From positions 1,364,001 through 1,428,000 of the forward strand of contig NZ_ATVQ01000001.1 in NCBI RefSeq assembly GCF_000420805.1: DNA of 64,000 nt. Direction: 5' to 3'. Source of the stretch: Yaniella halotolerans DSM 15476 (GTDB lineage: Bacteria > Actinomycetota > Actinomycetes > Actinomycetales > Micrococcaceae). Shown here piece after piece: positions 1 to 64,000 of the stretch; position 1 is the first letter of the stretch; the number at the start of each line of letters is the position of its first letter. Under the pieces are notes generated by a model. It was not told where the DNA came from. It saw nothing but the letters and a program-made list of their open reading frames with translations, and did not search any database. The translations under genes and the position numbers were made by a program.

Positions 1-270
1 GCGTAGGTGGATACAAAAATGTGTGGCCTCCACTTGGCGTCCCAGATCATCGGCGTAGAAATGAAAGCCATTGAGGTAAGTGCTCATGGCCTCGAGCGGA
101 TACTTCGGCTGCAGCAGATTTGAACTGATGTCTAACAATCGGTGTTTAAGCGGGTGGCCCTGGCTCATTTTTGCGGTGGTAACTACCTTGCGCCCCGCTA
201 TGATGCTGGCCGCAGTGGCTGCCCCGGCCGCGATGCCGATACTGATGCTCTTGAGGTAATTGTGTCCCAT
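1..270 (-). CDS. OBAP/DUF1264-like protein, truncated by the window edge
   Basis: The minus-strand frame is open from an ATG at 270 to the window edge, giving the first 90 residues. The translation starts MGHNYLKSISIGIAAGAATA, which looks like a hydrophobic leader or membrane anchor, and then carries GFHFYADDLGRQVEA followed by THFCIHLR. That block, with its paired His and Cys, resembles the core motif of the oil-body-associated (OBAP, DUF1264) family, whose bacterial members are of unknown function. The 3' end lies outside the window, so the full length and the rest of the domain cannot be checked. No strong ribosome site precedes the ATG. The family assignment is from memory of the motif. 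Confidence 0.62.
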   Translation of the reverse strand, partial: MGHNYLKSISIGIAAGAATAASIIAGRKVVTTAKMSQGHPLKHRLLDISSNLLQPKYPLEAMSTYLNGFHFYADDLGRQVEATHFCIHLR

Positions 271-328
271 GCAGTAACTCTAGGGACTGTAGACAGCGAA
301 GGAAACAGCACTTGGGCAAGAAGAAATT

Positions 329-364
329 GCGCGGCGTCCCCCGGGTAGTGGTAGGACGCCGCGC
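329..364 (-). terminator. intrinsic terminator of the metNIQ operon
   Basis: An 11-bp perfect stem (GCGCGGCGTCC with GGACGCCGCGC) lies 24 nt past the metQ stop. On the minus strand it is followed by aatttcttctt, a T-rich tail, so it should end metNIQ transcription. Confidence 0.8.
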
Positions 365-388
365 AGTTCAGGCTAGAGCTGACCGAGA

Positions 389-1261
389 CTATTCTTCGTC
401 GGTGTCTCCGGCCGGAATGATTTCACCTTCGGGCCAGTTTTCTTTGATGTAGTCGGCTACCTCTTCGGAGTGCAGTAGTTCATCGAGTTTTTGGATTGCT
501 TCGTTGTCGTCGTTGGAAGAGTTCCAGGCCAGGATGTTGGCGTAGGGAGAGTCTTCGGCTTCTTCTACAACAATCGCGTCGCTGACGTCGAGTCCGGCTT
601 CCAAGAAATAGTTGCCGTTGATGATCGCGGCATCGATCGCTGAGTCGTCAACCACCTGTGCCAGGATCTCCGGTGGGTTCTCTTCGAACTCCAGGTTCAT
701 GGGGTTTTGTTCCTCGGTGAGGGTCAGGGCAGCTGATTCGCCGTCGATATCTTCGAGGAGACCGGCTTCTTCAAGCAGCATCAGGGCACGGGGCTGGTTA
801 CCCGCATCCGAGGTGATACCGATGGTGGCGCCTTCGCTGATGCTTTCAGCGTCGTCATGCTGGCTGGAGAACATGGCATACGGTTCGATGTGGACACCGT
901 CGCCGTGCGAGATCTCATAGCCGTGGTCTTCGATCTGCTGTTCTAGAAACGGCACGTGTTGGAAGTAGTTGGCATCGAGATTGCCTTCGTCCATCTGACG
1001 GTTTGGCAGCTGGAAGTCGTCGAATTCCACGACCTCGATCTCCAGGTTCGCTTCCTCGCCGAGCTCTTCTGAAACAAATTCTAGGATCTGACCATGCGGG
1101 ACAGGTGTTGCGCCAACGGTCAGGGTGGTGGTGCCGTCGTCACCGGCGGTGGGGCCTTCGGCAGTATCATCGGATCCGCCGCAAGCGGCAAGGACGAGTG
1201 CGGAGGCCGCAGCCAGGCCGGTGAAGGCCAGGCGCCGCGACGTGCGTGATGCGTTGTTCAT
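389..1261 (-). CDS. metQ: methionine ABC transporter substrate-binding lipoprotein
   Basis: NlpA/MetQ-type lipoprotein (290 aa) that captures methionine outside the membrane and hands it to the MetI permease. The N-terminus is a short basic, Ala-rich signal peptide ending in the lipobox LVLAAC, with lipidation expected at Cys27. Next comes an acidic low-complexity linker, then the family-typical GATPVPHGQILEFV. Residues around NYFQHVPFLEQ and INGNYFLEAGL match the ligand-binding lobes of MetQ/NlpA. The start ATG has AGGAG upstream. It is last in metN-metI-metQ, 53 nt after metI, and a terminator follows. Other NlpA proteins bind related amino acids, so methionine is inferred from the family and the operon. 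Confidence 0.92.
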   Translation of the reverse strand: MNNASRTSRRLAFTGLAAASALVLAACGGSDDTAEGPTAGDDGTTTLTVGATPVPHGQILEFVSEELGEEANLEIEVVEFDDFQLPNRQMDEGNLDANYFQHVPFLEQQIEDHGYEISHGDGVHIEPYAMFSSQHDDAESISEGATIGITSDAGNQPRALMLLEEAGLLEDIDGESAALTLTEEQNPMNLEFEENPPEILAQVVDDSAIDAAIINGNYFLEAGLDVSDAIVVEEAEDSPYANILAWNSSNDDNEAIQKLDELLHSEEVADYIKENWPEGEIIPAGDTDEE

Positions 1262-1314
1262 GTTGTGCTCCTGAGGTATGTGGAATGTGCGCTGGGAAAT
1301 CTTGCCGGGGCAGG

Positions 1315-1995
1315 TTAGCGGTGGTCGACAGCCGCCACAATTTTATCGCCGATCCACTGGATGAGTTGGACACCAATAACGATGACGACGATGGTGACGA
1401 TCATGATCTGTGAGTCAAAGCGCTGATACCCGTAGTTATACGCCAGTCGTCCCAGACCGCCACCGCCAATAAGTCCCGCCATGGCTGAATACCCTATGAG
1501 TACCACAATGGTGTTGGTCGTTGCAGCAATGAGGCCTGGAAGTGCCTCCGGGAGGAAAACTTTCGTCACAATCTGACCGTTGGATAGGCCCATAACTTGT
1601 GCTGCGTCCACCGTTCCGGTTGGGACTTCGCGCAGTGAGGTCTCGACCAATCGAGCAAAAAACGGTGCCGTTGCGATGGTGAGCGAGACGGTTGCGGCGA
1701 TCGGTCCGATCGAGGTGTTCACCAGCCACTGGGTGAACGGAATGAGGGCGACCATCAGGATCGCATAGGGGATCGAACGCGTGATATTCACGACGATCGA
1801 GGAGAGGAGACCGTAGAGCACTCGCATCGGGGTGAGACCGCCGGGGCGGGTCAGGTGCAAAATAATGCCGATCGCCCCGCCGATGAGCACCGTAGCGATC
1901 CCCGAGATTCCGACCATCACCACGGTTTCCCAAATGGCTTCGGGAAGCGCTGTTTCCAGGGCGCGGTTATTGAGCAGTTGCTCGAACCAATTCAT
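1315..1995 (-). CDS. metI: methionine ABC transporter permease
   Basis: Inner-membrane permease (226 aa) of the methionine uptake system, with about five hydrophobic segments. It carries the MetI-type stretch GTVDAAQVMGLSNGQIVTKV followed by FLPEALPGL, which is the EAA loop that docks on the ATPase. The C-terminus has the usual AMAGLIGGGGLG. The ATG overlaps the metN stop by 4 nt (ATGA), indicating translational coupling, and AAGGGG lies upstream. Length is normal for the family. Confidence 0.94.
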   Translation of the reverse strand: MNWFEQLLNNRALETALPEAIWETVVMVGISGIATVLIGGAIGIILHLTRPGGLTPMRVLYGLLSSIVVNITRSIPYAILMVALIPFTQWLVNTSIGPIAATVSLTIATAPFFARLVETSLREVPTGTVDAAQVMGLSNGQIVTKVFLPEALPGLIAATTNTIVVLIGYSAMAGLIGGGGLGRLAYNYGYQRFDSQIMIVTIVVIVIGVQLIQWIGDKIVAAVDHR

Positions 1996-2996
1996 GCTTG
2001 CACCCCTTCCTTGGCGCGCGTGCGGATGGAATACCCATTGCGGACCAGTGTTGCTTCAATCCCGGTGAGATTAATTTGGGTATCTGAGTCGATAGCCAAG
2101 AGGTAGTGGGCAAAGCGGGCGTCGCCGAGCGTTTCAATATTCGCCGCTGCAATATCGACGGTCACGGAGTGCTCCGCAGCAATCTTGGTTGCAATGGGGA
2201 TATTGACGGCGTCTTGACTACCAACTACCTCGATGACCAGATCAGCGGAAGCTGCTTCGTGTGTTGGCAATGGGAGGAGCGCACGGGATAAGTCGGAATT
2301 CACGTTGGCGGCAACCTGGCTGAGTGGGCCGAAATCCAAAATTTTGCCGTTGTCGAGCAGCGAGACGGAATCACACAGCGTTTTCACGACGGACATTTCG
2401 TGGGTAATGACCACCACGGTGAGGTTTAGGCGGTCCGAGACCGCACGAATCAACTTCAGAATATCGTCGGTGGTTGCCGGGTCCAGTGCAGACGTTGGCT
2501 CATCACACAGGAGGACATCCGGATCAGCAGCCAGCGCACGAGCAATGCCGACGCGTTGGCGCTGTCCACCGGATAACTGGGCTGGGTACGTGTCTTCTAA
2601 CCCACTGAGCCCTACTAAATCGAGTAGTTCTTTGGCCTTTGCTCGTCGATCTGCTTTCTTCTTCTTGCCGGACTCTAACGGCAGCGAGATATTATCTGCC
2701 ACGGTGCGCGACGAGAGCAGATTGGCGTGTTGAAACACCATGCCGATGCGGCGACGAGCGTTGCGTAATTCGGTATCGCTTACGGCGGTCAGGTTTTGGC
2801 TCCCAACGACAACGCTACCGTTGGTTGGGCGATCCAACAGGGTGAGGCAGCGTACGAGCGTTGATTTGCCGGCACCGGAGCGGCCGATGATGCCGTGAAT
2901 TTCGCCGTCGTCGATATCCAACGTGATGTTGTCTAAGGCCACGACATCCCTGGCGGGTTGCCGATACACCTTTGTAAGCTCTCGAACGGAAATCAT
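1992..2996 (-). CDS. metN: methionine ABC transporter ATP-binding protein
   Basis: ATPase of the methionine importer (334 aa). Walker A is GRSGAGKST, the signature is LSGGQRQRVGIARAL, Walker B is VLLCDEPTSALD, and the switch His is in VVVITHEMS. The last ~75 residues form a C-terminal NIL-like domain, which in MetN senses methionine and inhibits transport. I place the start at ATG 2996 (MISVRELTKVY) because AAGGA precedes it. An in-frame upstream start at 3107 would add an unlikely 37-residue tail running through the promoter. It is first in the operon and divergent from the DUF3151 gene. Confidence 0.95.
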   Translation of the reverse strand: MISVRELTKVYRQPARDVVALDNITLDIDDGEIHGIIGRSGAGKSTLVRCLTLLDRPTNGSVVVGSQNLTAVSDTELRNARRRIGMVFQHANLLSSRTVADNISLPLESGKKKKADRRAKAKELLDLVGLSGLEDTYPAQLSGGQRQRVGIARALAADPDVLLCDEPTSALDPATTDDILKLIRAVSDRLNLTVVVITHEMSVVKTLCDSVSLLDNGKILDFGPLSQVAANVNSDLSRALLPLPTHEAASADLVIEVVGSQDAVNIPIATKIAAEHSVTVDIAAANIETLGDARFAHYLLAIDSDTQINLTGIEATLVRNGYSIRTRAKEGVQA

Positions 2997-3043
2997 GAGG
3001 TCCTTTAGGGAGATTGGTTGTTGAATAAGTATAAACACTGGCA

Positions 3044-3061
3044 GACTAAGGGGGCTTAGAC
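3044..3061. promoter_or_regulatory. candidate operator between metN and the DUF3151 gene
   Basis: GACTAAG-GGGG-CTTAGAC is an inverted repeat with 7-bp arms and one mismatch. It sits in the divergent promoter region 48 nt from the metN start, a natural place for a methionine-responsive repressor. No regulator can be assigned, and no SAM-riboswitch-like structure is visible. Confidence 0.3.
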
Positions 3062-3093
3062 ATTGCCGTTTTGGCTTCGTGGAAGGAAATATA

Positions 3094-3519
3094 GTGTCGT
3101 CACTCATTGGTAAGAACTTGATGGAACCGGATCCAACGTTGCTGCCGGACGAACCAGAAGTGCATGCTCGCTACGACGCTGGTGATCTGCCCGAGGAAAT
3201 TGCACAGCGTTTTCCTGCTTCATCATTGGCCTGGGCGCTTGCCGCTGAGGACGCCTGGGATGACGGCCGCACGCTGGAATCCTATGCTTATGCTCGTGTG
3301 GGATACCATCGTGGGCTTGATTCATTGCGCGGCGCAGGCTGGAAGGGTGCCGGCCCGGTTCCGTGGGAGCACGCGCCGAATCGCGGCTTCTTGCGGGCCT
3401 TGTACTCTCTGGGACGGGCTGCCGCTGCTATCGGTGAGACCGATGAGGTGGACCGCATTGCGAAGCTCTTGAATGATTCTGATGCCACCGCGGTCGATCA
3501 GATCGAAGCTGGCCACTAG
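3094..3519 (+). CDS. DUF3151 family protein
   Basis: Small soluble protein (141 aa) of the actinobacterial DUF3151 family, whose function is unknown. The signature is visible from the start: IGKNLMEPDPTLLPDEPEV, then ASSLAWALAAEDAW, then SYAYARVGYHRGLDSLRGAGW and APNRGFLRALYSLGRAA. I choose GTG 3094 because GGAAGGA lies 4-10 nt before it. An in-frame GTG at 3079 would have that site inside the coding region. The gene is divergent from metN and converges on the PspC gene. DUF3151 genes are often seen near central-metabolism genes in Actinobacteria, but nothing here shows what this one does. Confidence 0.85.
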   Translation: MSSLIGKNLMEPDPTLLPDEPEVHARYDAGDLPEEIAQRFPASSLAWALAAEDAWDDGRTLESYAYARVGYHRGLDSLRGAGWKGAGPVPWEHAPNRGFLRALYSLGRAAAAIGETDEVDRIAKLLNDSDATAVDQIEAGH

Positions 3520-3543
3520 GCCTGTTGTAAGTCTCCTGTACGG

Positions 3544-3798
3544 TCAGCGTGCTGGGGGACGTTTATTTAGTGACCGCTCGAGCGGGATGCGGCCGTCTTG
3601 CCACGGTGTCAGAATCCAGATGATCAAATAGAGCACAATCCCTACGACCGGCAGTAGGAATGACAAGAATACGAGCAGCCGGACCAGCCACACGTTCATG
3701 CCTGTTCGGTGAGCGATGCCGCCTGCTATGCCGCCCAGCAGTCGCTGGGGGCCACGACGAAATCGAAGGCTGCGGATAGCGCTGAATATGGAGTCCAT
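3544..3798 (-). CDS. PspC domain membrane protein
   Basis: Small PspC-domain protein (84 aa from ATG 3798). The PspC core is clear: RGPQRLLGGIAGGIAHRTG, then NVWLVRLLVFLSFLLPVVG, then VLYLIIWILTPW. This gives one or two membrane segments and a short basic C-terminal tail. In other bacteria PspC domains take part in envelope-stress signalling, but stand-alone actinobacterial copies are mostly uncharacterised. It lies 43 nt downstream of the carnitine-acyltransferase gene on the same strand and may be co-transcribed. An in-frame start at 3834 would add 12 residues; neither start has a strong ribosome site. Confidence 0.82.
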   Translation of the reverse strand: MDSIFSAIRSLRFRRGPQRLLGGIAGGIAHRTGMNVWLVRLLVFLSFLLPVVGIVLYLIIWILTPWQDGRIPLERSLNKRPPAR

Positions 3799-3841
3799 GT
3801 TTTGGACCCTACGCTGATTCGTCAATGGCGACAAGCACGTA

Positions 3842-5554
3842 TCAGGACGAGTGGATCGGCTCGATGGTGGCGATGAAATCGTAGAGGAGTTCCGCGGCCG
3901 GTTGGAGGTTGCGATACAACGCTTCGGCCTGCGGCGTCCCTTCGAACCAGGTGACTAGAAACTCAGTGCCTGCCGCGGCCGGCGTGAAGTGGACGTGGAA
4001 CCCGTCCTCGACTAAGGGGGCGGCGATAGCACGGATAAATGCCTCGGAAGCGCCCGCGGAGGAGACCGTCAGGAAATCTTCAAGCGCATCGGTGTGCTCG
4101 GTAAACAGTGCTGCATTAGCACCACCCAACTCTGCGCCGATGTGTTGCAACATGAAAAAGTGCCGATCAAATGCTTGGCCGTTCACCGTCGCTTCAACCC
4201 CCTCGTCGTGCGCGTTTAACGCAGCGTGTAGCTGGTTGACGGTGGCTTTGTCGCGCACCAGATGTTGCACAAATGAGACGGCTTCAAGGGTGACTGGGCG
4301 AAGCGTGTCGGTTCGGCCGGCCCGGAAATGGCGCATATCGACGTCTTGACGGTGGGCTCGAACGGTACCGAAGGTGAGTTGCTGAGCGATCATCAAGATC
4401 AGATGCGTCAGTGCATCGTTTCGCATCTCATACGGTAGGTGACGGTCGCGGCGAACCAGCACACGCTCGGTCTTCAGGGTGTTGGCTTTGGTGTAATAAT
4501 CTGTCAGGCCGTAGGCGTTGTCCCGCCAGGTCAACTCGGTAGCTTTCGGTAGGGTCGGCTCTGACTGGGTATCAAGCGTAGTTGTATCGACCTGTTGCAT
4601 GCGTGTCACCGCCGTCGCCAGGGTTCCGGCTTCGAGCACCGAATGCTCGACATTGGCGGTCAGCATGTTGGTGTCCAGTGAGGCCTGGTAACTGATTGGT
4701 TTATAGACCCACGCGTTACCGGGGTGGAACGCCCATCGCAGCAGCGTCTGGGTGTCTTCTTCTCCGTTGGGATCCAAGGTGATGGTGAACAGCATGTTGA
4801 CCAGCCGGTCAAAGGTGGAGCGGTGTGCTTCGTTGCGCCACGGGGCCTGCTCAGCAAGAATTGCTGAGCCCAATGTCGAGAACCCAGCAAAGCTGGACTG
4901 CGCCGGCTGGGTTTGGGACAACACATGTTCAATCGAAGACCGCAATTGGATGGCGTTTAGGAGCTTGCCCTCGGAACCGGTCAGCGGTACTTCCCACATG
5001 CGACCCAGGTGCAGCACACCGATGGTGCGGTAGGTTGCCCCGGCGCCAGCTCGCATCCACAGATCCTCGTCAGCCGCCGGGGTTCGAATGCCGCCGTTGA
5101 AACAAGCCCAACTATCCATGGACAACCGTCGACCGTCGGCGTCGAGCTCTTCGGGTGTAGCCCGTTTGGCCTGTTGGATATGGATGGCGCCGATGCGCTG
5201 GAGTAATTCCACGACGCGTCGGGAGCGCGTTGCATCGGTTGGAAGGTTCAACTGGTAGGTCACATTAGAAGACAACAAGAGGGGCTGGCGGTTGCGCAGT
5301 GCATGTTCCAACCACTGTTCGGCCATCCAATTCGAGCCACTGGCAGACAGGGCTTGGCCGTATTCTTCAAGAGTCTGTTGCAGCACCGGTGCTTGTCCAA
5401 TGGCAAAGTCGGCAATCGCCTGATTCACATCGGCTTCCCCGCTCGCATCGAGAACCGCGGCGGCTGACTTGCGATAACGCTCCAGGGATTCATCAAGGCG
5501 GGGCACAGGCAGTACCGGTAGATCTGTGGTCAGATGATGCGGGTACGTTCGCAC
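3842..5554 (-). CDS. choline/carnitine O-acyltransferase family protein
   Basis: A 570-residue protein of the choline/carnitine acyltransferase family, which moves acyl groups between CoA and carnitine or choline. The catalytic histidine motif is NVEHSVLEAGTL (His304). The carboxylate/CoA-side signature is DMRHFRAGRTDTLRP (residues ~406-420), matching the family's RTETIR block. An N-terminal LPVLPVPRLDESLERY matches the usual PLP.LP.TL.RY opening, and AFDRHFFMLQ (~461-470) matches the DRHL segment. Length is as in eukaryotic CrAT. No signal peptide is seen, so it is probably cytoplasmic. The family is well known in eukaryotes and patchy in bacteria. The acyl acceptor cannot be read from the sequence, although a BCCT carrier for carnitine-like solutes lies at 27.9 kb. 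Confidence 0.85.
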   Translation of the reverse strand: MRTYPHHLTTDLPVLPVPRLDESLERYRKSAAAVLDASGEADVNQAIADFAIGQAPVLQQTLEEYGQALSASGSNWMAEQWLEHALRNRQPLLLSSNVTYQLNLPTDATRSRRVVELLQRIGAIHIQQAKRATPEELDADGRRLSMDSWACFNGGIRTPAADEDLWMRAGAGATYRTIGVLHLGRMWEVPLTGSEGKLLNAIQLRSSIEHVLSQTQPAQSSFAGFSTLGSAILAEQAPWRNEAHRSTFDRLVNMLFTITLDPNGEEDTQTLLRWAFHPGNAWVYKPISYQASLDTNMLTANVEHSVLEAGTLATAVTRMQQVDTTTLDTQSEPTLPKATELTWRDNAYGLTDYYTKANTLKTERVLVRRDRHLPYEMRNDALTHLILMIAQQLTFGTVRAHRQDVDMRHFRAGRTDTLRPVTLEAVSFVQHLVRDKATVNQLHAALNAHDEGVEATVNGQAFDRHFFMLQHIGAELGGANAALFTEHTDALEDFLTVSSAGASEAFIRAIAAPLVEDGFHVHFTPAAAGTEFLVTWFEGTPQAEALYRNLQPAAELLYDFIATIEPIHSS

Positions 5555-5830
5555 AACAGCTCCCTATAAAACATCGTGGACGACAGCCACAGTCTACTGG
5601 TGTCCTTTGCTTAGCTGCTTGAAATTGTGACCTCTTACATTCATCACCAAATCAGGACACAGTGCTTTCTTGGTGTCGTAAACCGTGATTGGTTCAACAG
5701 TGTTGTAGTCGCGACTGTGATGCTGTTCCACCATGTCTAACAGTGTTACTGTCGGGTAAGTCGGTTGAACCTATTGCTTCTAGGGCATATCAGGAGCAAA
5801 ATGTTTACATCGTCAATTGGAGGTGCAATT

Positions 5831-6595
5831 ATGGTCGTCCAAGCTAAACCTGCAACACCCCGCTTGCAACATGCTGCGGGAGACTACGACTTCTTTTTCG
5901 GTCTCAAACCAGCCAAGCACGTTGCCCGTGAGACATTCGATCTCTACACGGCTGACACCAAGGAGCGGCGCCCAGCCGTCATTTTTGTCCACGGTGGGCC
6001 AGTACCGGAGGGGCAAACTCCGAGTCCGCGGCAGTGGCCGACATTCATTGGATATAGCGATCTTGCGGCGGCTGCTGGCCTGGCGGGCGTGACCTTTGAC
6101 CACCGGTTATATGAGATGGAACGCTACCCAGATTCTGCCGAGGACATCGCAGAAGTGGTGGAAAAGGTTCGTCGAGTCCCTCAGGTGGATCCTGATCGTA
6201 TTGCCTTGTGGTTCTTCTCTGGTGGAGGTGCACTAGCTGCCGACTGGTTGCGTGAAGCCCCTTCTTGGCTGCGGGCTGTCGTATGGAGCTATCCGGTGCT
6301 CGCGCCACCGAGTGATTGGCCCGGTGACGTCGAACGTTTTGATTGCAGGCAAGTCATCGCTGGTGCGCCAGAGTTACCCAAATTGATGGTCCGGGTCGGC
6401 GAAGAATATTCAAGTTTTGCGAATACTCAAAACGCAGTCATTGAAGCTGCCAGAAACTTTGATAGTGCGCTCGAAGTCATCGATCTTCCTGATGCAGTGC
6501 ACGGTTTCGAATCACTGAAGTATGACAAGCAAGCTCGAGAAGGTACCGACAGGGCGATGGCCTGGGTGGCGCACGCGCTAGCTCAAGATGCCTGA
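5831..6595 (+). CDS. alpha/beta hydrolase (prolyl oligopeptidase/dienelactone-hydrolase-like)
   Basis: Cytoplasmic alpha/beta-hydrolase (254 aa). The oxyanion motif is FVHGGPVPEG, the nucleophile elbow is WFFSGGGAL (G/F-x-S-x-G type), and the catalytic His is in AVHGFES near the C-terminus. The acid is probably in the segment before PDAVHG. The start ATG 5831 follows TTGGAGGTGCAATT, so GGAGG is well placed; an in-frame upstream start at 5765 lacks a site. The substrate is unknown. It stands alone, convergent with the TRAP operon across a strong hairpin. Confidence 0.82.
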   Translation: MVVQAKPATPRLQHAAGDYDFFFGLKPAKHVARETFDLYTADTKERRPAVIFVHGGPVPEGQTPSPRQWPTFIGYSDLAAAAGLAGVTFDHRLYEMERYPDSAEDIAEVVEKVRRVPQVDPDRIALWFFSGGGALAADWLREAPSWLRAVVWSYPVLAPPSDWPGDVERFDCRQVIAGAPELPKLMVRVGEEYSSFANTQNAVIEAARNFDSALEVIDLPDAVHGFESLKYDKQAREGTDRAMAWVAHALAQDA

Positions 6596-6623
6596 GGTGC
6601 TGAGAAGTTGGGCATGAAACAGC

Positions 6624-6656
6624 GGTGGCGGTGAACCAAAGAGGTTCACCGCCACC
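6624..6656. terminator. bidirectional terminator hairpin
   Basis: A perfect 14-bp stem, GGTGGCGGTGAACC with GGTTCACCGCCACC, and a 5-nt loop (aaaga) lie between convergent genes ending at 6595 and 6676. Neither side has a long T-run, so it may act in both directions or with Rho. Confidence 0.75.
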
Positions 6657-6675
6657 GTTGCGTTGAGAGTACTAT

Positions 6676-7803
6676 TTAGTTGTTTTGTTCCTGCCATTTA
6701 TCGGCACAGGCAATACCGGCATCTACCGGGTTATCTTCGTCTTGGTAGCTCTCATAGGCAGCGACGTATTCTTCGAGATATGCATCGGCATTATCAAAGT
6801 TGTAGTCGTCCATGATCTGCAACCAGGCTTCTTGAGCGCCGTCTTCGGCCTCTGCACGCCACTTGTCAGTTTCTTCTTCCGGCCAGGATTCGAAGTTCTC
6901 GACATCGGGGGAGTCCAGCATGCCCTGGCAAATATTTTCGAGCTCACCGTTGGATAGTTCGATGATGCGACCCTCGTTGAACTCTTGGGTCACGTCGTCG
7001 ACAATCTCTTGGAGCTCGGGAGTCAACGAGTCATAGGTGCTCTTATTCCACCACATGCCGTAAGCGGTGTACTGTCCAACGCCGGTGTCGGCCCAGTACG
7101 GCAGTTGCTCGGTGACCTGGTAGTTCACGCCGAAGTCCAGGGAGGCTGCTACTGAGTCAATAACTCCACGCTGTAAGGATTCATAGGTTTCTGCAGCGGT
7201 GATTGCATTGACGTTCACACCGGCAGTTTCCAAGGTGCGCTGCGTAACCGGACCAGCCGCACGCGCCGAAAGTCCCTGCAGGGATTCATAGTCCTCAATC
7301 GGTTCTTTAGCACCGATCAGCAGGGCACCGACGGGCCAAGCACCGATGTACTCCAGGTTGCTCTGCTCCAACTGTGCCATTGCTGGTTCGTAGTTGGTGT
7401 GGAGGTCGTAGAGCGCTTCGACGGATGCCTGAATGTCGTTGTTCAAAAACGAGATGGACATGACCGACATCGTTGGGAGCAAGTGTGGCGTGTAGTCGGT
7501 AACGGTTACACCGATATCGGCACGACCGTCCCGAACACAGTCGGCAACTTCGTCCATGCTACAGACAGCTTCGAACGAGCTGCGGTCGAATTCGATGCGA
7601 CCGTCCGAGGCTTCTTCAACGGCGTCATAGTACGCTTCGGCGACAACTGCATGCTGAGTGCCATCAAGTGCCCCGTTCGCCACGGTGAAGTAGTAGTTGT
7701 CAGCGCCTTCTACAATCCCTTCCTCACACGCGGTGAGGGTGAGGGCTGCTGCGGCAGTGATTGCTGCAACCTTGGCAAAGCGAGAAAAAAGTGTTGATTT
7801 CAT
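6676..7803 (-). CDS. TRAP transporter substrate-binding lipoprotein (DctP family)
   Basis: Extracytoplasmic solute receptor (375 aa) of a tripartite ATP-independent transporter. The signal peptide ends in the lipobox LTLTAC (Cys26). Family features include a PTMSVMSISFLNND-type region, the LQGLSARAAGPVTQRTLETAG segment in which Arg usually contacts the ligand carboxylate, and AETYESLQRGVIDSVAAS. These indicate an organic acid ligand, but the exact one cannot be read. It is the last gene of dctQ-dctM-dctP, 15 nt after dctM, and ends close to a terminator hairpin. Confidence 0.9.
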   Translation of the reverse strand: MKSTLFSRFAKVAAITAAAALTLTACEEGIVEGADNYYFTVANGALDGTQHAVVAEAYYDAVEEASDGRIEFDRSSFEAVCSMDEVADCVRDGRADIGVTVTDYTPHLLPTMSVMSISFLNNDIQASVEALYDLHTNYEPAMAQLEQSNLEYIGAWPVGALLIGAKEPIEDYESLQGLSARAAGPVTQRTLETAGVNVNAITAAETYESLQRGVIDSVAASLDFGVNYQVTEQLPYWADTGVGQYTAYGMWWNKSTYDSLTPELQEIVDDVTQEFNEGRIIELSNGELENICQGMLDSPDVENFESWPEEETDKWRAEAEDGAQEAWLQIMDDYNFDNADAYLEEYVAAYESYQDEDNPVDAGIACADKWQEQNN

Positions 7804-7818
7804 GGGTTACAAGCCTTC

Positions 7819-9189
7819 CTACTGTTGCACCAAACTGGGCAAATACAAGATGAGGTCGGGTAGGAGGAAGAAGATCGCGATGAGTACGAGATCTATCAGG
7901 AAGAACGGCAGAATGCCCTTGAATACCGTTTCTGAGCGAACCCCCGTTGTCCCCGCCACGACGAAGGCATTGATGCCCACAGGTGGAGTGACCATTCCAA
8001 TCTCAATCAGTTTGACGATGAGTATGCCCAGCCAGATTGGGTCAAACCCGAACTCAAGAGCGACCGGCAGTAGCAGAGGCACAGAAATCATCAGCAGTGA
8101 TAGTGATTCCAGCACCATGCCAAGCGGGATCAGGCTCAACAAGAGGATGAGCATCGCCAGCTGCGGTGCGATGTTCCAAGACAGCACGGCCTCGGTGATC
8201 ATATTTGGCACCCGAGCCGCAATGAAGAACGAGGACAGGATCCCGGACCCGATCACGATGAAGAACACCATTGCTGTGGTCGAAGCGGTGTTCTGTAACG
8301 CGTTGGTGATGCCGTCCCAAATGCCTTTGGCGCCCTCTTTGCGTAGTTCGAACAGCAAAATGAGTACAGCGGCGATCGCGCCGAAGGCTGCCGATTCTGT
8401 CGCGGTGAAGATACCCGAGTACATACCTCCCAACACAATGGCGAACAAGATAGCGATGTAGACCAGCCCGCGCCACGGGAGTTGGCCCAGTGGGGACTTC
8501 TCCAGTCGTGCAGCGTTGATCTCGGTTGCTTGGTCTAGGGCATCCTGAACGTTGTCTGCGTCGACGACCTTCTCCCGACGTCGCATGCGCCATCCGGAAA
8601 ACATGATCAACAGTGAGTAGGCGATGGCAGACAGGATGCCGGGCACAATACCGGCGGCCAGCATTTCCGCAACGGAAACTTGAGCCAAGATGGCGTACAG
8701 CACCAGGAAGGTGGACGGCGGAATCATCGATCCCAACGTTCCTGCCACGGCAACCAGAGCAGTTGCCATGGAGGCAGGGTAACCAGCAGCGCGCATCTCT
8801 TTTACGGATAGGCGAGCCATGGTTGCGGCAGTACTAATCGATGAACCGGATACGGCCGAGAAGCCGGCAGATGCGGCAACGGTTGCGATACCGAGACCAC
8901 CTGGGAGTCGACCTAAGACACGGTCGGCAATTTTGAAGACGTAGGCCGCAACGTTTGCCCGAACGGCAAACATGCCCATCAAAATGAACATCGGAATGAT
9001 GGTTAATGAAAACGTCGCGGTTTCGGAGAACGGCACCGCCCCGAGTTCCAGGGTCGTGTGGTTGATTCCCCGTAGCGCAACCAGGCCGAGTGCGCCGGAA
9101 AGTCCTAGAGCTACTGCAACAGGTACCCGCAAGAGAAGCAGGACAAGCATGAGTAGTAGAACAATTGCGATGACACTACCAACAGTCAT
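7819..9189 (-). CDS. TRAP transporter large permease (DctM family)
   Basis: Polytopic membrane protein (456 aa, about 12 hydrophobic segments) that provides the Na+-coupled path of the TRAP system. Recognisable stretches are VPVAVALGLSGALG, the SGSSISTAATMARL motif, GTLGSMIPPSTFLVLYA, and near the end MVTPPVGINAFVVAG. A hydrophilic insert near residues 200-250 is somewhat long. The ATG overlaps the dctQ stop by 4 nt, so the two membrane subunits are translationally coupled. Confidence 0.93.
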   Translation of the reverse strand: MTVGSVIAIVLLLMLVLLLLRVPVAVALGLSGALGLVALRGINHTTLELGAVPFSETATFSLTIIPMFILMGMFAVRANVAAYVFKIADRVLGRLPGGLGIATVAASAGFSAVSGSSISTAATMARLSVKEMRAAGYPASMATALVAVAGTLGSMIPPSTFLVLYAILAQVSVAEMLAAGIVPGILSAIAYSLLIMFSGWRMRRREKVVDADNVQDALDQATEINAARLEKSPLGQLPWRGLVYIAILFAIVLGGMYSGIFTATESAAFGAIAAVLILLFELRKEGAKGIWDGITNALQNTASTTAMVFFIVIGSGILSSFFIAARVPNMITEAVLSWNIAPQLAMLILLLSLIPLGMVLESLSLLMISVPLLLPVALEFGFDPIWLGILIVKLIEIGMVTPPVGINAFVVAGTTGVRSETVFKGILPFFLIDLVLIAIFFLLPDLILYLPSLVQQ

Positions 9190-9767
9190 GATTTTCGTCC
9201 TCCTTCGATGGTTTCTGGAGTTTCGTTCTCCGTAGTTTCAGGCGTGGGTTCCTCTGCGAGTACTGCTTCGACTTCATCGGAGAATCCCATGGGTTCCTTA
9301 TGCGTTAGGCAGCGGTACAGATTCACCAATGCCACCAGGAGCAAAGAAATGAAGCCCAGGGTCAGGATCCAACGCATGGGATACATTGGCCACTGGACCA
9401 AACCGAAGCGGATTTCGCCTGCCTGCGTGGCCTGTACTGAGTTCAGTATGTTGGCGTAGGAGAGCCAGGCTGTGTAGAAGGCCACGAGTGCCCAGATAAA
9501 AATATTGGTGATCTTCGCCCATTTAGTGCTAAAGCGGTCGGTGAGGAGCGTGACGGCAACGTGTTCGCCATTGACGCCGGCCCAGGCCAGCCCGAAGGCA
9601 ACGGCCGTGACCATCGAAGTTTCGGCGATTTCGATCATGCCGGGCAGTGAGGCACCGGTGGCGTTGCGTACAAAGACGTCAATCGCGATCGCAATGACCA
9701 TTACTACGATGGCAACCGCTGAAAGCACGGCAAGCAAACGGGCTATACCGCGAATCAGTTTTTCCAT
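9186..9767 (-). CDS. TRAP transporter small permease (DctQ family)
   Basis: Small membrane subunit (193 aa) with four hydrophobic segments. It has the DctQ landmarks IDVFVRNATG, MVTAVAFGLAWAGVNGEHVAVT and QWPMYPMRWILTLGF. The C-terminal ~45 residues are an acidic, Glu/Thr-rich tail. I use ATG 9767 because AAGGAAA lies upstream; an in-frame start at 9806 would include that site. First gene of the dctQMP operon. Confidence 0.9.
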   Translation of the reverse strand: MEKLIRGIARLLAVLSAVAIVVMVIAIAIDVFVRNATGASLPGMIEIAETSMVTAVAFGLAWAGVNGEHVAVTLLTDRFSTKWAKITNIFIWALVAFYTAWLSYANILNSVQATQAGEIRFGLVQWPMYPMRWILTLGFISLLLVALVNLYRCLTHKEPMGFSDEVEAVLAEEPTPETTENETPETIEGGRKS

Positions 9768-10372
9768 GATGAGTTTCCTTTTGTGCTCGAGGTCTTCGTG
9801 GGGCACCGGTTGTGAGTGTAAAAATGCGGTGCCGCACGCTGTGTGGTGAGCTACTGCACAGCGATAGTGAAGCTGGGAGAAATCATATACGAAGCTATGC
9901 AGTTGTGCAGCGTGAGTAGGGCTTCCAGGCGCCAGCCACGACCAAAAACCAGCGAAACGTGTGACAGCTCACACCAATCGTAAGAGGCGGGACGGGGGCG
10001 TGATGTCGAACTCGGTCGACTGCGATCTGCGACATGTTGCACTTTTACCCGATTGGCGCGCTTGAAATCTTCTGCATCCACACCTGCGAAGCTAGGCGTG
10101 TTTTCTCTCAGAGAAATTTGCGCAGCCCAGGACAGTACATAGTGTTGTGGCGAACAATGCGTGGTGTGGGTGTCGCTGCCGTGGCGATGAGGCGTGAAAC
10201 ATGGGCGACAGGCCAGGATGACGAGGAGCCTTCGCAATCTGCCGGCCGCACTGTGATTTGGTAAACTCTGGTTGTAACTGTTCTCGACCCAATTACCAAC
10301 GTGCTGCGGGTGCGAGAACCTTTCTATGTTGCGGGACTGTTTGATGCAGTCCCCGTGGGAGAGATGAATTTT
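9768..10372. other. 605-nt divergent intergenic region (TRAP operon / purA)
   Basis: No convincing gene. Near the TRAP side, TGCGG-TG-CCGCA (9825-9836) is a short palindrome upstream of dctQ. Near purA there is a weak -10-like TAAACT (~10262) followed by two inverted repeats (see the purA leader entry). A long minus-strand open frame (9851-10699) crosses into purA antisense, matches nothing I recognise, and is treated as chance. Confidence 0.5.
10280..10353 (+). promoter_or_regulatory. structured purA leader (two inverted repeats)
   Basis: GTTCTCG (10280-10286) pairs with CGAGAAC (10313-10319), and GGGACTG (10333-10339) pairs with CAGTCCC (10347-10353) around a 7-nt loop. The second hairpin ends just before the purA ribosome site GGGAGAG. 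The layout would suit leader control or mRNA stabilisation, but no T-run or known riboswitch core is visible. Confidence 0.3.
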
Positions 10373-11665
10373 ATGCCAGCAATCGCAATCGTGGGAGCCC
10401 AGTGGGGCGACGAAGGCAAGGGCAAAGCAACCGACTTGCTCGGCGGTCGCGTTGACTACGTCGTCAAGCCAAACGGCGGAAACAATGCCGGTCACACCGT
10501 CGTTGTAAACGGTGAAAAGTTTGAGTTGAAGCTTTTGCCGGCCGGAATCCTGTCGCCTCAGGCAATCTCTGTGATTGGTAACGGGGTGGTCATTAACCTC
10601 GAGGCCCTGTTTGAAGAAATTGATGGTCTTGAAACTCGCGGACATGACACCTCGCATCTGCGCATCTCTGCTGACGCTCACTTGGTGGCGCCTTATCACC
10701 AGACTTTAGACAAGGTCACCGAGCGTTTCTTGGGCAAGCGTGCCATCGGTACAACGGGGCGAGGCATCGGCCCGACCTACCAGGACAAGGTCGCTCGACT
10801 AGGCATTCGAGTTCAGGATCTCTACGACGAATCCATTCTGCGTCAGAAGATTGAGGGCGCGCTGCGTCAGAAGAATGAGCTCCTCGTGAAGCTCTACAAC
10901 CGCCGTGCTTTCACCGTTGACGAGATCGTCGACTACTTCATGGACTATGCCGAGCGGCTGCGCCCGATGGTTGTTGACTCGGTTCGGATCCTCAACGAGG
11001 CGCTCGACGACGATAAAGTCGTCCTCATGGAGGGCGGCCAGGCCACCTTCCTCGACGTGGACCACGGAACCTACCCATTCGTCACGTCGTCCAACCCCAC
11101 CGCCGGCGGTGCTTCGGTCGGTGCAGGTATTGGTCCAACCCGCTTCACTCGCACCATCGGTATTGTGAAGGCCTACACCACACGTGTTGGTGCCGGACCG
11201 TTCCCAACAGAACTGTTCGACGAGATGGGCGACCAGTTGCGCACCACCGGTGGCGAATTCGGCGTCAACACCGGACGTCCACGTCGTACCGGCTGGTATG
11301 ACGCTGTGATGGCACGGCACGCTGCCATGATCAACGGGTTTACCGACTATTTCGTGACGAAACTCGATGTTCTGACTGGCATCAAAGAGATTCCCGTGTG
11401 CGTCGCCTACGACGTCGACGGCGTTCGCCACGACGTTATGCCGATGACTCAAACTGACTTCCACCACTCCAAGCCGATCTATGAATACTTCCCCGGCTGG
11501 GATGAAGATATTTCTGGGGCCCGCAGCATTGAAGATCTGCCGAAGAACGCCCAGGACTACATCACCGCACTGGAAAAACTTGCTGGTGTGCGCATTTCCG
11601 GTGTGGGCGTTGGCCCGGGCCGCGATGAAGTTATCCAAGTTCGCGATCTAATCTACGAAGACTAA
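10373..11665 (+). CDS. purA: adenylosuccinate synthase
   Basis: PurA (430 aa) joins IMP and aspartate with GTP hydrolysis, the first committed step to AMP. The N-terminal GTP-binding and catalytic block is [19 protein letters not shown] (Asp and His of the active site follow in [11 protein letters not shown]). Other family motifs are [38 protein letters not shown] followed by TSSNPTAGG, and [12 protein letters not shown]. The ATG at 10373 has GGGAGAG upstream; a longer frame from 10301 adds residues not found in the family. thrC follows after 4 nt, so the two are probably co-transcribed. Confidence 0.97.
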
Positions 11666-11669
11666 CGCT

Positions 11670-13091
11670 ATGCAATATGTATCCACTCGCGGCGGCATGA
11701 AGCCGTCCAACTTCTCTGACGTCCTTCTTGAAGGACTCGCACCCGACGGCGGGCTGGTCGTCCCGCAGACCATCCCAACTGTGGACGTCGAAACGCTTGA
11801 GTCCTGGCGCGAACTGTCATATGCGGAGCTCGCCACCGAGGTCATCGGCCTGTACTGGACCGACATCCCGCGTGAAGACTTGGCCAAACTGTGCCAGGCA
11901 GCCTATGGGTCCCAGTTCAAAGCTGAAATGGTCGTCCCATTGACGCCGATCGATCAGATGTCAGCGCTCGTGGATCTCTCCCAGGGTCCCACACTGGCGT
12001 TCAAGGATATGGCGATGCAATTCCTCGGCGAAGCGCTGCCGTATGTGTTGCAACAGCGCGGCCAGACCCTGAATATTCTCGGGGCCACCTCGGGCGATAC
12101 CGGATCCGCTGCTGAATATGCGTTCCGGTCCAAACCGAACATCGGTGTGTTCATGCTGTCACCAAAGGGGCGGATGTCTCGCTTCCAGCGCGCACAGATG
12201 TATACGCTCACCGATGACAACGTGCACAATGTTGTCATCGAAGGTGTCTTCGACGATGCACAGAACCTCGTTAAAGAACTCAACGGCGACCTCGAGTTCA
12301 AAGCGGCCAATTCGCTGGGCACCGTCAACTCAATCAACCTCGGCCGACTGATTGCCCAGTGTGTCTACTACTTCTGGGCCTGGCTGCGCGTCACCAACGG
12401 TATCCCAGCCGACCAGCGCGAAGGCTTTGGTGTTTCATTCGCCGTGCCGTCTGGCAACTTCGGCAATATTTTCTCCGGACAGTTAGCCCGCCAGATGGGG
12501 CTACCCATCGATACGCTGGTGCTGGCCACCAACGAGAACAACGTGTTGGACGAGTTCTTCCGCAGCGGGAAGTACGAGCCACGCTCGGCCGACAATACGC
12601 TAGCGACGTCGTCACCGTCGATGGACATTTCTAAGGCTTCCAACCTGGAGCGTTTCGTCTACTTGGTCATGGACCAGAATCAAGAGCAATTGGCGAAAGC
12701 TTGGGAGCAGCTCGACGCGACCGGAACGCTTGACCTGTCCGAACAGCAGCCACGCTTCGACCAAGAATTCGGCATGGTCTCAGGTACCTCAACACACGAG
12801 GACCGTGTTGCCACAATTCGCGCGGTGTATGAGAAGGCAGAAGTCGTGATCGACCCGCACACCGCGGATGGTGTGACCGTCGCAAGGGGGTACCAGAGAC
12901 CCGGTCATCCCATGCTCGTGCTCGAAACGGCCAAGCCAGAGAAATTTGGCGACATCGTCAATGAAGCACTGGGCTTTGAACCGGAGTTACTGCCCGAATT
13001 CGCCCAACTTTTGGAATTAGAACAGCACACCGTAGAAATGGGCGCTGACGCCGAAGCGCTGCGCGATTACATCGCACAGCATCACGTGTAA
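11670..13091 (+). CDS. thrC: threonine synthase
   Basis: PLP enzyme (473 aa) that converts O-phosphohomoserine to threonine. It opens with the family sequence MQYVSTRGGMKPSNFSDVLL and has the PLP lysine in GPTLAFKDMAMQFLG. The phosphate-cradle GATSGDTGSAAEYAF and VPSGNFGNIFSG are intact. It is the longer (ThrC type 2) form seen in Proteobacteria and some Actinobacteria. The ATG lies 4 nt after the purA stop. Two terminator-like hairpins follow. Confidence 0.96.
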   Translation: MQYVSTRGGMKPSNFSDVLLEGLAPDGGLVVPQTIPTVDVETLESWRELSYAELATEVIGLYWTDIPREDLAKLCQAAYGSQFKAEMVVPLTPIDQMSALVDLSQGPTLAFKDMAMQFLGEALPYVLQQRGQTLNILGATSGDTGSAAEYAFRSKPNIGVFMLSPKGRMSRFQRAQMYTLTDDNVHNVVIEGVFDDAQNLVKELNGDLEFKAANSLGTVNSINLGRLIAQCVYYFWAWLRVTNGIPADQREGFGVSFAVPSGNFGNIFSGQLARQMGLPIDTLVLATNENNVLDEFFRSGKYEPRSADNTLATSSPSMDISKASNLERFVYLVMDQNQEQLAKAWEQLDATGTLDLSEQQPRFDQEFGMVSGTSTHEDRVATIRAVYEKAEVVIDPHTADGVTVARGYQRPGHPMLVLETAKPEKFGDIVNEALGFEPELLPEFAQLLELEQHTVEMGADAEALRDYIAQHHV

Positions 13092-13152
13092 TTCAGATTC
13101 ACAGGGTTTAGCCAGGCAACTCCCTGACGGGCTCAAGGTCCATATGTTTATC

Positions 13153-13183
13153 CTAGAAACACCTCAAGGTGTGAGTGATAAGT
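13153..13183 (+). repeat. hairpin leader repeat, copy A
   Basis: Contains CACCTCAAGGTG (mini-hairpin) and the 19-nt stretch CAAGGTGTGAGTGATAAGT (13165-13183), which recurs with one mismatch at 13309. It abuts the thrC terminator. Confidence 0.5.
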
Positions 13184-13215
13184 AAAGCCCCGACCGGTTC
13201 TCCGGTCGGGGCTTT
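13184..13215 (+). terminator. thrC terminator
   Basis: Perfect 14-bp stem AAAGCCCCGACCGG / CCGGTCGGGGCTTT with a TTCT loop, about 90 nt past the thrC stop. The flanking A and T runs make it a canonical intrinsic terminator. Confidence 0.9.
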
Positions 13216-13292
13216 ACCCTTTCTGCAGCCCAGAAAAACTCTGAGGATTTATACAGGAACTTTCAAGCGTTTCTCAAAGATCATTTCTTAGA

Positions 13293-13327
13293 CTAGGGAG
13301 CACCTCTTCAAGGTGTGAGTGATGAGT
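13293..13327 (+). repeat. hairpin leader repeat, copy B
   Basis: CACCT-CTTCA-AGGTG hairpin and CAAGGTGTGAGTGATGAGT (13309-13327), one base different from copy A, again just before a strong terminator. Confidence 0.5.
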
Positions 13328-13330
13328 GAT

Positions 13331-13359
13331 CAGGGCCCCGGTACAAAACCGGGGCCCTG
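13331..13359 (+). terminator. second terminator downstream of thrC
   Basis: Perfect 12-bp stem CAGGGCCCCGGT / ACCGGGGCCCTG with loop acaaa. It is not followed by a clean T-run. The 128 nt between it and the MFS stop at 13488 show no gene. Confidence 0.7.
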
Positions 13360-13487
13360 AGTCGTTAGCACCTAGGCCAGTTGGCCGTCTCTTTGGCGGT
13401 CGGTAAGCTATGTTTCAGGGCCTTGAGGGTTCGGCCGTGACGAGGCACCGCAGGGAGATGGAGTGCCGTCCGGGATCAAAACGAAGC

Positions 13488-14729
13488 TTAGCTATTTGGG
13501 GCCTTCGACCCCGACGTGAGAATCAATGTGCAGGCAATCCCTAGCGCAGAAAAGCCTACGGTTACCCACCACGAGGAGTTCCACGAACCGGTCACCATCA
13601 CCACCCATGCAAGCAATGAGGGCCCAAAGAAATTCCCGACATTGAATATCTGCTGCATGAGTCCTATCACTGCTGCGACGGAGCCTTCAGGTGGAGCAAG
13701 ATCGACGGCAAGGCGACTCAGTAGTGCGGGCACCGTGCCACCGATCATTGAGAAGAAGATGGCACAGAGGAGCTGTCCTGCTAGCCCAAGCGCTGTGGGT
13801 TTCCAGTCAATCGAGAAAAATAATAGCGATGTGATGGCCATGATCATGAATGTAGCGACGACAATGTGTCGTATCTGGATGCCATTGCTCAGGAGTCGCC
13901 CGGCTATGAGCGCACCGATAACGTTAACGCCGCCGACCACGGCAGACAATAATGCTGCCTGGAGGGGAGCGATGTCGGCGGCAGCGAACACGGTTGGAAG
14001 GAAACTCATAACAGCCATCCACTGCAGAGTGTAGGAGGCAAATGTAAGGCCTGCTACCCATGGGCGCCAGGTCCTGACCGTCGTCACAATGCGGTGCCCC
14101 GAGTTTCTCATGAGATTTTCTGCAGGTTGATGCGGATCTGGATCAGTCGATCGCAACAGCGGGATGATCAGGAGCAGTGTGAGCACTGCTAGGACTACCC
14201 ACAGAAGCCGCCAGCTGAGCACTTCCAATAACAGGCCACCTGCAGCAAAACCCACGATGGTGGCGGTGCCTTGAAATGCCCCCCAGGCTGAGAGCGCCAC
14301 GTTCAGCTGGACGGGAGCGCAAACGCGACGAATGAGGGCGGGGGCGAGCACTGTACATAGCAAAAACCCAATACCCTCAATGCCGCGATACAGCATAAGG
14401 AGGCGGATCGATGTAGTGGTGGCACCAAGGAATGAGCCAGCGGCTAGAAGCAATAATCCCGCGACGATTAGACGGCGCAGGCCGGCCATTTCTCCGCCCC
14501 ACGCGACTAGCAAGCCTCCGACCATGCTGGCGAATTGAATGATCCCCAGCAGCAGGCCCGACGTCAGGAGGCTCATGCCGAGCTCTGATTCGAGTGCTGG
14601 CAGCGCTACGGGCAGTTTCCAGATGTGGATCGCAGCCATGACACCCGCGGTGACAACGGTCAGCCAAGCGCTGTTCGAGTGAACCTGTCGCGTAGCCGCG
14701 TTATGGGAAACTGTAGTCGGTTGGACCAA
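13488..14729 (-). CDS. MFS transporter (CynX/NimT-like)
   Basis: Twelve-segment major-facilitator carrier (413 aa), best matching the CynX/NimT-type branch. After a short polar N-terminus come hydrophobic helices with VGGLLVAWGGEMAGLRRLIVAG, the loop 2-3 region, and WGAFQGTATIVGFAAGGLLLE. I place the start at TTG 14729 because GAGGAG sits 7 nt upstream; a longer frame to 14828 would run into the divergent promoter and an IclR-type box. Divergent from the IclR regulator, so it is a likely target. Substrate is inferred to be an aromatic or organic acid from context only. Confidence 0.82.
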   Translation of the reverse strand: MVQPTTVSHNAATRQVHSNSAWLTVVTAGVMAAIHIWKLPVALPALESELGMSLLTSGLLLGIIQFASMVGGLLVAWGGEMAGLRRLIVAGLLLLAAGSFLGATTTSIRLLMLYRGIEGIGFLLCTVLAPALIRRVCAPVQLNVALSAWGAFQGTATIVGFAAGGLLLEVLSWRLLWVVLAVLTLLLIIPLLRSTDPDPHQPAENLMRNSGHRIVTTVRTWRPWVAGLTFASYTLQWMAVMSFLPTVFAAADIAPLQAALLSAVVGGVNVIGALIAGRLLSNGIQIRHIVVATFMIMAITSLLFFSIDWKPTALGLAGQLLCAIFFSMIGGTVPALLSRLAVDLAPPEGSVAAVIGLMQQIFNVGNFFGPSLLAWVVMVTGSWNSSWWVTVGFSALGIACTLILTSGSKAPNS

Positions 14730-14789
14730 TGAAGCACTCCTCTGTCTCTGGGATGATTGTGCCGGGAAAGCTCCCTGCGCGACGACAGC

Positions 14790-14808
14790 TATCCGTCTAA
14801 TGGAAAAC
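14790..14808. promoter_or_regulatory. IclR-type box 1 (MFS/IclR intergenic)
   Basis: TATCCGTCTAATGGAAAAC has a right half (ATGGAAAAC) identical to box 2 at 15686; the left half is degenerate (ATCCGT for TTCCAT). It lies between the divergent MFS and IclR genes, where autoregulation is expected. Confidence 0.5.
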
Positions 14809-14855
14809 TGGTAGACAACCACGTACAATCAAGTGCGCGCTAGAAGGAGTGTGCT

Positions 14856-15647
14856 ATGGCGAATCCCCGTCCTCGTCATCCGCGACGCGAACCCCAAGAT
14901 GGGGCGACTAAAAACGATACGGTAACGGCTCGGTCTCTGGCATTGCTGGGGGCGTTTGGTCCTGGTCGAACGCGATTGTCACTGAGCGAGATGGCTAGGC
15001 GAGCGAATCTGCCGGTTTCTACGGCGCACCGCTTGGTCACGGAGCTCGTGACATGGGGAGCCTTAGAACGAGTGAATAATGAGTACGTCATCGGTCAGCG
15101 ACTGTGGAAGCTCGGGCTCTTAGCGCCCATTCGCCAAAATATGGCCGAAATTGCCGCGCCCTATATGCAGGACGTGTTGTTCGTGACGCATAACGTCGTG
15201 AATCTTTTTGTGTTGGAGGGCAGCCGCGTGCTCTTGCTGGAGCGAATTTCCGGGACGCGTGTCGGTGCGCCATTCCGTAAGGTAGGGGACCCTCTGCCGT
15301 TGCACGCGTCCGCGGCTGGCAAAGTTATGTTGGCTTTTGCTGGGCAGCAGCTCATGTCACAGGCTACCAAAGATATGGTGCGTCTGACCGAGCACACCTT
15401 GATGACGCCGCAAGATTTGCGGGTAGAGGTCGAGGCTGTGAAGAAAGCCGGATACGCATTGTCGAATCAAGAAGTCGGCATGGACAACTACGCGGTCGCC
15501 GTCCCAGTACTGGGCCCGATGGGTCAAGCTGTTGCAGCACTCGGCGTCGTGCACCAGGTGGCACCTTCGGTTGGTTCCGTTGTCCCCGTGCTGCGGATCG
15601 CAGCACGGGGGATAGCCAGAAGCTTGAGTACCGTGGAGAGCTTCTAG
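14856..15647 (+). CDS. IclR family transcriptional regulator
   Basis: IclR-type regulator (263 aa). The N-terminal winged helix-turn-helix is at ~25-80 (RSLALLGAFGPGRTRLSLSE, then ARRANLPVSTAHRLVTELV). The C-terminal effector domain has the usual MQDVLFVTHNVVNLFVLEG, RISGTRVGAPFRKVGDPLPL, HASAAGKVMLAF and NQEVGMDNYAVAVPV. IclR proteins commonly respond to aromatic or carboxylic acids and bind TGGAA/TTCCA palindromes. Three such sites lie in this region. The ATG has AAGGAG upstream. Probable controller of the P450, SDR and aldehyde-dehydrogenase genes. Confidence 0.92.
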   Translation: MANPRPRHPRREPQDGATKNDTVTARSLALLGAFGPGRTRLSLSEMARRANLPVSTAHRLVTELVTWGALERVNNEYVIGQRLWKLGLLAPIRQNMAEIAAPYMQDVLFVTHNVVNLFVLEGSRVLLLERISGTRVGAPFRKVGDPLPLHASAAGKVMLAFAGQQLMSQATKDMVRLTEHTLMTPQDLRVEVEAVKKAGYALSNQEVGMDNYAVAVPVLGPMGQAVAALGVVHQVAPSVGSVVPVLRIAARGIARSLSTVESF

Positions 15648-15685
15648 CTGGATCACATCAAGATATGATCCGAATCATAGAATTC

Positions 15686-15704
15686 TTTCCATTAGATGGA
15701 AAAC
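15686..15704. promoter_or_regulatory. IclR-type box 2 (upstream of reductase-P450)
   Basis: TTTCCATTAGATGGAAAAC is a near-perfect palindrome (TTTCCAT-TAG-ATGGAAA) about 95 nt before the reductase start. It has the TTCCA/TGGAA half-sites typical of IclR operators. Confidence 0.7.
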
Positions 15705-15797
15705 AGTTCTTGCTGTGATGTGGAGTACTTCTAATGTTGACTCAAGTTCATTGCCCCGTCCGTCTGGGGCGGTCCCGATGAAAAGGAGAGCTAGAGC

Positions 15798-16778
15798 GTG
15801 ACTATCACTGCACCATCCAAGGCCCCCGCCACGCTTGACACCGTGATTGAGTCGGCTGAAAAAGTTGCCGATGAAGTTCTCTCGCTGGAGTTGCGCAAAG
15901 TAGATGGTACTGATTTCCCTGCTTGGGAACCTGGAGCACACATCGACGTACACCTTGGCGACGACCTGATCCGTCAGTATTCGGTGTGTTCGACTCCTGA
16001 CGATCTGTCGGTTTTGAAAATTGGTGTTCTGCGCACGCCAGACTCCCGTGGTGGCTCAGCGTACGTTCATGAGCATCTCACCCCAGGAACTGCGCTGACC
16101 ATCTCAGCCCCACGCAATAACTTTCCGCTCCTGAAATCTCGCAAGTATCTCTTCATTGCCGGCGGTGTTGGCATTACGCCGATGATCCCGATGCTGGAAC
16201 AAGCAGAAGCTGAAGGCAAGGAATGGGTCTTGCACTATGGAGGCCGCTCCCGAACCAGCATGGCGTTCGCTGATGAATTGCTGGCCAAATACGGCCCAGA
16301 GAAGATATTGCTGTATGCCAATGATGAAGATAACGGCCTGGACCTGAACGCCGTCCTCGCACTACCCCGTGCTCACATGCTCGTCTATGCATGTGGCCCG
16401 GGTGGCATGCTGACCGCTATTGAAGAACTTTGCATGGGTTGGCCCCCGGGCGTGCTGCACACCGAACGTTTCGTGGCGGCTGAACTTGGCGCAGCATCCA
16501 GCAGCGAGCCATTTGAAGTTGAGCTTGCTCAAACTGGTGGCAGCGTCAAAGTCCAGCCAAACCAGTCTATCGTGGACGCTGTTGAAGAGGCCGGTGCGCG
16601 TGTCCTGTCGAGCTGTCGCGCTGGACTGTGCGGCACATGTGAAACGCGCATTATCTCTGGTGAACCAGAACATCGCGATGCTGTCCTGACGCAGGAAGAC
16701 AAAGATGCCGGTGAAGTCATGCTGGTCTGCGTTTCCCGTGCTGCTGCTGGTTGCAGTCGTTTAGTACTTGATTTGTGA
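15798..16778 (+). CDS. PDR/VanB-type oxidoreductase (flavin, NAD and C-terminal 2Fe-2S)
   Basis: Reductase of the phthalate-dioxygenase-reductase family (326 aa), passing electrons from NAD(P)H through flavin and a 2Fe-2S centre to an oxygenase. Flavin motif RQYSVCSTP is at 59-67, the nucleotide-binding AGGVGITPM at 121-129, and the plant-type ferredoxin domain at the C-terminus with Cys273, Cys278, Cys281 and Cys311 (SCRAGLCGTC...VC). PDR members use FMN. The start is GTG 15798 after AAAGGAGAG. The P450 follows after a 17-nt gap, so this is its likely redox partner. An IclR-type box precedes the gene. Confidence 0.93.
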   Translation: MTITAPSKAPATLDTVIESAEKVADEVLSLELRKVDGTDFPAWEPGAHIDVHLGDDLIRQYSVCSTPDDLSVLKIGVLRTPDSRGGSAYVHEHLTPGTALTISAPRNNFPLLKSRKYLFIAGGVGITPMIPMLEQAEAEGKEWVLHYGGRSRTSMAFADELLAKYGPEKILLYANDEDNGLDLNAVLALPRAHMLVYACGPGGMLTAIEELCMGWPPGVLHTERFVAAELGAASSSEPFEVELAQTGGSVKVQPNQSIVDAVEEAGARVLSSCRAGLCGTCETRIISGEPEHRDAVLTQEDKDAGEVMLVCVSRAAAGCSRLVLDL

Positions 16779-16795
16779 TTCACCGAGGAGCTTTT

Positions 16796-17995
16796 ATGAC
16801 TACCATTATAGAACCAACAGTTTTCACCGAAGACCCCTTCACTGAAGCAGCTATCGCTGACCCATATCCATTTCTTGAACGCTTGCGTGAAGCAGGTCCG
16901 GTCAGTTATTTAGAGGCCACCGGGACCTACGCGATTGTTGGCTACAAAGAAGTCTATGAAGTGCTCATGGACTTTGAGACTTACGTGTCATCCGGCGGTC
17001 TTGGCCCACGTGACATCCGCGAGGATGACGCGTGGCGTCCACCGAGCATTCTCGAATCTGACCCACCGATTCACACGGTTATGCGCCGCGCCCTGACTGG
17101 TGTGATTAACCCGGGCACCGTGCGCGCCTTGCGTGAACCATTCACACTTCCCGCCGTCGAGATTGTCAGCGAGCTGGCAAAGCTCGACAGTTTCGACGTC
17201 GTGACACAATTGGCGGAAAAATACCCAATTCGGGTGTTCCCTGATGCAGTTGGTCTGCCGGAAGAGGGGCGCGAACACCTGCTGCCGTACGGCAATATGG
17301 TGTTCAACGCTTTCGGTCCGGAGAACTACATTTACCAGCAGGCGTTTGCGAATGGCGATGAGCACTCGGCTGTCGTCATGAAACTCTGTGCCCGGGAATC
17401 CCTTGATGATGTCGGTTTCGGTTCAAAAATCTGGGATCGTGTCAAAGACGGTCTCATTACCGAAGAACAGGCAGCGCTGCTTGTTCGCGCTCTGCTGTCC
17501 GCAGGTGTTGACACCACAATCTTCGGTATTGGGAACACTCTGTCGGTCCTGGCGCGCTACCCAGAAGCTTGGCAGCGTCTACGGGAAAACCCGACCATGG
17601 CCAAATTTGCCATCGACGAAGCGCTCCGCGTTGAATCTCCGTTCCAGAAATTCCACCGCACCGTGGCAACAGACACAGTTCTAGGTAATGTCCACATTCC
17701 TGCTGGTTCGAAGATCCTTGTGTTTGTTGGTGCGGCTAACCGCGACCCGCAGAAATGGGGCGACGACGCCGCAGAGTTTAGTCTCGACCGCAGCTCATCC
17801 GGCCACGTAGCATTCGGCATGGGCTTGCACCAATGTGTCGGCCAGCCAATCGCACGGCTTGAGATGGAGATCGTCCTCCAGGAAATGCTCGAGAAATTCG
17901 AAACCCTCGAATTGGACGGAGCCCCGTCGCCGTTGATTCACAACGTATTGCGCGGCTTCGATTCCATCCCGGTAAAGGTTACCCCTAGCCGCTAA
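16796..17995 (+). CDS. cytochrome P450 (CYP199-like, aromatic-acid demethylase candidate)
   Basis: Soluble bacterial P450 (399 aa). The heme loop is FGMGLHQCVGQP (Cys347), the I-helix oxygen motif AGVDTT is at 236-241, and the K-helix ExxR is EALR at 275-278. The segment RVFPDAVGLPEEGREHLLPY followed by NAFGPEN resembles CYP199A enzymes that O-demethylate para-substituted benzoates such as 4-methoxybenzoate. Here a single PDR-type partner replaces separate ferredoxin and reductase. ATG 16796 has GAGGAG upstream; a start at 16775 would overlap the reductase. Substrate is inferred from resemblance and context. Confidence 0.92.
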   Translation: MTTIIEPTVFTEDPFTEAAIADPYPFLERLREAGPVSYLEATGTYAIVGYKEVYEVLMDFETYVSSGGLGPRDIREDDAWRPPSILESDPPIHTVMRRALTGVINPGTVRALREPFTLPAVEIVSELAKLDSFDVVTQLAEKYPIRVFPDAVGLPEEGREHLLPYGNMVFNAFGPENYIYQQAFANGDEHSAVVMKLCARESLDDVGFGSKIWDRVKDGLITEEQAALLVRALLSAGVDTTIFGIGNTLSVLARYPEAWQRLRENPTMAKFAIDEALRVESPFQKFHRTVATDTVLGNVHIPAGSKILVFVGAANRDPQKWGDDAAEFSLDRSSSGHVAFGMGLHQCVGQPIARLEMEIVLQEMLEKFETLELDGAPSPLIHNVLRGFDSIPVKVTPSR

Positions 17996-18086
17996 ATTAC
18001 CGTACGTCGCGGCAGGCCTCTCAGCTAGCAACCTCGGAGGCCTACTGTTCTGCGCCATTTTTAACAGCAGGTATTGTTTTTTTATC

Positions 18087-18099
18087 GCATTTGAAATGC
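18087..18099. promoter_or_regulatory. short palindrome upstream of the second MFS gene
   Basis: GCATT-TGA-AATGC lies about 22 nt before the MFS start at 18122, following a run of seven T. It could be an operator or part of a promoter. It does not match the IclR-type boxes. Confidence 0.2.
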
Positions 18100-18121
18100 T
18101 TCGTCCCGTTAGGAACAGCAC

Positions 18122-19516
18122 ATGGCACATCAAACCGCCACCCGATCCACCGCTCCGGTTCCCACGGCTTCAGATCTGACCACTTCCGGTCCAGCATCAT
18201 GGAGTGCAAAACGCCGTAAACGCTATGGCTGGATGGTCACAGTCATGCTCCTGGTACTCATGATGATCAGTTGGGCTGATAAAGCGATCCTCGGGATCGT
18301 TGCGGTACCACTCATGGAAGACCTTGGTATCAACGAGGCTCAGTTTGGTTTGTTGGGCAGTGCGGTTTTCATACTCTTCGGTATTGCGCAACTTGTTGCC
18401 GCACCAATCGCAAACCGGGTCCAAGCCAAATGGATCCTGCTCATCCTGTGTCTGGTCTGGTCAATTGCACAAGTGCCCGTGATTTTATTCGCGTCACTGC
18501 CCGCGCTGTGGTTTAGCCGTTTGCTGTTGGGCGCTGGGGAAGGACCGCTGGCACCAATCACGATGCACGCGGTCTACAAATGGTTCCCAGCCCGTAAAGG
18601 TGCGACCCCAGCTGCGCTGGCCTCGGCAGGTGTCACACTTGGTATTGTCGCATTTGCTCCGGTACTGGCCTGGGTTACCGCATCGTTCGGCTGGAAAGCG
18701 GCATTTGTATTTGTTGCCATCATTGGCGTCATCTGGGCCGTGGCATGGTTGTTCATTGGGAAGGAAGGCCCATACACCTCTGTTAAAGCAGAGCGAGAAA
18801 TTGAAGGCTACTCGGGCGAAGATGAGACTGATCCGTTAGCTGCTGCCAAGGTCGCAGCAGCCGATCAGAAGGTCAAGTACCGTCGTTCCCTATTGACGCC
18901 GAGTTGGATCCTGGCGGTCCTGTGTTCCTTCTTTGGGTATTGGACCTTTACGGTAGCAACCACCTGGTTGCCCGCATATTTTGAAAATGTCATGGGGGCT
19001 AGCACGCAGCAGTCTGGATCACTTATTGCGCTGCCCGCCATATGGGGTGCCGTCGCAACCGTAGGACTCAGCTGGCTCACCGAATTACTCGCCGCACGTG
19101 GCATGTCGAGCCGTTACTCTCGTGGGCTTGTTTTGAGCCTGGCGACGGTATTTTCTGGTGTGATGGTGCTCGCCGGAACACTGGCTGGTTCACCCGTGCT
19201 TGCGCTTATTTGTTTCACGTTCGGATTTGGTACGGCTCCAGCATTATTTGCGCTGACTTACCTGGTGTGTTCAGAGATGACCAGTATCGGACAACGCGGT
19301 GCCATGCTCCAAGTAACCAATGCCGTGGTCACGACCGGTGGACTACTCGCACCGGCGTTCGTCGGAACGCTTGTCAGCGCGGCGGTGACCCCAGCACTTG
19401 GGTATGAGCAGTCATTCATGCTGACCGGTGTGATCACGGGCGTGGTCGGGTTGATCGCCTGTCTGGCTATTAACCAGCAACGCGATCGAAAGAAGCTTGG
19501 ACTCGATATCGCCTAG
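18122..19516 (+). CDS. MFS transporter (ACS family-like)
   Basis: Twelve-segment MFS carrier (464 aa) resembling the anion:cation symporter branch, whose members import aromatic and sugar acids. Helix 1 has the ADKAILGIVAVPLMEDLGI signature, followed by AQFGLLGSAVFILFGIAQLV. LLLGAGEGPLAPITMHAVYKW is the typical helix 4-5 region. A ~60-residue charged loop after helix 6 is normal. ATG 18122 has AGGAA upstream. It lies 126 nt downstream of the P450 and probably supplies that pathway. Confidence 0.88.
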   Translation: MAHQTATRSTAPVPTASDLTTSGPASWSAKRRKRYGWMVTVMLLVLMMISWADKAILGIVAVPLMEDLGINEAQFGLLGSAVFILFGIAQLVAAPIANRVQAKWILLILCLVWSIAQVPVILFASLPALWFSRLLLGAGEGPLAPITMHAVYKWFPARKGATPAALASAGVTLGIVAFAPVLAWVTASFGWKAAFVFVAIIGVIWAVAWLFIGKEGPYTSVKAEREIEGYSGEDETDPLAAAKVAAADQKVKYRRSLLTPSWILAVLCSFFGYWTFTVATTWLPAYFENVMGASTQQSGSLIALPAIWGAVATVGLSWLTELLAARGMSSRYSRGLVLSLATVFSGVMVLAGTLAGSPVLALICFTFGFGTAPALFALTYLVCSEMTSIGQRGAMLQVTNAVVTTGGLLAPAFVGTLVSAAVTPALGYEQSFMLTGVITGVVGLIACLAINQQRDRKKLGLDIA

Positions 19517-19547
19517 TTCGGCTCACGCCACGCACCACCAGTTCAAC

Positions 19548-19588
19548 AGGCCGGGTTGGTGTCTGATTCTTCAGACGCCACCCGGCCT
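19548..19588 (+). terminator. terminator after the second MFS gene
   Basis: AGGCCGGGTTGGTGTCTGA pairs with TCAGACGCCACCCGGCCT (18 pairs with one bulged T and one wobble) around TTCT, followed by taggcctttctt. Confidence 0.8.
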
Positions 19589-19788
19589 TAGGCCTTTCTT
19601 GGTGTGGTCCCACAGGTTGCCGTATCAAACAATGCGAGTAGCCGGCAGACCAATGTGGCAGCGATGTTCTCATCCGGTGAAGGTTTGTTGACCGGCGGCC
19701 CAGGAGAAACGATGTCTCCAGGCGCTGGTTCATTGCGTGCGGTCAAGCCGCCGAACTCCGGGTCGATGGGCTGTTTCGCGGTCCCACG
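19588..19788 (-). pseudogene. possible remnant 3' end of an unidentified gene
   Basis: A 66-codon minus-strand frame runs from just after a TAG (19789-19791) to TAA at 19588-19590. It has no good start and reads GTAKQPIDPEFGGLTARNEP, then SPDENIAATLVCRLLALFDT. The composition looks protein-like but matches nothing I know. The TAA lies inside the terminator stem, as if a convergent gene once ended there. It could also be chance. Confidence 0.22.
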
Positions 19789-20000
19789 CTAGCCCCTTTT
19801 TGAGACGCCACGAACTTCCGCGAAAGGGCAGCGTCATCACCAACACAGGTAGCCTGCGAGACTGAGCTAATGCACGCGATTTTTGGTTCGGCAAAACACA
19901 GCTCCAACTGAGCCGAGGCGGTTGGACGATGCACAGACCAGGCAGCAGCGTTTTTTGAAGATGTTTATAAGTTGGCTGCAGGGACAGAACGTGCCAAGAC
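19789..20000. other. non-coding stretch upstream of a terminator
   Basis: Between the possible remnant and the hairpin at 20001 I see no gene. Frames open here are shadows of, or run out of, the MBL gene. A run ttttttgaagatgtttataag near 19950 is AT-rich. Confidence 0.4.
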
Positions 20001-20044
20001 AACTGGCCGTGCCCTCGCGCGGATGCGCAGGGGCACGGCCAGTT
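20001..20044 (-). terminator. terminator of the aldehyde dehydrogenase-MBL operon
   Basis: Perfect 14-bp stem AACTGGCCGTGCCC / GGGCACGGCCAGTT with a 16-nt loop, 31 nt past the MBL-gene stop on the minus strand. There is no marked T-run. Confidence 0.7.
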
Positions 20045-20075
20045 AATGAGCGGTGTGCAAGGTAGTCGAGCTGGG

Positions 20076-21017
20076 TTACACGCCCGCGTACGAAGGTTCT
20101 GGAACCAGGGCGAAGCGCTGGCCACTGGTCGCGACATCCACCGTTCCGGTGTATGTGGAACGGGCTCCGGCGGCCCATTCTGCTGCGGTTGCGACGCCGG
20201 CAAGGTGCGACAGCACAAGGTGCTTGGCATTGGAAGCGGTCGCCACGCGCCCTGCCCCCGCGGCCGTCGTATGGGACTGACGCTGGTGATTCATGAACGC
20301 CTCGCTGAAGCCTTTGGCCGCAAAGAAGTCGAGATTCACGGCTTCGTGCACGAGAATGTCGGTGTCCTGCGCTAGACGGATCAGGGCGTCGCTTTCTGCG
20401 GTGTCACCGGAGAACGTGATTGAGCCAGCGGCGGTGTCAACCCGGAAGGCAAATGCCGGGTTCACCGGAGGATGGTCAACCAACGCAGCCGATATTTTGA
20501 CCCGATCGTCTTCATAGACGGTGAACGGAGCCCGCGGCTCGGCCATGCCCGACTCGGGGACGGCAATTTCCACCGGACGAATGAGTTCGGACATGACCGG
20601 TCGGGCCTCGTCGGTTTCGCGGATGCGGAGATCATACGAAAACGCCTCGAGCGTGTGGCTGACGAGTCCCTCGGTCCCGGACAGCTGTTGGCCATCCGGG
20701 TGCCCGTCGTCTCGTCCCGGTCCGTAGATCGAGATGGGGTGATCAAATCCGTCAACCGGTGCGCCCCAGTTCCACATAAGGAATCCGGGCAACTCAGCTA
20801 CATGATCAGAATGTAGATGGGTAATGAATCCGGCTTTGAAATCTTGACCGCGCAGACCGGCTTCGTGGGCGGAGCGAACACATCCGAGTCCGAAATCGAT
20901 CATATAAAACTGATCGCCGACGACGACAGCGCTGGCCATACCGTTTTCTTTGCCGCGAATCGCGGGCCCTGCAGCAGTCCCCAACGTAATGAGTTCTGTT
21001 GAAAAAATATCAGACAT
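20076..21017 (-). CDS. MBL-fold metallo-hydrolase (RNase Z/arylsulfatase-like)
   Basis: Metallo-beta-lactamase-fold hydrolase (313 aa). The metal site reads FITHLHSDHVAELPG (HxHxDH), then TFSGDTAESDALI with the bridging Asp, HEAVNLDF, and LVLSHLAG with the last His. The layout is that of the RNase Z/AtsA-like branch, which includes arylsulfatases and small-molecule esterases; tRNA processing is unlikely given the catabolic operon. The ATG has AGGAA upstream. It follows the aldehyde dehydrogenase after 38 nt and should be co-transcribed. Substrate unknown; an ester or lactone of an aromatic compound is plausible. Confidence 0.85.
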   Translation of the reverse strand: MSDIFSTELITLGTAAGPAIRGKENGMASAVVVGDQFYMIDFGLGCVRSAHEAGLRGQDFKAGFITHLHSDHVAELPGFLMWNWGAPVDGFDHPISIYGPGRDDGHPDGQQLSGTEGLVSHTLEAFSYDLRIRETDEARPVMSELIRPVEIAVPESGMAEPRAPFTVYEDDRVKISAALVDHPPVNPAFAFRVDTAAGSITFSGDTAESDALIRLAQDTDILVHEAVNLDFFAAKGFSEAFMNHQRQSHTTAAGAGRVATASNAKHLVLSHLAGVATAAEWAAGARSTYTGTVDVATSGQRFALVPEPSYAGV

Positions 21018-21055
21018 GACAATGTTCCTATTGATCTGGTGAATATGCTGCTGGA

Positions 21056-22435
21056 CTAGGAGCCAACGTAGGTGTTGATGGTGCGGGGTTCGAGGTACTC
21101 ATTGAGTCCCCAGCGGCCGCGTTCGCGACCCAGGCCCGAGGTCTTCCACCCGCCGAAGGGCGCATCGAGTTCAACAACGGTGTGTTGGTTGATCCAGACA
21201 GTGCCTGATTCCAAACGGTTGGCGTATTGTTTGGCGCGATCCAGGTCTTGTGACCAGATCGAGGCGCCTAAGCCGTGCTGACCGGCATTGATTTGGTCGA
21301 TCGTGGCGTCGAGGTCGTCGTAGGTGATAACTGGCAGTGCGCTGCCGAATTGCTCCTGATCCACCAGTGGCATACCCGATTGTGCATCCGCGATGATGGT
21401 CGGGTCCATGAAGTAGCCTGGGAGGTCCGAGGAGCTTGAACCACCGGTTATGAGGCGTGCGCCGGATGAGACGGCATTATCGACGAGTGAACGAACGATT
21501 GAACGTTGCGATTCATTGTGCATTGGTCCCATCGTGGTGCCTTCGGCAATACCGTGTCCCACGATGATGTTGTCGGCGTGTGCGGCTAATGCTTCGGAGA
21601 AGTCCTTGGCAATAGAGCGCGGCACGTAGACCCGTTTGACCGCCATGCAGACTTGTCCTGCGTTGCGGAATGCGCTGTTGACGATGTTGCGTGCGGTGGT
21701 CTCAAGGTTGGCGTCGTCCAACACGAGTGCTGCGTCGTTGCCGCCGAGTTCTAGTGTGACGCGCTTGACGGTTTCGGCGGCCTGCGCGGCCACTGCCGTT
21801 CCTACTTCTGTTGACCCTGTGAAGGAAATTTTCCGGATTTCTGGCAGAGTGCTCAGAGCGACATTGACGGTGCGGTTGCTGCTCGTGCGAACCTGCAGCA
21901 CCCCGTCCGGGAGCACCTGGTTCAACAGTTCCACCAGTGCAATGGTGGACAGGGGAGTGGTCGGCGAAGGTTTAGCAATGACGGTACAGCCGGTCACCAG
22001 AGCAGGGGCGAGTTTCACCGACAATAATGAGATCGGGAAATTCCATGGGGTAATGGTTCCGACGATCCCTACCGGGCGGTGCTGGACTTCGAGCTCACGA
22101 CCTTGACGCGGTGGTAGAACCTCAGTCTCATCCCAGGCCAAGTCGGCATAGTAGTCGAAGAGGTCAGCTGCAACGTTGAACTCACCGATTGCTTCTGCCA
22201 GCACCTTGCCCTGTTCCAGGGACAGGATTCGACCGAGACGACCTGCGTCACTGCGAACCAGCCCTGCGATCGTACGGAGAGCGGCCCGGCGTGCTTCGCG
22301 ATCGGCGGCCCAGCCAGCACTACTGTCCTGGGCTCGACTGATTGCCTGACGGACGTCGTCTTCCGTATGTTGTGGTGCTTCATCGATGAATTCTAACGTC
22401 GCGGGATCGTAAACCGCGTATGTCGGTGCTGCCAA
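21056..22435 (-). CDS. aldehyde dehydrogenase (aromatic aldehyde candidate)
   Basis: NAD(P)-dependent aldehyde dehydrogenase (459 aa). The cofactor motif is FTGSTEVGTAVAAQA, the general base Glu is in VTLELGGNDAALVL, and the catalytic Cys is in NAGQVCMAVKRVYVP. The C-terminal APFGGWKTSGLGRERGRWGL is conserved. I choose TTG 22435 because GGAGG is 7 nt upstream and the protein then begins AAPTYAVYDPAT, as family members do; frames up to 22525 would overlap the operator and divergent promoter. The adjacent coniferyl-alcohol-dehydrogenase-like SDR suggests this enzyme takes the resulting aldehyde to the acid. Confidence 0.92.
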   Translation of the reverse strand: MAAPTYAVYDPATLEFIDEAPQHTEDDVRQAISRAQDSSAGWAADREARRAALRTIAGLVRSDAGRLGRILSLEQGKVLAEAIGEFNVAADLFDYYADLAWDETEVLPPRQGRELEVQHRPVGIVGTITPWNFPISLLSVKLAPALVTGCTVIAKPSPTTPLSTIALVELLNQVLPDGVLQVRTSSNRTVNVALSTLPEIRKISFTGSTEVGTAVAAQAAETVKRVTLELGGNDAALVLDDANLETTARNIVNSAFRNAGQVCMAVKRVYVPRSIAKDFSEALAAHADNIIVGHGIAEGTTMGPMHNESQRSIVRSLVDNAVSSGARLITGGSSSSDLPGYFMDPTIIADAQSGMPLVDQEQFGSALPVITYDDLDATIDQINAGQHGLGASIWSQDLDRAKQYANRLESGTVWINQHTVVELDAPFGGWKTSGLGRERGRWGLNEYLEPRTINTYVGS

Positions 22436-22503
22436 CGCACTACCTCCACTACTGTCGTATGTTGACTCCAGTTTCACCGTCAAGGGACGAGGAATCGACA
22501 AGT

Positions 22504-22522
22504 TTTCCATTGGATAGAAAAA
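22504..22522. promoter_or_regulatory. IclR-type box 3 (aldehyde dehydrogenase/SDR intergenic)
   Basis: TTTCCATTGGATAGAAAAA differs from box 2 at only three of 19 positions. It sits between the divergent aldehyde-dehydrogenase and SDR starts, 68 nt from the TTG of the former. Confidence 0.6.
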
Positions 22523-22602
22523 CATGTGGTGAACTGGGCCACATCACGCAGAATGCAGGTATATCCTCAGCAAATGCCAACGTCACAGGAGTGCACATAC
22601 TT

Positions 22603-23421
22603 ATGAGCTCAACGAGCCCCAAGCTAGTCGTTACCGGAGTTGCCTCAGGTATTGGAAAAGAAACCGCGAATGAACTGCGCTCGCAGGGTTATGAGATTCT
22701 CGGGGTGGATCGCGCGGCGGTGGAAAACTTCGAGGGCACCTTTATCCAAGGCGATCTCTCGACCCAGGACGGTATCGATGGTGTTGTACAAAGCATTGCA
22801 GCGGCTGCGCCCGAAGGCATTCAGGGGCTAGCCAATATTGCTGGTGTTCCAGGGACCGCTCCGGCAGAGGTCGTTTTGAACATTAATGTCTTTGGTCTGC
22901 GTGACTTGACGTACGCATTGCGTCCGCTGCTGCAGCCCGGTTCGGCTGTCGTGAATTTGGCGTCGGCCGTTGCGTACCAGTGGCGTGCGAGCAAAGATCG
23001 TTTGGCAGGGTTCGCACTGGCCTCGGATCGCGAAGTCGCGCTCCAAACAGCACTAGCAGACCAAGACATTATGGAAAACTCGTATTTGTTCTCTAAACAG
23101 TGTGTGCAGTTGCTCAGTGAATATCTTGCAGCAGAATTTCTCGAGGACAAGATCCGTGTCAACTCGGTGAGTCCGGGACCGGTCGAGACCCCGATCCTCG
23201 AAGACTTCAAAAACGACCACGGTCGTGAAAAGGTCAATTCAGCAGCCCAGGTCGTCGGTCGCTTTGGTACCCCGGTAGATATTGCGCAGTGCGTAGCCTT
23301 TGCTTTCACTCCGGCCGCGGCCTGGATCAATGGAACCGACCTTCGCGCCGATGGCGGATTGACCGCCTACCGTGAAACAGCAGCGCTGCGCGAAGCCCAT
23401 GTAACTCCCAGTCAGGTATAA
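22603..23421 (+). CDS. SDR oxidoreductase, coniferyl-alcohol-dehydrogenase-like
   Basis: Short-chain dehydrogenase (272 aa). The NAD motif is VVTGVASGIGKETA (residues 9-22) with VDR after beta-2. The catalytic set is Ser121 (NLASAVAY), Tyr161 and Lys165 (NSYLFSKQCVQ). NIAGVPGTAPAEVVLNINVF followed by GLRDLTYALRPLL closely recalls CalA-type coniferyl alcohol dehydrogenases and 3-alpha-hydroxysteroid dehydrogenases. ATG 22603 has AGGAG about 12 nt upstream, slightly far. It is divergent from an aldehyde dehydrogenase, the same pairing as CalA/CalB in phenylpropanoid catabolism. Confidence 0.85.
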   Translation: MSSTSPKLVVTGVASGIGKETANELRSQGYEILGVDRAAVENFEGTFIQGDLSTQDGIDGVVQSIAAAAPEGIQGLANIAGVPGTAPAEVVLNINVFGLRDLTYALRPLLQPGSAVVNLASAVAYQWRASKDRLAGFALASDREVALQTALADQDIMENSYLFSKQCVQLLSEYLAAEFLEDKIRVNSVSPGPVETPILEDFKNDHGREKVNSAAQVVGRFGTPVDIAQCVAFAFTPAAAWINGTDLRADGGLTAYRETAALREAHVTPSQV

Positions 23422-23497
23422 ATGCATCCCGCTGCGCGGAATCGCTAGCTCGCCTTGAACAGCGCGTGCTTACCGCAGCCAGAATCCTCACGAAAGT

Positions 23498-23532
23498 CAA
23501 CCGGCCGCTGGGATCTACCCAGCGGCCGGTTG
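23498..23532. terminator. bidirectional terminator hairpin
   Basis: Perfect 15-bp stem CAACCGGCCGCTGGG / CCCAGCGGCCGGTTG with loop atcta. It lies between the convergent SDR and CoA-binding genes. Confidence 0.8.
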
Positions 23533-23546
23533 TGTAACGGGGAATT

Positions 23547-24059
23547 CTACGCGTCGAGGCGCTGGCGCTTCGACGAGATCTGACCGGTATTAAAACCAGC
23601 CAAGTTCAAACCCCCATGGAAGCGGGCGTGCTCAATTTTGACGCACCGATCCATCACAACGGTCATCCCGAGGTCTTCTGCAACCTTGGCTGCTTCATCC
23701 GACCAGATACCCAACTGCAACCAAAAGTATTTGGCGCCAATCGCAGCAGCCTCTTTGGCAATCTCAGGGGTGTCTTCGGCACGACGGAACACATCGACCA
23801 TATCGATCTGCACCGGGATATCTTCCAGCGAGGCGTAGACCGGGTGTCCCAGAATTTCGCCACCTTTTTCAGCCAGGATCGGGTTGACGAAATATACGTC
23901 GTAGGTGGACGACGACAACAGGTAGGTCGCCACGAAATACGAGGCGCGCTTGAGCTTATCGGACGCACCAACAATGGCAATGGTTTTGACATTTTGCAGG
24001 ATGTTCAAGCGCTCAACAGCGCCTGGACCAACCCACTTACGTTCAGATACGGCAGTCAT
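23547..24059 (-). CDS. CoA-binding protein (YccU-like)
   Basis: Single-domain Rossmann-fold CoA-binding protein (170 aa). The nucleotide loop is KTIAIVGASDKLKRASYFVA. Further family marks are VYFVNPILAEKGGEILGHPV, VDVFRRAEDTPEIAKEAAAI, KYFWLQLGIWSDEAA and MDRCVKIEHARFHGGLN. The biochemical role of these proteins is unclear. It follows metY after 9 nt with AAGGAG before its ATG; I recall this metY pairing from other Actinobacteria, which hints at a role in sulfur amino-acid metabolism. Confidence 0.88.
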   Translation of the reverse strand: MTAVSERKWVGPGAVERLNILQNVKTIAIVGASDKLKRASYFVATYLLSSSTYDVYFVNPILAEKGGEILGHPVYASLEDIPVQIDMVDVFRRAEDTPEIAKEAAAIGAKYFWLQLGIWSDEAAKVAEDLGMTVVMDRCVKIEHARFHGGLNLAGFNTGQISSKRQRLDA

Positions 24060-24068
24060 TGATTCTCC

Positions 24069-25361
24069 TTAGGCGTCTTTCATTGTTGCGGTCAGCGCCT
24101 GGTCGAGGTCCCAAATAATATCGTCGACGTCTTCAATCCCAACTGAGATACGGACCAGATCATCGGGGATACCTGCGGCAACGAGCTGTTCTTCCGAAAG
24201 CTGCTGGTGGGTGGTGGAGCCCGGATGCAGCATCAGGGTTTTCGCATCACCAATATTTGCCAGGTGTGAAGCCAACTGTAGGTTGGCCATGAACTCGGCG
24301 GAAGCCTTTCGGCCGCCCTTTACTCCGAAGCTGAATACCGAACCCACACCGAGTGGCAGCAGTTCTTTACCGCGCTCGTAGTATGGGTTGTCTTCGAGCC
24401 CAGCAAAGTTCACGTACGCGATACGGTCATCTTCGGCCAACCACTTGGCGACTTTGTAAGCGTTGCTGAGGTGTTCATCCATGCGCTGTGGCAGCGTTTC
24501 CACACCGATCATCAGTTGGAAGGCTGCCTGTGCGGAGAGCGTTGGTCCAAAGTCGCGCAACTGTTCGTTACGCAGCTTGGTAAGGAAGCCAAATTCACCG
24601 AAGTTTCCGTACCACGACAGATTGTTATAGGACGGGACCGGTTCGGTCATCAGCGGGAAGTTGCCGTTATCCCATGGGAACTTGCCGGATTCAACAACCA
24701 CACCGCCCATGGTTGTGCCGTGACCGCCCAAGAATTTGGTGGCCGAGTGGATCACAATGTCCGCGCCGTGTTCCAACGGACGGATGAGGTACGGCGGAGT
24801 CAACGTGGCATCAACAATCAGCGGGATACCATTGTCAGCAGCAAGCTTGCCCAAACCTTCTAGATCCACGATCACACCCGAAGGGTTCGCCACGATCTCG
24901 GTATAGATGGCCTTGGTGTTCGGCTGGATGGCTGCTTCGAAGGCTTCAACTTCGGTGGAGTCCACGAATGTGGTGTCCACACCAAAACGACGCAGCGAAA
25001 CATCCAGCTGCGTGACCGTCCCACCGTAGAGTTTCGACGACGCGAGGATGTGGTCCCCCGAACCGGCCAGCGCTGCGATGGTTACAAACTCTGCGGCCTG
25101 ACCGGAAGCAGTGGCAACCGCACCGATGCCACCTTCCAGTGAAGCGATGCGTTCTTCAAATGCTGCAACCGTAGGGTTTGAGATACGGGAATAGACGTTG
25201 CCGTACTTCTGCAGGGCAAAAAGATCCGCTGCATCTTGTTGTGTTTCAAACACATACGACGTCGTCTGATAAATCGGTACGGCACGTGAACCGTGAACAG
25301 CGTCAGGCACCGCCCCGGCGTGGAGGGCACGTGTGCGGAACCCAAATTCGTGATCTGCCAT
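24069..25361 (-). CDS. metY: O-acetylhomoserine sulfhydrylase (bifunctional aminocarboxypropyltransferase/cysteine synthase)
   Basis: PLP enzyme (430 aa) of the Cys/Met metabolism family that makes homocysteine from O-acetylhomoserine and sulfide. The start FGFRTRALHAGAVPDAVHGS, the YGNVYSRISNPTVAAFEERI block, and the PLP lysine region DIVIHSATKFLGGHGTTMGG are those of MetY, as is the extended insert FPLMTEPVPSYNNLSWYGNF. ATG has AAGGA upstream. With metNIQ at the left end, the window has both methionine uptake and direct sulfhydrylation genes. Confidence 0.94.
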   Translation of the reverse strand: MADHEFGFRTRALHAGAVPDAVHGSRAVPIYQTTSYVFETQQDAADLFALQKYGNVYSRISNPTVAAFEERIASLEGGIGAVATASGQAAEFVTIAALAGSGDHILASSKLYGGTVTQLDVSLRRFGVDTTFVDSTEVEAFEAAIQPNTKAIYTEIVANPSGVIVDLEGLGKLAADNGIPLIVDATLTPPYLIRPLEHGADIVIHSATKFLGGHGTTMGGVVVESGKFPWDNGNFPLMTEPVPSYNNLSWYGNFGEFGFLTKLRNEQLRDFGPTLSAQAAFQLMIGVETLPQRMDEHLSNAYKVAKWLAEDDRIAYVNFAGLEDNPYYERGKELLPLGVGSVFSFGVKGGRKASAEFMANLQLASHLANIGDAKTLMLHPGSTTHQQLSEEQLVAAGIPDDLVRISVGIEDVDDIIWDLDQALTATMKDA

Positions 25362-25447
25362 AACATCCTTTCTAAAAATTCGTCATGTTCCAGCATACCT
25401 GGCAGCACTCAGCGGGGATCCATATGGGCCAATTAGAGTAATGGTTA

Positions 25448-26215
25448 ATGACCAAACGCGAATCCCCTGACCACCACACACCCCGGCGGCAGCCTACGAG
25501 CTCAGAGAATCCGCCGCAGACCCAGACCACCAATTTTTGGACCACGGGCAAGGGCGTGCTGACCATTGTGGCCATCGCCGTGGGGATCACCGCCGTCGTC
25601 ATGACGTTTATCTTGTCCACATTGGACAACGACACTGAATTTGGTCGGGAAGGTGGCTACCTTGATGTGCCCACCGACTCGGTGTGTGATCTCGGCGGGG
25701 TAGCGCACTCAGGGTCCATCGGTGACACCCCGGATGCTAACTGGATTGAATTCCGCGGCGCATGGTTGCCTACCTCGGAGCGGTACGGCCCGGGAGAACT
25801 TGAGCCCGCAGGAAAATTCAGCTGTTTTGAACATTCACCGCGAGGCATGTTGTTTGCTGCTTCCGCGTATACGGGACAACTGACAAACCCTGACTACTGG
25901 GAAGGTGACCGCCAGTTTTTTGCCGGGGAGCATGCCGAGGAACATCAAGCCGAGGCCGAAGAACTCTTCACCACGGTATTCTCCGAAGCGGACTCAGCGC
26001 TGGGTGGCTTCCGGTTGGTGCGCTACGATGAAACGACCGCACAAATCGATATGGCGGTTACCTCCTTCGAAGGTGCTGAAACATCGCGCACCTCTGTCCT
26101 CTTGGACATGGTCTGGGTCGATGGCGATTGGTACATCGATGCCTCCGGAGACGATCTAGCCGTTACATTGGAACCGTTGACGGACCTTATCGGCTACCAG
26201 AACTGGTCGGCATAA
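25448..26215 (+). CDS. membrane-anchored protein of unknown function
   Basis: 255-aa protein with a polar, Pro-rich cytoplasmic N-terminus (~30 residues). One hydrophobic helix follows (GVLTIVAIAVGITAVVMTFI, ~35-55), then an extracellular domain. The stretch KFSCFEHSPRGMLFAASAYT resembles the PRG-alanine segment of DUF8175-like proteins near actinobacterial conjugation genes, but that is a weak match and no conjugation genes are here. No strong ribosome site precedes ATG 25448. It is divergent from metY and 16 nt ahead of the arylsulfotransferase-like gene, with which it probably forms an operon. Confidence 0.7.
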   Translation: MTKRESPDHHTPRRQPTSSENPPQTQTTNFWTTGKGVLTIVAIAVGITAVVMTFILSTLDNDTEFGREGGYLDVPTDSVCDLGGVAHSGSIGDTPDANWIEFRGAWLPTSERYGPGELEPAGKFSCFEHSPRGMLFAASAYTGQLTNPDYWEGDRQFFAGEHAEEHQAEAEELFTTVFSEADSALGGFRLVRYDETTAQIDMAVTSFEGAETSRTSVLLDMVWVDGDWYIDASGDDLAVTLEPLTDLIGYQNWSA

Positions 26216-26231
26216 CGTATAGAATCTCGCT

Positions 26232-27797
26232 ATGGCGTATCAGCGAAGCATCCCTCGAGTCTTTGGCGTCACTGCCGCGGCAACCCTGGCCGTCGTCCTT
26301 GCAGGGTGTTCAGACACCCCGATTCCGCATCAAGAATTCGTATCGCGCCCCGACCTGAAACCACCGGAGTTTCAAGTAACTCGCGGCGACGCCTGGGATG
26401 CCGAGGCTGCGGCCGACGACGAATACATTTTCCTCACCCCGAATTTCGATACCGATACGCCCGCGAGCGCGGCCATGATTGTCGATACCAACGGCGAGGT
26501 CGTGTGGATGGACCCATCCGGGCAACACGATGACGATGCCGGGCATTTTGATTTGCGCCCGCAAGAGTACCAGGGCGAACAGATCCTCACCTACTTTAAG
26601 GGGCCTGCCGCGGGTGGCTGGGGTTACGGCGATATCTACCTGATGGATGAGTCGTATCAGGTGTTTAACACGGTCACCACCGGTGGCTCTTTGCCGCCAC
26701 ATGAAACAGATTTCCACGATATGACCATCACCGAGGACGGCACGATGTTGTTGCTGGCTTATGTCGCGACCCAAACGGACCTGACCGAGGTCGGAGGACC
26801 TGAAGACGGCTGGGTTGAGGACGCGGTCATTCAGGAAGTTGATATGGAATCCGGGGATGTGGTGTTCCAGTGGAGCGCACTGGATCATATACCGGTGACC
26901 GATTCGATGTTGGACTATGAAGAAGAACATCAGGCGCAAGAAGACGACGAAGATGATGACGAAGCCGAACTCGGTACGCAGGGCCAGCCGTTTGATTACT
27001 TCCACATCAACTCAGCCACCTTGGACGATGACGGCTCGATCTTAGTGTCCGCACGTCATACTCACGCGGTCTATCAGCTGGACCCTGACAGTGGTGAAGT
27101 GCAGTGGATTCTGGGTGGTAGATCCAGTGACTTCGAGATGGCTGAGGATGCCGTATTCAAGTGGCAGCACTCGGCGGCACGGGACACCGACGGCACGATC
27201 ACGCTGTTGGATAATCACACGAAAGAAGATGATGGTGACTCATCACGTGGGTTGCGACTCGACGTCGACGAAGATGAGATGACCGCTACGGTCGTGACTG
27301 AATATGCGCCACCAGAAGAACGCCCGGCAGGGTCAATGGCCAACACCCAACCGTTGGAGAACGGCAACATGATCGTGGGCTGGGGAGCGCAGCCGTATTA
27401 TTCCGAATTCACCAATGAGGGTGAACTGCTCTACGACGTCTGTCACGGCGATGCCTGCCATGAGCCAAAATACGATGGCGGTGGTGGCAGCTACCGGGCG
27501 TATAAAGGCCCGTGGGAAGGGGATCCGAACACTGATCCGGACGTTGTGGTGCAAGACAGTGACAACGGACAGCGCAGAGCCTACATGTCGTGGAATGGGG
27601 CGACTGAAGTGGATCGCTGGCGGTTGCTCGCCGGGTCGGATGAAGACCACGTGACCCAGGAAAACAGCGTGCCCAAGACAGCATTCGAGACCTCGATCCC
27701 GGTGCTTGATGAGACGTCCGAATACCTGGCCATTGAAGCTCTGGATGCTGACGGCGAGGTACTTGCCACCGTGACACCGGAACTTGAAAACTCGTAA
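26232..27797 (+). CDS. arylsulfotransferase (ASST) family lipoprotein
   Basis: Exported lipoprotein (521 aa). The signal peptide ends in VVLAGC (about Cys26). The rest is a beta-propeller-like protein with the ASST-family landmarks TNGEVVWMDPSG, PPHETDFHDMTITEDGTMLL, YFHINSATLDDDGSILVSAR, WILGGRSSDF, WQHSAARDTDGTITLLDNHT and MANTQPLENGNMIVGWG. ASST enzymes transfer sulfate between phenols; many family members are untested. An acidic run at about residues 229-247 (EEEHQAQEDDEDDDEAE) is an unusual insert. Probably translated with the upstream anchored protein. Confidence 0.82.
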   Translation: MAYQRSIPRVFGVTAAATLAVVLAGCSDTPIPHQEFVSRPDLKPPEFQVTRGDAWDAEAAADDEYIFLTPNFDTDTPASAAMIVDTNGEVVWMDPSGQHDDDAGHFDLRPQEYQGEQILTYFKGPAAGGWGYGDIYLMDESYQVFNTVTTGGSLPPHETDFHDMTITEDGTMLLLAYVATQTDLTEVGGPEDGWVEDAVIQEVDMESGDVVFQWSALDHIPVTDSMLDYEEEHQAQEDDEDDDEAELGTQGQPFDYFHINSATLDDDGSILVSARHTHAVYQLDPDSGEVQWILGGRSSDFEMAEDAVFKWQHSAARDTDGTITLLDNHTKEDDGDSSRGLRLDVDEDEMTATVVTEYAPPEERPAGSMANTQPLENGNMIVGWGAQPYYSEFTNEGELLYDVCHGDACHEPKYDGGGGSYRAYKGPWEGDPNTDPDVVVQDSDNGQRRAYMSWNGATEVDRWRLLAGSDEDHVTQENSVPKTAFETSIPVLDETSEYLAIEALDADGEVLATVTPELENS

Positions 27798-27803
27798 GAC
27801 GAG

Positions 27804-27838
27804 TTCGGGGGACCCGCTGTAGCAGCGAGTCCCCCGAA
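27804..27838. terminator. bidirectional terminator hairpin
   Basis: TTCGGGGGACCCGCT pairs with AGCGAGTCCCCCGAA (one mismatch) between the convergent ASST and BCCT genes. Confidence 0.78.
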
Positions 27839-27870
27839 TGTCGGTGAGCGTCAGGTGTCTGACAGCTCAG

Positions 27871-29859
27871 CTATTTTCGACGGCGACCTTTGCCCCGGCG
27901 TCCTAGGGTCCAACGCGGTCCCGAGGATCCTTCGGTGGTATCGGACACCTCGGTCGTTTCTTGCTGCGTGATGGTGGCTGTACCACCACTTGGCCCACGG
28001 TTGAAGACGCCACGAGTGGCCTGCAGTCGGTAGTCGATTCGATGGTCGACTTGATCCCCGAATGCCGTATCGAAGTCTGCGGCCAGCCGATCGCTGAGCT
28101 GGTAATACTCCTCGGCAGATCGCTGCTGACTCAGCTGCAGATGATCCACCCGGAAGGCCCGCACAATGGCTACACACATTACGGCCAGCAGGATACTGAA
28201 CGGCAATGCCGTAATCAGTGAGCCGGCCTGTAGTGCGGTGAGCCCACCGGCCAGCAGGAGCGCAGCCGCCAAAACGCCCTCGAGCACTGCGAAGAGTACA
28301 CGGGACCAAATTGGCGGGTTCGGATGACCACCCGATGCGAGCATGTCTACCACAAGCGAGCCGGAGTCGGAGGAGGTGATGAAGAAGATCCCGATCACGA
28401 CGATGGCGATGACGGAGAGCACTGATCCCAGCGGGAGGCCGCCGAGAATATCGAAGAGTGTCTCTTCTGCGATGAGACTGCCGTCGTCGCCGAGTATGGG
28501 ACTCATGTCGGTATCGTTCAGAACGTATTTGAAGAGACTGGCCCCGCCCATGATGGAGAACCAGACAACCCCCACGGTGAACGGCACGAGCAGAACCGCG
28601 GTGATGAATTCGCGAACGGTGCGCCCGCGAGAAATACGAGCGATGAACACGCCAACGAATGGAGCCCAAGCGATCCACCAGCCCCAGTAGAACAGGGTCC
28701 ATAGTGAGGACCAATCTTGGCCTTCTTGCCCGGTGTAAGCCTGGACGTCAAAGCTCATGCCTGCAACGTTGGAAAGGTAGGAGCCGAAGGATTCGACCAG
28801 GTTCTGCACCAGGAACAGCGTTGGCCCCAGCAGTAGCACAGCGATCAGCAGGAGGCCGGCCAAAGAGATGTTGAAGTTCGAGAGCCATTTAATACCTCGC
28901 CCCAGCCCTGAGACCACCGATGCGAGCGCCAAGATGGTGATGACGATGATGAGTACCATCAGCAACGTGGTACTGGTGGAGTCTTCTACGATGCCCATTG
29001 CCCCCAGGCCGGCGGCGATTTGCTGCGCGCCGAGACCGAGTGAGGTCGCAATACCAAAGAGCGTCCCGAAAATCGCCAGAATGTCGATCACATCGCCCAT
29101 CCAGCCTTTGACGCGATGACCCAAGATCGGCTCAAACGCCCACCGAATAGAGACCGGGCGGCCGCGGCGGTGCACGGCGTAGGCGATGGCCAAACCAATG
29201 ACGGCGTAGACAGCCCACGGGTGAAGACCCCAGTGCACGAATGTCTGCGCCATGGCGAGGTGTCCCATTTCGCGCGGGCCACCTTCTTCCCAGCCGGGGT
29301 TCGGGTTTGTTTCCGCGAAGATCAGCGGTTCGGCGGTGCCGTAGAAGATCAGGCCGACGCCCATGCCAGCACTGAACAGCATGGTGAACCATGACATCGT
29401 GCTGAATTCAGGTTTATCGTTGGGCCCGCCCAGTTTGATCTTGCCGTATTTCGAGAAGCTGATCACTAAGACGAACACAATGAATGCAGCGATCACCAGC
29501 ATGTACCACCAGCCGAAGGTAGCGACGATCCAGTTCTGTGTCGATGAGAGCACGGTGTCAGCGGCCTCGGGGAAGAAAATACCGAAGACCGCGAAGGCGC
29601 CAACTACGATCAACGAGGGCCAAAAAACAGCCGGGGCGATCATACCCCGCCCAATGCGCACGCCTTGGGCCTTGAGCTTGCCCACGATGCGAGCATCGGA
29701 GTCTTCGTCGTGCAGTCGTTTCTCAGCCGGCAGATCCTCCATGCGCGCGTGTGTCTGCGCGACAGTTTCGGTCTGCTTATCAGCTTCAATGTGTTCGGGC
29801 TCCGGCGGTTGAGTGCCGGGGGTCCCCTCGGTTGAAGGCTCCGAATGTGAGGAACTCAT
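27871..29859 (-). CDS. BCCT family betaine/carnitine/choline transporter
   Basis: Large secondary carrier (662 aa) for quaternary ammonium solutes. About 12 hydrophobic segments are flanked by a ~75-residue acidic N-terminal tail and a ~100-residue C-terminal tail, the arrangement by which BetP-like carriers sense osmotic stress. Motifs include SAGMGVGLIFYGTAEPL, the substrate-gate WGWWIAWAPFVGVFIARISR followed by GRTVREF, and ITSSDSGSLVVDMLASGG. Start at ATG 29859 (AGGTAGG upstream); a longer frame begins at 29925. Its solute could be glycine betaine, choline, carnitine or ectoine. Confidence 0.92.
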   Translation of the reverse strand: MSSSHSEPSTEGTPGTQPPEPEHIEADKQTETVAQTHARMEDLPAEKRLHDEDSDARIVGKLKAQGVRIGRGMIAPAVFWPSLIVVGAFAVFGIFFPEAADTVLSSTQNWIVATFGWWYMLVIAAFIVFVLVISFSKYGKIKLGGPNDKPEFSTMSWFTMLFSAGMGVGLIFYGTAEPLIFAETNPNPGWEEGGPREMGHLAMAQTFVHWGLHPWAVYAVIGLAIAYAVHRRGRPVSIRWAFEPILGHRVKGWMGDVIDILAIFGTLFGIATSLGLGAQQIAAGLGAMGIVEDSTSTTLLMVLIIVITILALASVVSGLGRGIKWLSNFNISLAGLLLIAVLLLGPTLFLVQNLVESFGSYLSNVAGMSFDVQAYTGQEGQDWSSLWTLFYWGWWIAWAPFVGVFIARISRGRTVREFITAVLLVPFTVGVVWFSIMGGASLFKYVLNDTDMSPILGDDGSLIAEETLFDILGGLPLGSVLSVIAIVVIGIFFITSSDSGSLVVDMLASGGHPNPPIWSRVLFAVLEGVLAAALLLAGGLTALQAGSLITALPFSILLAVMCVAIVRAFRVDHLQLSQQRSAEEYYQLSDRLAADFDTAFGDQVDHRIDYRLQATRGVFNRGPSGGTATITQQETTEVSDTTEGSSGPRWTLGRRGKGRRRK

Positions 29860-30001
29860 GATACACCTACCTTTGTCATGGTTGGTTGCTGTGCCCCATT
29901 TCCCGTGGAGGAAATATGAGGCCACTGTTCAGTGCAGTGTCCTCATTCAAACAAAGTCATGCAAACTTTGACAGTGTTCACGCCACCCATCGCACAGATC
30001 G

Positions 30002-31420
30002 TTAGATCTTTTCGGTATGTGGCTTTGCCTTGAAGAAGAAGGAACCGACCACCGGGATCAGCATGAGGAGGGCACCCCAGATCAGAGCGTTGTGCATGCC
30101 GGTCATCTGGGCGGTGAGCGGTTCTTCACCTCGTCCAGCCCCCACGACTGCGGCAACAGACATCACGGTGATGTACAGTGCGGTACCGCCGGCTGCGGCG
30201 ACTTGTTGCAGGGTCGAAAAAATTGCAGAACCGTGCTGATACAGCGAACCCGGCAAGGATGAGAGCGCGGAAGTCATGATCGGGCCCATCAGCATGCCGA
30301 TTCCGACAGCCATCAAGATATTCCAGAGGATCACCGACCATAGTGAGCTGGTGGCATCCAGTGAGACCATGCCCCACATACCAGAGGCGCCAATGATTGA
30401 TCCCGGGATCAACAAGGGACGTGCCCCAACGGCGTCGAAGATTCGTCCAACAAAGATGCCGAGAACGCCCATGAGTACGCCGGATGGCAGCATCACGAGG
30501 CCTGCGACCTGTGCATCAAAGTCCAAGACTTGCTGGATGTAAATGGGGAGAACGATGAACGTTCCGAACATGGCCATGTTCGAAGCAATCATCAGCACCA
30601 TGCCAAACGTGTAGGTTGGCACAGCAAACACCTTCACGTTCAAGAAGGCATTTTCCCGCAGGGACAACTGACGCACGACGAACATGGTGAGTGAAACAGC
30701 GCCGATAATCAGGGGGATCCAGAAGGGGATCTGGGCTACGCCGCGGGCCGTTTCGCCCAGCGAGCTCAGACCGTAGATGAGGCCGGAAAAACCGAGTGCC
30801 GACAAGAGTACCGAGATGAAGTCGAGTTTCATGTATCGGGTTTCAGTGACGTTGGAGAGCATCAGCCGTCCGACGATCAGGACGATGATGGCAATAGGCA
30901 GCACCGACCAGAACATCCAACGCCAGTCCAGGTGTTCCAGGATGACCCCACCGGTGGTAGGGCCAAGTGCCGGGGCGGCGGAGATGACCATGCCGACAAC
31001 GCCCATGGTGCGGCCGCGCTTTTCAAATGGCACCATGTTCATCACGGTCGTCATGAGGAGCGGCATCATGATGGCTGTACCGATGGCTTGGACCACGCGT
31101 CCCATCACCAATACCAGGAAGGTGGGTGCAAGGGCGGCCAACAGGGTGCCTGCGGTGAAGATCAGCATTGCCGCCATGTAGACATTCCGTAGGTGGAAGC
31201 GGGTCAGGATCCAGCCGGTGGTTGGTATGACCACGGCCATGGTGAGCATGAACGCGGTGGTGACCCACTGGACGGTGGCTTCGGTGATATTGAATTCGTC
31301 CATGAGCCGCGGCAAGGCCACCGACATGATGGTTTCGTTGAGAATGACCACGAATGCGGCGATCGAGAGGATACCGATCACGCGAAACGGGCTTGCGGGG
31401 GCTGTCGTTGTAGAGGACAC
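30002..31420 (-). CDS. MFS transporter, DHA2 (EmrB/QacA-like) drug exporter
   Basis: Fourteen-segment drug:H+ antiporter of the DHA2 class (472 aa). Helix 1 is AAFVVILNETIMSVALPRLM; helix 4-5 regions are VVQAIGTAIMMPLLMTTV and GRTMGVVGMVISAAPALGPT with the antiporter motif C (GPTTGGVI). The start GTG 31420 has AAGG about 10 nt upstream. Usually such proteins export dyes and antiseptics; the substrate here is unknown. No regulator gene is adjacent. Confidence 0.9.
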   Translation of the reverse strand: MSSTTTAPASPFRVIGILSIAAFVVILNETIMSVALPRLMDEFNITEATVQWVTTAFMLTMAVVIPTTGWILTRFHLRNVYMAAMLIFTAGTLLAALAPTFLVLVMGRVVQAIGTAIMMPLLMTTVMNMVPFEKRGRTMGVVGMVISAAPALGPTTGGVILEHLDWRWMFWSVLPIAIIVLIVGRLMLSNVTETRYMKLDFISVLLSALGFSGLIYGLSSLGETARGVAQIPFWIPLIIGAVSLTMFVVRQLSLRENAFLNVKVFAVPTYTFGMVLMIASNMAMFGTFIVLPIYIQQVLDFDAQVAGLVMLPSGVLMGVLGIFVGRIFDAVGARPLLIPGSIIGASGMWGMVSLDATSSLWSVILWNILMAVGIGMLMGPIMTSALSSLPGSLYQHGSAIFSTLQQVAAAGGTALYITVMSVAAVVGAGRGEEPLTAQMTGMHNALIWGALLMLIPVVGSFFFKAKPHTEKI

Positions 31421-31580
31421 TGCCGCACCGACCTTTCACACAGTACTTTGAAGAGATCACGACAAGACAGTCCCGAGGTCATCGGAGAGTGTTGTCGATA
31501 CTGTGAAACCTGCCAGAAGCCGTGCAGGGCTCGTCATCGAATATGCCGAGTTTTCACCCCTAGATACAACACCAAAAGTG

Positions 31581-32936
31581 CTAATCCTGCAAGTCGCGTC
31601 CCGTGGTCTCAGGGGCCAAGAGGAACATGGCGATGACTGCGATGAATACGAGTCCGCCAGCGAAGGCGAACGCGCCGGCCAATGTCAGCGCCGGAACGAG
31701 ATGTGTGACGAAGAGTAGTGGGCCGATACCGGCGGAAATCCTCGAAACGGCCGATGCCCAGCCGAAGCCGGAAGATCGCAGGTCGGTGGGGTACAGCTCC
31801 GAGGCAAAGGCATACATGACCGGGATGGCCACTTGGATGACCAGGCCGTAGATCAAGACCAGCGGCAGCACGGCGGGTGGTACATGCAGGAACACGGCCA
31901 GCAGGACTAGCAGAATCGAGCCGAGCACCGCTGAGACGGCCAACAGTGGTTTGCGGCCGGTTTTTTCGACGAGGAAGGTAGCCAACAGCGCCCCGACGAG
32001 TCCGATGGCCGACATCCCGCCGGTGGTCAAAAATGCTTGGGTTTGCTCGAAGCCGGCTTCCATCAAGAACGTTGGGAGCCACTGGAGCGAGACGTAGTAG
32101 ACGAACATGACCGTTAAAAAGAGCAACCACACGGCAAGTGTCGTTCGCCAAGAGAAAGCCCAGACGCGGCGCAGTTGGTCAAAGACCGCGCCGGCCGACA
32201 TTTTTGGCACGTCGTCCATGGTTTCGAGCCGGTATGGAACCGGTTTGGCCCCGGTAGCTTTCACTAGGTCATCAATGACCTTACGAGCCTCTTCGTGCCG
32301 ATTCTTGCGGATGAGGAACATTGGTGACTCGGGGATCCACAAGCGCACGAAAATCAGCAGGATGGCCGGTAACACCATGGCTAATAACGGTGGGCGCCAG
32401 TCTGCCCACATGGTGATGAACCAGGCTGAGACGAAACCGGCTAGGGCAGAGCCGATGGGCCACCACGCGTCCATGGCGGTGAGGACGCGGCCGCGATGCT
32501 TTCGCGGGGTAAATTCTCCCACCAGGGCATAGTCGACCGGGATGGCACCACCGAGCCCAAAACCAGCGATGAAGCGCAGTACCGCAAACGTCACGATGTC
32601 GGTGGTGAAGACGCCGGCAACGGTAAAGAGCGCGAATACGGCCAATGTCGCGGTGAAGGCAGCCTTGCGACCGATCCGGTCGGCGATCGTGGCCCAAACA
32701 AACGCTCCCAGTGCCATCCCCAGGAGATTAGCGGTGCCGATCCAGGCGGCCTGTCCGGCGGTGAGGTCCCATTCTTTGGACAGCAAGGGAATGAGAACGC
32801 CGTTGAGTGAAACGTCCCAGGCATCGAACATGAAGCCGAGGCCGCCGATGATGAAAATGCGGCCTTGGACGTTCCATTTCCACGGCAAGGTCTGGACGAC
32901 TTCGCTGCCTGAAGGTACATAAGGTGTTTGAGTCAC
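31581..32936 (-). CDS. MFS transporter (sugar porter/aromatic acid symporter-like)
   Basis: Twelve-segment MFS carrier (451 aa). Helix 1 region FMFDAWDVSLNGVLIPLLSK has the D at the position typical of sugar-porter and aromatic-acid:H+ symporters. The loop motif ATIADRIGRKAAF and VGEFTPRKHRGRV are conserved, and PESPMFLIRKNRHEEARKVI precedes the central loop. ELYPTDLRSSGFGWASAVSR is the second-half signature. The start is GTG 32936. No catabolic genes lie directly beside it, so the substrate is open. Confidence 0.87.
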   Translation of the reverse strand: MTQTPYVPSGSEVVQTLPWKWNVQGRIFIIGGLGFMFDAWDVSLNGVLIPLLSKEWDLTAGQAAWIGTANLLGMALGAFVWATIADRIGRKAAFTATLAVFALFTVAGVFTTDIVTFAVLRFIAGFGLGGAIPVDYALVGEFTPRKHRGRVLTAMDAWWPIGSALAGFVSAWFITMWADWRPPLLAMVLPAILLIFVRLWIPESPMFLIRKNRHEEARKVIDDLVKATGAKPVPYRLETMDDVPKMSAGAVFDQLRRVWAFSWRTTLAVWLLFLTVMFVYYVSLQWLPTFLMEAGFEQTQAFLTTGGMSAIGLVGALLATFLVEKTGRKPLLAVSAVLGSILLVLLAVFLHVPPAVLPLVLIYGLVIQVAIPVMYAFASELYPTDLRSSGFGWASAVSRISAGIGPLLFVTHLVPALTLAGAFAFAGGLVFIAVIAMFLLAPETTGRDLQD

Positions 32937-32987
32937 ACTCTCATGTTAATGCCGGTCGTGCCGAGGCGATACTAAACGAGGGTTGGG

Positions 32988-33734
32988 TTATTCAGCTGCT
33001 GCGGCTTCGAACGTGCTGACAGCACGTTCGGTGGCTTGCTCGTTGAACTCCGCCACGTCATCTTCGAGATCCTCGAGCATCACCTGTGGGGGATATGCAG
33101 CTGAATAGCGTACGTAGATGTCCTCGCCAACGACATCGATCATCCGTCCGGTGAGTTGTCCTGACACTTCGATCTGCCAGGTGTGTACATCGACCTGTTC
33201 TCCGGCGACTTCTTGTTGTGTGACCTCGTGATCGACCGTCGAATCGTCTTCTTCGATACAGGCTGTATCGGTGTTCTGATGGACTTCTTGGAGCTGCTTC
33301 GCGCTCGCACCATCGTTGGCGTAAAACGCGAAGATGGTTTCTCCGGTCGCATTTTCATCCAACAGGGCATCATCTTCAACGGTGGCTTGCACATTGGCTG
33401 GTTGAGCTTCGACAAGCAGACCGTACTGTGCTGCACCGGCCTCTTGGCACTGATCTGGTTCTTCGGTACCAGTGAGAGCGGATTCCATAGCGGTGATATC
33501 GGGCCATTGGTCTTCCAGAGTCATCGCATTGGATACTTCGAAGTCTTCTTCCAGTGTTTCGGCCAGCGCTGTTTCTTCAGCGGTTGCCGCAGGAGTTTCA
33601 GGGCTCGATAATGCATCATCAGCGGTACCACCGGGCTGATTCTCATAAGCGTCAGTCGAACAAGCTGCCAGACCGAGGCCGGCTGCCATGGCAATTGATG
33701 TGGCACGAAGGAGCAGGGAAGCTGAAGTGGTCAT
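32988..33734 (-). CDS. lipoprotein of unknown function
   Basis: 248-aa secreted lipoprotein. The leader ends in the lipobox GLAAC (Cys25). The mature part is acidic and Thr/Glu-rich at first, then contains Cys-bearing segments (TEEPDQCQEAGAAQYGLLVE and HQNTDTACIEEDDSTVDHEV) that could form a disulfide, and a C-terminal stretch VDVVGEDIYVRYSAAY-like in register with sensor/lipoprotein domains of actinobacteria (PknH-sensor-like, weak). Divergent from the small membrane protein at 33829. Confidence 0.72.
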   Translation of the reverse strand: MTTSASLLLRATSIAMAAGLGLAACSTDAYENQPGGTADDALSSPETPAATAEETALAETLEEDFEVSNAMTLEDQWPDITAMESALTGTEEPDQCQEAGAAQYGLLVEAQPANVQATVEDDALLDENATGETIFAFYANDGASAKQLQEVHQNTDTACIEEDDSTVDHEVTQQEVAGEQVDVHTWQIEVSGQLTGRMIDVVGEDIYVRYSAAYPPQVMLEDLEDDVAEFNEQATERAVSTFEAAAAE

Positions 33735-33828
33735 AGGTCCAGTCTAGACTTCTCAGCTCCTGAATGCCTGTGTGCCGCGACCACCGGTGGCATCTTCGAA
33801 GACTTCGACTCGGGCGTAGAATGCGACC

Positions 33829-34140
33829 ATGATGACCACACAACAAGCATCTCTGGAGCTGACATTGTCGCAGCGGCGAGCTCGGCGTTATGCGGTTGCG
33901 GCCTTTTTGCTAGGAGTCTTGAGCTTAGCTATCTTTTTCCTAACCCAGGGGCCTACACCTGCGGGGTGGGGGCCAGTCCTGTTGTTGCTTGGTTTCCCGA
34001 CCGTTTTCGGTGTGACCGGGATTATCTTTGGGATGTTATCGCGACGCTATGTGTGGGTCGTGCTCAATAGTCTGATCGTGATGTCATTTCCGTTGCTGAT
34101 GTTCGTTGGCTCGCTCGTGGAGGCCATGACCTATCCCTAA
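33829..34140 (+). CDS. small membrane protein of unknown function
   Basis: 103-aa protein with three hydrophobic segments (about 26-40, 47-66 and 75-98) and a basic QRRARRY just before the first. No family is recognised. It starts ATG-ATG at 33829 with no clear ribosome site. It is divergent from the lipoprotein gene. Confidence 0.55.
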   Translation: MMTTQQASLELTLSQRRARRYAVAAFLLGVLSLAIFFLTQGPTPAGWGPVLLLLGFPTVFGVTGIIFGMLSRRYVWVVLNSLIVMSFPLLMFVGSLVEAMTYP

Positions 34141-34330
34141 ACATCGGGCTACCACTCCAGTGATATGTCTAGATGAATGTCATACCAAGATGCTATTCTG
34201 AGTGCTGTCTCGCGATAGACTGGATACCGCAATGAGTCTAGGTTGGGAACAGGTTTATGGTGCACACAGCTTTGCCACCCGCGGCGGCAGTTCAGGGTCG
34301 TGAGTACGGCCCCGTGTCGGGGCGTAAAGC

Positions 34331-35323
34331 GTGAAGCGTTCTTGTCGCGGGAATGATCACCGGGACGTTGTGAATGGCAGGGGCCGACCACCCATTGTCG
34401 TGTGGTTTGCTTCGACTCTCCTAGGCATCGTCACCCTGGCCGGAGTCATTGTGGTCGGGGTGTCAACAGCTTCGGCAGATCTGCGGATGGAGGCCTCACC
34501 TATGCCACGGGATGCGTCGTTGTATAACGAATTCGAAGGGTCCGCGTACCACCTGTATGCCCGAGATATTGACTGGGACCAACCGGTCGGCGTCGTCTAC
34601 TACTTTGCTGGCGATTACTTCCGAAAATCTGAAAGCGTGTTCCACCACCCGCGCGGTGCGACACTGCAGACCCTAGCAGCAGAAGCAGCCGCCCGAAATA
34701 TGCTCCTCGTCGTGCCACTGAGCCCGGCGGAGCGAGGGTATGAGGGCTATACCTGGTGGGAAGACGGCGAGGACAACGCCGCCTGGTTCGGCGGGCTCCA
34801 CGGACACATCACCGCACAGTATGATCTCGCATCAGAGCAGATTTGGTTCATGGGCTACTCGGGTGGTGCAGAGTTTATTGCCCAAGAAATCCTGGCCGAT
34901 TTTCAAGAGTCCTATGGTCTTGGCGGTGCACTCATGATCGGTGGGGGAGGGCCACCCGATGCGGAAGTGAGCGTGCCGCGTGGAGTGCGCGATATCCTCG
35001 GGCTCACGTGGGTCGTTGGGGACGAGGACGTAGCAGGATCCACCAATCCGCCAGATTGGTCTGCTTTGGAAGCCGCACGGTTAGGAGAACAGTTCTATCG
35101 GCAACGCGGCTTTGAACGGACGACGCTGCAGGTCGTTGAGGACACCGATCACTTGGACTACGAACTCGATGAAGTGTTGGATGCTCACTTCGACCATTTT
35201 GGTGTGCCGCGAGTTGAGACGAACGCGGTAGTGACCGCTGTCGGATGGTCATCGCTGGGTCTAGCGATAACAGGTGGTATCGGTGGACTGTTCGCGTGGC
35301 GACGCAAACGCAAAGGGAACTAG
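34331..35323 (+). CDS. membrane-anchored alpha/beta hydrolase-like protein
   Basis: 330-aa protein with a hydrophobic N-terminal signal/anchor (VVWFASTLLGIVTLAGVIVV, ~23-42), an extracellular alpha/beta-hydrolase-like domain and a C-terminal helix (SSLGLAITGGIGGLFAW) ending RRKRKGN. The nucleophile elbow is IWFMGYSGGAEF (G-x-S-x-G). A late His in EDTDHLDY may complete the site. It is not an LPXTG protein. The start GTG 34331 has no good site; GTG 34370 (VNGRGRPP) is an alternative. The gene converges on the PPTase gene and overlaps its stop by 4 nt (35320-35323). Substrate unknown; hydrolysis of an extracellular ester or peptide is possible. Confidence 0.72.
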   Translation: MKRSCRGNDHRDVVNGRGRPPIVVWFASTLLGIVTLAGVIVVGVSTASADLRMEASPMPRDASLYNEFEGSAYHLYARDIDWDQPVGVVYYFAGDYFRKSESVFHHPRGATLQTLAAEAAARNMLLVVPLSPAERGYEGYTWWEDGEDNAAWFGGLHGHITAQYDLASEQIWFMGYSGGAEFIAQEILADFQESYGLGGALMIGGGGPPDAEVSVPRGVRDILGLTWVVGDEDVAGSTNPPDWSALEAARLGEQFYRQRGFERTTLQVVEDTDHLDYELDEVLDAHFDHFGVPRVETNAVVTAVGWSSLGLAITGGIGGLFAWRRKRKGN

Positions 35324-36009
35324 GACAACGTTCGCCAAGCCAGTCCAAGATAATACGTCTGCCCTGCAATGGTTGACGGTGCCGACAACGTCGCCCACCC
35401 GTGAGGTTGGTCTGGATGGTGGTGGGTACCGACGGCGTCAACGGCAGGATCTCGTAACAACCCGGTGCCCCACGCCTTGAGCAGCGCCTCTTTCCGAGTC
35501 CAGGCTGCGGTGACCTCGTGGACGAAATGGTCTTCCCGCAGTGTCATCAGCGCCCCGCGGTCATCAGGGTGAAACAGCGTTACGAGATCCGTCGCTTGGT
35601 CGGGTGTTTGCAGCGCCTCAAGATCGACTCCAACCGGAGTCTGAGCGGTGGCCACGACGATGAACGGAGCACACCGGGACAGCGAGGTCCACAGTTGCGC
35701 TGAATTCGTGGTCGCATGCGAGTTGAGTTTTGCGCTCGCAGCACGGGCACAACGCGGATTGGCATGGCCTACGGCAGGATGAAGCACCACCTTGGAATGG
35801 TGTGCCTCAAGTTGCTCGGCGGCAGCACGTGCCAGAAAACTCTTCGCCCCCGTCGGATCGCTGTCATTGGGCTCGATCCATCCCAGGCCGGCGAGTTGTT
35901 CGGTGGTGGCACGGTGGACTCTCACATGCTGGGGGAGGCCAGGGGGCCTCCACCTCAGCGCATCAAGAGATATTGCGTCTGGATTGTGCCGGAGCACTTG
36001 ACCAGACAT
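35320..36009 (-). CDS. 4'-phosphopantetheinyl transferase superfamily protein
   Basis: PPTase-superfamily enzyme (229 aa from ATG 36009) that would transfer phosphopantetheine from CoA to a carrier-protein serine. The two signatures are visible: TPVGVDLEALQ (metal Asp and Glu) and AAWTRKEALLKAWGTGL (WxxKEA). Length and spacing fit the Sfp-type rather than AcpS. It lies 23 nt after the DUF418-like gene and at the end of the Pls-like operon, so the natural target is the carrier domain of that synthetase. A longer frame to 36138 would overlap the upstream gene. Confidence 0.85.
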   Translation of the reverse strand: MSGQVLRHNPDAISLDALRWRPPGLPQHVRVHRATTEQLAGLGWIEPNDSDPTGAKSFLARAAAEQLEAHHSKVVLHPAVGHANPRCARAASAKLNSHATTNSAQLWTSLSRCAPFIVVATAQTPVGVDLEALQTPDQATDLVTLFHPDDRGALMTLREDHFVHEVTAAWTRKEALLKAWGTGLLRDPAVDAVGTHHHPDQPHGWATLSAPSTIAGQTYYLGLAWRTLS

Positions 36010-36032
36010 AAGTGACAACCCACCGTCCTGTT

Positions 36033-37364
36033 TTAGCTGCGTGCTCGGGGATGTGCCGGCATGCAAGCCTGCGTGGCGAAGGTGGCTACGCGCGAGACGC
36101 AATACTCCAGTGGGCCGTGTGAAAACAGCCTGCGCCACAGCGTGGCGAAGGCGACCAGGACGATCACTTCGAACGTGAACAGGGCCCAGCCGGTGACGAG
36201 ACTATCAAACAAGGTCAGGAGGAAGAGGTGTCCAACATAGATGGTGATTGGCATGGTGCCAACGTCGATGATCGGCCGTAGCAGTTGCGGAAGTTTCCGG
36301 ATCAGTGCGATCAGCAGTCCAATGGCGGCCAACGAGAAGCCACAACTGGCGGCGATTGACCACGGAGTACTGGCCATCGGGGCTGCACTGAGTAACCAGC
36401 CTGGCGTAGTCGTTGGCAGTGCACCATCGGAACCGAAAACGAGGAAGCGGTCGATTTGTGTCTGAGACGCGTCGGCCATCGAACTTCTCATGGTGTTGTA
36501 GCCCTCTGGACTACGCACTAGAAACCACGATGTGAGTTTGGCTCCGAATCCAATAATGAGTCCCACGGTCAGTAACAGTAGTGGCGTACCAGGACGCAAT
36601 AAGGTCAATCGCCCAATGGCCAACCCCAGGCAGAGGAAGGTAATCCAGGTCAGCGCAGGGAACGATCCTGTCAGTAAGACGGTGGAGACCACGCCGGCTG
36701 GATCTTGGAACACGTGTGAAAAGACCGGGTTGACGTAGTGTCCGGCGCCTTGAAGCTGATAATCGAATGCATAGCGAATAAGGGGTGTGAGCAGGATAAG
36801 GACCCCGGTCACCACCAACAGTTGGCGACCGCGTAACGCATATAACGGGAGGGCCAAGAGATACATCGCCCCGATGTAGACGAGGATATCGGATTCCGGC
36901 AGCTCGACCAGGGAGTTGACCACCAGACCGAGTCCCACGAGTAACACGGCCTGAAATCCAATGTTTAACAACGACCTGTCAAAGGCTCGGCCCACATAAC
37001 GCGTATTGGCGCCGGTATCGAATGCCAAACCGATGCCGGCTATGACACAAAACAGAGCGGTTGCTGTTCCTGCAAAGAGCGTCCATGTCCAGGTTGCTTC
37101 ACCGGTGGACGGGTCGAGACGGGGCAAGGTGTGTACCGCCACCATGGCTAGGAGAGCAAACCCTTTACCCGCGTGGACGCCGATGAACCGTTGTTCGAAT
37201 AAGCGCCGACGTTTTTCTGCGGGTGTCGGTAGATATTCCGCAAAGGCCCCGTTGACCGATGGGCTGGCGGATTCCCCCGTCCAGCGGGGTCTGGGCGGTC
37301 GAGGACCGGGTGCTGGTGGAATATCCAGCGGTACGGTTGCGGGGGCGTGCTTCTCTATGGTCAT
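36033..37364 (-). CDS. DUF418/HGSNAT-like membrane acyltransferase, copy 1
   Basis: Polytopic membrane protein (443 aa, about 10 hydrophobic segments) with a ~60-residue Pro-rich cytoplasmic N-terminus. The start of the membrane part, RFIGVHAGKGFALLAMVAVH, has the family's H in helix 1 (transmembrane acyl transfer in HGSNAT). GSDGALPTTTPGWLL, MPITIYVGHLFLLTL and the C-terminal SHGPLEYCVSR recur in the paralogue at 41977. ATG has GGAGAG upstream. It lies 39 nt after the Pls-like synthetase and may acylate or move its product. Confidence 0.8.
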   Translation of the reverse strand: MTIEKHAPATVPLDIPPAPGPRPPRPRWTGESASPSVNGAFAEYLPTPAEKRRRLFEQRFIGVHAGKGFALLAMVAVHTLPRLDPSTGEATWTWTLFAGTATALFCVIAGIGLAFDTGANTRYVGRAFDRSLLNIGFQAVLLVGLGLVVNSLVELPESDILVYIGAMYLLALPLYALRGRQLLVVTGVLILLTPLIRYAFDYQLQGAGHYVNPVFSHVFQDPAGVVSTVLLTGSFPALTWITFLCLGLAIGRLTLLRPGTPLLLLTVGLIIGFGAKLTSWFLVRSPEGYNTMRSSMADASQTQIDRFLVFGSDGALPTTTPGWLLSAAPMASTPWSIAASCGFSLAAIGLLIALIRKLPQLLRPIIDVGTMPITIYVGHLFLLTLFDSLVTGWALFTFEVIVLVAFATLWRRLFSHGPLEYCVSRVATFATQACMPAHPRARS

Positions 37365-37403
37365 AAAACTCTCCGTGTCAGTAGGTGTGTGAGGAGTTCT
37401 CGG

Positions 37404-40400
37404 CTAGTTCTGCAACACAGCCGGGCGGTCCGTGTGGATAAATTGAACGGGGTTGCCTTGCCAGTAGGTATTTGGTGGCAGGGTTTCGTCGCGTAGGACG
37501 AGTGAGTCGACACCCACAACGGCCTTGGTGCCGATCGTGGAACCGGGCAACATGAAACTCGAGGCGCCCAGGGTGCCGCCTGGTTCAATTCGTGTGCGGG
37601 ATAATTCCATAACGCGGTCCTGGAAGAGGTGTGTTTGCAGCACGGTGCCGCGGTTGATGGTGGCTTGGTCGCCGATTTCGATGAGGTCGAATTCGGGCAG
37701 CCACCAGGTTTCACACCACACGTTGCGGCCGATCTTGCTACCCATCAGGCGGGCATAGACGTTGAAGAGTGGAGAACCGATGCTCACTCGAACCAGTGCG
37801 GGGACAGCTAAGGACTCTGAAAAGACATCGGCTAATTCGTTGCGCCACACGAAGGTGCTAAACAGCGGGTATTCGGTAGGACGGAAACGACCAACTAATA
37901 ACCACTTCGCTGCGACGGCAATTAAGGAGGCAACAATTCCGGTGGCCAGGGTCAGCGGCATGGCAGCTGCAACCGTGATCCCAAGGACGGTCAGATGCGA
38001 TTCGGTGGCCGCAAGCTGCGTCATGTACACGGCGTTCAAAGCGACAACCAGTCCCAATTCGATCCACACGGTGAGCATGAACGGCAGGAAGCGGAAGATC
38101 TCGACCGAACCCCGGGCCCACTTGATGCGCCGAGGTGGATGATAGGTGGCCTCTGCGTCGGCTTCTTGAATGGTGCGTGGGATGGACTGCGCTGGCCGGC
38201 CCAACCATGATGTACCGGTGGGAGCAAAGCGCGGTGTCGAGGACATGACGGCGATCAACGCCTCAGGAGGTAGGTCGGTATCGGGCCCAACAATGGCTGA
38301 GTTCCCAATAAATGTGCCCTCACCGATCACGGTGGTGCCGATATGAACCCAACCGCGACGGTGCCGTGTGCTGGTCACTAGTGCATGGTCGGCGATGAAT
38401 GTGCGATCCTGCAACCAGGTGAGGTGCGGGACGGTTTCAATCGTGGAAATCTCGGTATCTTTGCCGACTTTGGCACCCAAGAGGCGTAGAAATGTCGGGG
38501 TCGCAAGTGAAGCGTAGAGCGGATAGACGGAAATCAGGGTGCGCTGCAACAGCGCTTGGGTCAACCAGACGGCCCACCCGGTCGCTGAAGCTTCCAGAAA
38601 GTAGCCGGGGACAATCCAGCCAGCCAAAATTCTGATCAGAATAATCACGAGCGCCAACCAGGTCAGCACCATCAGCACCGCAATAAGTGGCACCCACGCT
38701 GCGAGGATGAGTGCGACTTCTTCAAAACGCTGCAGCTCTAAGATAAAAGGAAACACGATTGCTGCGCCGGGAATGATCGCCAGCACAGGCAGCAGCGTCA
38801 TGAGAGACAAGCCGGCACCATGTGCCAACACCTGGGTGGATTTACGCCAGCCCCGTAAGTCACGACGCAGGAGTCGGTGGTGGGGCCAAGATGCTCCAGC
38901 GTCCCCTTCATAGCGAATTGGCGACCCACCCCAGAGCTCGCCCTCTGGAATATCGCGGTTGACGTGGGAACCGGGCAGGATCTCGCTAAAAGCACCCACG
39001 GTTACACCGGGATCAACGATCGAACGTGTGCCGATGCGTGCCCCATCTTCTACGGTAATCGCGCCAACGTGGACGATCCCGCCTTCGATCCAATAGCCGT
39101 TTAGATCAGCTTCGAACTCAACGGTTGCTTGGGTACCTACCGTGACGAGTCCGCTGACCGGAGGCAGACTAGCAATATGTGTGCCGTGGCCCACCCGGTT
39201 GCCCATCATCCGATAAAACGTCCGAGCAAAAACGGTGCCGGCAACCGATTCTAAGCGCAGTGAATGCAGGAACCGTTCGGCGGCCCACAGCCGCACATGT
39301 GTCCATCCACCGCGCTGGTACGAACCGGGTTTAATGCCAATGGTGAGCAGGCGAGCGACCGCACTGGCTTGCAGCATTTTTCCGGGGGTAGAAAACATCA
39401 GCAGCCAGCCCAGCAGTACTGGAAGCAGCGGTACGGTGGGGACCCAGCCGGCATCGACGGTCCAACCCAGTAGCCACACCACGGCGATTAACGCGACAAC
39501 ATAGCGCAGTGCATTGACCCCGTAATTGGCGATAATAAAACCCAGTTGGAACACTTTGGGCCAAAAGGGTAGCGGATCCGGCATCGGTCGATCGGACTCG
39601 ACGCTCTCTAAAGCATCCAAATATGCTGCCATTGAGGACAGTGTTGGGTGAGCGTAGAGTTCGCGAATTTCAGCGGTGGGATGCGAGGTGCGGATATTGG
39701 CCATCAAGCGAGCCACCTGCACTGATCCACCGCCGATCTCAAAAAAGTTCGTTTCCGACGACATTGGCAACGGCCCCAGTTGATCGACCCACAGGTCTTT
39801 CAACCAGGCTTCGGTGATTGAGAGATCAGAATGGTCATCCGTATCGTCGCTAGGCAGCGGCCACGGCAGGGCTTTGCGATCGACCTTCCCAGATGTTTTC
39901 ATCGGGAGTTCGTCAACCACAGCCAACATTGGGACCACACCCCCGGGCAACCGTTGCGACATCAGGTGTCGAGCCTGGGCAACGTCGATGGTCTCGCCGG
40001 GCTGCTCGGTGAGGTAACCGACCAAAATTTCGGCGCCACCATTGGTTTTTTGCAGAACAGCGGCACCGGCACTCACCCCCGGCACCTCCATGAGGTATTC
40101 ATCGACCTCACCAAGCTCAATGCGCTTGCCGCCGAGCTTGATCTGATCATCGGTGCGGCCAACGAAAATTAGTCCTGTTGGCTCAGCGACAACCATGTCA
40201 CCGGTACGATAAGCACGTTCCCAGCCCAGCGATTCCAGCGGAGCGTATTGAACGGCGTCGCGTTCGGCATCGAGATAGCGTGCGACACCGACGCCACCGA
40301 CCACGAGTTCACCGGTATCACCCCATTGCACGGGCTGCTCAGTGACCGGATCAACGACGGCCAAATGCCAGCCGGTAATCGGCCGGCCGATACGAACAGG

Positions 40401-41402
40401 GGGCTCTGGGGTCATGATGGCGCCCGATACGATGACCGTGGTCTCGGTAGGGCCGTAGGTATTCCAAATTTCGCGACCCGGTTTTTCAAGGCGAACGATC
40501 AAATCCAGGTGGATTGCTTCGCCTCCAAAAATCAGCAGGCGAACAGCATCCAAGGACTCTGGTGGCCAGAGGGATGCCAGCGTTGGCACCGTGGAGACCA
40601 CGGTGATCGCCTGATCTACGATCCATTTTCCGAGATCGGGCCCGGAACGAACGACATCGCGTGGTGCTGCGACCAATGTGCCGCCGCGCCGCCATGCAAG
40701 CCACATCTCTTCGCAAGAAGCATCGAAGGCAACCGATAGGCCTGCCATGACGCGGTCTCCCGGATGGATCGGTTGCTGGCTGAGAAAAAGATCAGCCTCA
40801 ACATCCACCAGCGCTGCGGCAGACCGATGCGTCACCGCAACGCCTTTGGGCTTGCCTGTCGACCCCGAAGTGAAGAGCACCCAGGCGTCGTCTTCCGGTG
40901 TTGGCGGTGGGTATCCACCACCGTGCGCCTGGCGTTGCAGAGCTGGTTCATACGGTGTGATGTCTAGGGATTCGCCGATGACGGCGGCGACGTCTGCTTC
41001 TGCAAACACTGTGACAGCTCGTTCGTCAGGGTCATCCCAATCTACGGGAACGTAGGCTGCCCCGGCTTGCATAATTGCAAGGATTGCCACGTAGAGATCC
41101 GTGGTTCCGGAGGGGACCCGGACGCCAACTCGATCGCCGCGACGCACACCGGCTTCGTTGAGTCCGTCGGCTACAGCAAGAACACGCTCGTTGAGCTGTG
41201 CGTAGGTTAATTCTTCTGAGTCGGATTCCAAGGCCGGAGTGTCTGGATACCGAGCTACTGTCGATTGAAATACTTCAACGAGAGTCCGCTGTGCAGGGGG
41301 TTCCTCGTGTCCGTATATTGCAAAAACCGGATGATCGAGTCGCTCATCCCGTTCTAGTTCTCTTCCGTCTGAGCGATCGGTGTGAGAAGTCGTAGCCGTC
41401 AA
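37404..41402 (-). CDS. Pls-like single-module NRPS (poly(amino acid) synthetase)
   Basis: 1,332-residue enzyme (1,339 from an upstream ATG at 41423). Numbered from that ATG: an adenylation domain at ~45-520 (LFTSGSTGKPKG 183-194; NTYGPTETT 321-329; SGKVDRK with Lys513), a carrier domain with Ser567 (NFFEIGGGSVQV), then membrane segments alternating with three left-handed beta-helix domains at ~745-870, ~1000-1100 and ~1215-1339. There is no condensation or thioesterase domain. This matches Pls, the epsilon-poly-lysine synthetase, in length and order. The Stachelhaus positions read D-A-E-S-I-G-T-V-I-K, like codes I recall for lysine (e.g. BacB). TTG 41402 has GAGG 8 nt upstream; ATG 41423 has none. 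The PPTase at 35320 probably activates it. Confidence 0.88.
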   Translation of the reverse strand: MTATTSHTDRSDGRELERDERLDHPVFAIYGHEEPPAQRTLVEVFQSTVARYPDTPALESDSEELTYAQLNERVLAVADGLNEAGVRRGDRVGVRVPSGTTDLYVAILAIMQAGAAYVPVDWDDPDERAVTVFAEADVAAVIGESLDITPYEPALQRQAHGGGYPPPTPEDDAWVLFTSGSTGKPKGVAVTHRSAAALVDVEADLFLSQQPIHPGDRVMAGLSVAFDASCEEMWLAWRRGGTLVAAPRDVVRSGPDLGKWIVDQAITVVSTVPTLASLWPPESLDAVRLLIFGGEAIHLDLIVRLEKPGREIWNTYGPTETTVIVSGAIMTPEPPVRIGRPITGWHLAVVDPVTEQPVQWGDTGELVVGGVGVARYLDAERDAVQYAPLESLGWERAYRTGDMVVAEPTGLIFVGRTDDQIKLGGKRIELGEVDEYLMEVPGVSAGAAVLQKTNGGAEILVGYLTEQPGETIDVAQARHLMSQRLPGGVVPMLAVVDELPMKTSGKVDRKALPWPLPSDDTDDHSDLSITEAWLKDLWVDQLGPLPMSSETNFFEIGGGSVQVARLMANIRTSHPTAEIRELYAHPTLSSMAAYLDALESVESDRPMPDPLPFWPKVFQLGFIIANYGVNALRYVVALIAVVWLLGWTVDAGWVPTVPLLPVLLGWLLMFSTPGKMLQASAVARLLTIGIKPGSYQRGGWTHVRLWAAERFLHSLRLESVAGTVFARTFYRMMGNRVGHGTHIASLPPVSGLVTVGTQATVEFEADLNGYWIEGGIVHVGAITVEDGARIGTRSIVDPGVTVGAFSEILPGSHVNRDIPEGELWGGSPIRYEGDAGASWPHHRLLRRDLRGWRKSTQVLAHGAGLSLMTLLPVLAIIPGAAIVFPFILELQRFEEVALILAAWVPLIAVLMVLTWLALVIILIRILAGWIVPGYFLEASATGWAVWLTQALLQRTLISVYPLYASLATPTFLRLLGAKVGKDTEISTIETVPHLTWLQDRTFIADHALVTSTRHRRGWVHIGTTVIGEGTFIGNSAIVGPDTDLPPEALIAVMSSTPRFAPTGTSWLGRPAQSIPRTIQEADAEATYHPPRRIKWARGSVEIFRFLPFMLTVWIELGLVVALNAVYMTQLAATESHLTVLGITVAAAMPLTLATGIVASLIAVAAKWLLVGRFRPTEYPLFSTFVWRNELADVFSESLAVPALVRVSIGSPLFNVYARLMGSKIGRNVWCETWWLPEFDLIEIGDQATINRGTVLQTHLFQDRVMELSRTRIEPGGTLGASSFMLPGSTIGTKAVVGVDSLVLRDETLPPNTYWQGNPVQFIHTDRPAVLQN

Positions 41403-41976
41403 AATGTCTACCTCTAAATTCATTTGTATTCTGAAAACACTTGACTTTTTCAGTACTTTAAATCACTGTCCGTCTAGACATGCTTGATTCTTTCGTTTAG
41501 AAAGTCAATCAAGTTGCTCGGGTGACTCCTAAGTAATCGACGCTTTTATGGGTAGAGTGTGCAGCTAGGTATCCGTTTATTGTGGCGGAAAAAATACTTG
41601 AATGTCGCAAGTTCCTTGCAATAGTGCCGATTTCAACTAATGCAAATTTGAGGTAGTTGATGGCTGATGTGGGCCTTCTTAGGTGTGAGGTGCGTTACAG
41701 TCAAGCTTTTGCGGAATCTGGAGTGCTTCTGTTGCGTCTAGACACGTCAAGTTTGCTGCGCTTGTACATTAAAGCGTTCTTACACCTGCGGAGTATCGGT
41801 ATTTGTTCAACAATATCCGGGTATTCGGAGCTGAAACTTGGCTGCGAAGATGCTGGGCAAAATGACGATGAGCCTCACAAAATCAAACTTGCCGTATCGA
41901 CGCGACGTTACTGTTCAATATTCTGGTTGAGAGCCCAGATTCTGGAGGGCTGCAGCAGTCCTCGCAGGGGAGAGAT
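41403..41976. other. AT-rich divergent promoter region of the Pls-like locus
   Basis: No convincing gene in 574 nt of visibly lower G+C than its surroundings. A palindrome at 41483-41513 lies about 80 nt from the synthetase start. A 107-codon plus-strand frame at 41657 is rejected. The 41977 ribosome site GGGGAGAG is at the right end. Confidence 0.5.
41483..41513. promoter_or_regulatory. imperfect palindrome upstream of the Pls-like synthetase
   Basis: CTTGATTCTTTC pairs with GAAAG-tc-AATCAAG (12 bp with a 2-nt bulge). It may be an operator, or a hairpin in the synthetase mRNA leader. Confidence 0.35.
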
Positions 41977-43179
41977 ATGACTACTAGCACCACAGGCCGC
42001 CGCGTCGTTGCCGTTGATATCACGCGCGCATTAGCCATCATTGGCATGATTGCAGTGCATTCGTTATACGCCTATAACGCGCAAGGCGGACCGAGCCTGA
42101 GCTATTCACTGGCTGCTGGAAAGTCTGCCGCTGCGTTCGCCGTCCTGGCAGGCGTGAGTATCTCGTTTATTGTTGGCCGGAAGCGACTTGCGGGTCCGGC
42201 GGCCCGAGGCAAGATCGCCTCACTTATGGCTCGTGCTGGAGTCATTGGCATCATTGGGCTGCTGCTGGGATATACCGATGGTGAGATAGCCGTGGTTATT
42301 CTGCCCTACTATGCAGCGATGTTTGCACTCGCGATTCCTCTAGCAGCGCTGTCTACCCGTGCGCTAGTGATAACCGGGCTGTCGATATTGTTCACTATGC
42401 CCGTGCTGAGTCAATTGCTGCGTCCCCACGTGCCCGATGGTCTGCCGCGCCAACTCGATTTCGTTTATCTTTTTACGGCCCCAGCGGAATTTGCCTCGGA
42501 TGTTTTCTTGACCGGACAGTTTCCCGCGCTCGTGTGGATGTTTTATATCTGCGTCGGGCTCATAATCGGTCGGTGCCACCTGCGCTCGTTCAAGACTATC
42601 GTGAGCATGCTTGGGCTCGGTGCGGCAATGGTTGGTGTCGCGGCCTTCGCCTCCTGGTATATTTTGCAGCTAGCTGGCGTTGCAGGGCACCTGCGCACTA
42701 CCGTCTCTGCTGAGCATGCCGCCACACTGTTGAGTTTTGGTGGTGATGGTTCGGTGCCAACCTCCAGTTGGTGGTGGCTTGCACTCAATACGCCTCATAC
42801 CGGGACACCCCTAGATCTCCTCACCACGACGGGTTATACGATGCTTGTTTTGGGATTCCTGTTGGGGCTCGAGCGCATCCTGCCAGGACACATCCACCGA
42901 GTCTTCACTATGCTGTCCTTCCCATTAGCGGCTGCCGGGACGATGGCGCTGACCGTATACGTTGGTCACATCATCTTTATTAACTCGCCGTTGGACGCGG
43001 CTGGGGCGGTATCCACTTTCTGGTGGCAGCTCGTTGTCATCGGGGTGGTGTCTAGTGTTTGGAGCGTGTTGTTTGATCGGGGGCCGCTTGAAGGAATGGT
43101 CACTTCAGTAACGAAGTTCGTAGAGCGACGTACCAATCTGAGACATCAACGCGCCAAAGAAGCGGTGGGCCACCGATAA
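41977..43179 (+). CDS. DUF418/HGSNAT-like membrane acyltransferase, copy 2
   Basis: Membrane protein (400 aa, about 10-11 segments). Helix 1 is VVAVDITRALAIIGMIAVHS, with the His in the same place as copy 1. FGGDGSVPTSSWWWLALNTP, MALTVYVGHIIFI and FDRGPLEGMV align with the 36033 gene, so the two are paralogues. ATG follows GGGGAGAG. It lacks copy 1's Pro-rich tail. It is divergent from the synthetase operon and ahead of the SIP gene. Confidence 0.8.
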   Translation: MTTSTTGRRVVAVDITRALAIIGMIAVHSLYAYNAQGGPSLSYSLAAGKSAAAFAVLAGVSISFIVGRKRLAGPAARGKIASLMARAGVIGIIGLLLGYTDGEIAVVILPYYAAMFALAIPLAALSTRALVITGLSILFTMPVLSQLLRPHVPDGLPRQLDFVYLFTAPAEFASDVFLTGQFPALVWMFYICVGLIIGRCHLRSFKTIVSMLGLGAAMVGVAAFASWYILQLAGVAGHLRTTVSAEHAATLLSFGGDGSVPTSSWWWLALNTPHTGTPLDLLTTTGYTMLVLGFLLGLERILPGHIHRVFTMLSFPLAAAGTMALTVYVGHIIFINSPLDAAGAVSTFWWQLVVIGVVSSVWSVLFDRGPLEGMVTSVTKFVERRTNLRHQRAKEAVGHR

Positions 43180-43223
43180 TCCCGGCTTCGTCGCGGAGTC
43201 TTTTGCGTTTGGGAACCTTGGCC

Positions 43224-43242
43224 TTAGGCTAGCCTTAGTGAA
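43224..43242. promoter_or_regulatory. DtxR/IdeR-type iron box
   Basis: TTAGGCTAGCCTTAGTGAA matches the DtxR consensus TTAGGTTAGSCTAACCTAA at 14 of 19 positions by my alignment. It lies 46 nt before the TTG start of the SIP-family gene, a typical Fe2+-repressor position. A second palindrome, AATAGC-TAAT-GCTATT (43241-43256), overlaps its end. Confidence 0.7.
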
Positions 43243-43287
43243 TAGCTAATGCTATTATGACCTATTTTCTGATTTCGGAGGAACTCT

Positions 43288-44154
43288 TTGTCAACCAACA
43301 CTGCTCGCACCACGAAGAGTCGGCAGCGCCGTCCTCAAATGGTGATGGAAGTCGTGGCAGTTGAGGAACTGTCGCCTACATTCAAACGAATCACGTTCGG
43401 TGGAGCGGACTTTGATCTGTTTCAGGATTCCGCGGCCGTCGACAAATACGTCAAGCTGCTCTTGCCGCGTGACCCATCTTCGGGCCTCACCCCGCCTTTT
43501 GACATGGACGAGTTGCGCAAAACGTTACCGAAAGATGAGTTGCCGCTGCGTCGTACATACACGGTGCACTCGGTCGATCCAGCCTCAGAAACCTTGAAGA
43601 TGGATTTCGTCATTCATGGTGCCGACGGGCTCGCAGGCCCGTGGGCAGAACGCGCCAAAGTCGGCGATCTCCTGCAATTTTCCGGGCCCGGGGGCAAATA
43701 CCAGCCGGACCCTGAAGCAGACTGGCACCTGTTGGCTGGGGACGAAGCAGCTATTCCGGCGATCGGTGCGGTCCTAGCCGCTATGCCTGCAGACGCCGTT
43801 GGGCATGCGCTGATTGAAGTTGCCACACTTTCCGACGAATGGCAGCTTCCCGCTCCAGAAGGTGTCGAAATTACCTGGCTGCATCGCGGTGGTGAGTTCA
43901 CGCCGGAGACCACCGTGCTGGAGCAGGCGGTGAAGGAGTTGCCGTGGCGAGAAGGCCGCGTTCAAGCGTTTGTCCACGGGGAGCGCGAAAGTATGAAAGT
44001 ACTTCGAAAATACTTACATGATGAACGAGGTATTGATCGCGCGGATCTGTCGCTGTCTGCCTACTGGGCCTATGGTCGCAAAGAAGACGCATTCCAAGCC
44101 GAAAAGAGCCTGCCCGTCGGGCAAATTTATCCAGAAGCCGGCTTGCAGTACTAA
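43288..44154 (+). CDS. siderophore-interacting protein (SIP) family FAD reductase
   Basis: Cytoplasmic flavoreductase (288 aa) of the SIP family, which releases iron from ferric siderophores by reduction. The FAD motif is LRRTYTVHSV, followed by VIHGADGLAGPWAERAKVGD and the GPGGKY turn. LLAGDEAAIPAIGAVLAAMP is the dinucleotide-binding region; the C-terminal SLSAYWAYGRKEDAFQAEK is typical. The start TTG 43288 follows TTCGGAGGAACTC. A DtxR/IdeR-type box upstream indicates iron repression. Its placement 108 nt after a Pls-locus gene is notable; no siderophore NRPS with usual condensation domains is present. Confidence 0.92.
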   Translation: MSTNTARTTKSRQRRPQMVMEVVAVEELSPTFKRITFGGADFDLFQDSAAVDKYVKLLLPRDPSSGLTPPFDMDELRKTLPKDELPLRRTYTVHSVDPASETLKMDFVIHGADGLAGPWAERAKVGDLLQFSGPGGKYQPDPEADWHLLAGDEAAIPAIGAVLAAMPADAVGHALIEVATLSDEWQLPAPEGVEITWLHRGGEFTPETTVLEQAVKELPWREGRVQAFVHGERESMKVLRKYLHDERGIDRADLSLSAYWAYGRKEDAFQAEKSLPVGQIYPEAGLQY

Positions 44155-44170
44155 GCAAGTGCCGGAATAC

Positions 44171-44206
44171 AAGGAACCCACCGTCACATGCGATGGTGGG
44201 TTCCTT
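44171..44206. terminator. bidirectional terminator hairpin
   Basis: AAGGAACCCACC / GGTGGGTTCCTT, a 12-bp stem with a 12-nt loop, followed by ttgtatctc. It lies between the convergent SIP and MHS-transporter genes. Confidence 0.85.
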
Positions 44207-44232
44207 TGTATCTCAGCGCGTTGTAGTGAGTG

Positions 44233-45744
44233 CTACCGAGCTGTTGTATCAGCGGTTGCGTGAGCTACCGGTTTTGCTGGCTGCTTATTGTCCTCTTCCT
44301 TGGCCAAGCAGTCTGCCAGTGAGAGGGCGCCTGAATTCCAAGCTTCCCACTGTCCGCTCTGTTCGAATTCGTAGTCGATGCGGATGTCCTTGGTCTCTTT
44401 CAAGACAGCAGCTCCGACGAGCCCTACAGCTGCCATGACCAACAGGTAGATCACGATGGACCACGTAGTACCGAAGGAACTCATCAACAGCTCAGCGATG
44501 GTCGGAGCGAATGCGCCGCCGAAAATAGCGCCGAGTGCATAGGCGATCGAGACGCCAGAGTAGCGCACCGAAGCTGGGAAGAGTTCTGCGTACCAGACGG
44601 CTTGTGGGCCGTACGTCATGCCGAGGCCGATCGCGAGGAGCGAGGTACCGATCAGAACACCGGTGACTCCGAAATTCTTGATGAGTTCAAACAGGGGGAT
44701 AATACCGGCGGCTTGCACAAACCAGCCGATCGTCATGATTTTACGACGGCCGATTTTATCCGAAACCCAGCCAGACACCAGTGTCGAGATCAGCCAAACA
44801 GCAGCAGCTACTAGGACCGCGAGTTGGACACCCACGGCGTCGTAACCGAGTCCACCCGCTGCGGTCGGTCGACTTGCGACTCCCTGGATATAACCGCCGG
44901 TGATCATGTAGCCTGAAGCGCCGTTTCCTGCCACGAGAAGGATGCCAAAGAAGACAATAATGCCGAATTTGGGGAAAAGTTTTGGTGGTTTGACCGAAGT
45001 TTTAGCGGCCTCTTGTGGGCTCGCTTTCTTGGCTGCGATCTCGTTGAATACTGGTGATTCTTCAACGGAGGACCGCACAAAGAGGCCGACGAGGACTAAC
45101 ACGATAGACAGCAAGAACGGCACGCGCCAGCCCCACTCGAGGAAAGCGTCGCCTGGAGCGATCCAGTTCATCAGAGCTAGGACCGCAGAAGCGAGCAGCA
45201 TACCGGTCGGGACACCGATTTGAGGGAAAGCGCCGAAGAATCCGCGCTTGCCTACTGGGGCATATTCCACGGACATCAGTACAGCGCCGCCCCATTCACC
45301 ACCGGCCGAGAAGCCCTGGAGGATGCGTAGGAACAACAGCAGGAATGGTGCCCAAAGTCCGATTTGGTCGTAGGTCGGTAGAAGGCCCATGGAGGTGGTT
45401 GCAACACCCATCATGACCAGTGTGATGACCAAGAGTGGTTTGCGTCCGAAGCGATCGCCGAGGCGTCCAGCGACGGCAGCTCCGAGCGGGCGGAACAGGA
45501 ACGACAGGCCGATGGTAACCAGCGCGATGATGCGACTGTATTGTTCGCCGGCTGGTTCGAAAAACAGCTGGTCAAAGACGATATTGGCTGCCAGCGCGTA
45601 AATGAAGAAGTCGTACCATTCGATGACGGTCCCCATGAGGGTTCCAGCCAGGACGCGACGACGCTCTTTGGGGGTGATTTCTTTCGCTGGGCTTACCGAC
45701 TGTTCAGCCGATCCACCTGCGCTGTTTGTGACCTGTGGACGCAT
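44233..45744 (-). CDS. MFS transporter, metabolite:H+ symporter (MHS/ShiA-like)
   Basis: Twelve-segment carrier (503 aa) of the MHS family, which imports dicarboxylates, shikimate, betaine or similar. Signatures: GTVIEWYDFFIYALAANIVF, FRPLGAAVAGRLGDRFGRK, FLRILQGFSAGGEWGGAVLM and QIGVPTGMLLASAVL. It has basic and acidic ends and the long central loop usual for the family. The ATG has AAAGG upstream. Substrate cannot be read. Confidence 0.9.
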   Translation of the reverse strand: MRPQVTNSAGGSAEQSVSPAKEITPKERRRVLAGTLMGTVIEWYDFFIYALAANIVFDQLFFEPAGEQYSRIIALVTIGLSFLFRPLGAAVAGRLGDRFGRKPLLVITLVMMGVATTSMGLLPTYDQIGLWAPFLLLFLRILQGFSAGGEWGGAVLMSVEYAPVGKRGFFGAFPQIGVPTGMLLASAVLALMNWIAPGDAFLEWGWRVPFLLSIVLVLVGLFVRSSVEESPVFNEIAAKKASPQEAAKTSVKPPKLFPKFGIIVFFGILLVAGNGASGYMITGGYIQGVASRPTAAGGLGYDAVGVQLAVLVAAAVWLISTLVSGWVSDKIGRRKIMTIGWFVQAAGIIPLFELIKNFGVTGVLIGTSLLAIGLGMTYGPQAVWYAELFPASVRYSGVSIAYALGAIFGGAFAPTIAELLMSSFGTTWSIVIYLLVMAAVGLVGAAVLKETKDIRIDYEFEQSGQWEAWNSGALSLADCLAKEEDNKQPAKPVAHATADTTAR

Positions 45745-46039
45745 AGATGTGTTTCACCTTTCATTGCAACATGTCTACTTTCGTCCTCTTTAAGGCCACG
45801 CGCAAATCATTGAATTCGATGTTATAGGTGCAGTTTCGTGAACAAGGGCACCGGCGCGTCAGAAAGCATCACAATTATGCACTCCAAAAAAGTGAAGCAT
45901 CAAGTTTAATGGCTATACTTCTCTGCCAATTTAGTCACAGTGTTACTGCAAGTCGGTCACTTAAATTCGCAGCATCTGAAATCTTGCACTTATTCTCAGC
46001 TTCAGGGTCGTTGCTGCTAATAGCCTAAAGGTGATTATT
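45745..46039. other. 295-nt AT-rich intergenic stretch
   Basis: Upstream of the MHS gene and downstream of the uvrA-like stop. No gene or strong hairpin; short imperfect runs only. Confidence 0.4.
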
Positions 46040-48559
46040 CTAATGCTGCCTAGTGACGCCGGCCTCAAGAGCCAAATACTTGCCGGTCATAGAGTTCTGG
46101 TCTTGGCTCAACTGCGCTGGCGAAGCCGCCGCGACAACGTCTCCGCCGGCCGACCCTGCGCCTGGCCCCATATCGATCACGTGATCTGCCGAGGCGATGA
46201 CGGATTGGTCATGTTCAACCACAATGACGGTGTGCCCGTGGACGACCAGTCGGTGCAGCTGAGCATTTAACAGTGCCACGTCTGCCGGGTGTAGCCCGGA
46301 CGAGGGCTCGTCAAGTAGATACAGCGTGTGTTTGGTGGTGATGCGCTGCAGTTCGGTCGCGAGTTTGATGCGCTGCGCCTCCCCGCCTGAAAGTTCGGTG
46401 GCTCGTTGTCCAAGCGTGATGTAGCCCAGCCCGATCGCATCGAGTGCCTCAAGTGCGCGCAGGACCGCAGCCTCGTCGGCAAAGACCTGCTTTGCTTCGT
46501 GGACGGAGAGCTCAAGGATATCGGCGACCGTATAGCCATTCCAGGTAACCTCCAAGACCTCAGACTTGAAGCGTTGGCCGTGGCACGCCGGACACGTGGC
46601 ATACGAGCCCGGCAAGAAGATGAGCTCGACTTCAATCTGTCCTAAGCCGAAACATTCGGGGCAACGTCCCTCGGCCACATTGAACGAAAACCGGCCGATG
46701 CCCCAGCCACGTTGCTGCGCCGCATCGGTGCCGGCAAAAATTCGACGGACCCGGTCAAACAGCCCGGTATACGTTGCCACCACCGAACGCGGAGTCCTGC
46801 CAATGGGGCGTTGCGTAATGTGGACGAGACGCTGAATGTGTTCCAGCCCGGTGACCTCACGAATTGTCACATCATCGGTATCGTCAGCCTCGTCACTGGT
46901 CGGTTCATCGGAGACCGTAGCGGAAACGCTGTTGCCCACCACGGTGCCAAGAACATGGGTCACCAGCGTGGATTTCCCAGAGCCAGAGACCCCGGAGACC
47001 GCGGTCAACTGTCCCAAGGGGAACTCAACATCGAGGTTTGTGATGGTTCGTGAATTCACGCCTTCGAGTTGCAGTGTGCCGGTGGCTTCACGACTCGGTG
47101 TGGACTTGAGCTGCAACGGCGGAGCGTTGATGAACCGGGCGGTAATCGATTCTTCAACGTCAGCCAGACCATAGATGGGTCCCGAATAGATGACCCGGCC
47201 ACCACTGGTACCTGCTTTGGGGCCCACATCAATGACCCAGTCTGCTTTGGCCACCAGAGACATATCGTGCTCGACGAGCAGGACGGAATTTCCTTCGGCG
47301 ATAAATCGCTCAAATAGTTTGGAGAGCATGTGCTTTTCTGCCGGGTGCAGACCGGCAGACGGCTCATCGAGCACGTAGGCCACGCCGAAGAGGCCTTCGC
47401 GCACCTGTGAAGCCAGGCGCAGGCGCTGCAGTTCTCCGGTCGATAACGTATTGGCCGCACGGTCCATTGAGAGATGGCCAAGGCCGAGACCGGTGACGGC
47501 TTCCAAAACCGATATGGCGGCAGGCAGCAGGATTCGTTCTGCCCCCTGCTCTGGTCCATCATCACGTGCGTCCAACTCAGAAAGGGCCCGGTGACGGTCC
47601 TGCAGAGCCTCCAGTAAGGCGTCCAAACTGAGGTGGGTGAGCTGCCAAATCGTTGAATTAAGGTAGCGAACCTGCAGCGCTGCAGCGTTCAACCGGTGCC
47701 CATCACAGGTTGGACAAGTTCTCGAGGTGAAAAAGCTCAAAGCCCGGGCGCGGTTTGTGTCGGATTTCGTGGTCGCGACGGTGCGGTGCAAGTAGCGGGC
47801 AACAGATTCCCATTGGCCCTCATAGGGTCCTTGTGTGCGCCAGGCTTCCCGCACTGGAACAACGGTAATAACGGGTGTTTCCTCTGTATAGAGGATCCAT
47901 TCCCGGGTTGCTTTGTCTAGGTCGCGCCAGGGTGCAGCTGTGTTGACGCCTATGGTTTCGAGAATCTCCCGAAAGTTTTTGCCGAGCCATGCTCCGGGCC
48001 AGGCGGCGATGGCGCCGTCCAGGATGCTCAGGTTTGGGTCTGGGACCATGAGTTCTTCGGCGGGATCAAACTGCTTACCCACACCCTGGCAGTGCGGGCA
48101 CATGCCCTCGGCGGTATACGGTGAAAAGTGGCCCGCGGTTAACCGCCCACCGGCAATACCGTGGGCGTCGTCTAAAATTTCTTCCGGGTGGTCGCCTGCG
48201 CGTGAGAACAGCAAGCGTATGGAATTCGACAGAGCGGTAATGGTACCAACATCTGAGCGGGCGCCACCAGCTGAGGTACGTTGCTCCAGGGCAACGGTAG
48301 GTGGCATACCATCGACGATTTCGACCTGGGGGTCGACGGCTGAGCCGATGAGTCGACGGGCGAACGGTGCGACTGATTCGAGATAGCGGCGCTGTGCTTC
48401 ACCATGAATTGTGCCGAAGGCGAGCGAGGATTTTCCTGAACCCGAGACGCCGGTGAAAGCAACAACCGCCCCGCGTGGAAATTGCACTGAAATGTTCTTC
48501 AGATTGTGTAGTTTCGCATCGACGATGTGCACGAAATTGGCATCGCTGTGGTTTGGCAT
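46040..48559 (-). CDS. UvrA2-like ABC ATPase
   Basis: Tandem ABC ATPase (839 aa) of the class II UvrA type. The first Walker A is [20 protein letters not shown] and the second is [18 protein letters not shown]. The zinc-module cysteines are in [19 protein letters not shown] and [11 protein letters not shown]...[10 protein letters not shown]; signature [15 protein letters not shown] and [15 protein letters not shown]. It is ~100 residues shorter than UvrA, the size expected without the UvrB-binding domain. Members are tied to antibiotic or DNA-damage tolerance. I use ATG 48559 (AAGGG upstream) instead of GTG 48565. Confidence 0.93.
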
Positions 48560-48647
48560 AGTCACCCTTCGAAAAACTCAGTGCATTCAACAGTAGTGTT
48601 TTAGTAGCGGAATACGCAGGTTCGGGAGACTGGTGAAGTAAGCGCCG

Positions 48648-49190
48648 TTAGTCGTCGGCGCTAGGATAAAGCACCGTGCCGTCCGATTGCGGTACCGCGC
48701 CGGCGCTTAGCTCCGCTGTCATCAGCTGGTCGGGGCCCATAATGTGCTCGACCCGGTAGTCAGCAGCTACAAGATAGTCGGCGATGAGGCGCCGGTGGCA
48801 GCGCCACCAGACGGCTTCAGAACACATGATTGCGGTGCGCTCTTGCGATGCGGTACTGGTCAGTTCTTCGAGCGCGCTCTGAAATTCTGCTGTCAGCGCG
48901 TGGTCGGCGTAGTTGTGGAAACTACGGTTTTGCCACCAGGCGTTCGTTTCAAATGCCACCGCTTTGCTCACTTTTCGTCGCCCCGTGAGACCCTGGTTAC
49001 GGGTGAACTCGATCTGATGCTCGGAGAGCGCACCGGCCAAGGTATCCTCATTGAACTGCGGATACCGCTTCGATCCGGGCAACTTGCGCACATCAACGAC
49101 GTGTTCGATAGCCTGCTCTGCGAGTAAGGCGATGAAATCAGTGAGCTCTCGGTTCGAATGTCCGACCGTGAAAATTGTGGTGTGACGCAT
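48648..49190 (-). CDS. DUF488 family protein
   Basis: 180-aa soluble protein with the DUF488 pattern: TIFTVGHSNRELTDFIALL, VVDVRKLPGSKRYPQFNEDT, GLTGRRKVSKAV and the Cys/His-bearing AIMCSEAVWWRCHRRLIADY. The conserved Arg, Cys and His are kept. Function is unknown; members are often in stress or repair neighbourhoods, and uvrA2 is upstream here. It is followed to the right by the TUDOR-like gene with only 6 nt between, so they share an operon. Confidence 0.85.
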   Translation of the reverse strand: MRHTTIFTVGHSNRELTDFIALLAEQAIEHVVDVRKLPGSKRYPQFNEDTLAGALSEHQIEFTRNQGLTGRRKVSKAVAFETNAWWQNRSFHNYADHALTAEFQSALEELTSTASQERTAIMCSEAVWWRCHRRLIADYLVAADYRVEHIMGPDQLMTAELSAGAVPQSDGTVLYPSADD

Positions 49191-49196
49191 CCTGGC

Positions 49197-49409
49197 TTAG
49201 GAGACCTTGCGCAGCGCGCTGCCTTTATGCGCGGCAATATGGTCGGTTTTATCACTTTTAATTTCGTACTGGGGTTCGTCAGCTGAAGCTCTCCGAGTAT
49301 GGCCTTTATAGTCAAAGTCAGAGGTGTGTACCTTGGTGATCTGTCCGGAAACACGGCCTGCCTCAGAGTTCCACGACACATGGTCGCCTACGGCATATTG
49401 TGCAGACAT
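49197..49409 (-). CDS. DUF2945/HVA1-TUDOR domain protein
   Basis: 70-residue protein matching the hypervirulence-associated TUDOR/DUF2945 family: YAVGDHVSWNSEAGRVSGQI, TKVHTSDF, the repeated-basic stretch YKGHTRRASADEPQYEIKSD and KTDHIAAHKGSALRKV. Such small proteins are found in Proteobacteria, Actinobacteria and fungi; their function is unknown. ATG follows AAGGGAG. Confidence 0.85.
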   Translation of the reverse strand: MSAQYAVGDHVSWNSEAGRVSGQITKVHTSDFDYKGHTRRASADEPQYEIKSDKTDHIAAHKGSALRKVS

Positions 49410-49441
49410 GGTAGATCTCCCTTCGATCGGGTCTTGAACGG

Positions 49442-50293
49442 TTAAGCGGCACTTCGTACTTGGACGCGACCATCCACAACGTTGATATCCCAGGTCGGTT
49501 GATGCATTGCCGCCGGGCCGCGTTCTGGTGCCCCATCAGTGAGGCGGAAGCGGCTGTTATGCCATGGACACACAACACAGTCGCCTTCGATGCGTCCTTT
49601 ATTCAAGGGCCCGCCAGCGTGTAGGCAGGTGGCAGACAGTGCCCTGAGTTGGCCCTTATGTTTTGTCAGCATGACCGGAACGTTTTGAGCGTCAACGCGT
49701 AGGAGCTCTCCTTCGGTCACTTCGTCTTCGGCGGCGACATCGATCCACTTGGTGACGGTTTTTTGGAATGCGGTGTGATCAACTCCGACGCCCATTCCAA
49801 ATGACAGGTGGCCACCGAGATAGCTAGCCCACATGGTTGCGGCTAAGCCAGCTAATGAGAGACTCGTGCCGGCGCGATGATGACCGCATTTTCGTGAAAC
49901 CCACGAGGCGATCTGTAACGTCGTCCCAAGACTGTTGCCAAGCGCATGCGCAAGTCCGACGCGTTGTTCTTTGCCGTAACTTTCGGACCAGTCGGATGCA
50001 CCTGATAGTGCCGTTGGCACGGAGGTCAGAATTCCCAGACCCACCAAGCGTTCGGATGCCTTTGGCATGCTACCTCGACTGGTCAGGTCCAGCGCGCTCG
50101 CCATTGCCCAGGCCCCGATGGGAAGATCGGTGAGCATCGGGTGCAATTGATGGCCCAGCCAAGTTCCAGACAGCGCATTTTTTACAGCATCGGGAGCTGT
50201 TATTTTCGAAATGACATCAGACAGTGGTTTTGAGATGGTGTCCAGATCCTTCGTCTGACCGATCTGGTCGACGACTTTCGAGAGACCAAACAT
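49442..50293 (-). CDS. DUF2231 membrane domain fused to a Rieske 2Fe-2S domain
   Basis: 283-aa fusion. The first ~175 residues are a DUF2231-like membrane domain (LGHQLHPMLTDLPIGAWAM with paired His; helices at ~85-105 and 145-165). The remaining ~100 form a Rieske domain with Cys223-x-His225 (CLHAGG) and Cys242-x2-His245 (CPWH) to bind a 2Fe-2S cluster. This suggests a membrane-tethered electron carrier. ATG 50293 has AAGGTG upstream; GTG 50302 would overlap that site. Confidence 0.88.
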   Translation of the reverse strand: MFGLSKVVDQIGQTKDLDTISKPLSDVISKITAPDAVKNALSGTWLGHQLHPMLTDLPIGAWAMASALDLTSRGSMPKASERLVGLGILTSVPTALSGASDWSESYGKEQRVGLAHALGNSLGTTLQIASWVSRKCGHHRAGTSLSLAGLAATMWASYLGGHLSFGMGVGVDHTAFQKTVTKWIDVAAEDEVTEGELLRVDAQNVPVMLTKHKGQLRALSATCLHAGGPLNKGRIEGDCVVCPWHNSRFRLTDGAPERGPAAMHQPTWDINVVDGRVQVRSAA

Positions 50294-50469
50294 GACAAGC
50301 ACCTTTCTGCGGGCGAAAGTTCTTGTGCGCCAGCATAGTTGCCCAGTCGTGATTTCGATATGTATCAGTCGCGCGCAAATGGCTGATGCTAATGTCCCCA
50401 GGGTGGGCGCGGTGAGATGCGTTGAACAACTGGCCTGCGCGATTGCTGCAACCTGGTAAGACTGGGGCT

Positions 50470-50772
50470 ATGGACGAAGAAACTCACGAGTGGATCCGAG
50501 AGTATATCGCCGCGGTGCCGGCAGGCAGCGTCGCCAGCTACGGTGACATCGCTGCGCTTGCCGGCGCCTCGAACCCACGCATTGTGGGCTGGGTGCTCAA
50601 AGAAGATGGTTTCGATCTTCCCTGGCACCGCATCCTGCGCGCCGATGGCACTGTTGCAGTGCACAAACAACAAGAACAGTTGGACCGTTTGCGCGCCGAA
50701 GGTGTACTTGCTAAAGACTCAAAAATCGATATGAAGGTCTATCGCTGGGACCCCGATTCCAGAACCAATTAG
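50470..50772 (+). CDS. alkyltransferase-like (ATL) DNA-repair protein
   Basis: 100-aa MGMT-fold protein. It keeps the DNA-binding features (ASYGDIAALAG, Tyr24; NPRIVGW, Arg37) but has PWHRIL (Trp52) where O6-alkylguanine transferases have PCHR. That loss of the acceptor Cys is the defining mark of ATL proteins, which bind alkylguanine and recruit nucleotide excision repair. The gene shares 4 nt with the convergent cupin gene. A uvrA2-like gene lies 1.9 kb away. Confidence 0.9.
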   Translation: MDEETHEWIREYIAAVPAGSVASYGDIAALAGASNPRIVGWVLKEDGFDLPWHRILRADGTVAVHKQQEQLDRLRAEGVLAKDSKIDMKVYRWDPDSRTN

Positions 50773-51110
50773 GCGTCGTCCTCTGGGAAAACCGAGAGTT
50801 TGGTGAATGGGAAAGTAAACGTCCACGTGGTGTCGGTGTGCTGGTCGAATGCTCCAACGTCGCCTTCGCCAAGATGGACCGTTTCACCTGACGGCAGTTC
50901 GATGTCCACGGCACCTTCAATCACGTAAATGATTTCTGCGCGTGCAAACGGATACGGTGCGACCTGCGGCATGGTGTCTTCGGTCCCCCGCCAGAATTGT
51001 GCCTTGCCGTCGCGAATCCAGGCGAATTCACCGGCAGAAAGGGAGGGGTCGGCAGGATGGGGAAAAGGCTGGAATTCTACGTCTGACAGACGGCCAATGT
51101 CATAGCTCAA
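50769..51110 (-). CDS. cupin-domain protein
   Basis: 113-aa single cupin. YPFARAEIIYVIEGAVDIEL is motif 1 (the usual His pair is reduced) and LGEGDVGAFDQHTDTTWTF resembles motif 2. It looks like the EutQ/DUF861 small-cupin type; metal ligands are incomplete, so catalysis is uncertain. TTG 51110 follows GAGGAG at a 6-nt distance and is the best start. Convergent with the ATL gene with a 4-nt stop overlap. Confidence 0.75.
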   Translation of the reverse strand: MSYDIGRLSDVEFQPFPHPADPSLSAGEFAWIRDGKAQFWRGTEDTMPQVAPYPFARAEIIYVIEGAVDIELPSGETVHLGEGDVGAFDQHTDTTWTFTFPFTKLSVFPEDDA

Positions 51111-51739
51111 TGCAAGCTCCTCAGGTATCGAAACAACGTGATAGAGCTTGATTCTTGCCTATCAGTCACCGATGCTGCTGTGATTCCCGCGCATTCGTCT
51201 TGCACTTTTGTGCACGTCCTCCCCAGCTCTTTTTCGGTCTTGGACAGTTCATCCACCACGGCTTTGGCTACCCCGAACGTGTTCTGCACGAAACGACAAG
51301 AGGTGTGCTCGGTTCTCCAACCGCCAACCACGTTGATGCATCGCCGGTGCGCATTTTACCGAGGAAACCAGCGTCGGCAGAGTCGATAAATATATTGGAG
51401 TGTGGTGCTCTTTTGTAGTCGTGCTGTGTGGTGTGGTCGTCAAGGTTCTGCGCCGCGGTGCCAGATTTTTAACAGCGGAACGCAGGCCAAGATCATGCTG
51501 ACGTGTTGCGGCTCCGTTGCGCGTTCCTGACCGTTTAGGCGGTTTTTCAGGCCTGGCGAGGCTTGGGCGCACGCATTTCTGTTGACATCAATCCAGGCTC
51601 GGAACATACTGATCAACGTGAAGCCAGTCACAAAATTTTGCTGAAATGCTTGCAAAGAGTAGTTCTCACCTGGGCTTTTCAGAATCATCAGACGCCCGGT
51701 TTCCGCACCCGACTGACTCCCTAGAAAGGACCTCACACC
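51111..51739. other. 629-nt intergenic region (cupin / FAD oxidase)
   Basis: No convincing gene. A 74-codon minus-strand frame (51107-51331) ends at the cupin start but has no recognisable domain. A likely promoter is at 51582-51610. Confidence 0.5.
51582..51610 (+). promoter_or_regulatory. candidate promoter of the amine-oxidase gene
   Basis: TTGACA (51582-51587) and CATACT (51605-51610) with a 17-nt spacer, about 130 nt before the oxidase ATG. The -35 is consensus. Confidence 0.55.
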
Positions 51740-52963
51740 ATGGTTAAGTACGACGCACAAGTAGCAGTTATCGGCCTCGGGGCAAACGGTGGACAAGCGC
51801 TGTACCAGTTGGCCAAACGCGGCATTAGCGCCATCGGGTTAGAGCAGTACTGGGCGCCAAACGAGCGCTCAGGTCACGCCGGTGAACATCGAGTGCTGCA
51901 CCCGCTGCCATTCAGCCCAGAAGGATCGCCCGACCACGACATCCTCAAAGACATTATGCCAGCGTGGAAACAGTTCCAAAAAGAGACCAACTCGAACATC
52001 GTGCTGGAACACGGCGTGCTGCTTTTTGGCCACGAGGGTGACGAAGAATTTGAGGTCATCGCCCAAAACGCTCGCAACCGCGACGGGCACGACCGGAACG
52101 TATTGTCCGCAGACACGTTGCGCAAAGAGTATCCACTCTTCCGAACCCCAGATGACGGTCTGGGCGTGTTCGATGAACAAGGTGGCGCCGTTCGCTCGGA
52201 AATGGCGGTCTATTCGGCCGTCCACGGGGCGCAGAAACTCGGTGCCGAAGTCCACACTGATACGAAGGTGCATGGTTGGGCCATCGAGCAGGATCGTGTG
52301 CGGGTCTTCACCCGCGACCGCGAATTTGTCGTTGAGAAACTCGTGGTCTCGCCGGGCGCTTATGTCGCTGAACTGTTGCCACACCTGCCCATCCGAGCCC
52401 GCAGGCTGGTGATGGGCTGGTTTACTCCAAAACCAGATTATGTCGATGCATATTCTGATCCCAAACAACTACCGGCATTCCACGGCTCCATCCCGCATCG
52501 CCGCGGCGAAATGATCTACGGTGCCGGCTCACTTGATAAGCCGTATGTAAAAATCGGCGCAGACTTCAACTGGGGGTTGGCAGATGAGATCAATCAAACC
52601 GATTTCCACGTTGTGCCCGAAGACCTCGATGGCATCCGCATGATGGCTCGTGAGCGTTTCGTCGGCCTGGACGATGCGCCCCTGCGGTCTATCAAGCTCA
52701 TGGATGGCTGGACCGTAGATTTTGAAGCACTCGTGGGCAATTATGGGCCCTCGGGCAGAGTCGTGCTTGCCACCGGATTCTCGGGATACGGGTTTACGGT
52801 CGCGCCGGTCATGGGCCAGATTGTCGCTGACCTGGTTGAAAAGGAAGAGACCAGCTACAACATTGAACACCTGAACCCCAACCGTTTCACCGAGCCGAAT
52901 AACAGTCTGGCCGAATGGTGGGGCGTGACCGGAGGCTGGAACCGCTCCTGGTCGAAGCTCTAA
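51740..52963 (+). CDS. FAD-dependent amine oxidase (sarcosine/N-methyltryptophan oxidase family)
   Basis: 407-aa flavoenzyme of the MSOX/MTOX family that oxidises secondary or primary amines with release of H2O2. The FAD-binding loop is VIGLGANGGQALYQLAKRG (residues 10-28), then GLEQ. In MSOX the covalent-FAD Cys lies in a K/R-x-C-x-Y-T-x-T-P-D stretch; here the matching segment LRSIKLMDGWTVDFEALV has no Cys, so FAD is probably non-covalent. ATG has AAAGGA upstream. It is followed by a permease, and an aldehyde dehydrogenase lies 2.8 kb away. Substrate unknown. Confidence 0.85.
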   Translation: MVKYDAQVAVIGLGANGGQALYQLAKRGISAIGLEQYWAPNERSGHAGEHRVLHPLPFSPEGSPDHDILKDIMPAWKQFQKETNSNIVLEHGVLLFGHEGDEEFEVIAQNARNRDGHDRNVLSADTLRKEYPLFRTPDDGLGVFDEQGGAVRSEMAVYSAVHGAQKLGAEVHTDTKVHGWAIEQDRVRVFTRDREFVVEKLVVSPGAYVAELLPHLPIRARRLVMGWFTPKPDYVDAYSDPKQLPAFHGSIPHRRGEMIYGAGSLDKPYVKIGADFNWGLADEINQTDFHVVPEDLDGIRMMARERFVGLDDAPLRSIKLMDGWTVDFEALVGNYGPSGRVVLATGFSGYGFTVAPVMGQIVADLVEKEETSYNIEHLNPNRFTEPNNSLAEWWGVTGGWNRSWSKL

Positions 52964-52977
52964 AGAACGTCCACCGC

Positions 52978-53025
52978 AAAACGCCCAGGTTCCGGTCGCA
53001 GAATAGCTTGGGACCTGGGCGTTTT
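52978..53025 (+). terminator. terminator of the amine-oxidase gene
   Basis: AAAACGCCCAGGT / ACCTGGGCGTTTT, a 13-bp stem extended by further pairs and closing a 22-nt loop, with a T-rich right arm. Confidence 0.85.
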
Positions 53026-53121
53026 GGCACTCCGAGACAATTGCCATGCGCTAGCAGCCAAGCAGTTTTTAAGTGACATGAGGCACAATAGGGGATACTC
53101 GTCACCTTTAGGAGGCTTCCC

Positions 53122-54618
53122 ATGGAACAGACAAAGCTTGAACGACGTCGATTATCGACTGCATCATTGGTGTTCATCATTATTGCGGCTTCAGCTCCGC
53201 TTACGGTGCTTGCAGGTGGGATTCCCACAAACTTCGCCGTTGCGGGGCTGCTTGGTGTTCCCCAAACTTATATCGTGCTCGGTCTGCTCCTGGTGTTATT
53301 TGCCGTCGGATATACGGCCATGAGTCGGGAGATCCAAAACGCCGGAGCGTTCTATGCCTATGTCACCGAAGGACTGGGGAATCGGCAGGGGATCGCAGCA
53401 GCTATTTTGGCACTGGTCTCCTACAACATGATGCAAATTGGCCTTTATGGTTTATTCGGTTTTGCTTCAGCGAACCTCATTGCAGAATTCACCGGGGTGG
53501 CACTGCCGTGGTGGCTCACCGCGGCACTTGGTTGGCTTGTTGTGGCCCTACTTGGCGTGCGCTCGGTGGATGTGTCCGCTAAGGTCCTGGGTGTCGTCGT
53601 CGTGCTGGAATTTCTCGTCGTCTTGGTCGTCGACGTCATGGCCCTGGGCATCGCACCAGAAGGCGTATCGTCGGCTGCCCTGCAGTCCAGTGAATTCTTT
53701 GTTCCCGGCATCGGAGTGCTGCTGGCCTTTGGTATTGCAGCCTTCATGGGATTCGAATCCGGGGCCATTTATTCCGAAGAAGTGGTCGATCCGCGCCGGA
53801 CCGTCTCCAGGGCAACGTATATTGCGCTGACATTGATTGCCCTGTTCTACGCTTTTTCAGCTTGGGCCGTCAGCGTTGGCGTCGGACCCAGCAGTGTAGT
53901 TGAGGAATCGCAGACCTACGGACCCGATCTGATCTTCCAGTGGCTGGGTCAACAGTCACCGATGCTTGCGAATTTTGCCAACGTCCTGTTCGTAACTAGT
54001 TTGCTGGCTGTTCTCTTGGCCTTCCATAACGCCACGGCACGGTACTTCTTTGCTCTTGGTCGTTCGACAGTGCTTCCCGGCTTTTTGGGTCGTACCGCTA
54101 AGAACGGTGCACCCCGCAACGGCTCTCTGCTGCAGTCCGGGTTAGCCATTGTCGTGGTCGTTGGCTTCGCCATAGCCGGCATCAACCACGAACTTGGCGA
54201 CTTGTTCCCGGTCATCACCCTGTTTACCTGGTTGACCAACGCGGCAGCGTTTGGACTGGTCTTCCTGCTGGCCATTACTTCGGTGGCTATCATCATGTGG
54301 TTCACACGAAACCCGAATGGACGCGGCGTCTGGACGCGGATTATTGCTCCTGGTCTTGCCACGGTTGGACTCACCGCCGTCTTCGTCATGATCTTGGCGA
54401 ACTTTGGTTTGATGATCGATGCAGAAGAAGGCTCAGCACTGATTTACATCATGCCGGGCATAATCCTCGCCGGGGGCGTTATCGGCCTGATCTGGGGACA
54501 GATAATCCAGAATCGTCGCCCAGCGGACTTCGAGCGAATGCGTAACCAAGATCAACTCACTGACGCTGAAGAAGTCGCGATCGCCCGTGATGATGTCGAT
54601 GAGGGAACTTCGGTCTAG
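53122..54618 (+). CDS. APC family amino acid/amine permease
   Basis: Twelve-segment amino acid-polyamine-organocation permease (498 aa). Helix 1 motif is AASAPLTVLAGGIPTNFAVA, helix 3 has GAFYAYVTEGLGNRQGIAAA, and the helix 6 loop is FMGFESGAIYSEEVVDPRRT. AGGAGG precedes the ATG. It lies 158 nt after the amine oxidase and likely imports its substrate. The gene overlaps the AraC regulator by 4 nt at the stops. Confidence 0.9.
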   Translation: MEQTKLERRRLSTASLVFIIIAASAPLTVLAGGIPTNFAVAGLLGVPQTYIVLGLLLVLFAVGYTAMSREIQNAGAFYAYVTEGLGNRQGIAAAILALVSYNMMQIGLYGLFGFASANLIAEFTGVALPWWLTAALGWLVVALLGVRSVDVSAKVLGVVVVLEFLVVLVVDVMALGIAPEGVSSAALQSSEFFVPGIGVLLAFGIAAFMGFESGAIYSEEVVDPRRTVSRATYIALTLIALFYAFSAWAVSVGVGPSSVVEESQTYGPDLIFQWLGQQSPMLANFANVLFVTSLLAVLLAFHNATARYFFALGRSTVLPGFLGRTAKNGAPRNGSLLQSGLAIVVVVGFAIAGINHELGDLFPVITLFTWLTNAAAFGLVFLLAITSVAIIMWFTRNPNGRGVWTRIIAPGLATVGLTAVFVMILANFGLMIDAEEGSALIYIMPGIILAGGVIGLIWGQIIQNRRPADFERMRNQDQLTDAEEVAIARDDVDEGTSV

Positions 54619-55577
54619 CTGCCGAAAATAGTGCTGCGGTACCCCGAGGGTGTCTGACCGTAAGTCTGCTTAAACAGTTTGGAAACATGTGAAGCATCGG
54701 TGAGACCATACCGGGAGCTGATCGTTTGTACTGTTTCGTCTCGATGCGTAGGATCCGCAAGATCGTTGCGGATCCTACGCATTCTTTCGTTGCGAATATA
54801 CGCGCTGATGGTTTCGTGCTCCTCGGCAAATTTTCCATGGAGTTGTCGAAGGGAGACATAGAAGTAGTCGGCGATATTCTGCGGGCACAGTTGGGGATCA
54901 TGCAAGTGATCGTCAATAAAGGCAACAGCCTGATCGAATAACGAATTGTCTTGATTGCCTTCGTCGTCGCGGGAAGTCTCCAACAGTACGGTGACCAACA
55001 TTTCCAACGCGGAACGCACCAGGCGCAGGGCGTGGGGACCCTGGAGCACACTGAAGTTTATGGCCAGTTGCTCAAACAGGGGTACCGCTACGCGTCCCAG
55101 ACCGGTATGGGCATTGACTGGTAAGGCAGTGACTTGAGCAACTTGATGATGGACGAGATGCAAGAATTCCTGCGGGAATTGGATGATCAAACTGCGTTGA
55201 TCATCCGTGTAATGCAAGGTGTAGGGACGCTGTGCCACATACAACGCAAGATCGCCAGGCTCTAAGGCGCAATACCGACCATCTTGGGTGAGGTGCGTGA
55301 CGCCGGATAATTGCAGCGATAATTTGCATAACGGTTCTTCCGTTGATCCCGTCACAACTTTTTGTTGCTGTACCGTGTGGGGCCCGGTGGACATATCAAA
55401 CAGCTGGACTTCACCAAGTGCAATGAAATCTTGTCCTGCGCGAAACGCACTTCGGTCCGGGGCGGTAAGTTGAATATTGGGAAAGAATGCTTGTGCTGAC
55501 TGTGACCATGCCCAAAAATCCTGATCCCGCACCGGGCCTGAGCCTACATCGATGGCGATATCTTGGCGGTCAGTCAT
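54615..55577 (-). CDS. AraC family transcriptional regulator
   Basis: 320-aa regulator. An N-terminal cupin-like sensor (AraC-binding-like, FeaR-type) is followed by a C-terminal pair of helix-turn-helix motifs: QNIADYFYVSLRQLHGKFAE and RYGLTDASHVSKLFKQTYGQ followed by TPSGYR. FeaR-like proteins control amine oxidation to aldehyde and acid. Here it lies between the APC permease and an aldehyde dehydrogenase, so control of this block is plausible. Confidence 0.9.
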   Translation of the reverse strand: MTDRQDIAIDVGSGPVRDQDFWAWSQSAQAFFPNIQLTAPDRSAFRAGQDFIALGEVQLFDMSTGPHTVQQQKVVTGSTEEPLCKLSLQLSGVTHLTQDGRYCALEPGDLALYVAQRPYTLHYTDDQRSLIIQFPQEFLHLVHHQVAQVTALPVNAHTGLGRVAVPLFEQLAINFSVLQGPHALRLVRSALEMLVTVLLETSRDDEGNQDNSLFDQAVAFIDDHLHDPQLCPQNIADYFYVSLRQLHGKFAEEHETISAYIRNERMRRIRNDLADPTHRDETVQTISSRYGLTDASHVSKLFKQTYGQTPSGYRSTIFGS

Positions 55578-55663
55578 GGTCTACATCCTTGTAGTGCTCG
55601 CATCGGGTCTTGCTTAGTACCCCATGCTAACGATCACAGCCACAGAATACTATGAAATAAGCT

Positions 55664-55694
55664 TGCCCTCATCGTCAAGCAGACGATGAGGGCA
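55664..55694 (-). terminator. terminator of the aldehyde dehydrogenase gene
   Basis: Perfect 13-bp stem TGCCCTCATCGTC / GACGATGAGGGCA with a 5-nt loop, followed on the minus strand by aagcttatttcat. Confidence 0.82.
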
Positions 55695-55721
55695 GCAAAA
55701 TTGAGCACAAAGTGGTGCAGT

Positions 55722-57137
55722 TTAGAGCGCAGTGACCTTCGGAAGTGCGACCTGCTTGAGGCCTTCAACACCGAATTCCAGACCCATACCGGATTTCTTG
55801 ACGCCACCGAATGGGATACGAGGATCCACGGCACCGTGTTTGTTGATCCACGTGGTTCCAGCGATCAGTTGGTTCGCAACTTCGCGGGCCTTGGCTTCAT
55901 CAGCCGACCATACGGATGAGCCCAGGCCAACTTCGAGCTCGTTGGCCCACTCGATTGCCTGGTCGAGTGAGTCGTATTTGATGATCGGTAGTGCTGGACC
56001 GAACTGCTCGATCTGCACCAACGGATTATCCTGTGCGATGTCGGAGACGATGGTCGCAGGGTAGAAATAGCCAGGCTGGTCCTTGTCCGGGTTGCCACCG
56101 GTCGCAATGGTTGCACCGGCTGTGCGTGCATCTTCGACCAGACCGGCAACGATGGACTGTTGGGCTTCGTTCTGGAGTGGTCCAAGCACGTTTTCCTCGG
56201 ACATGCCCTGACCCATTGGAGTTTCAGCAGCAATCTTGGCCAGCGCGTCGACCACGTCGTCATAGATGGAGGACGGCACGTAGAGGCGCTTTAACGCTGC
56301 ACAGGTTTGGCCGGTGTTTATGAAGGCACCCCAGAAGATGTCTTGAGCCATTTCGTCGACGTTGATGTCGTCGAGCACAATACCCGCGTCGTTGCCGCCC
56401 AATTCAAGGGTCACGCGTTTCATGTCGCCAGCAGCGCTGCGCATGATGGCCTGCCCGGTTTTGGTCGAACCGGTGAACATGATTTTGTCGATATCTTCGT
56501 GGCCCGAAACTGCCTGACCGATTTCTCCGCCCCCAGGCACTACCTGCAGGACATCTGCGGGCAGGACCTGATTGAGCACGCGCACCAGAGCCTGAACTGA
56601 CAGCGGTGTGTGCTCCGATGGTTTCATAACGACGGTGTTGCCCATGCGGAGTGAAGGTGCGAGCTGCCAAATGGAAATCATCATTGGCCAGTTCCAGGGG
56701 CCGATTGCACCGACCACACCGATAGGAACATACGAAAGAACTGCTCGACCGGATTCGTCATCGACGAGGACTTCATCCTCGATTTCAAAATCGGCGTTGG
56801 CACGCAGCCAGGCTTCACAAGCGCCAGCTTCAAAGCGTGCGTTTGGTCCGTTGAGGGGCTTCCCAACTTCGCGGGCCAGGACCTCTGCCAGGGCTTCAGC
56901 GGACTCTTTGACGGCGTCGGCGGCTTTGTGCAGGTAGCCGGAACGTTCAGCATGGGTTAGTGCGCCCCAGGATTTCTGTGCTTCTTTGGCACGGGCAACT
57001 GCTGCATCGACGTCGTCGGTGGAGGAGTCTGCGGTGTTGCCAATGAATTCGCCGGTCGCTGGATCGTGGACTGCAATACCGTCCTCAACGGTCACTGCGG
57101 CGAGTAGATTTTCGTAGATTGTGAGATCTAAAGACAT
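55722..57137 (-). CDS. aldehyde dehydrogenase (amine-catabolism candidate)
   Basis: 471-aa NAD(P) aldehyde dehydrogenase. FTGSTKTGQAIMRSA is the cofactor loop, VTLELGGNDAGIVLDD carries the Glu, and NTGQTCAALKRLYVP the catalytic Cys. It is shorter at the N-terminus than many family members and resembles the succinate-semialdehyde/aromatic-aldehyde group. ATG has GGAGGG upstream. It lies beside the AraC gene and probably oxidises the aldehyde from the amine oxidase. Confidence 0.92.
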   Translation of the reverse strand: MSLDLTIYENLLAAVTVEDGIAVHDPATGEFIGNTADSSTDDVDAAVARAKEAQKSWGALTHAERSGYLHKAADAVKESAEALAEVLAREVGKPLNGPNARFEAGACEAWLRANADFEIEDEVLVDDESGRAVLSYVPIGVVGAIGPWNWPMMISIWQLAPSLRMGNTVVMKPSEHTPLSVQALVRVLNQVLPADVLQVVPGGGEIGQAVSGHEDIDKIMFTGSTKTGQAIMRSAAGDMKRVTLELGGNDAGIVLDDINVDEMAQDIFWGAFINTGQTCAALKRLYVPSSIYDDVVDALAKIAAETPMGQGMSEENVLGPLQNEAQQSIVAGLVEDARTAGATIATGGNPDKDQPGYFYPATIVSDIAQDNPLVQIEQFGPALPIIKYDSLDQAIEWANELEVGLGSSVWSADEAKAREVANQLIAGTTWINKHGAVDPRIPFGGVKKSGMGLEFGVEGLKQVALPKVTAL

Positions 57138-57383
57138 GAATCCCTCCGTGTAGTATTCGAATCCGAGTCCGAACTCGTGGTCATTTCTTGAGTCTATGCT
57201 GTCAAAGCAAGGCGTGTTTCATCTATGGTTTCGGCGCAGAGTTCTTGGACTTTTGCGCAGATTATCGTTCTTCTAACAACGGGTCATGCCCTGTCATCAA
57301 GCTATTGGGTACGTCTCAATTTTAGTCCTTCAACCGTATGAAGCCACCGTGATGAACCACAGCTATGCGATGCGCCGGTTTCA

Positions 57384-58655
57384 TCAGCTGTTGTGGTCCG
57401 AGGTTTGTCTGGTGACAGGACCGGGCCCACCGGGGAGAGTTTTGGTGAAAATTCCGGCACCTACCAGTGCTACCGCAGCGATTGCCCAGATACCCGCTGC
57501 CAGCGTGAAGGCCGCGGTCACGGCAGAAATGAGCAGTGGGCCGCTGAGCATTCCAGCATCAGAGAGCAGCCTCCACAGGGCCAAGAACTTTGGTCGTCCT
57601 ATTGCAGGGGAGTAATCGGCACCCAGCGTCATCACGATCCCGGCACCGAAACCATTGCCCAGACCAATCAAAAATGCGCCAACCATCAGCCATACGCTCG
57701 AGGTAGTGAACGGGATGACAGCGCAGCCGATGGCGAGCCCCGTCAGGCACGAGACTGCCACCACCCGGCGGCCCTTGCGATCCATTATCGACCCGGCTGG
57801 ATAAAACATCAACATATCTATCGCACCGGAGACCCCGTAAATGAGTGAGGCTTGTGCGGGGCTGAGCCCTAGATACTCAGCCCACAACGGGATCACTGCG
57901 GTACGGGAGGCGCGCAGCGCTGCAAGACACAAGACCCCAAACCCCGAACTCAACAGCACCCGCCAGTGTTCTTTGGCCAGCGACCGCATCGTTGGACTAC
58001 TCACAATGTCAATGGGGCCAGTTGTGGTGGGGGATTGCCGAGGGGCTCCGGGGTCGTCGAGCTCGTCAATAAAGCACGTGACGATGACCGCTACACCCAT
58101 GCAGAAGGCACCGACCGCGAAGGCTCCCTGGATGCCCATGAAGGATTGCACACCTGCGCCCAGGAATGGGCCAAAGAATGCGCCGACGCGTTGCATCCCA
58201 CCGAGCATGGACATGGCGCGGGCTCGGTGCGTTATCGGGATAGCGACCGCTAAATAGGATTGTCGTGCCAGATTGAAACCGGCAGCAGCCATGCCGATCA
58301 GCAAAGTACCGATCATATACCCGGCAAAATCAGCTGGCGAAGACAAAGGTAACCAACCGGCAATCATGGACCAGGCGAGGGTTACACCCAGGGTGCCCAC
58401 CGAAGCCGAGACAATCATGGTCGTGCGTTCGCCTGCGCGAGAGGCCAGTTGTGCCGCTGGAGCATTCGCGAGTAACGAGCCGATACCAATCAGTGTGACG
58501 GTACTGGCCGCAACGGCGAGTGAGGCCCCGAAGCGAGTTGAAGCAGCCGCGATGGCCGGCATGATCGCACCCACCCCGATGGCATAGATCAGGGAGGGCG
58601 CATAAATCTGGAATGCATTGGCTAATGGCCCGGCCTGGCGGGACCGATCAGTCAT
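57384..58655 (-). CDS. MFS transporter
   Basis: 423-aa carrier with 12 hydrophobic segments. LLIGMAAAGFNLARQSYLAV and RARAMSMLGGMQRVGAFFGP are the helix 4-5 part. YGVSGAIDMLMFYPAGSIMD followed by RKGRRVVAVS is the second-half loop motif. ATG has AGCAGGTG upstream. The family branch is unclear; it is 246 nt from the aldehyde dehydrogenase. Confidence 0.85.
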   Translation of the reverse strand: MTDRSRQAGPLANAFQIYAPSLIYAIGVGAIMPAIAAASTRFGASLAVAASTVTLIGIGSLLANAPAAQLASRAGERTTMIVSASVGTLGVTLAWSMIAGWLPLSSPADFAGYMIGTLLIGMAAAGFNLARQSYLAVAIPITHRARAMSMLGGMQRVGAFFGPFLGAGVQSFMGIQGAFAVGAFCMGVAVIVTCFIDELDDPGAPRQSPTTTGPIDIVSSPTMRSLAKEHWRVLLSSGFGVLCLAALRASRTAVIPLWAEYLGLSPAQASLIYGVSGAIDMLMFYPAGSIMDRKGRRVVAVSCLTGLAIGCAVIPFTTSSVWLMVGAFLIGLGNGFGAGIVMTLGADYSPAIGRPKFLALWRLLSDAGMLSGPLLISAVTAAFTLAAGIWAIAAVALVGAGIFTKTLPGGPGPVTRQTSDHNS

Positions 58656-58964
58656 GGCACCTGCTTCTGAAGAATTCTCGATGTTCTGGGCTAACGCGCA
58701 TAGTCTATACCGACTTCAAAATACGGTGTATAGGTTCCTGACATAGAACCATGGAGTGCTCACGCTGCGACTGTTCGGACGCCTGAACTGAAAGGTTTGG
58801 AGAATACTCAGAATTTGCGCTCCCAGGTGGTTGATTTAGGTCACATCGCTCTCCTACACTGATCCATCAATAGTAGAAGCCTCATGATCATGAGTAATCA
58901 CCGAGTAGCGCGAGGTGCTTCCGAATATGTCCATCTCTGTGTTCGCCTGGGAGCAGGAATAGCT
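58656..58964. other. 309-nt divergent intergenic region
   Basis: Between the MFS gene and the unknown gene. An upstream ATG at 58884 gives 27 extra residues in frame that do not look native. No strong hairpin. Confidence 0.45.
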
Positions 58965-59774
58965 ATGCATGTTGCAGACCTGTTGAAAAGCGAAAACGTG
59001 CATATAACCATCGAAGAGCAGGTGGTCTCGCTTGATGAGGTTTTCCCTGAGTCTCATAAGTACGACCGTTTTGGTTTTATTGTGACTGAACCGTATGGCG
59101 GTCTTGGCGCGAGTTTGCTCATTCAGGCAGCAATTGTGCAGTTCTATGACATTTTGCCGGAACGTCGTGATGAGAATCCGATGTACCCAGAAATCTACAT
59201 GTTCCATATCGGCGGCAAGTATGGTGACCACAGTTCCTTCGACTTCTGGCCGCCTCGGAAAGAAATTTTTCTCGACTCCGGTGCGCCAGCGGAAGTGATG
59301 AGCGCACTTGTTGATCGTGGGATCACTCGTCTGGCCATTCCAGATGGCTCTGAAGGTCGACCCGACCTGTTGCAGAACGGTGCCAGTACGTGGGCGGATC
59401 ATTCGGCCGCGACAAACCTATTGTCCTCGTGCATAGCGTACGCCCCGTCGGGAACAACCCGTGACGCCGATATGACGATGGAATCCGACGATCATACGTT
59501 TGAGGCCAACGCCGAATGGACACTGGATACAGAGATTATTCTGGGCCGGTACCGACGAGACCCCGAAAGTATCTACCGTCCAGGGCCGACCGTAGCGTCT
59601 GACATTGACCGTTGGGTCGAAACGATGGAATCACGGGATGGTGAAGTCGACCAAGCGCTCGCCCAAAAACTCTTGGCACAGCGATGCCAGGCAGAAGGCG
59701 AGCGGATGGTGCGACGTGAAACGTTCCGCCGTATCGACCTGGACGAGACGTTCCGCTTGCTGGCTGGTCTCTAA
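58965..59774 (+). CDS. soluble protein of unknown function
   Basis: 270-aa protein with no signal peptide, membrane segment or motif I can name. Notable parts: KYDRFGFIVTEPYGGLGASL, YPEIYMFHIGGKYGDHSSFD, FWPPRKEIFL, and a C-terminal helix-rich acidic/basic region with LLAQRCQAEGERMVRRETFR. ATG 58965 has AGGAA upstream; ATG 58884 would be a longer form. Its stop overlaps the convergent acs gene by 4 nt. Confidence 0.75.
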   Translation: MHVADLLKSENVHITIEEQVVSLDEVFPESHKYDRFGFIVTEPYGGLGASLLIQAAIVQFYDILPERRDENPMYPEIYMFHIGGKYGDHSSFDFWPPRKEIFLDSGAPAEVMSALVDRGITRLAIPDGSEGRPDLLQNGASTWADHSAATNLLSSCIAYAPSGTTRDADMTMESDDHTFEANAEWTLDTEIILGRYRRDPESIYRPGPTVASDIDRWVETMESRDGEVDQALAQKLLAQRCQAEGERMVRRETFRRIDLDETFRLLAGL

Positions 59775-61885
59775 CGGTTCGCTAGAACGTCAGCGATTTT
59801 CGCCACGGCGGGCTCATTCTGCAATGAGGTGGTATCGCCGAGTGTGTCACCGGTATAGAGCTGGGTCAGTAGGCGACGCATGATCTTGCCGGACCTCGTT
59901 TTCGGCACATCCGGGACAAAGACCACATCATGGGGCTTTGCCACGGGGCCGATCTGCTTCGCAACCAACTGGGTGAGCTCAGCACGCGCAGCGTCATCGT
60001 GAAACTCGCCGCGGCACACCACAAACGCAATGGCACAGTGCCCGGTTTTTGGGTGGGGGACCGGCGTAACGCCAGCTTCAATGACGTTTGTATGGGAGAC
60101 TAGTGCGGATTCGATCTCGATGGTCGACAAACGGTGGCCAGAAATATTGATCACGTCATCGATGCGACCCAGAATCCAGATGTCGTCGTCCTCATCGGTT
60201 TTGGCACCGTCACCAGCGAGGAACCAGCCACGACCGTCTTCAGCCCAGTGGTAGTCCTGCCAATAGGAAGTGTAGAACCGTTCAGGATTGCCCCACACCG
60301 TGCGTGCGGCGCCTGGCCCTGGGCGGGTCACCACGATGACTCCCTGGTCATTCGTTGAAGATGCATTGCCTGCTTCGTCGACGACCGCGACATTCACCCC
60401 GGGGAGTGGACGGGAACCGGAGCCGGGCTTGAACGTGGTATCCGTTTGGCGCGGGGAGATGATGGTTGAACCAGTTTCGGATTGCCACCACGTATCGACC
60501 ATGGGTACCCCGGCAGGTGTGTCCCGACCAATGTGGGTGCGGGCCCAATTCCAGGCTTCTGGGTTCACTGCTTCACCGACGGTACCGATCAGCCGGATGG
60601 AGGAGAGGTCGTATTCGGCGGGCGGTCCATTTTCATGCCAGCCCATGAGTGACCGCAGCAGGGTGGGCGCGGTGTAGTAACTGGTTACACCATAGCGTTC
60701 AATGATTTCGAAGTGGCGTGACGTATGCGGTGCATTGGGTACACCCTCGTAGATGATTTGGGTGGCACCGTTGGACAGCGGCCCATAGATTTCATAGGTG
60801 TGTGCGGTAACCCAGGCGAGGTCTGCGGTGCACCAGTGCACGTCCTCGGCTCGTTTGGTGACATCTGGGTTGGAGAATAAGTAGTCGTAGGTGATCGACG
60901 CGTGTGCCAGATAGCCCGCGGAAGTATGGACTAACCCTTTGGGCTGTCCGGTGGTGCCGGAGGTGTACATGATGAACAGCGGGTGTTCGGCTTCGAAGGA
61001 CTCCGGGGTGTGGTCAGTGGGCTGCTTGGACACGATATCGTCCCACCACACATCGCGGCCTTCGGTCCAGGGGATGTCGGTGTGGCCGGTCCGGTTGACT
61101 ACCAGGACGTGTTCGATGTTGTTGTCGCCGGCAACGGCCTCATCTGCGGCAGTTTTCACGGGGACGGATTTGCCCCGGCGGAATTGGCCATCTGAGGTGA
61201 CCAGAAGTTTTGCGCCGGTATCTTCGACCCGGAATTTTAGGGCATCAGCCGAGAAACCACCGAACACCAGCGAGTGGACGGCACCGATTCTGGCACAGGC
61301 CAGCGCGATGACTACGGTTTCAACGATGACGGGTAGATAGACGACGACACGATCTCCGGCTTTAATCCCGAGCTCGGTCAACGCATGAGCGGTTTGGGAT
61401 ACCTCGGCGAGGAGCTCCGCATAGGTGACGGCGCGTCGATCGCCTGGTTCCCCTTCGAAATACAGGGCGACTTTGTCGCGATGACCTGACGCAACGTGCC
61501 GGTCGAGACAGTTGGCCGCAACGTTGAGTTGTCCCCCGTCGTACCAGCGCGCGATGGGACCGGCGTTGGCGTTGGGATTTGGTCGGGTCCAGGAGTGGAT
61601 CGTTTCAAACGGTTGGTCCCATTGCAGCCGGTTGCCGGCTGATTCCCAGTAGGCCAGGCGTTTCGCTTCATCAGCCTGCTGGCCGGTTGCGTCGGGACGA
61701 TGGTGCGCCTGCTGTGGTGATCGACCGGGGTGTACATCCGGGTCAGCGGCATCAACAATGGCCTGCGGTAGGGGACCGGGAAGCCCATTGGGCAGCGGTT
61801 CGTAGTGGTCGTCGAACAGCTCATCGGTCAGACCGGCACGGAAGATCACGGTGCGGTCTGTGGTGTCGATTAGGGATTGAGACAA
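59771..61885 (-). CDS. acs: acetyl-CoA synthetase
   Basis: AMP-forming acetate:CoA ligase (704 aa, slightly longer than the usual ~650 at the N-terminus). Motifs: FIMYTSGTTGQPKGLVHTSA, DTWWQSETGS, the YRTGD-like GWFLAGDGAKTDEDDD, and PKTRSGKIMRRLLTQLY, whose Lys is the adenylation residue and usual acetylation target. ATP/acetate-binding GFSADALKFR and DLAWVTAHTYEIYGPLSNG fit Acs. The start is TTG 61885 and lacks a strong site, so a later start is possible. It could serve the acetyl units from aldehyde oxidation. Confidence 0.94.
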   Translation of the reverse strand: MSQSLIDTTDRTVIFRAGLTDELFDDHYEPLPNGLPGPLPQAIVDAADPDVHPGRSPQQAHHRPDATGQQADEAKRLAYWESAGNRLQWDQPFETIHSWTRPNPNANAGPIARWYDGGQLNVAANCLDRHVASGHRDKVALYFEGEPGDRRAVTYAELLAEVSQTAHALTELGIKAGDRVVVYLPVIVETVVIALACARIGAVHSLVFGGFSADALKFRVEDTGAKLLVTSDGQFRRGKSVPVKTAADEAVAGDNNIEHVLVVNRTGHTDIPWTEGRDVWWDDIVSKQPTDHTPESFEAEHPLFIMYTSGTTGQPKGLVHTSAGYLAHASITYDYLFSNPDVTKRAEDVHWCTADLAWVTAHTYEIYGPLSNGATQIIYEGVPNAPHTSRHFEIIERYGVTSYYTAPTLLRSLMGWHENGPPAEYDLSSIRLIGTVGEAVNPEAWNWARTHIGRDTPAGVPMVDTWWQSETGSTIISPRQTDTTFKPGSGSRPLPGVNVAVVDEAGNASSTNDQGVIVVTRPGPGAARTVWGNPERFYTSYWQDYHWAEDGRGWFLAGDGAKTDEDDDIWILGRIDDVINISGHRLSTIEIESALVSHTNVIEAGVTPVPHPKTGHCAIAFVVCRGEFHDDAARAELTQLVAKQIGPVAKPHDVVFVPDVPKTRSGKIMRRLLTQLYTGDTLGDTTSLQNEPAVAKIADVLANR

Positions 61886-62055
61886 GGAGAATCAAAAACC
61901 TTTCCATCGGTTCTGGCGGTAGCACCTGCACACTGTGTGGTTGCTGCGGCATCAATGAGCCAGATCTCTTAGCCGCTCTGGATGGGTACAGGAATATACC
62001 TTAGGCAATAACCGTCCGGAACAAAAATTCTGCGGTCATAAATGCGGCCGATAGG

Positions 62056-63312
62056 TTAGTGCAGGAGCTTGGCTGGTTGGTAGACACCAGCAGCGTGCAC
62101 CACGTCTTCGACTGTGTCACCGTGTCGTAGTACGGAGGTTTCAGTGAGCAGTCCATCGGCACGGATCCCATATACGGGCGCAGAAAATGTGCCATCGGTG
62201 CCGAACGCGGAGGCGCCCACATCGAGGATCGCCAGAATATCGCCTTCGTCGAGTTCAGGGAGTTGGAGGCGGTGGCCGATAATACCCGTTGGGCCGGCAA
62301 TGTCGTAGTAAAATAGTTCCGAAGTGTCTTTTAGTTCACCGGCGTCATCGTAGGCTTCAATACGCAATCCCCGGTCCGGCGGCAGCGGGGTATCGGTGTG
62401 AATGACGGCGATCAGCTTGTTTTCTAGGTCTTTGACATACTCAACCCGGGCCATGATCATGCCGGCTTTAGCGGTGAGTGCCTCGGTCAATTCGGTGACG
62501 ATGGTGTATTTACCGTCGAAGAGTTCGGGCACGGTGGCCTGGAGAACAAAACGGTGGTTGGCCATGGACGGTGCAACATCATCAGAGGCAAAGTTCACCG
62601 GTAGGCCACCGGTAATTTGAATGCGCTGGATGCGTTGGGAACCTGCAGCATGCTCAAGATCTTCGGCAAATCGGTAGATCGCGGCAACATGTTCGGCGGC
62701 GTCTTGCAGCGTGGCCGGCGGGGTCGCAAAATTGAGGTGGATCTGGTTGAGCCATGGACGATCAAGGTAGGCCTGCAGAATCTCTTGGTGATGGTCCCGT
62801 AGTCCAATACCGCGATGCGTGTGCGCAGGGTTCTCGTCATCGACCGGTGCCTGCGGCGTAACGCACAAACCGAGATAGGGCTGGATGTGTTCGGTCTGTT
62901 CGACGAGTTCATCGATGCGGTTGAGCTCTGCGAAGTTGTCTACGCTCAAACTCAGACCCGTTTCCATGAGCTGGCGCAAGATCGACCACGTGTTGATCGC
63001 GGCACTATGCGCCAGTTCGTGGGCCATGAAGCCGGTGTGTTTCGCGATATCGAGTTGGCTGGCCGATCCTGTGACAGCACCAAGACCGCGGGCCCGAAAA
63101 TGCTCGAGGACACCTGGCAAACCCATCGAGTGCACCGAGACTGCATGCACAATCCACTCTGCAGGATATGCCTCACGCAGCTGCTCGATCAATTGGTCGA
63201 GAATATTAAAGTTCATTACACCGAGCACGGGTCGTGCGTCATTGAGCAGCGGAACTAATGCTTCAACCGAGGTGCTGCGTTGTGTTGCGATCTGGGTGCC
63301 TGAAATTGTCAT
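62056..63312 (-). CDS. PLP fold-III (LysA-like) protein lacking catalytic residues
   Basis: 418-aa protein that aligns by eye with diaminopimelate decarboxylases. WIVHAVSVHSMGLPGVLEHF occupies the place of YAVKAN-x2-x2-VL: the PLP-binding Lys is Ser59. GAVTGSASQLDIA, SVDNFAELNRI, and ITGGLPVNFA match the family, as does AGPTGIIGHRLQLPELDEGD, but the catalytic Cys is Gly343. The EPGR loop is ELTEALT. It may be an inactive regulator, a carrier or a new reaction. ATG has GGATCGAG upstream. Confidence 0.8.
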   Translation of the reverse strand: MTISGTQIATQRSTSVEALVPLLNDARPVLGVMNFNILDQLIEQLREAYPAEWIVHAVSVHSMGLPGVLEHFRARGLGAVTGSASQLDIAKHTGFMAHELAHSAAINTWSILRQLMETGLSLSVDNFAELNRIDELVEQTEHIQPYLGLCVTPQAPVDDENPAHTHRGIGLRDHHQEILQAYLDRPWLNQIHLNFATPPATLQDAAEHVAAIYRFAEDLEHAAGSQRIQRIQITGGLPVNFASDDVAPSMANHRFVLQATVPELFDGKYTIVTELTEALTAKAGMIMARVEYVKDLENKLIAVIHTDTPLPPDRGLRIEAYDDAGELKDTSELFYYDIAGPTGIIGHRLQLPELDEGDILAILDVGASAFGTDGTFSAPVYGIRADGLLTETSVLRHGDTVEDVVHAAGVYQPAKLLH

Positions 63313-63358
63313 GGCTCGATCCTACGTCGAGGGGTAGGACACGCTAAAACAGTCGAGC

Positions 63359-64000
63359 TTATTCGGCGCTCTCAGCCTCTTCAGCAAATTCGGGGGCGAA
63401 GAGCGTATCGAGTGCTTCATCTACGCTTTGTTGATCGTCGACTACGCCAGATGAAACGTAGGTGGGTGCAAGATTCGAGAGCACTTTTGCTTGTTCTTCC
63501 CCTGGGACCGGGCTGATATCGAAACCGGAGCGCTGTTCAATGATGGTTTTGGCGGATTCGAGGTCGATTTCGGCCTGGTCTGCGAGCAATTGCGCCGTTT
63601 CTTCAGGGTGTTCTAGTGCCCACTGACGGGCGCGTTCATAAGTCTCAACAACCGTTTGTGCCACGTCCGGGGATTCTTCCAGGAACGATTCGGTGGCATT
63701 GAGTACCGAGTAGGTGTTGAAGTCGGCGTTTCGATAGAGGAACTCGGTGTCTTCTTCGTATTCGGCCATCACAGGGTCGAGTCCGGCCCAAGCATCGACC
63801 GAATCATTGTCCAAGGCAGTGTACCCATCGCCGTGCTGGAGGTTATCGATGGTGATATCTTCTACGGTGAGTCCTGCTTCTTCAAGGGCCTGAGCCAGGA
63901 AGAAATACGGGTCGGTCCCATGGGTGGCGGCAACCGTTCGACCCTCGAGATCAGCAACGGATTCCACATCCGAATTTTGGGGGACCACCAGGGCGGTCCA
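63359..64000 (-). CDS. sulfonate/nitrate/taurine-type ABC substrate-binding protein, 5' end missing
   Basis: The 3' part (213 codons) of a gene running off the right edge. The read-through starts WTALVVPQNSDVESVADLEG, so the true start lies beyond the window. SSuA/NMT1-like features are VADLEGRTVAATHGTDPYFF, FLAQALEEAGLTVEDITIDN, VDAWAGLDPVMAEYEEDTEF and ALEHPEETAQLLADQAEID. Such proteins bind aliphatic sulfonates, nitrate or thiamine precursors. The signal peptide is not seen. Confidence 0.85.
   Translation of the reverse strand, partial: WTALVVPQNSDVESVADLEGRTVAATHGTDPYFFLAQALEEAGLTVEDITIDNLQHGDGYTALDNDSVDAWAGLDPVMAEYEEDTEFLYRNADFNTYSVLNATESFLEESPDVAQTVVETYERARQWALEHPEETAQLLADQAEIDLESAKTIIEQRSGFDISPVPGEEQAKVLSNLAPTYVSSGVVDDQQSVDEALDTLFAPEFAEEAESAE

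Follow-up and report, generated by a model that had tools for sequence, protein, structure and literature searches.

An epsilon-poly-lysine-type synthetase locus of Yaniella halotolerans belongs to a separate Pls lineage nearly always paired with a transmembrane acyltransferase gene

Results

Genes at the locus

We analyzed a stretch of 64,000 nucleotides from the genome of Yaniella halotolerans DSM 15476 (Micrococcaceae; contig NZ_ATVQ01000001.1), referred to here as the window. It carries pls, a gene for a poly-lysine-type synthetase, together with genes for two transmembrane acyltransferase homologues, a 4′-phosphopantetheinyl transferase (PPTase) and a predicted hydrolase (Table 1). The open reading frames of a preliminary description, made from the letters alone, proved to be real and to have the boundaries it gave. 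Its proposed operon of pls with a DUF418-like acyltransferase gene and a PPTase gene was borne out as well: HGSNAT_cat, DUF418 and ACPS all matched above their gathering scores (38.7 bits for PF07786 and 26.9 bits for PF04235 in P0002; 43.4 bits for PF01648 in the PPTase, against a cut-off of 25). P0002 starts 39 bp downstream of pls. Read from a GTG, the PPTase frame (to 36138) overlaps the acyltransferase gene; starting at the ATG at 36009 avoids the overlap. The locus has a PPTase of its own, as that description held, and this protein is one of two ACPS-family matches in the genome, the other being an AcpS-sized protein of 123 aa. A promoter consensus scan of positions 41300-42100 gave no more matches than chance. 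GC3 at the locus lies in the usual range of the window, so there is no compositional sign of recent transfer.

Table 1. Features of the pls locus, with positions numbered within the window
Feature	Position	Strand	Basis
P0005, predicted extracytoplasmic membrane-anchored alpha/beta-fold serine hydrolase	34331..35323	+	fold matches
Sfp-type 4′-phosphopantetheinyl transferase (PPTase)	35320..36009	-	PF01648
P0002, HGSNAT/DUF418-type transmembrane acyltransferase homologue, 443 aa	36033..37364	-	PF07786, PF04235
Pls, epsilon-poly-lysine-type synthetase, A-T-(TM-C)x3	37404..41423	-	TIGR02353, PDB match, pocket
Spacer between pls and the divergently oriented P0004 gene, 553 bp	41424..41976	.	
P0004, divergent second HGSNAT-type transmembrane acyltransferase, 400 aa	41977..43179	+	PF07786, 36.5 bits

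The two acyltransferase homologues differ in their active-site residues. The AF2 model of P0002 has a pLDDT of 83.8, with human HGSNAT as its top PDB fold matches. Both its Pfam families and its fold are those of the transmembrane acyltransferase (TmAT) superfamily; the DxxR motif and the TM3 Arg are absent, and at three conserved acyl-CoA-site positions H64, K67 and Q138 replace D, R and R. P0002 is possibly an inactive relative of the TmAT proteins, judging by these residues. Lys in place of the Arg is also described for two other TmAT families (PMC12423673). P0004 retains all of the TmAT motifs surveyed: DxxR (as DxxRx10H), FxxxxG, the TM3 Arg and the TM9 Tyr. Such a divergent second copy is present at nine other loci besides the window.

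The gene for P0005 is convergent to that for the PPTase. P0005 matched no Pfam family at 1e-3. Its fold matches are esterases and depolymerases, and the best of them (Foldseek E 2.4e-9, from a model of moderate pLDDT, 70.9) is an esterase. The candidate triad consists of S177, D233 and H274; across the hydrolase family, the serine is found in 31 of the 31 rows with a residue there, and the aspartate and histidine in 32 of 32. P0005 thus has the modelled fold and the candidate Ser-Asp-His residues of an alpha/beta serine hydrolase. Searching PDB sequences with alignments of the hydrolase and of the acyltransferases gave no convincing match. No M1 peptidase of the PldII type lies near the window pls, and elsewhere in the genome we found only matches of 26-29%.

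The synthetase and its monomer

The product of pls is a Pls/PosA-family synthetase. It had been described as a single-module protein of about 1,332 aa, which agrees with 1339 aa from the ATG, or 1332 aa from a TTG seven codons in. The adenylation (A) domain spans residues 52-382 (PF00501) and the carrier (PCP) domain 540-602 (PF00550). The proposed carrier-domain site, Ser567, holds in the 1339-aa numbering and is the 4′-phosphopantetheine attachment site, within GGGS 564-567. Pfam at E 1e-3 detected no condensation or thioesterase domain. By hydropathy, membrane stretches fall into three groups (about 630-679, 865-945 and 1109-1180), each able to hold a pair, for six membrane segments; they alternate with three hexapeptide-like blocks, for which the Pfam Hexapep score of 25.8 is below its threshold (27). 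The preliminary assignment of a Pls-type layout is confirmed by these data, and the check it had proposed, a search of the C-terminal 700 aa against TIGR02353, gave 546.8 bits (cut-off 423.1) over positions 6-695 of 695. The top PDB sequence match is 7wew, an epsilon-poly-L-lysine synthase (E 9.6e-173). Six membrane segments between three tandem acetyltransferase-like domains are the published layout of Pls (PMC8117764).

The pls gene looks intact. Among 260 near-invariant columns, defined as at least 97% conserved in 127 Pls relatives, the window protein deviates at 13, mostly conservatively. All 40 polar or aromatic positions of the C region listed at 98.5% are kept, a threshold that leaves one departure off the list: His1268 in C3, which is His in 126 of 127 others, is Gln in the window Pls, as it also is in L104.

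We then read the substrate pocket of the A domain. The window pocket is DAESIGTVI plus the usual Lys (DAESIGTVIK), one V/I change from DAESIGTVV of 7wew, and DAESIGTV(V/I) or DAESIGTII is found in all 128 aligned Pls of both clades described below; the pockets of L136 and L142 are normal when read by alignment. Lysine pockets have Ala at position 2, the ornithine pocket of PosA is DMEHNGTVSK, and Phe occupies position 2 in the PDAP and PDAB enzymes (PMC10522769). With a single V/I change separating the window pocket from the one in an epsilon-poly-lysine synthase, L-lysine is the most likely monomer. The poly(diamino acid) pathway proposed earlier stands as to type and is narrowed by the pocket to lysine. 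In a first set of loci, dapA (Pfam DHDPS) adjoins pls at 24 of 48 loci of the clade that includes the window Pls (clade 1) and at 0 of 82 loci of the other, classical kind, which fits lysine supply. The window locus itself has neither dapA nor the M1 peptidase, both of which back the lysine reading elsewhere. That clade-1 enzymes polymerize another diamino acid (ornithine, diaminobutyrate, diaminopropionate or beta-lysine) would be in keeping with their identity of only about 42-49% to classical Pls, and we found in the literature no measured product for any Pls assignable to clade 1. We nevertheless consider it very unlikely and set such monomers aside on the pocket residues: the lysine-type pocket is universal among the aligned Pls, the published PosA, PDAP and PDAB pockets differ from it, and half of the first-set clade-1 operons carry dapA.

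Distribution and clades of Pls

The locus had been taken for an orphan, not described in this lineage, and neither claim survived. A TIGR02353 domain above cut-off is found in 163 of 295 sampled genomes of the window's family (in 1 of 9 within its genus), and Pls homologues in Corynebacterium, Arthrobacter, Glutamicibacter, Micrococcus and others were reported by Jiang et al. in 2021 (PMC8117764).

In a tree of the first set, from which the fragmentary Pls of L094 and L137 were left out, the window Pls belongs to clade 1, which is one side of a branch with support of 100. In this tree, which covers clade-1 and classical Pls only, 7wew sits in the clade sister to it. Clade 1 has members in Micrococcaceae and Corynebacterium. 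The Corynebacterium loci were assigned to clades from scores and identities instead of the tree; in identity to the window the two clades meet at 49%, and bit scores separate them, at least 1341 for full-length clade-1 rows and at most 1204 for classical rows. Genomes in which the top-scoring Pls is a clade-1 enzyme have lower TIGR02353 scores than those with classical Pls.

An acyltransferase gene accompanies clade 1

An HGSNAT/DUF418-type (TmAT) gene is present at 66 of 67 clade-1 loci versus 0 of 100 classical loci. The same pattern appears in the first set (47/48 versus 0/82) and in Corynebacterium (20/20 versus 0/18), where each of the 18 classical loci was taken from a genome that contributed a clade-1 locus too. 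The sole clade-1 locus lacking the gene is L094, whose Pls is split by a stop and whose contig continues for just 89 bases beyond the Pls frame. The linked acyltransferases keep DxxRx10H in 56 of 57 and 19 of 20 cases (one contig is in both sets). Placement varies: the gene may follow pls immediately, follow dapA, or be joined by a divergent copy. Genes for DapA, M1 peptidase, a YkuD-like protein and the PPTase come and go among clade-1 loci. The secreted serine hydrolase family occurs at 32 of 67 clade-1 versus 0 of 100 classical loci. The M1 peptidase is found at 74 of 82 classical loci of the first set, and together with the acyltransferase at 17 of its 48 clade-1 loci; the classical loci of Corynebacterium have neither peptidase (0/18) nor acyltransferase (0/18). 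Genome-wide, at least one HGSNAT homologue (E 1e-5) occurs in 216 of 295 family genomes.

The counts of 47/48 and 0/82 were repeated with an HMM rebuilt on trimmed alignment columns. An untrimmed HMM had placed HGSNAT at all 48 clade-1 loci and at 58 of the 82 classical ones, a result we rejected: the compared matches lay over the Pls gene, and the underlying alignment included open reading frames with long N-terminal extensions that overlapped pls out of frame. Both flanks measure at least 5 kb at 91 of 100 classical loci (74/82 in the first set, 17/18 in Corynebacterium) and at 44/48 and 17/19 clade-1 loci; the shortest classical flanks (L325, L179, L233 and L145) extend 0.2 to 1.4 kb downstream, where a partner could be missed. 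Eleven duplicate contigs (L154-L156, L159, L160 and L162-L167) were left out of the counts, as was L297, on the same contig as L157, from the 67. The sample for Corynebacterium comprises 20 of 34 clade-1 rows. From a separate listing of classical places, 16 were sampled, and the two collections may share species (for example, via L158 or L161). Since the clade label represents one change on the Pls tree, the loci are not independent observations in the phylogenetic sense. These data suggest that clade-1 Pls, nearly always paired with a transmembrane acyltransferase, may make a chemically modified product. Linkage alone does not show what is acylated.

Discussion

The reading we favor, with an even chance of being right, is that the locus encodes an epsilon-poly-L-lysine-type isopeptide pathway in a separate Pls lineage, with a product acylated at the outer membrane face. 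Pls enzymes hold the monomer as a thioester and condense it through the epsilon-amine. The PPTase would arm Ser567, the A domain would activate L-lysine, and the tandem C domains in the membrane would link lysines through the epsilon-amine as the chain leaves the cell. Acyl-CoA in the cytosol would then supply the HGSNAT/TmAT-type protein with acyl groups (probably acetyl) for transfer to the exported product, with free alpha-amines or a chain end as the most likely sites; the charge or stability of the product, or its toxicity to the producer, could change as a result. The secreted hydrolase might cut the chain or remove the acyl groups. An acylation step had been raised earlier as a possibility, and the clade-1 linkage counts strengthen it; we infer the acylation itself, along with the polymer, the acyl donor and the role of the hydrolase. 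Against this reading stand the lost acyl-CoA-site residues of P0002, the frequency of HGSNAT homologues in the family genomes, the phylogenetic dependence among the linkage counts and the absence of dapA and the M1 peptidase from the window locus.

A fuller version, less probable, can be put forward tentatively. Here the acyltransferase would mask amines of the isopeptide at the exit, the surface hydrolase would later unmask or cut it, masking would replace peptidase-based self-protection, and the two window copies would have split roles: P0004 is intact, and P0002, without the acyl-CoA residues, is nonetheless kept beside pls. A search of open-licence PubMed Central found no such class of acylated isopeptide polymers.

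The acyltransferase could instead serve self-protection, with ordinary epsilon-poly-lysine as the product and acylation of the producer's envelope weakening polycation binding; this we regard as fairly unlikely. Producers need protection, and the Y. halotolerans genome has no close counterpart of the peptidase so frequent at classical first-set loci. Many of the sugars that TmAT proteins acylate are envelope sugars. Several members are described as acylating sugars outside the cytosol (PMC12423673). However, co-occurrence of peptidase and acyltransferase at a good part of the clade-1 loci is no simple replacement, and the Corynebacterium classical loci lack the peptidase yet lack the acyltransferase too. 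The tie is to one Pls clade only, within the same genomes, and both kinds of Pls would need the same envelope protection; product modification therefore fits better.

Another possibility, clearly unlikely in our judgment, is that the HGSNAT-type protein does not transfer acyl groups and instead assists Pls, as a non-catalytic or accessory partner, in chain release, length control or export. P0002 lacks three acyl-CoA-site residues and has kept its operon position, and the lower TIGR02353 scores of clade-1 genomes are in keeping with this reading. Conservation of DxxRx10H in nearly all linked proteins and the intact P0004 argue against it, as do the hundred classical loci, none with the gene, and the description of Pls as itself making and excreting the polymer (PMC8117764). 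That the acyltransferase and hydrolase genes are neutral neighbors kept by common descent is highly improbable: the clade label and the acyltransferase amount to a single change on the Pls tree, but the linkage persists through varied arrangements in two families while other neighbors vary.

In return to the favored reading of an acylated product, the locus is a known kind of system whose acyltransferase partner is unreported in the literature searched. Pls of Streptomyces albulus and Corynebacterium variabile share the A-T-(TM-C)x3 layout without C or TE domain with the window Pls (PMC8117764), and the lysine pocket is that of 7wew apart from the V/I change. The window Pls differs from classical Pls in its separate clade, and the locus has an acyltransferase, a PPTase and an alpha/beta hydrolase in place of the PldII-type peptidase. 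That peptidase is reported beside classical pls (PMC8117764); it also occurs at some clade-1 loci and is absent from the Corynebacterium classical loci. It is a usual neighbor, not a property of the Pls enzyme. PosA, the delta-poly-L-ornithine synthetase of Acinetobacter baumannii, belongs to the same family of cationic homopolymer synthetases; unlike the window locus, posA is described as a single-gene operon without obvious cotranscribed neighbors (PMC10522769). With the TmAT superfamily (HGSNAT, DUF418 and AT3), the linked proteins have in common the fold, DxxR, FxxxxG, the TM3 Arg and the TM9 Tyr, and they carry the AT3-style His in DxxRx10H (PMC12423673). In open-licence PubMed Central we found no TmAT protein associated with a poly(amino acid) synthetase and no paper linking polylysine synthesis with TmAT-type acyltransferases.

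Epsilon-poly-lysine is a natural antimicrobial polymer used as a food preservative, and pls genes are widespread in cheese and skin coryneforms (PMC8117764). The C. variabile Pls yields the polymer in Streptomyces coelicolor; C. variabile itself, and Corynebacterium glutamicum with its pls, gave no detectable epsilon-poly-lysine in the cultures reported there (PMC8117764), which indicates that such loci can be silent. We do not offer acylation as the reason, the C. variabile Pls lying outside the clade comparison. If one Pls lineage does make an acylated product, a method that captures free polycation might overlook it, and such a natural acylated poly-lysine would not have the charge, toxicity and uses of the free polymer. 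Both kinds of Pls, only one of them with the acyltransferase, are present in 18 Corynebacterium genomes, which allow a direct test. For one group of bacterial TmAT proteins, the regular tie to pls also points to a specific acceptor candidate.

Two Pls clades

The preliminary description had proposed a Pls-type synthetase with an adenylation and a carrier domain and neither a condensation nor a thioesterase domain, in an operon with an acyltransferase-like gene and a PPTase. All of this was borne out. Pfam recognized one AMP-binding and one PP-binding domain, the latter carrying Ser567 within GGGS, and no condensation or thioesterase domain at E 1e-3; the neighbors lie as described. Comparison of the C-terminal region with the Pls/PosA family model TIGR02353, which had been suggested as a check, gave a nearly full-length match of 546.8 bits, above the curated cut-off of 423.1 bits. 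When we searched the PDB by sequence, the top match was 7wew, an epsilon-poly-L-lysine synthase (E 9.6e-173; runner-up 6.3e-122).

Genes of the window locus
Gene	Coordinates	Strand	Assignment
Pls, 1339 aa	37404-41423	-	AMP-binding ×1, PP-binding ×1, TIGR02353
P0002, HGSNAT_cat/DUF418 protein	36033-37364	-	Pfam; 39 bp downstream of pls
P0003, PPTase	start ATG at 36009, after P0002	-	Pfam ACPS-family match
P0004, second HGSNAT_cat protein	41977-43179	+ (opposite to pls)	Pfam
P0005	34331-35323	+ (opposite to pls)	no Pfam match

Judged by its sequence, the 841-aa product of 46040-48565, elsewhere in the window, may be a UvrA paralogue: both of its halves resemble ABC ATPases and contain CxxC.

The locus had also been called an orphan, of a kind not described in this lineage. 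As a kind, it is neither. Jiang et al. (2021) identified Pls in coryneform actinobacteria; when expressed in S. coelicolor, the C. variabile enzyme produced epsilon-poly-lysine (PMC8117764). A TIGR02353 domain above the cut-off occurs in 163/295 sampled genomes of the window's family and in 1/9 of its genus, and 183/242 sampled Corynebacterium genomes matched Pls at E 1e-150.

Full-length relatives of window Pls fell into an upper set, clade 1 (at least 1341 bits, 49-57% identity), and a lower set, clade 2 (at most 1204 bits, about 42-49%). We built a tree from 7wew and 46 sequences of the first and 82 of the second clade. A branch of support 100 separates clade 1 from all the others; 7wew groups within clade 2, the classical lineage. 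Window Pls groups with three Corynebacterium sequences on a long branch (support 98). Among the best 80 of 593 confirmed stretches, the named clade-1 loci came from Kocuria, Citricoccus, Nesterenkonia, Arthrobacter, Paeniglutamicibacter, Zafaria, and Corynebacterium. A class-wide sample (394 genomes, 92 with a match) gave no score in the clade-1 range besides the window's own. At one locus, L117, two pls genes (7901-11893 and 13231-17262) are neighbors, one of clade 1 and one lower-scoring and of classical type.

Monomer

By alignment, the nine specificity-pocket positions before the usual Lys read DAESIGTVI in window Pls and DAESIGTVV in 7wew; all 128 aligned Pls have one of these or DAESIGTII. 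At the second position, Ala goes with lysine, Met with ornithine, and Phe with shorter diamino acids (PMC10522769). In the first set of loci, the gene next after pls is of the dapA family (ORFs overlapping or at most 50 bp apart) at 24/48 clade-1 loci (L110-L117, L119, L121-L135); such a gene lies beside pls at 0/82 classical loci and is not present at the window locus. One such gene was identified as DHDPS (Pfam E 1.5e-78), and dapA is a lysine-pathway gene. Synthesis of a lysine polymer is a well-supported and highly probable prediction for the window locus.

Acyltransferase linkage

A profile of the linked acyltransferases matched in 47/48 clade-1 and 0/82 clade-2 loci of the first set, and phmmer agreed; at the single exception, the contig ends beside pls. 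Corynebacterium allowed a comparison within genomes: 19 genomes supplied 20 clade-1 regions, and 18 of these genomes also supplied the 18 clade-2 regions that we sampled. An acyltransferase follows clade-1 pls in 20/20 and was seen beside clade-2 pls in 0/18, of which one region (L325) ends 0.2 kb downstream. With one duplicate removed, the two sets give 66/67 clade-1 versus 0/100 clade-2 loci, 91 of the latter having flanks of at least 5 kb on both sides; these counts share ancestry, the clade label being one change on the Pls tree, and argue for retained function rather than many independent events. The position of the gene varies: right behind pls, behind dapA, or with a divergent copy added (10 first-set loci, the window among them). 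In one Corynebacterium genome, G697, a clade-1 pls with its acyltransferase occurs twice (L310 and L311), at a spacing of about 82 kb.

The AlphaFold2 model of P0002 (pLDDT 83.8) had eight PDB matches with probability 1.00 and TM 0.44-0.51, at E 2.2e-3 to 4.6e-2 and none below 1e-3. Six are chains titled human HGSNAT; the others are 8jkv, also HGSNAT (PMC12423673), and 8jl4, whose title is uninformative. The rest of the top 50 had probabilities of at most 0.13. The acyl-CoA site of the TmAT superfamily is defined by DxxR, FxxxxG, an Arg in TM3, and a Tyr in TM9; a DxxRx10H motif is specific to the AT3 family (PMC12423673). All 57 linked proteins in the first set keep the His of DxxRx10H and the other checked positions, and 56 keep the Asp and Arg of DxxR together with the TM3 Arg. 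The sole exception is P0002, where H64, K67, and Q138 replace them; P0004 has all three in place. In Corynebacterium, 19/20 keep DxxRx10H. In the tree of partners, P0002 lies on one side and P0004 on the other, each on a long branch, so the pair seems unlikely to have arisen by recent duplication. The intact P0004 is likely the catalyst in the window; P0002 may be decaying or a scaffold.

Modification of the Pls product by the putative acyltransferase is the best reading of the clade-specific tie, which leaves out the other Pls of the same genomes. Alternatively, it may serve in envelope self-protection, be a non-catalytic partner, or control release.

Variable neighbors

While the acyltransferase is the constant member of clade-1 loci, dapA, an M1 peptidase, a YkuD-like gene, and the PPTase vary. 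The peptidase occurs at 17/48 clade-1 versus 74/82 clade-2 loci of the first set, and at 0/18 Corynebacterium clade-2 regions (L312-L329), one cut 0.2 kb downstream. The PPTase is present at 17/48 clade-1 loci. The window genome has just two ACPS-family matches, P0003 and a 123-aa, AcpS-sized protein, so P0003 likely activates Pls.

The P0005 family is found at 32/67 clade-1 versus 0/100 clade-2 loci. Its model, of moderate confidence (pLDDT 70.9), is an alpha/beta hydrolase that best matches esterases; depolymerases are also among the matches, rank 35 being poly(aspartic acid) hydrolase-1 and rank 42 PahZ1, which has the same activity. S177, D233, and H274 are conserved in the family, and an N-terminal membrane stretch behind a basic segment suggests an extracytoplasmic location.

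The YkuD-like gene occurs at 21/48 clade-1 loci of the first set. Its product (L135:4457-5560 and homologues) is predicted to be secreted and appears to contain an L,D-transpeptidase-like stretch; the L135 protein has no Pfam match at 1e-3.
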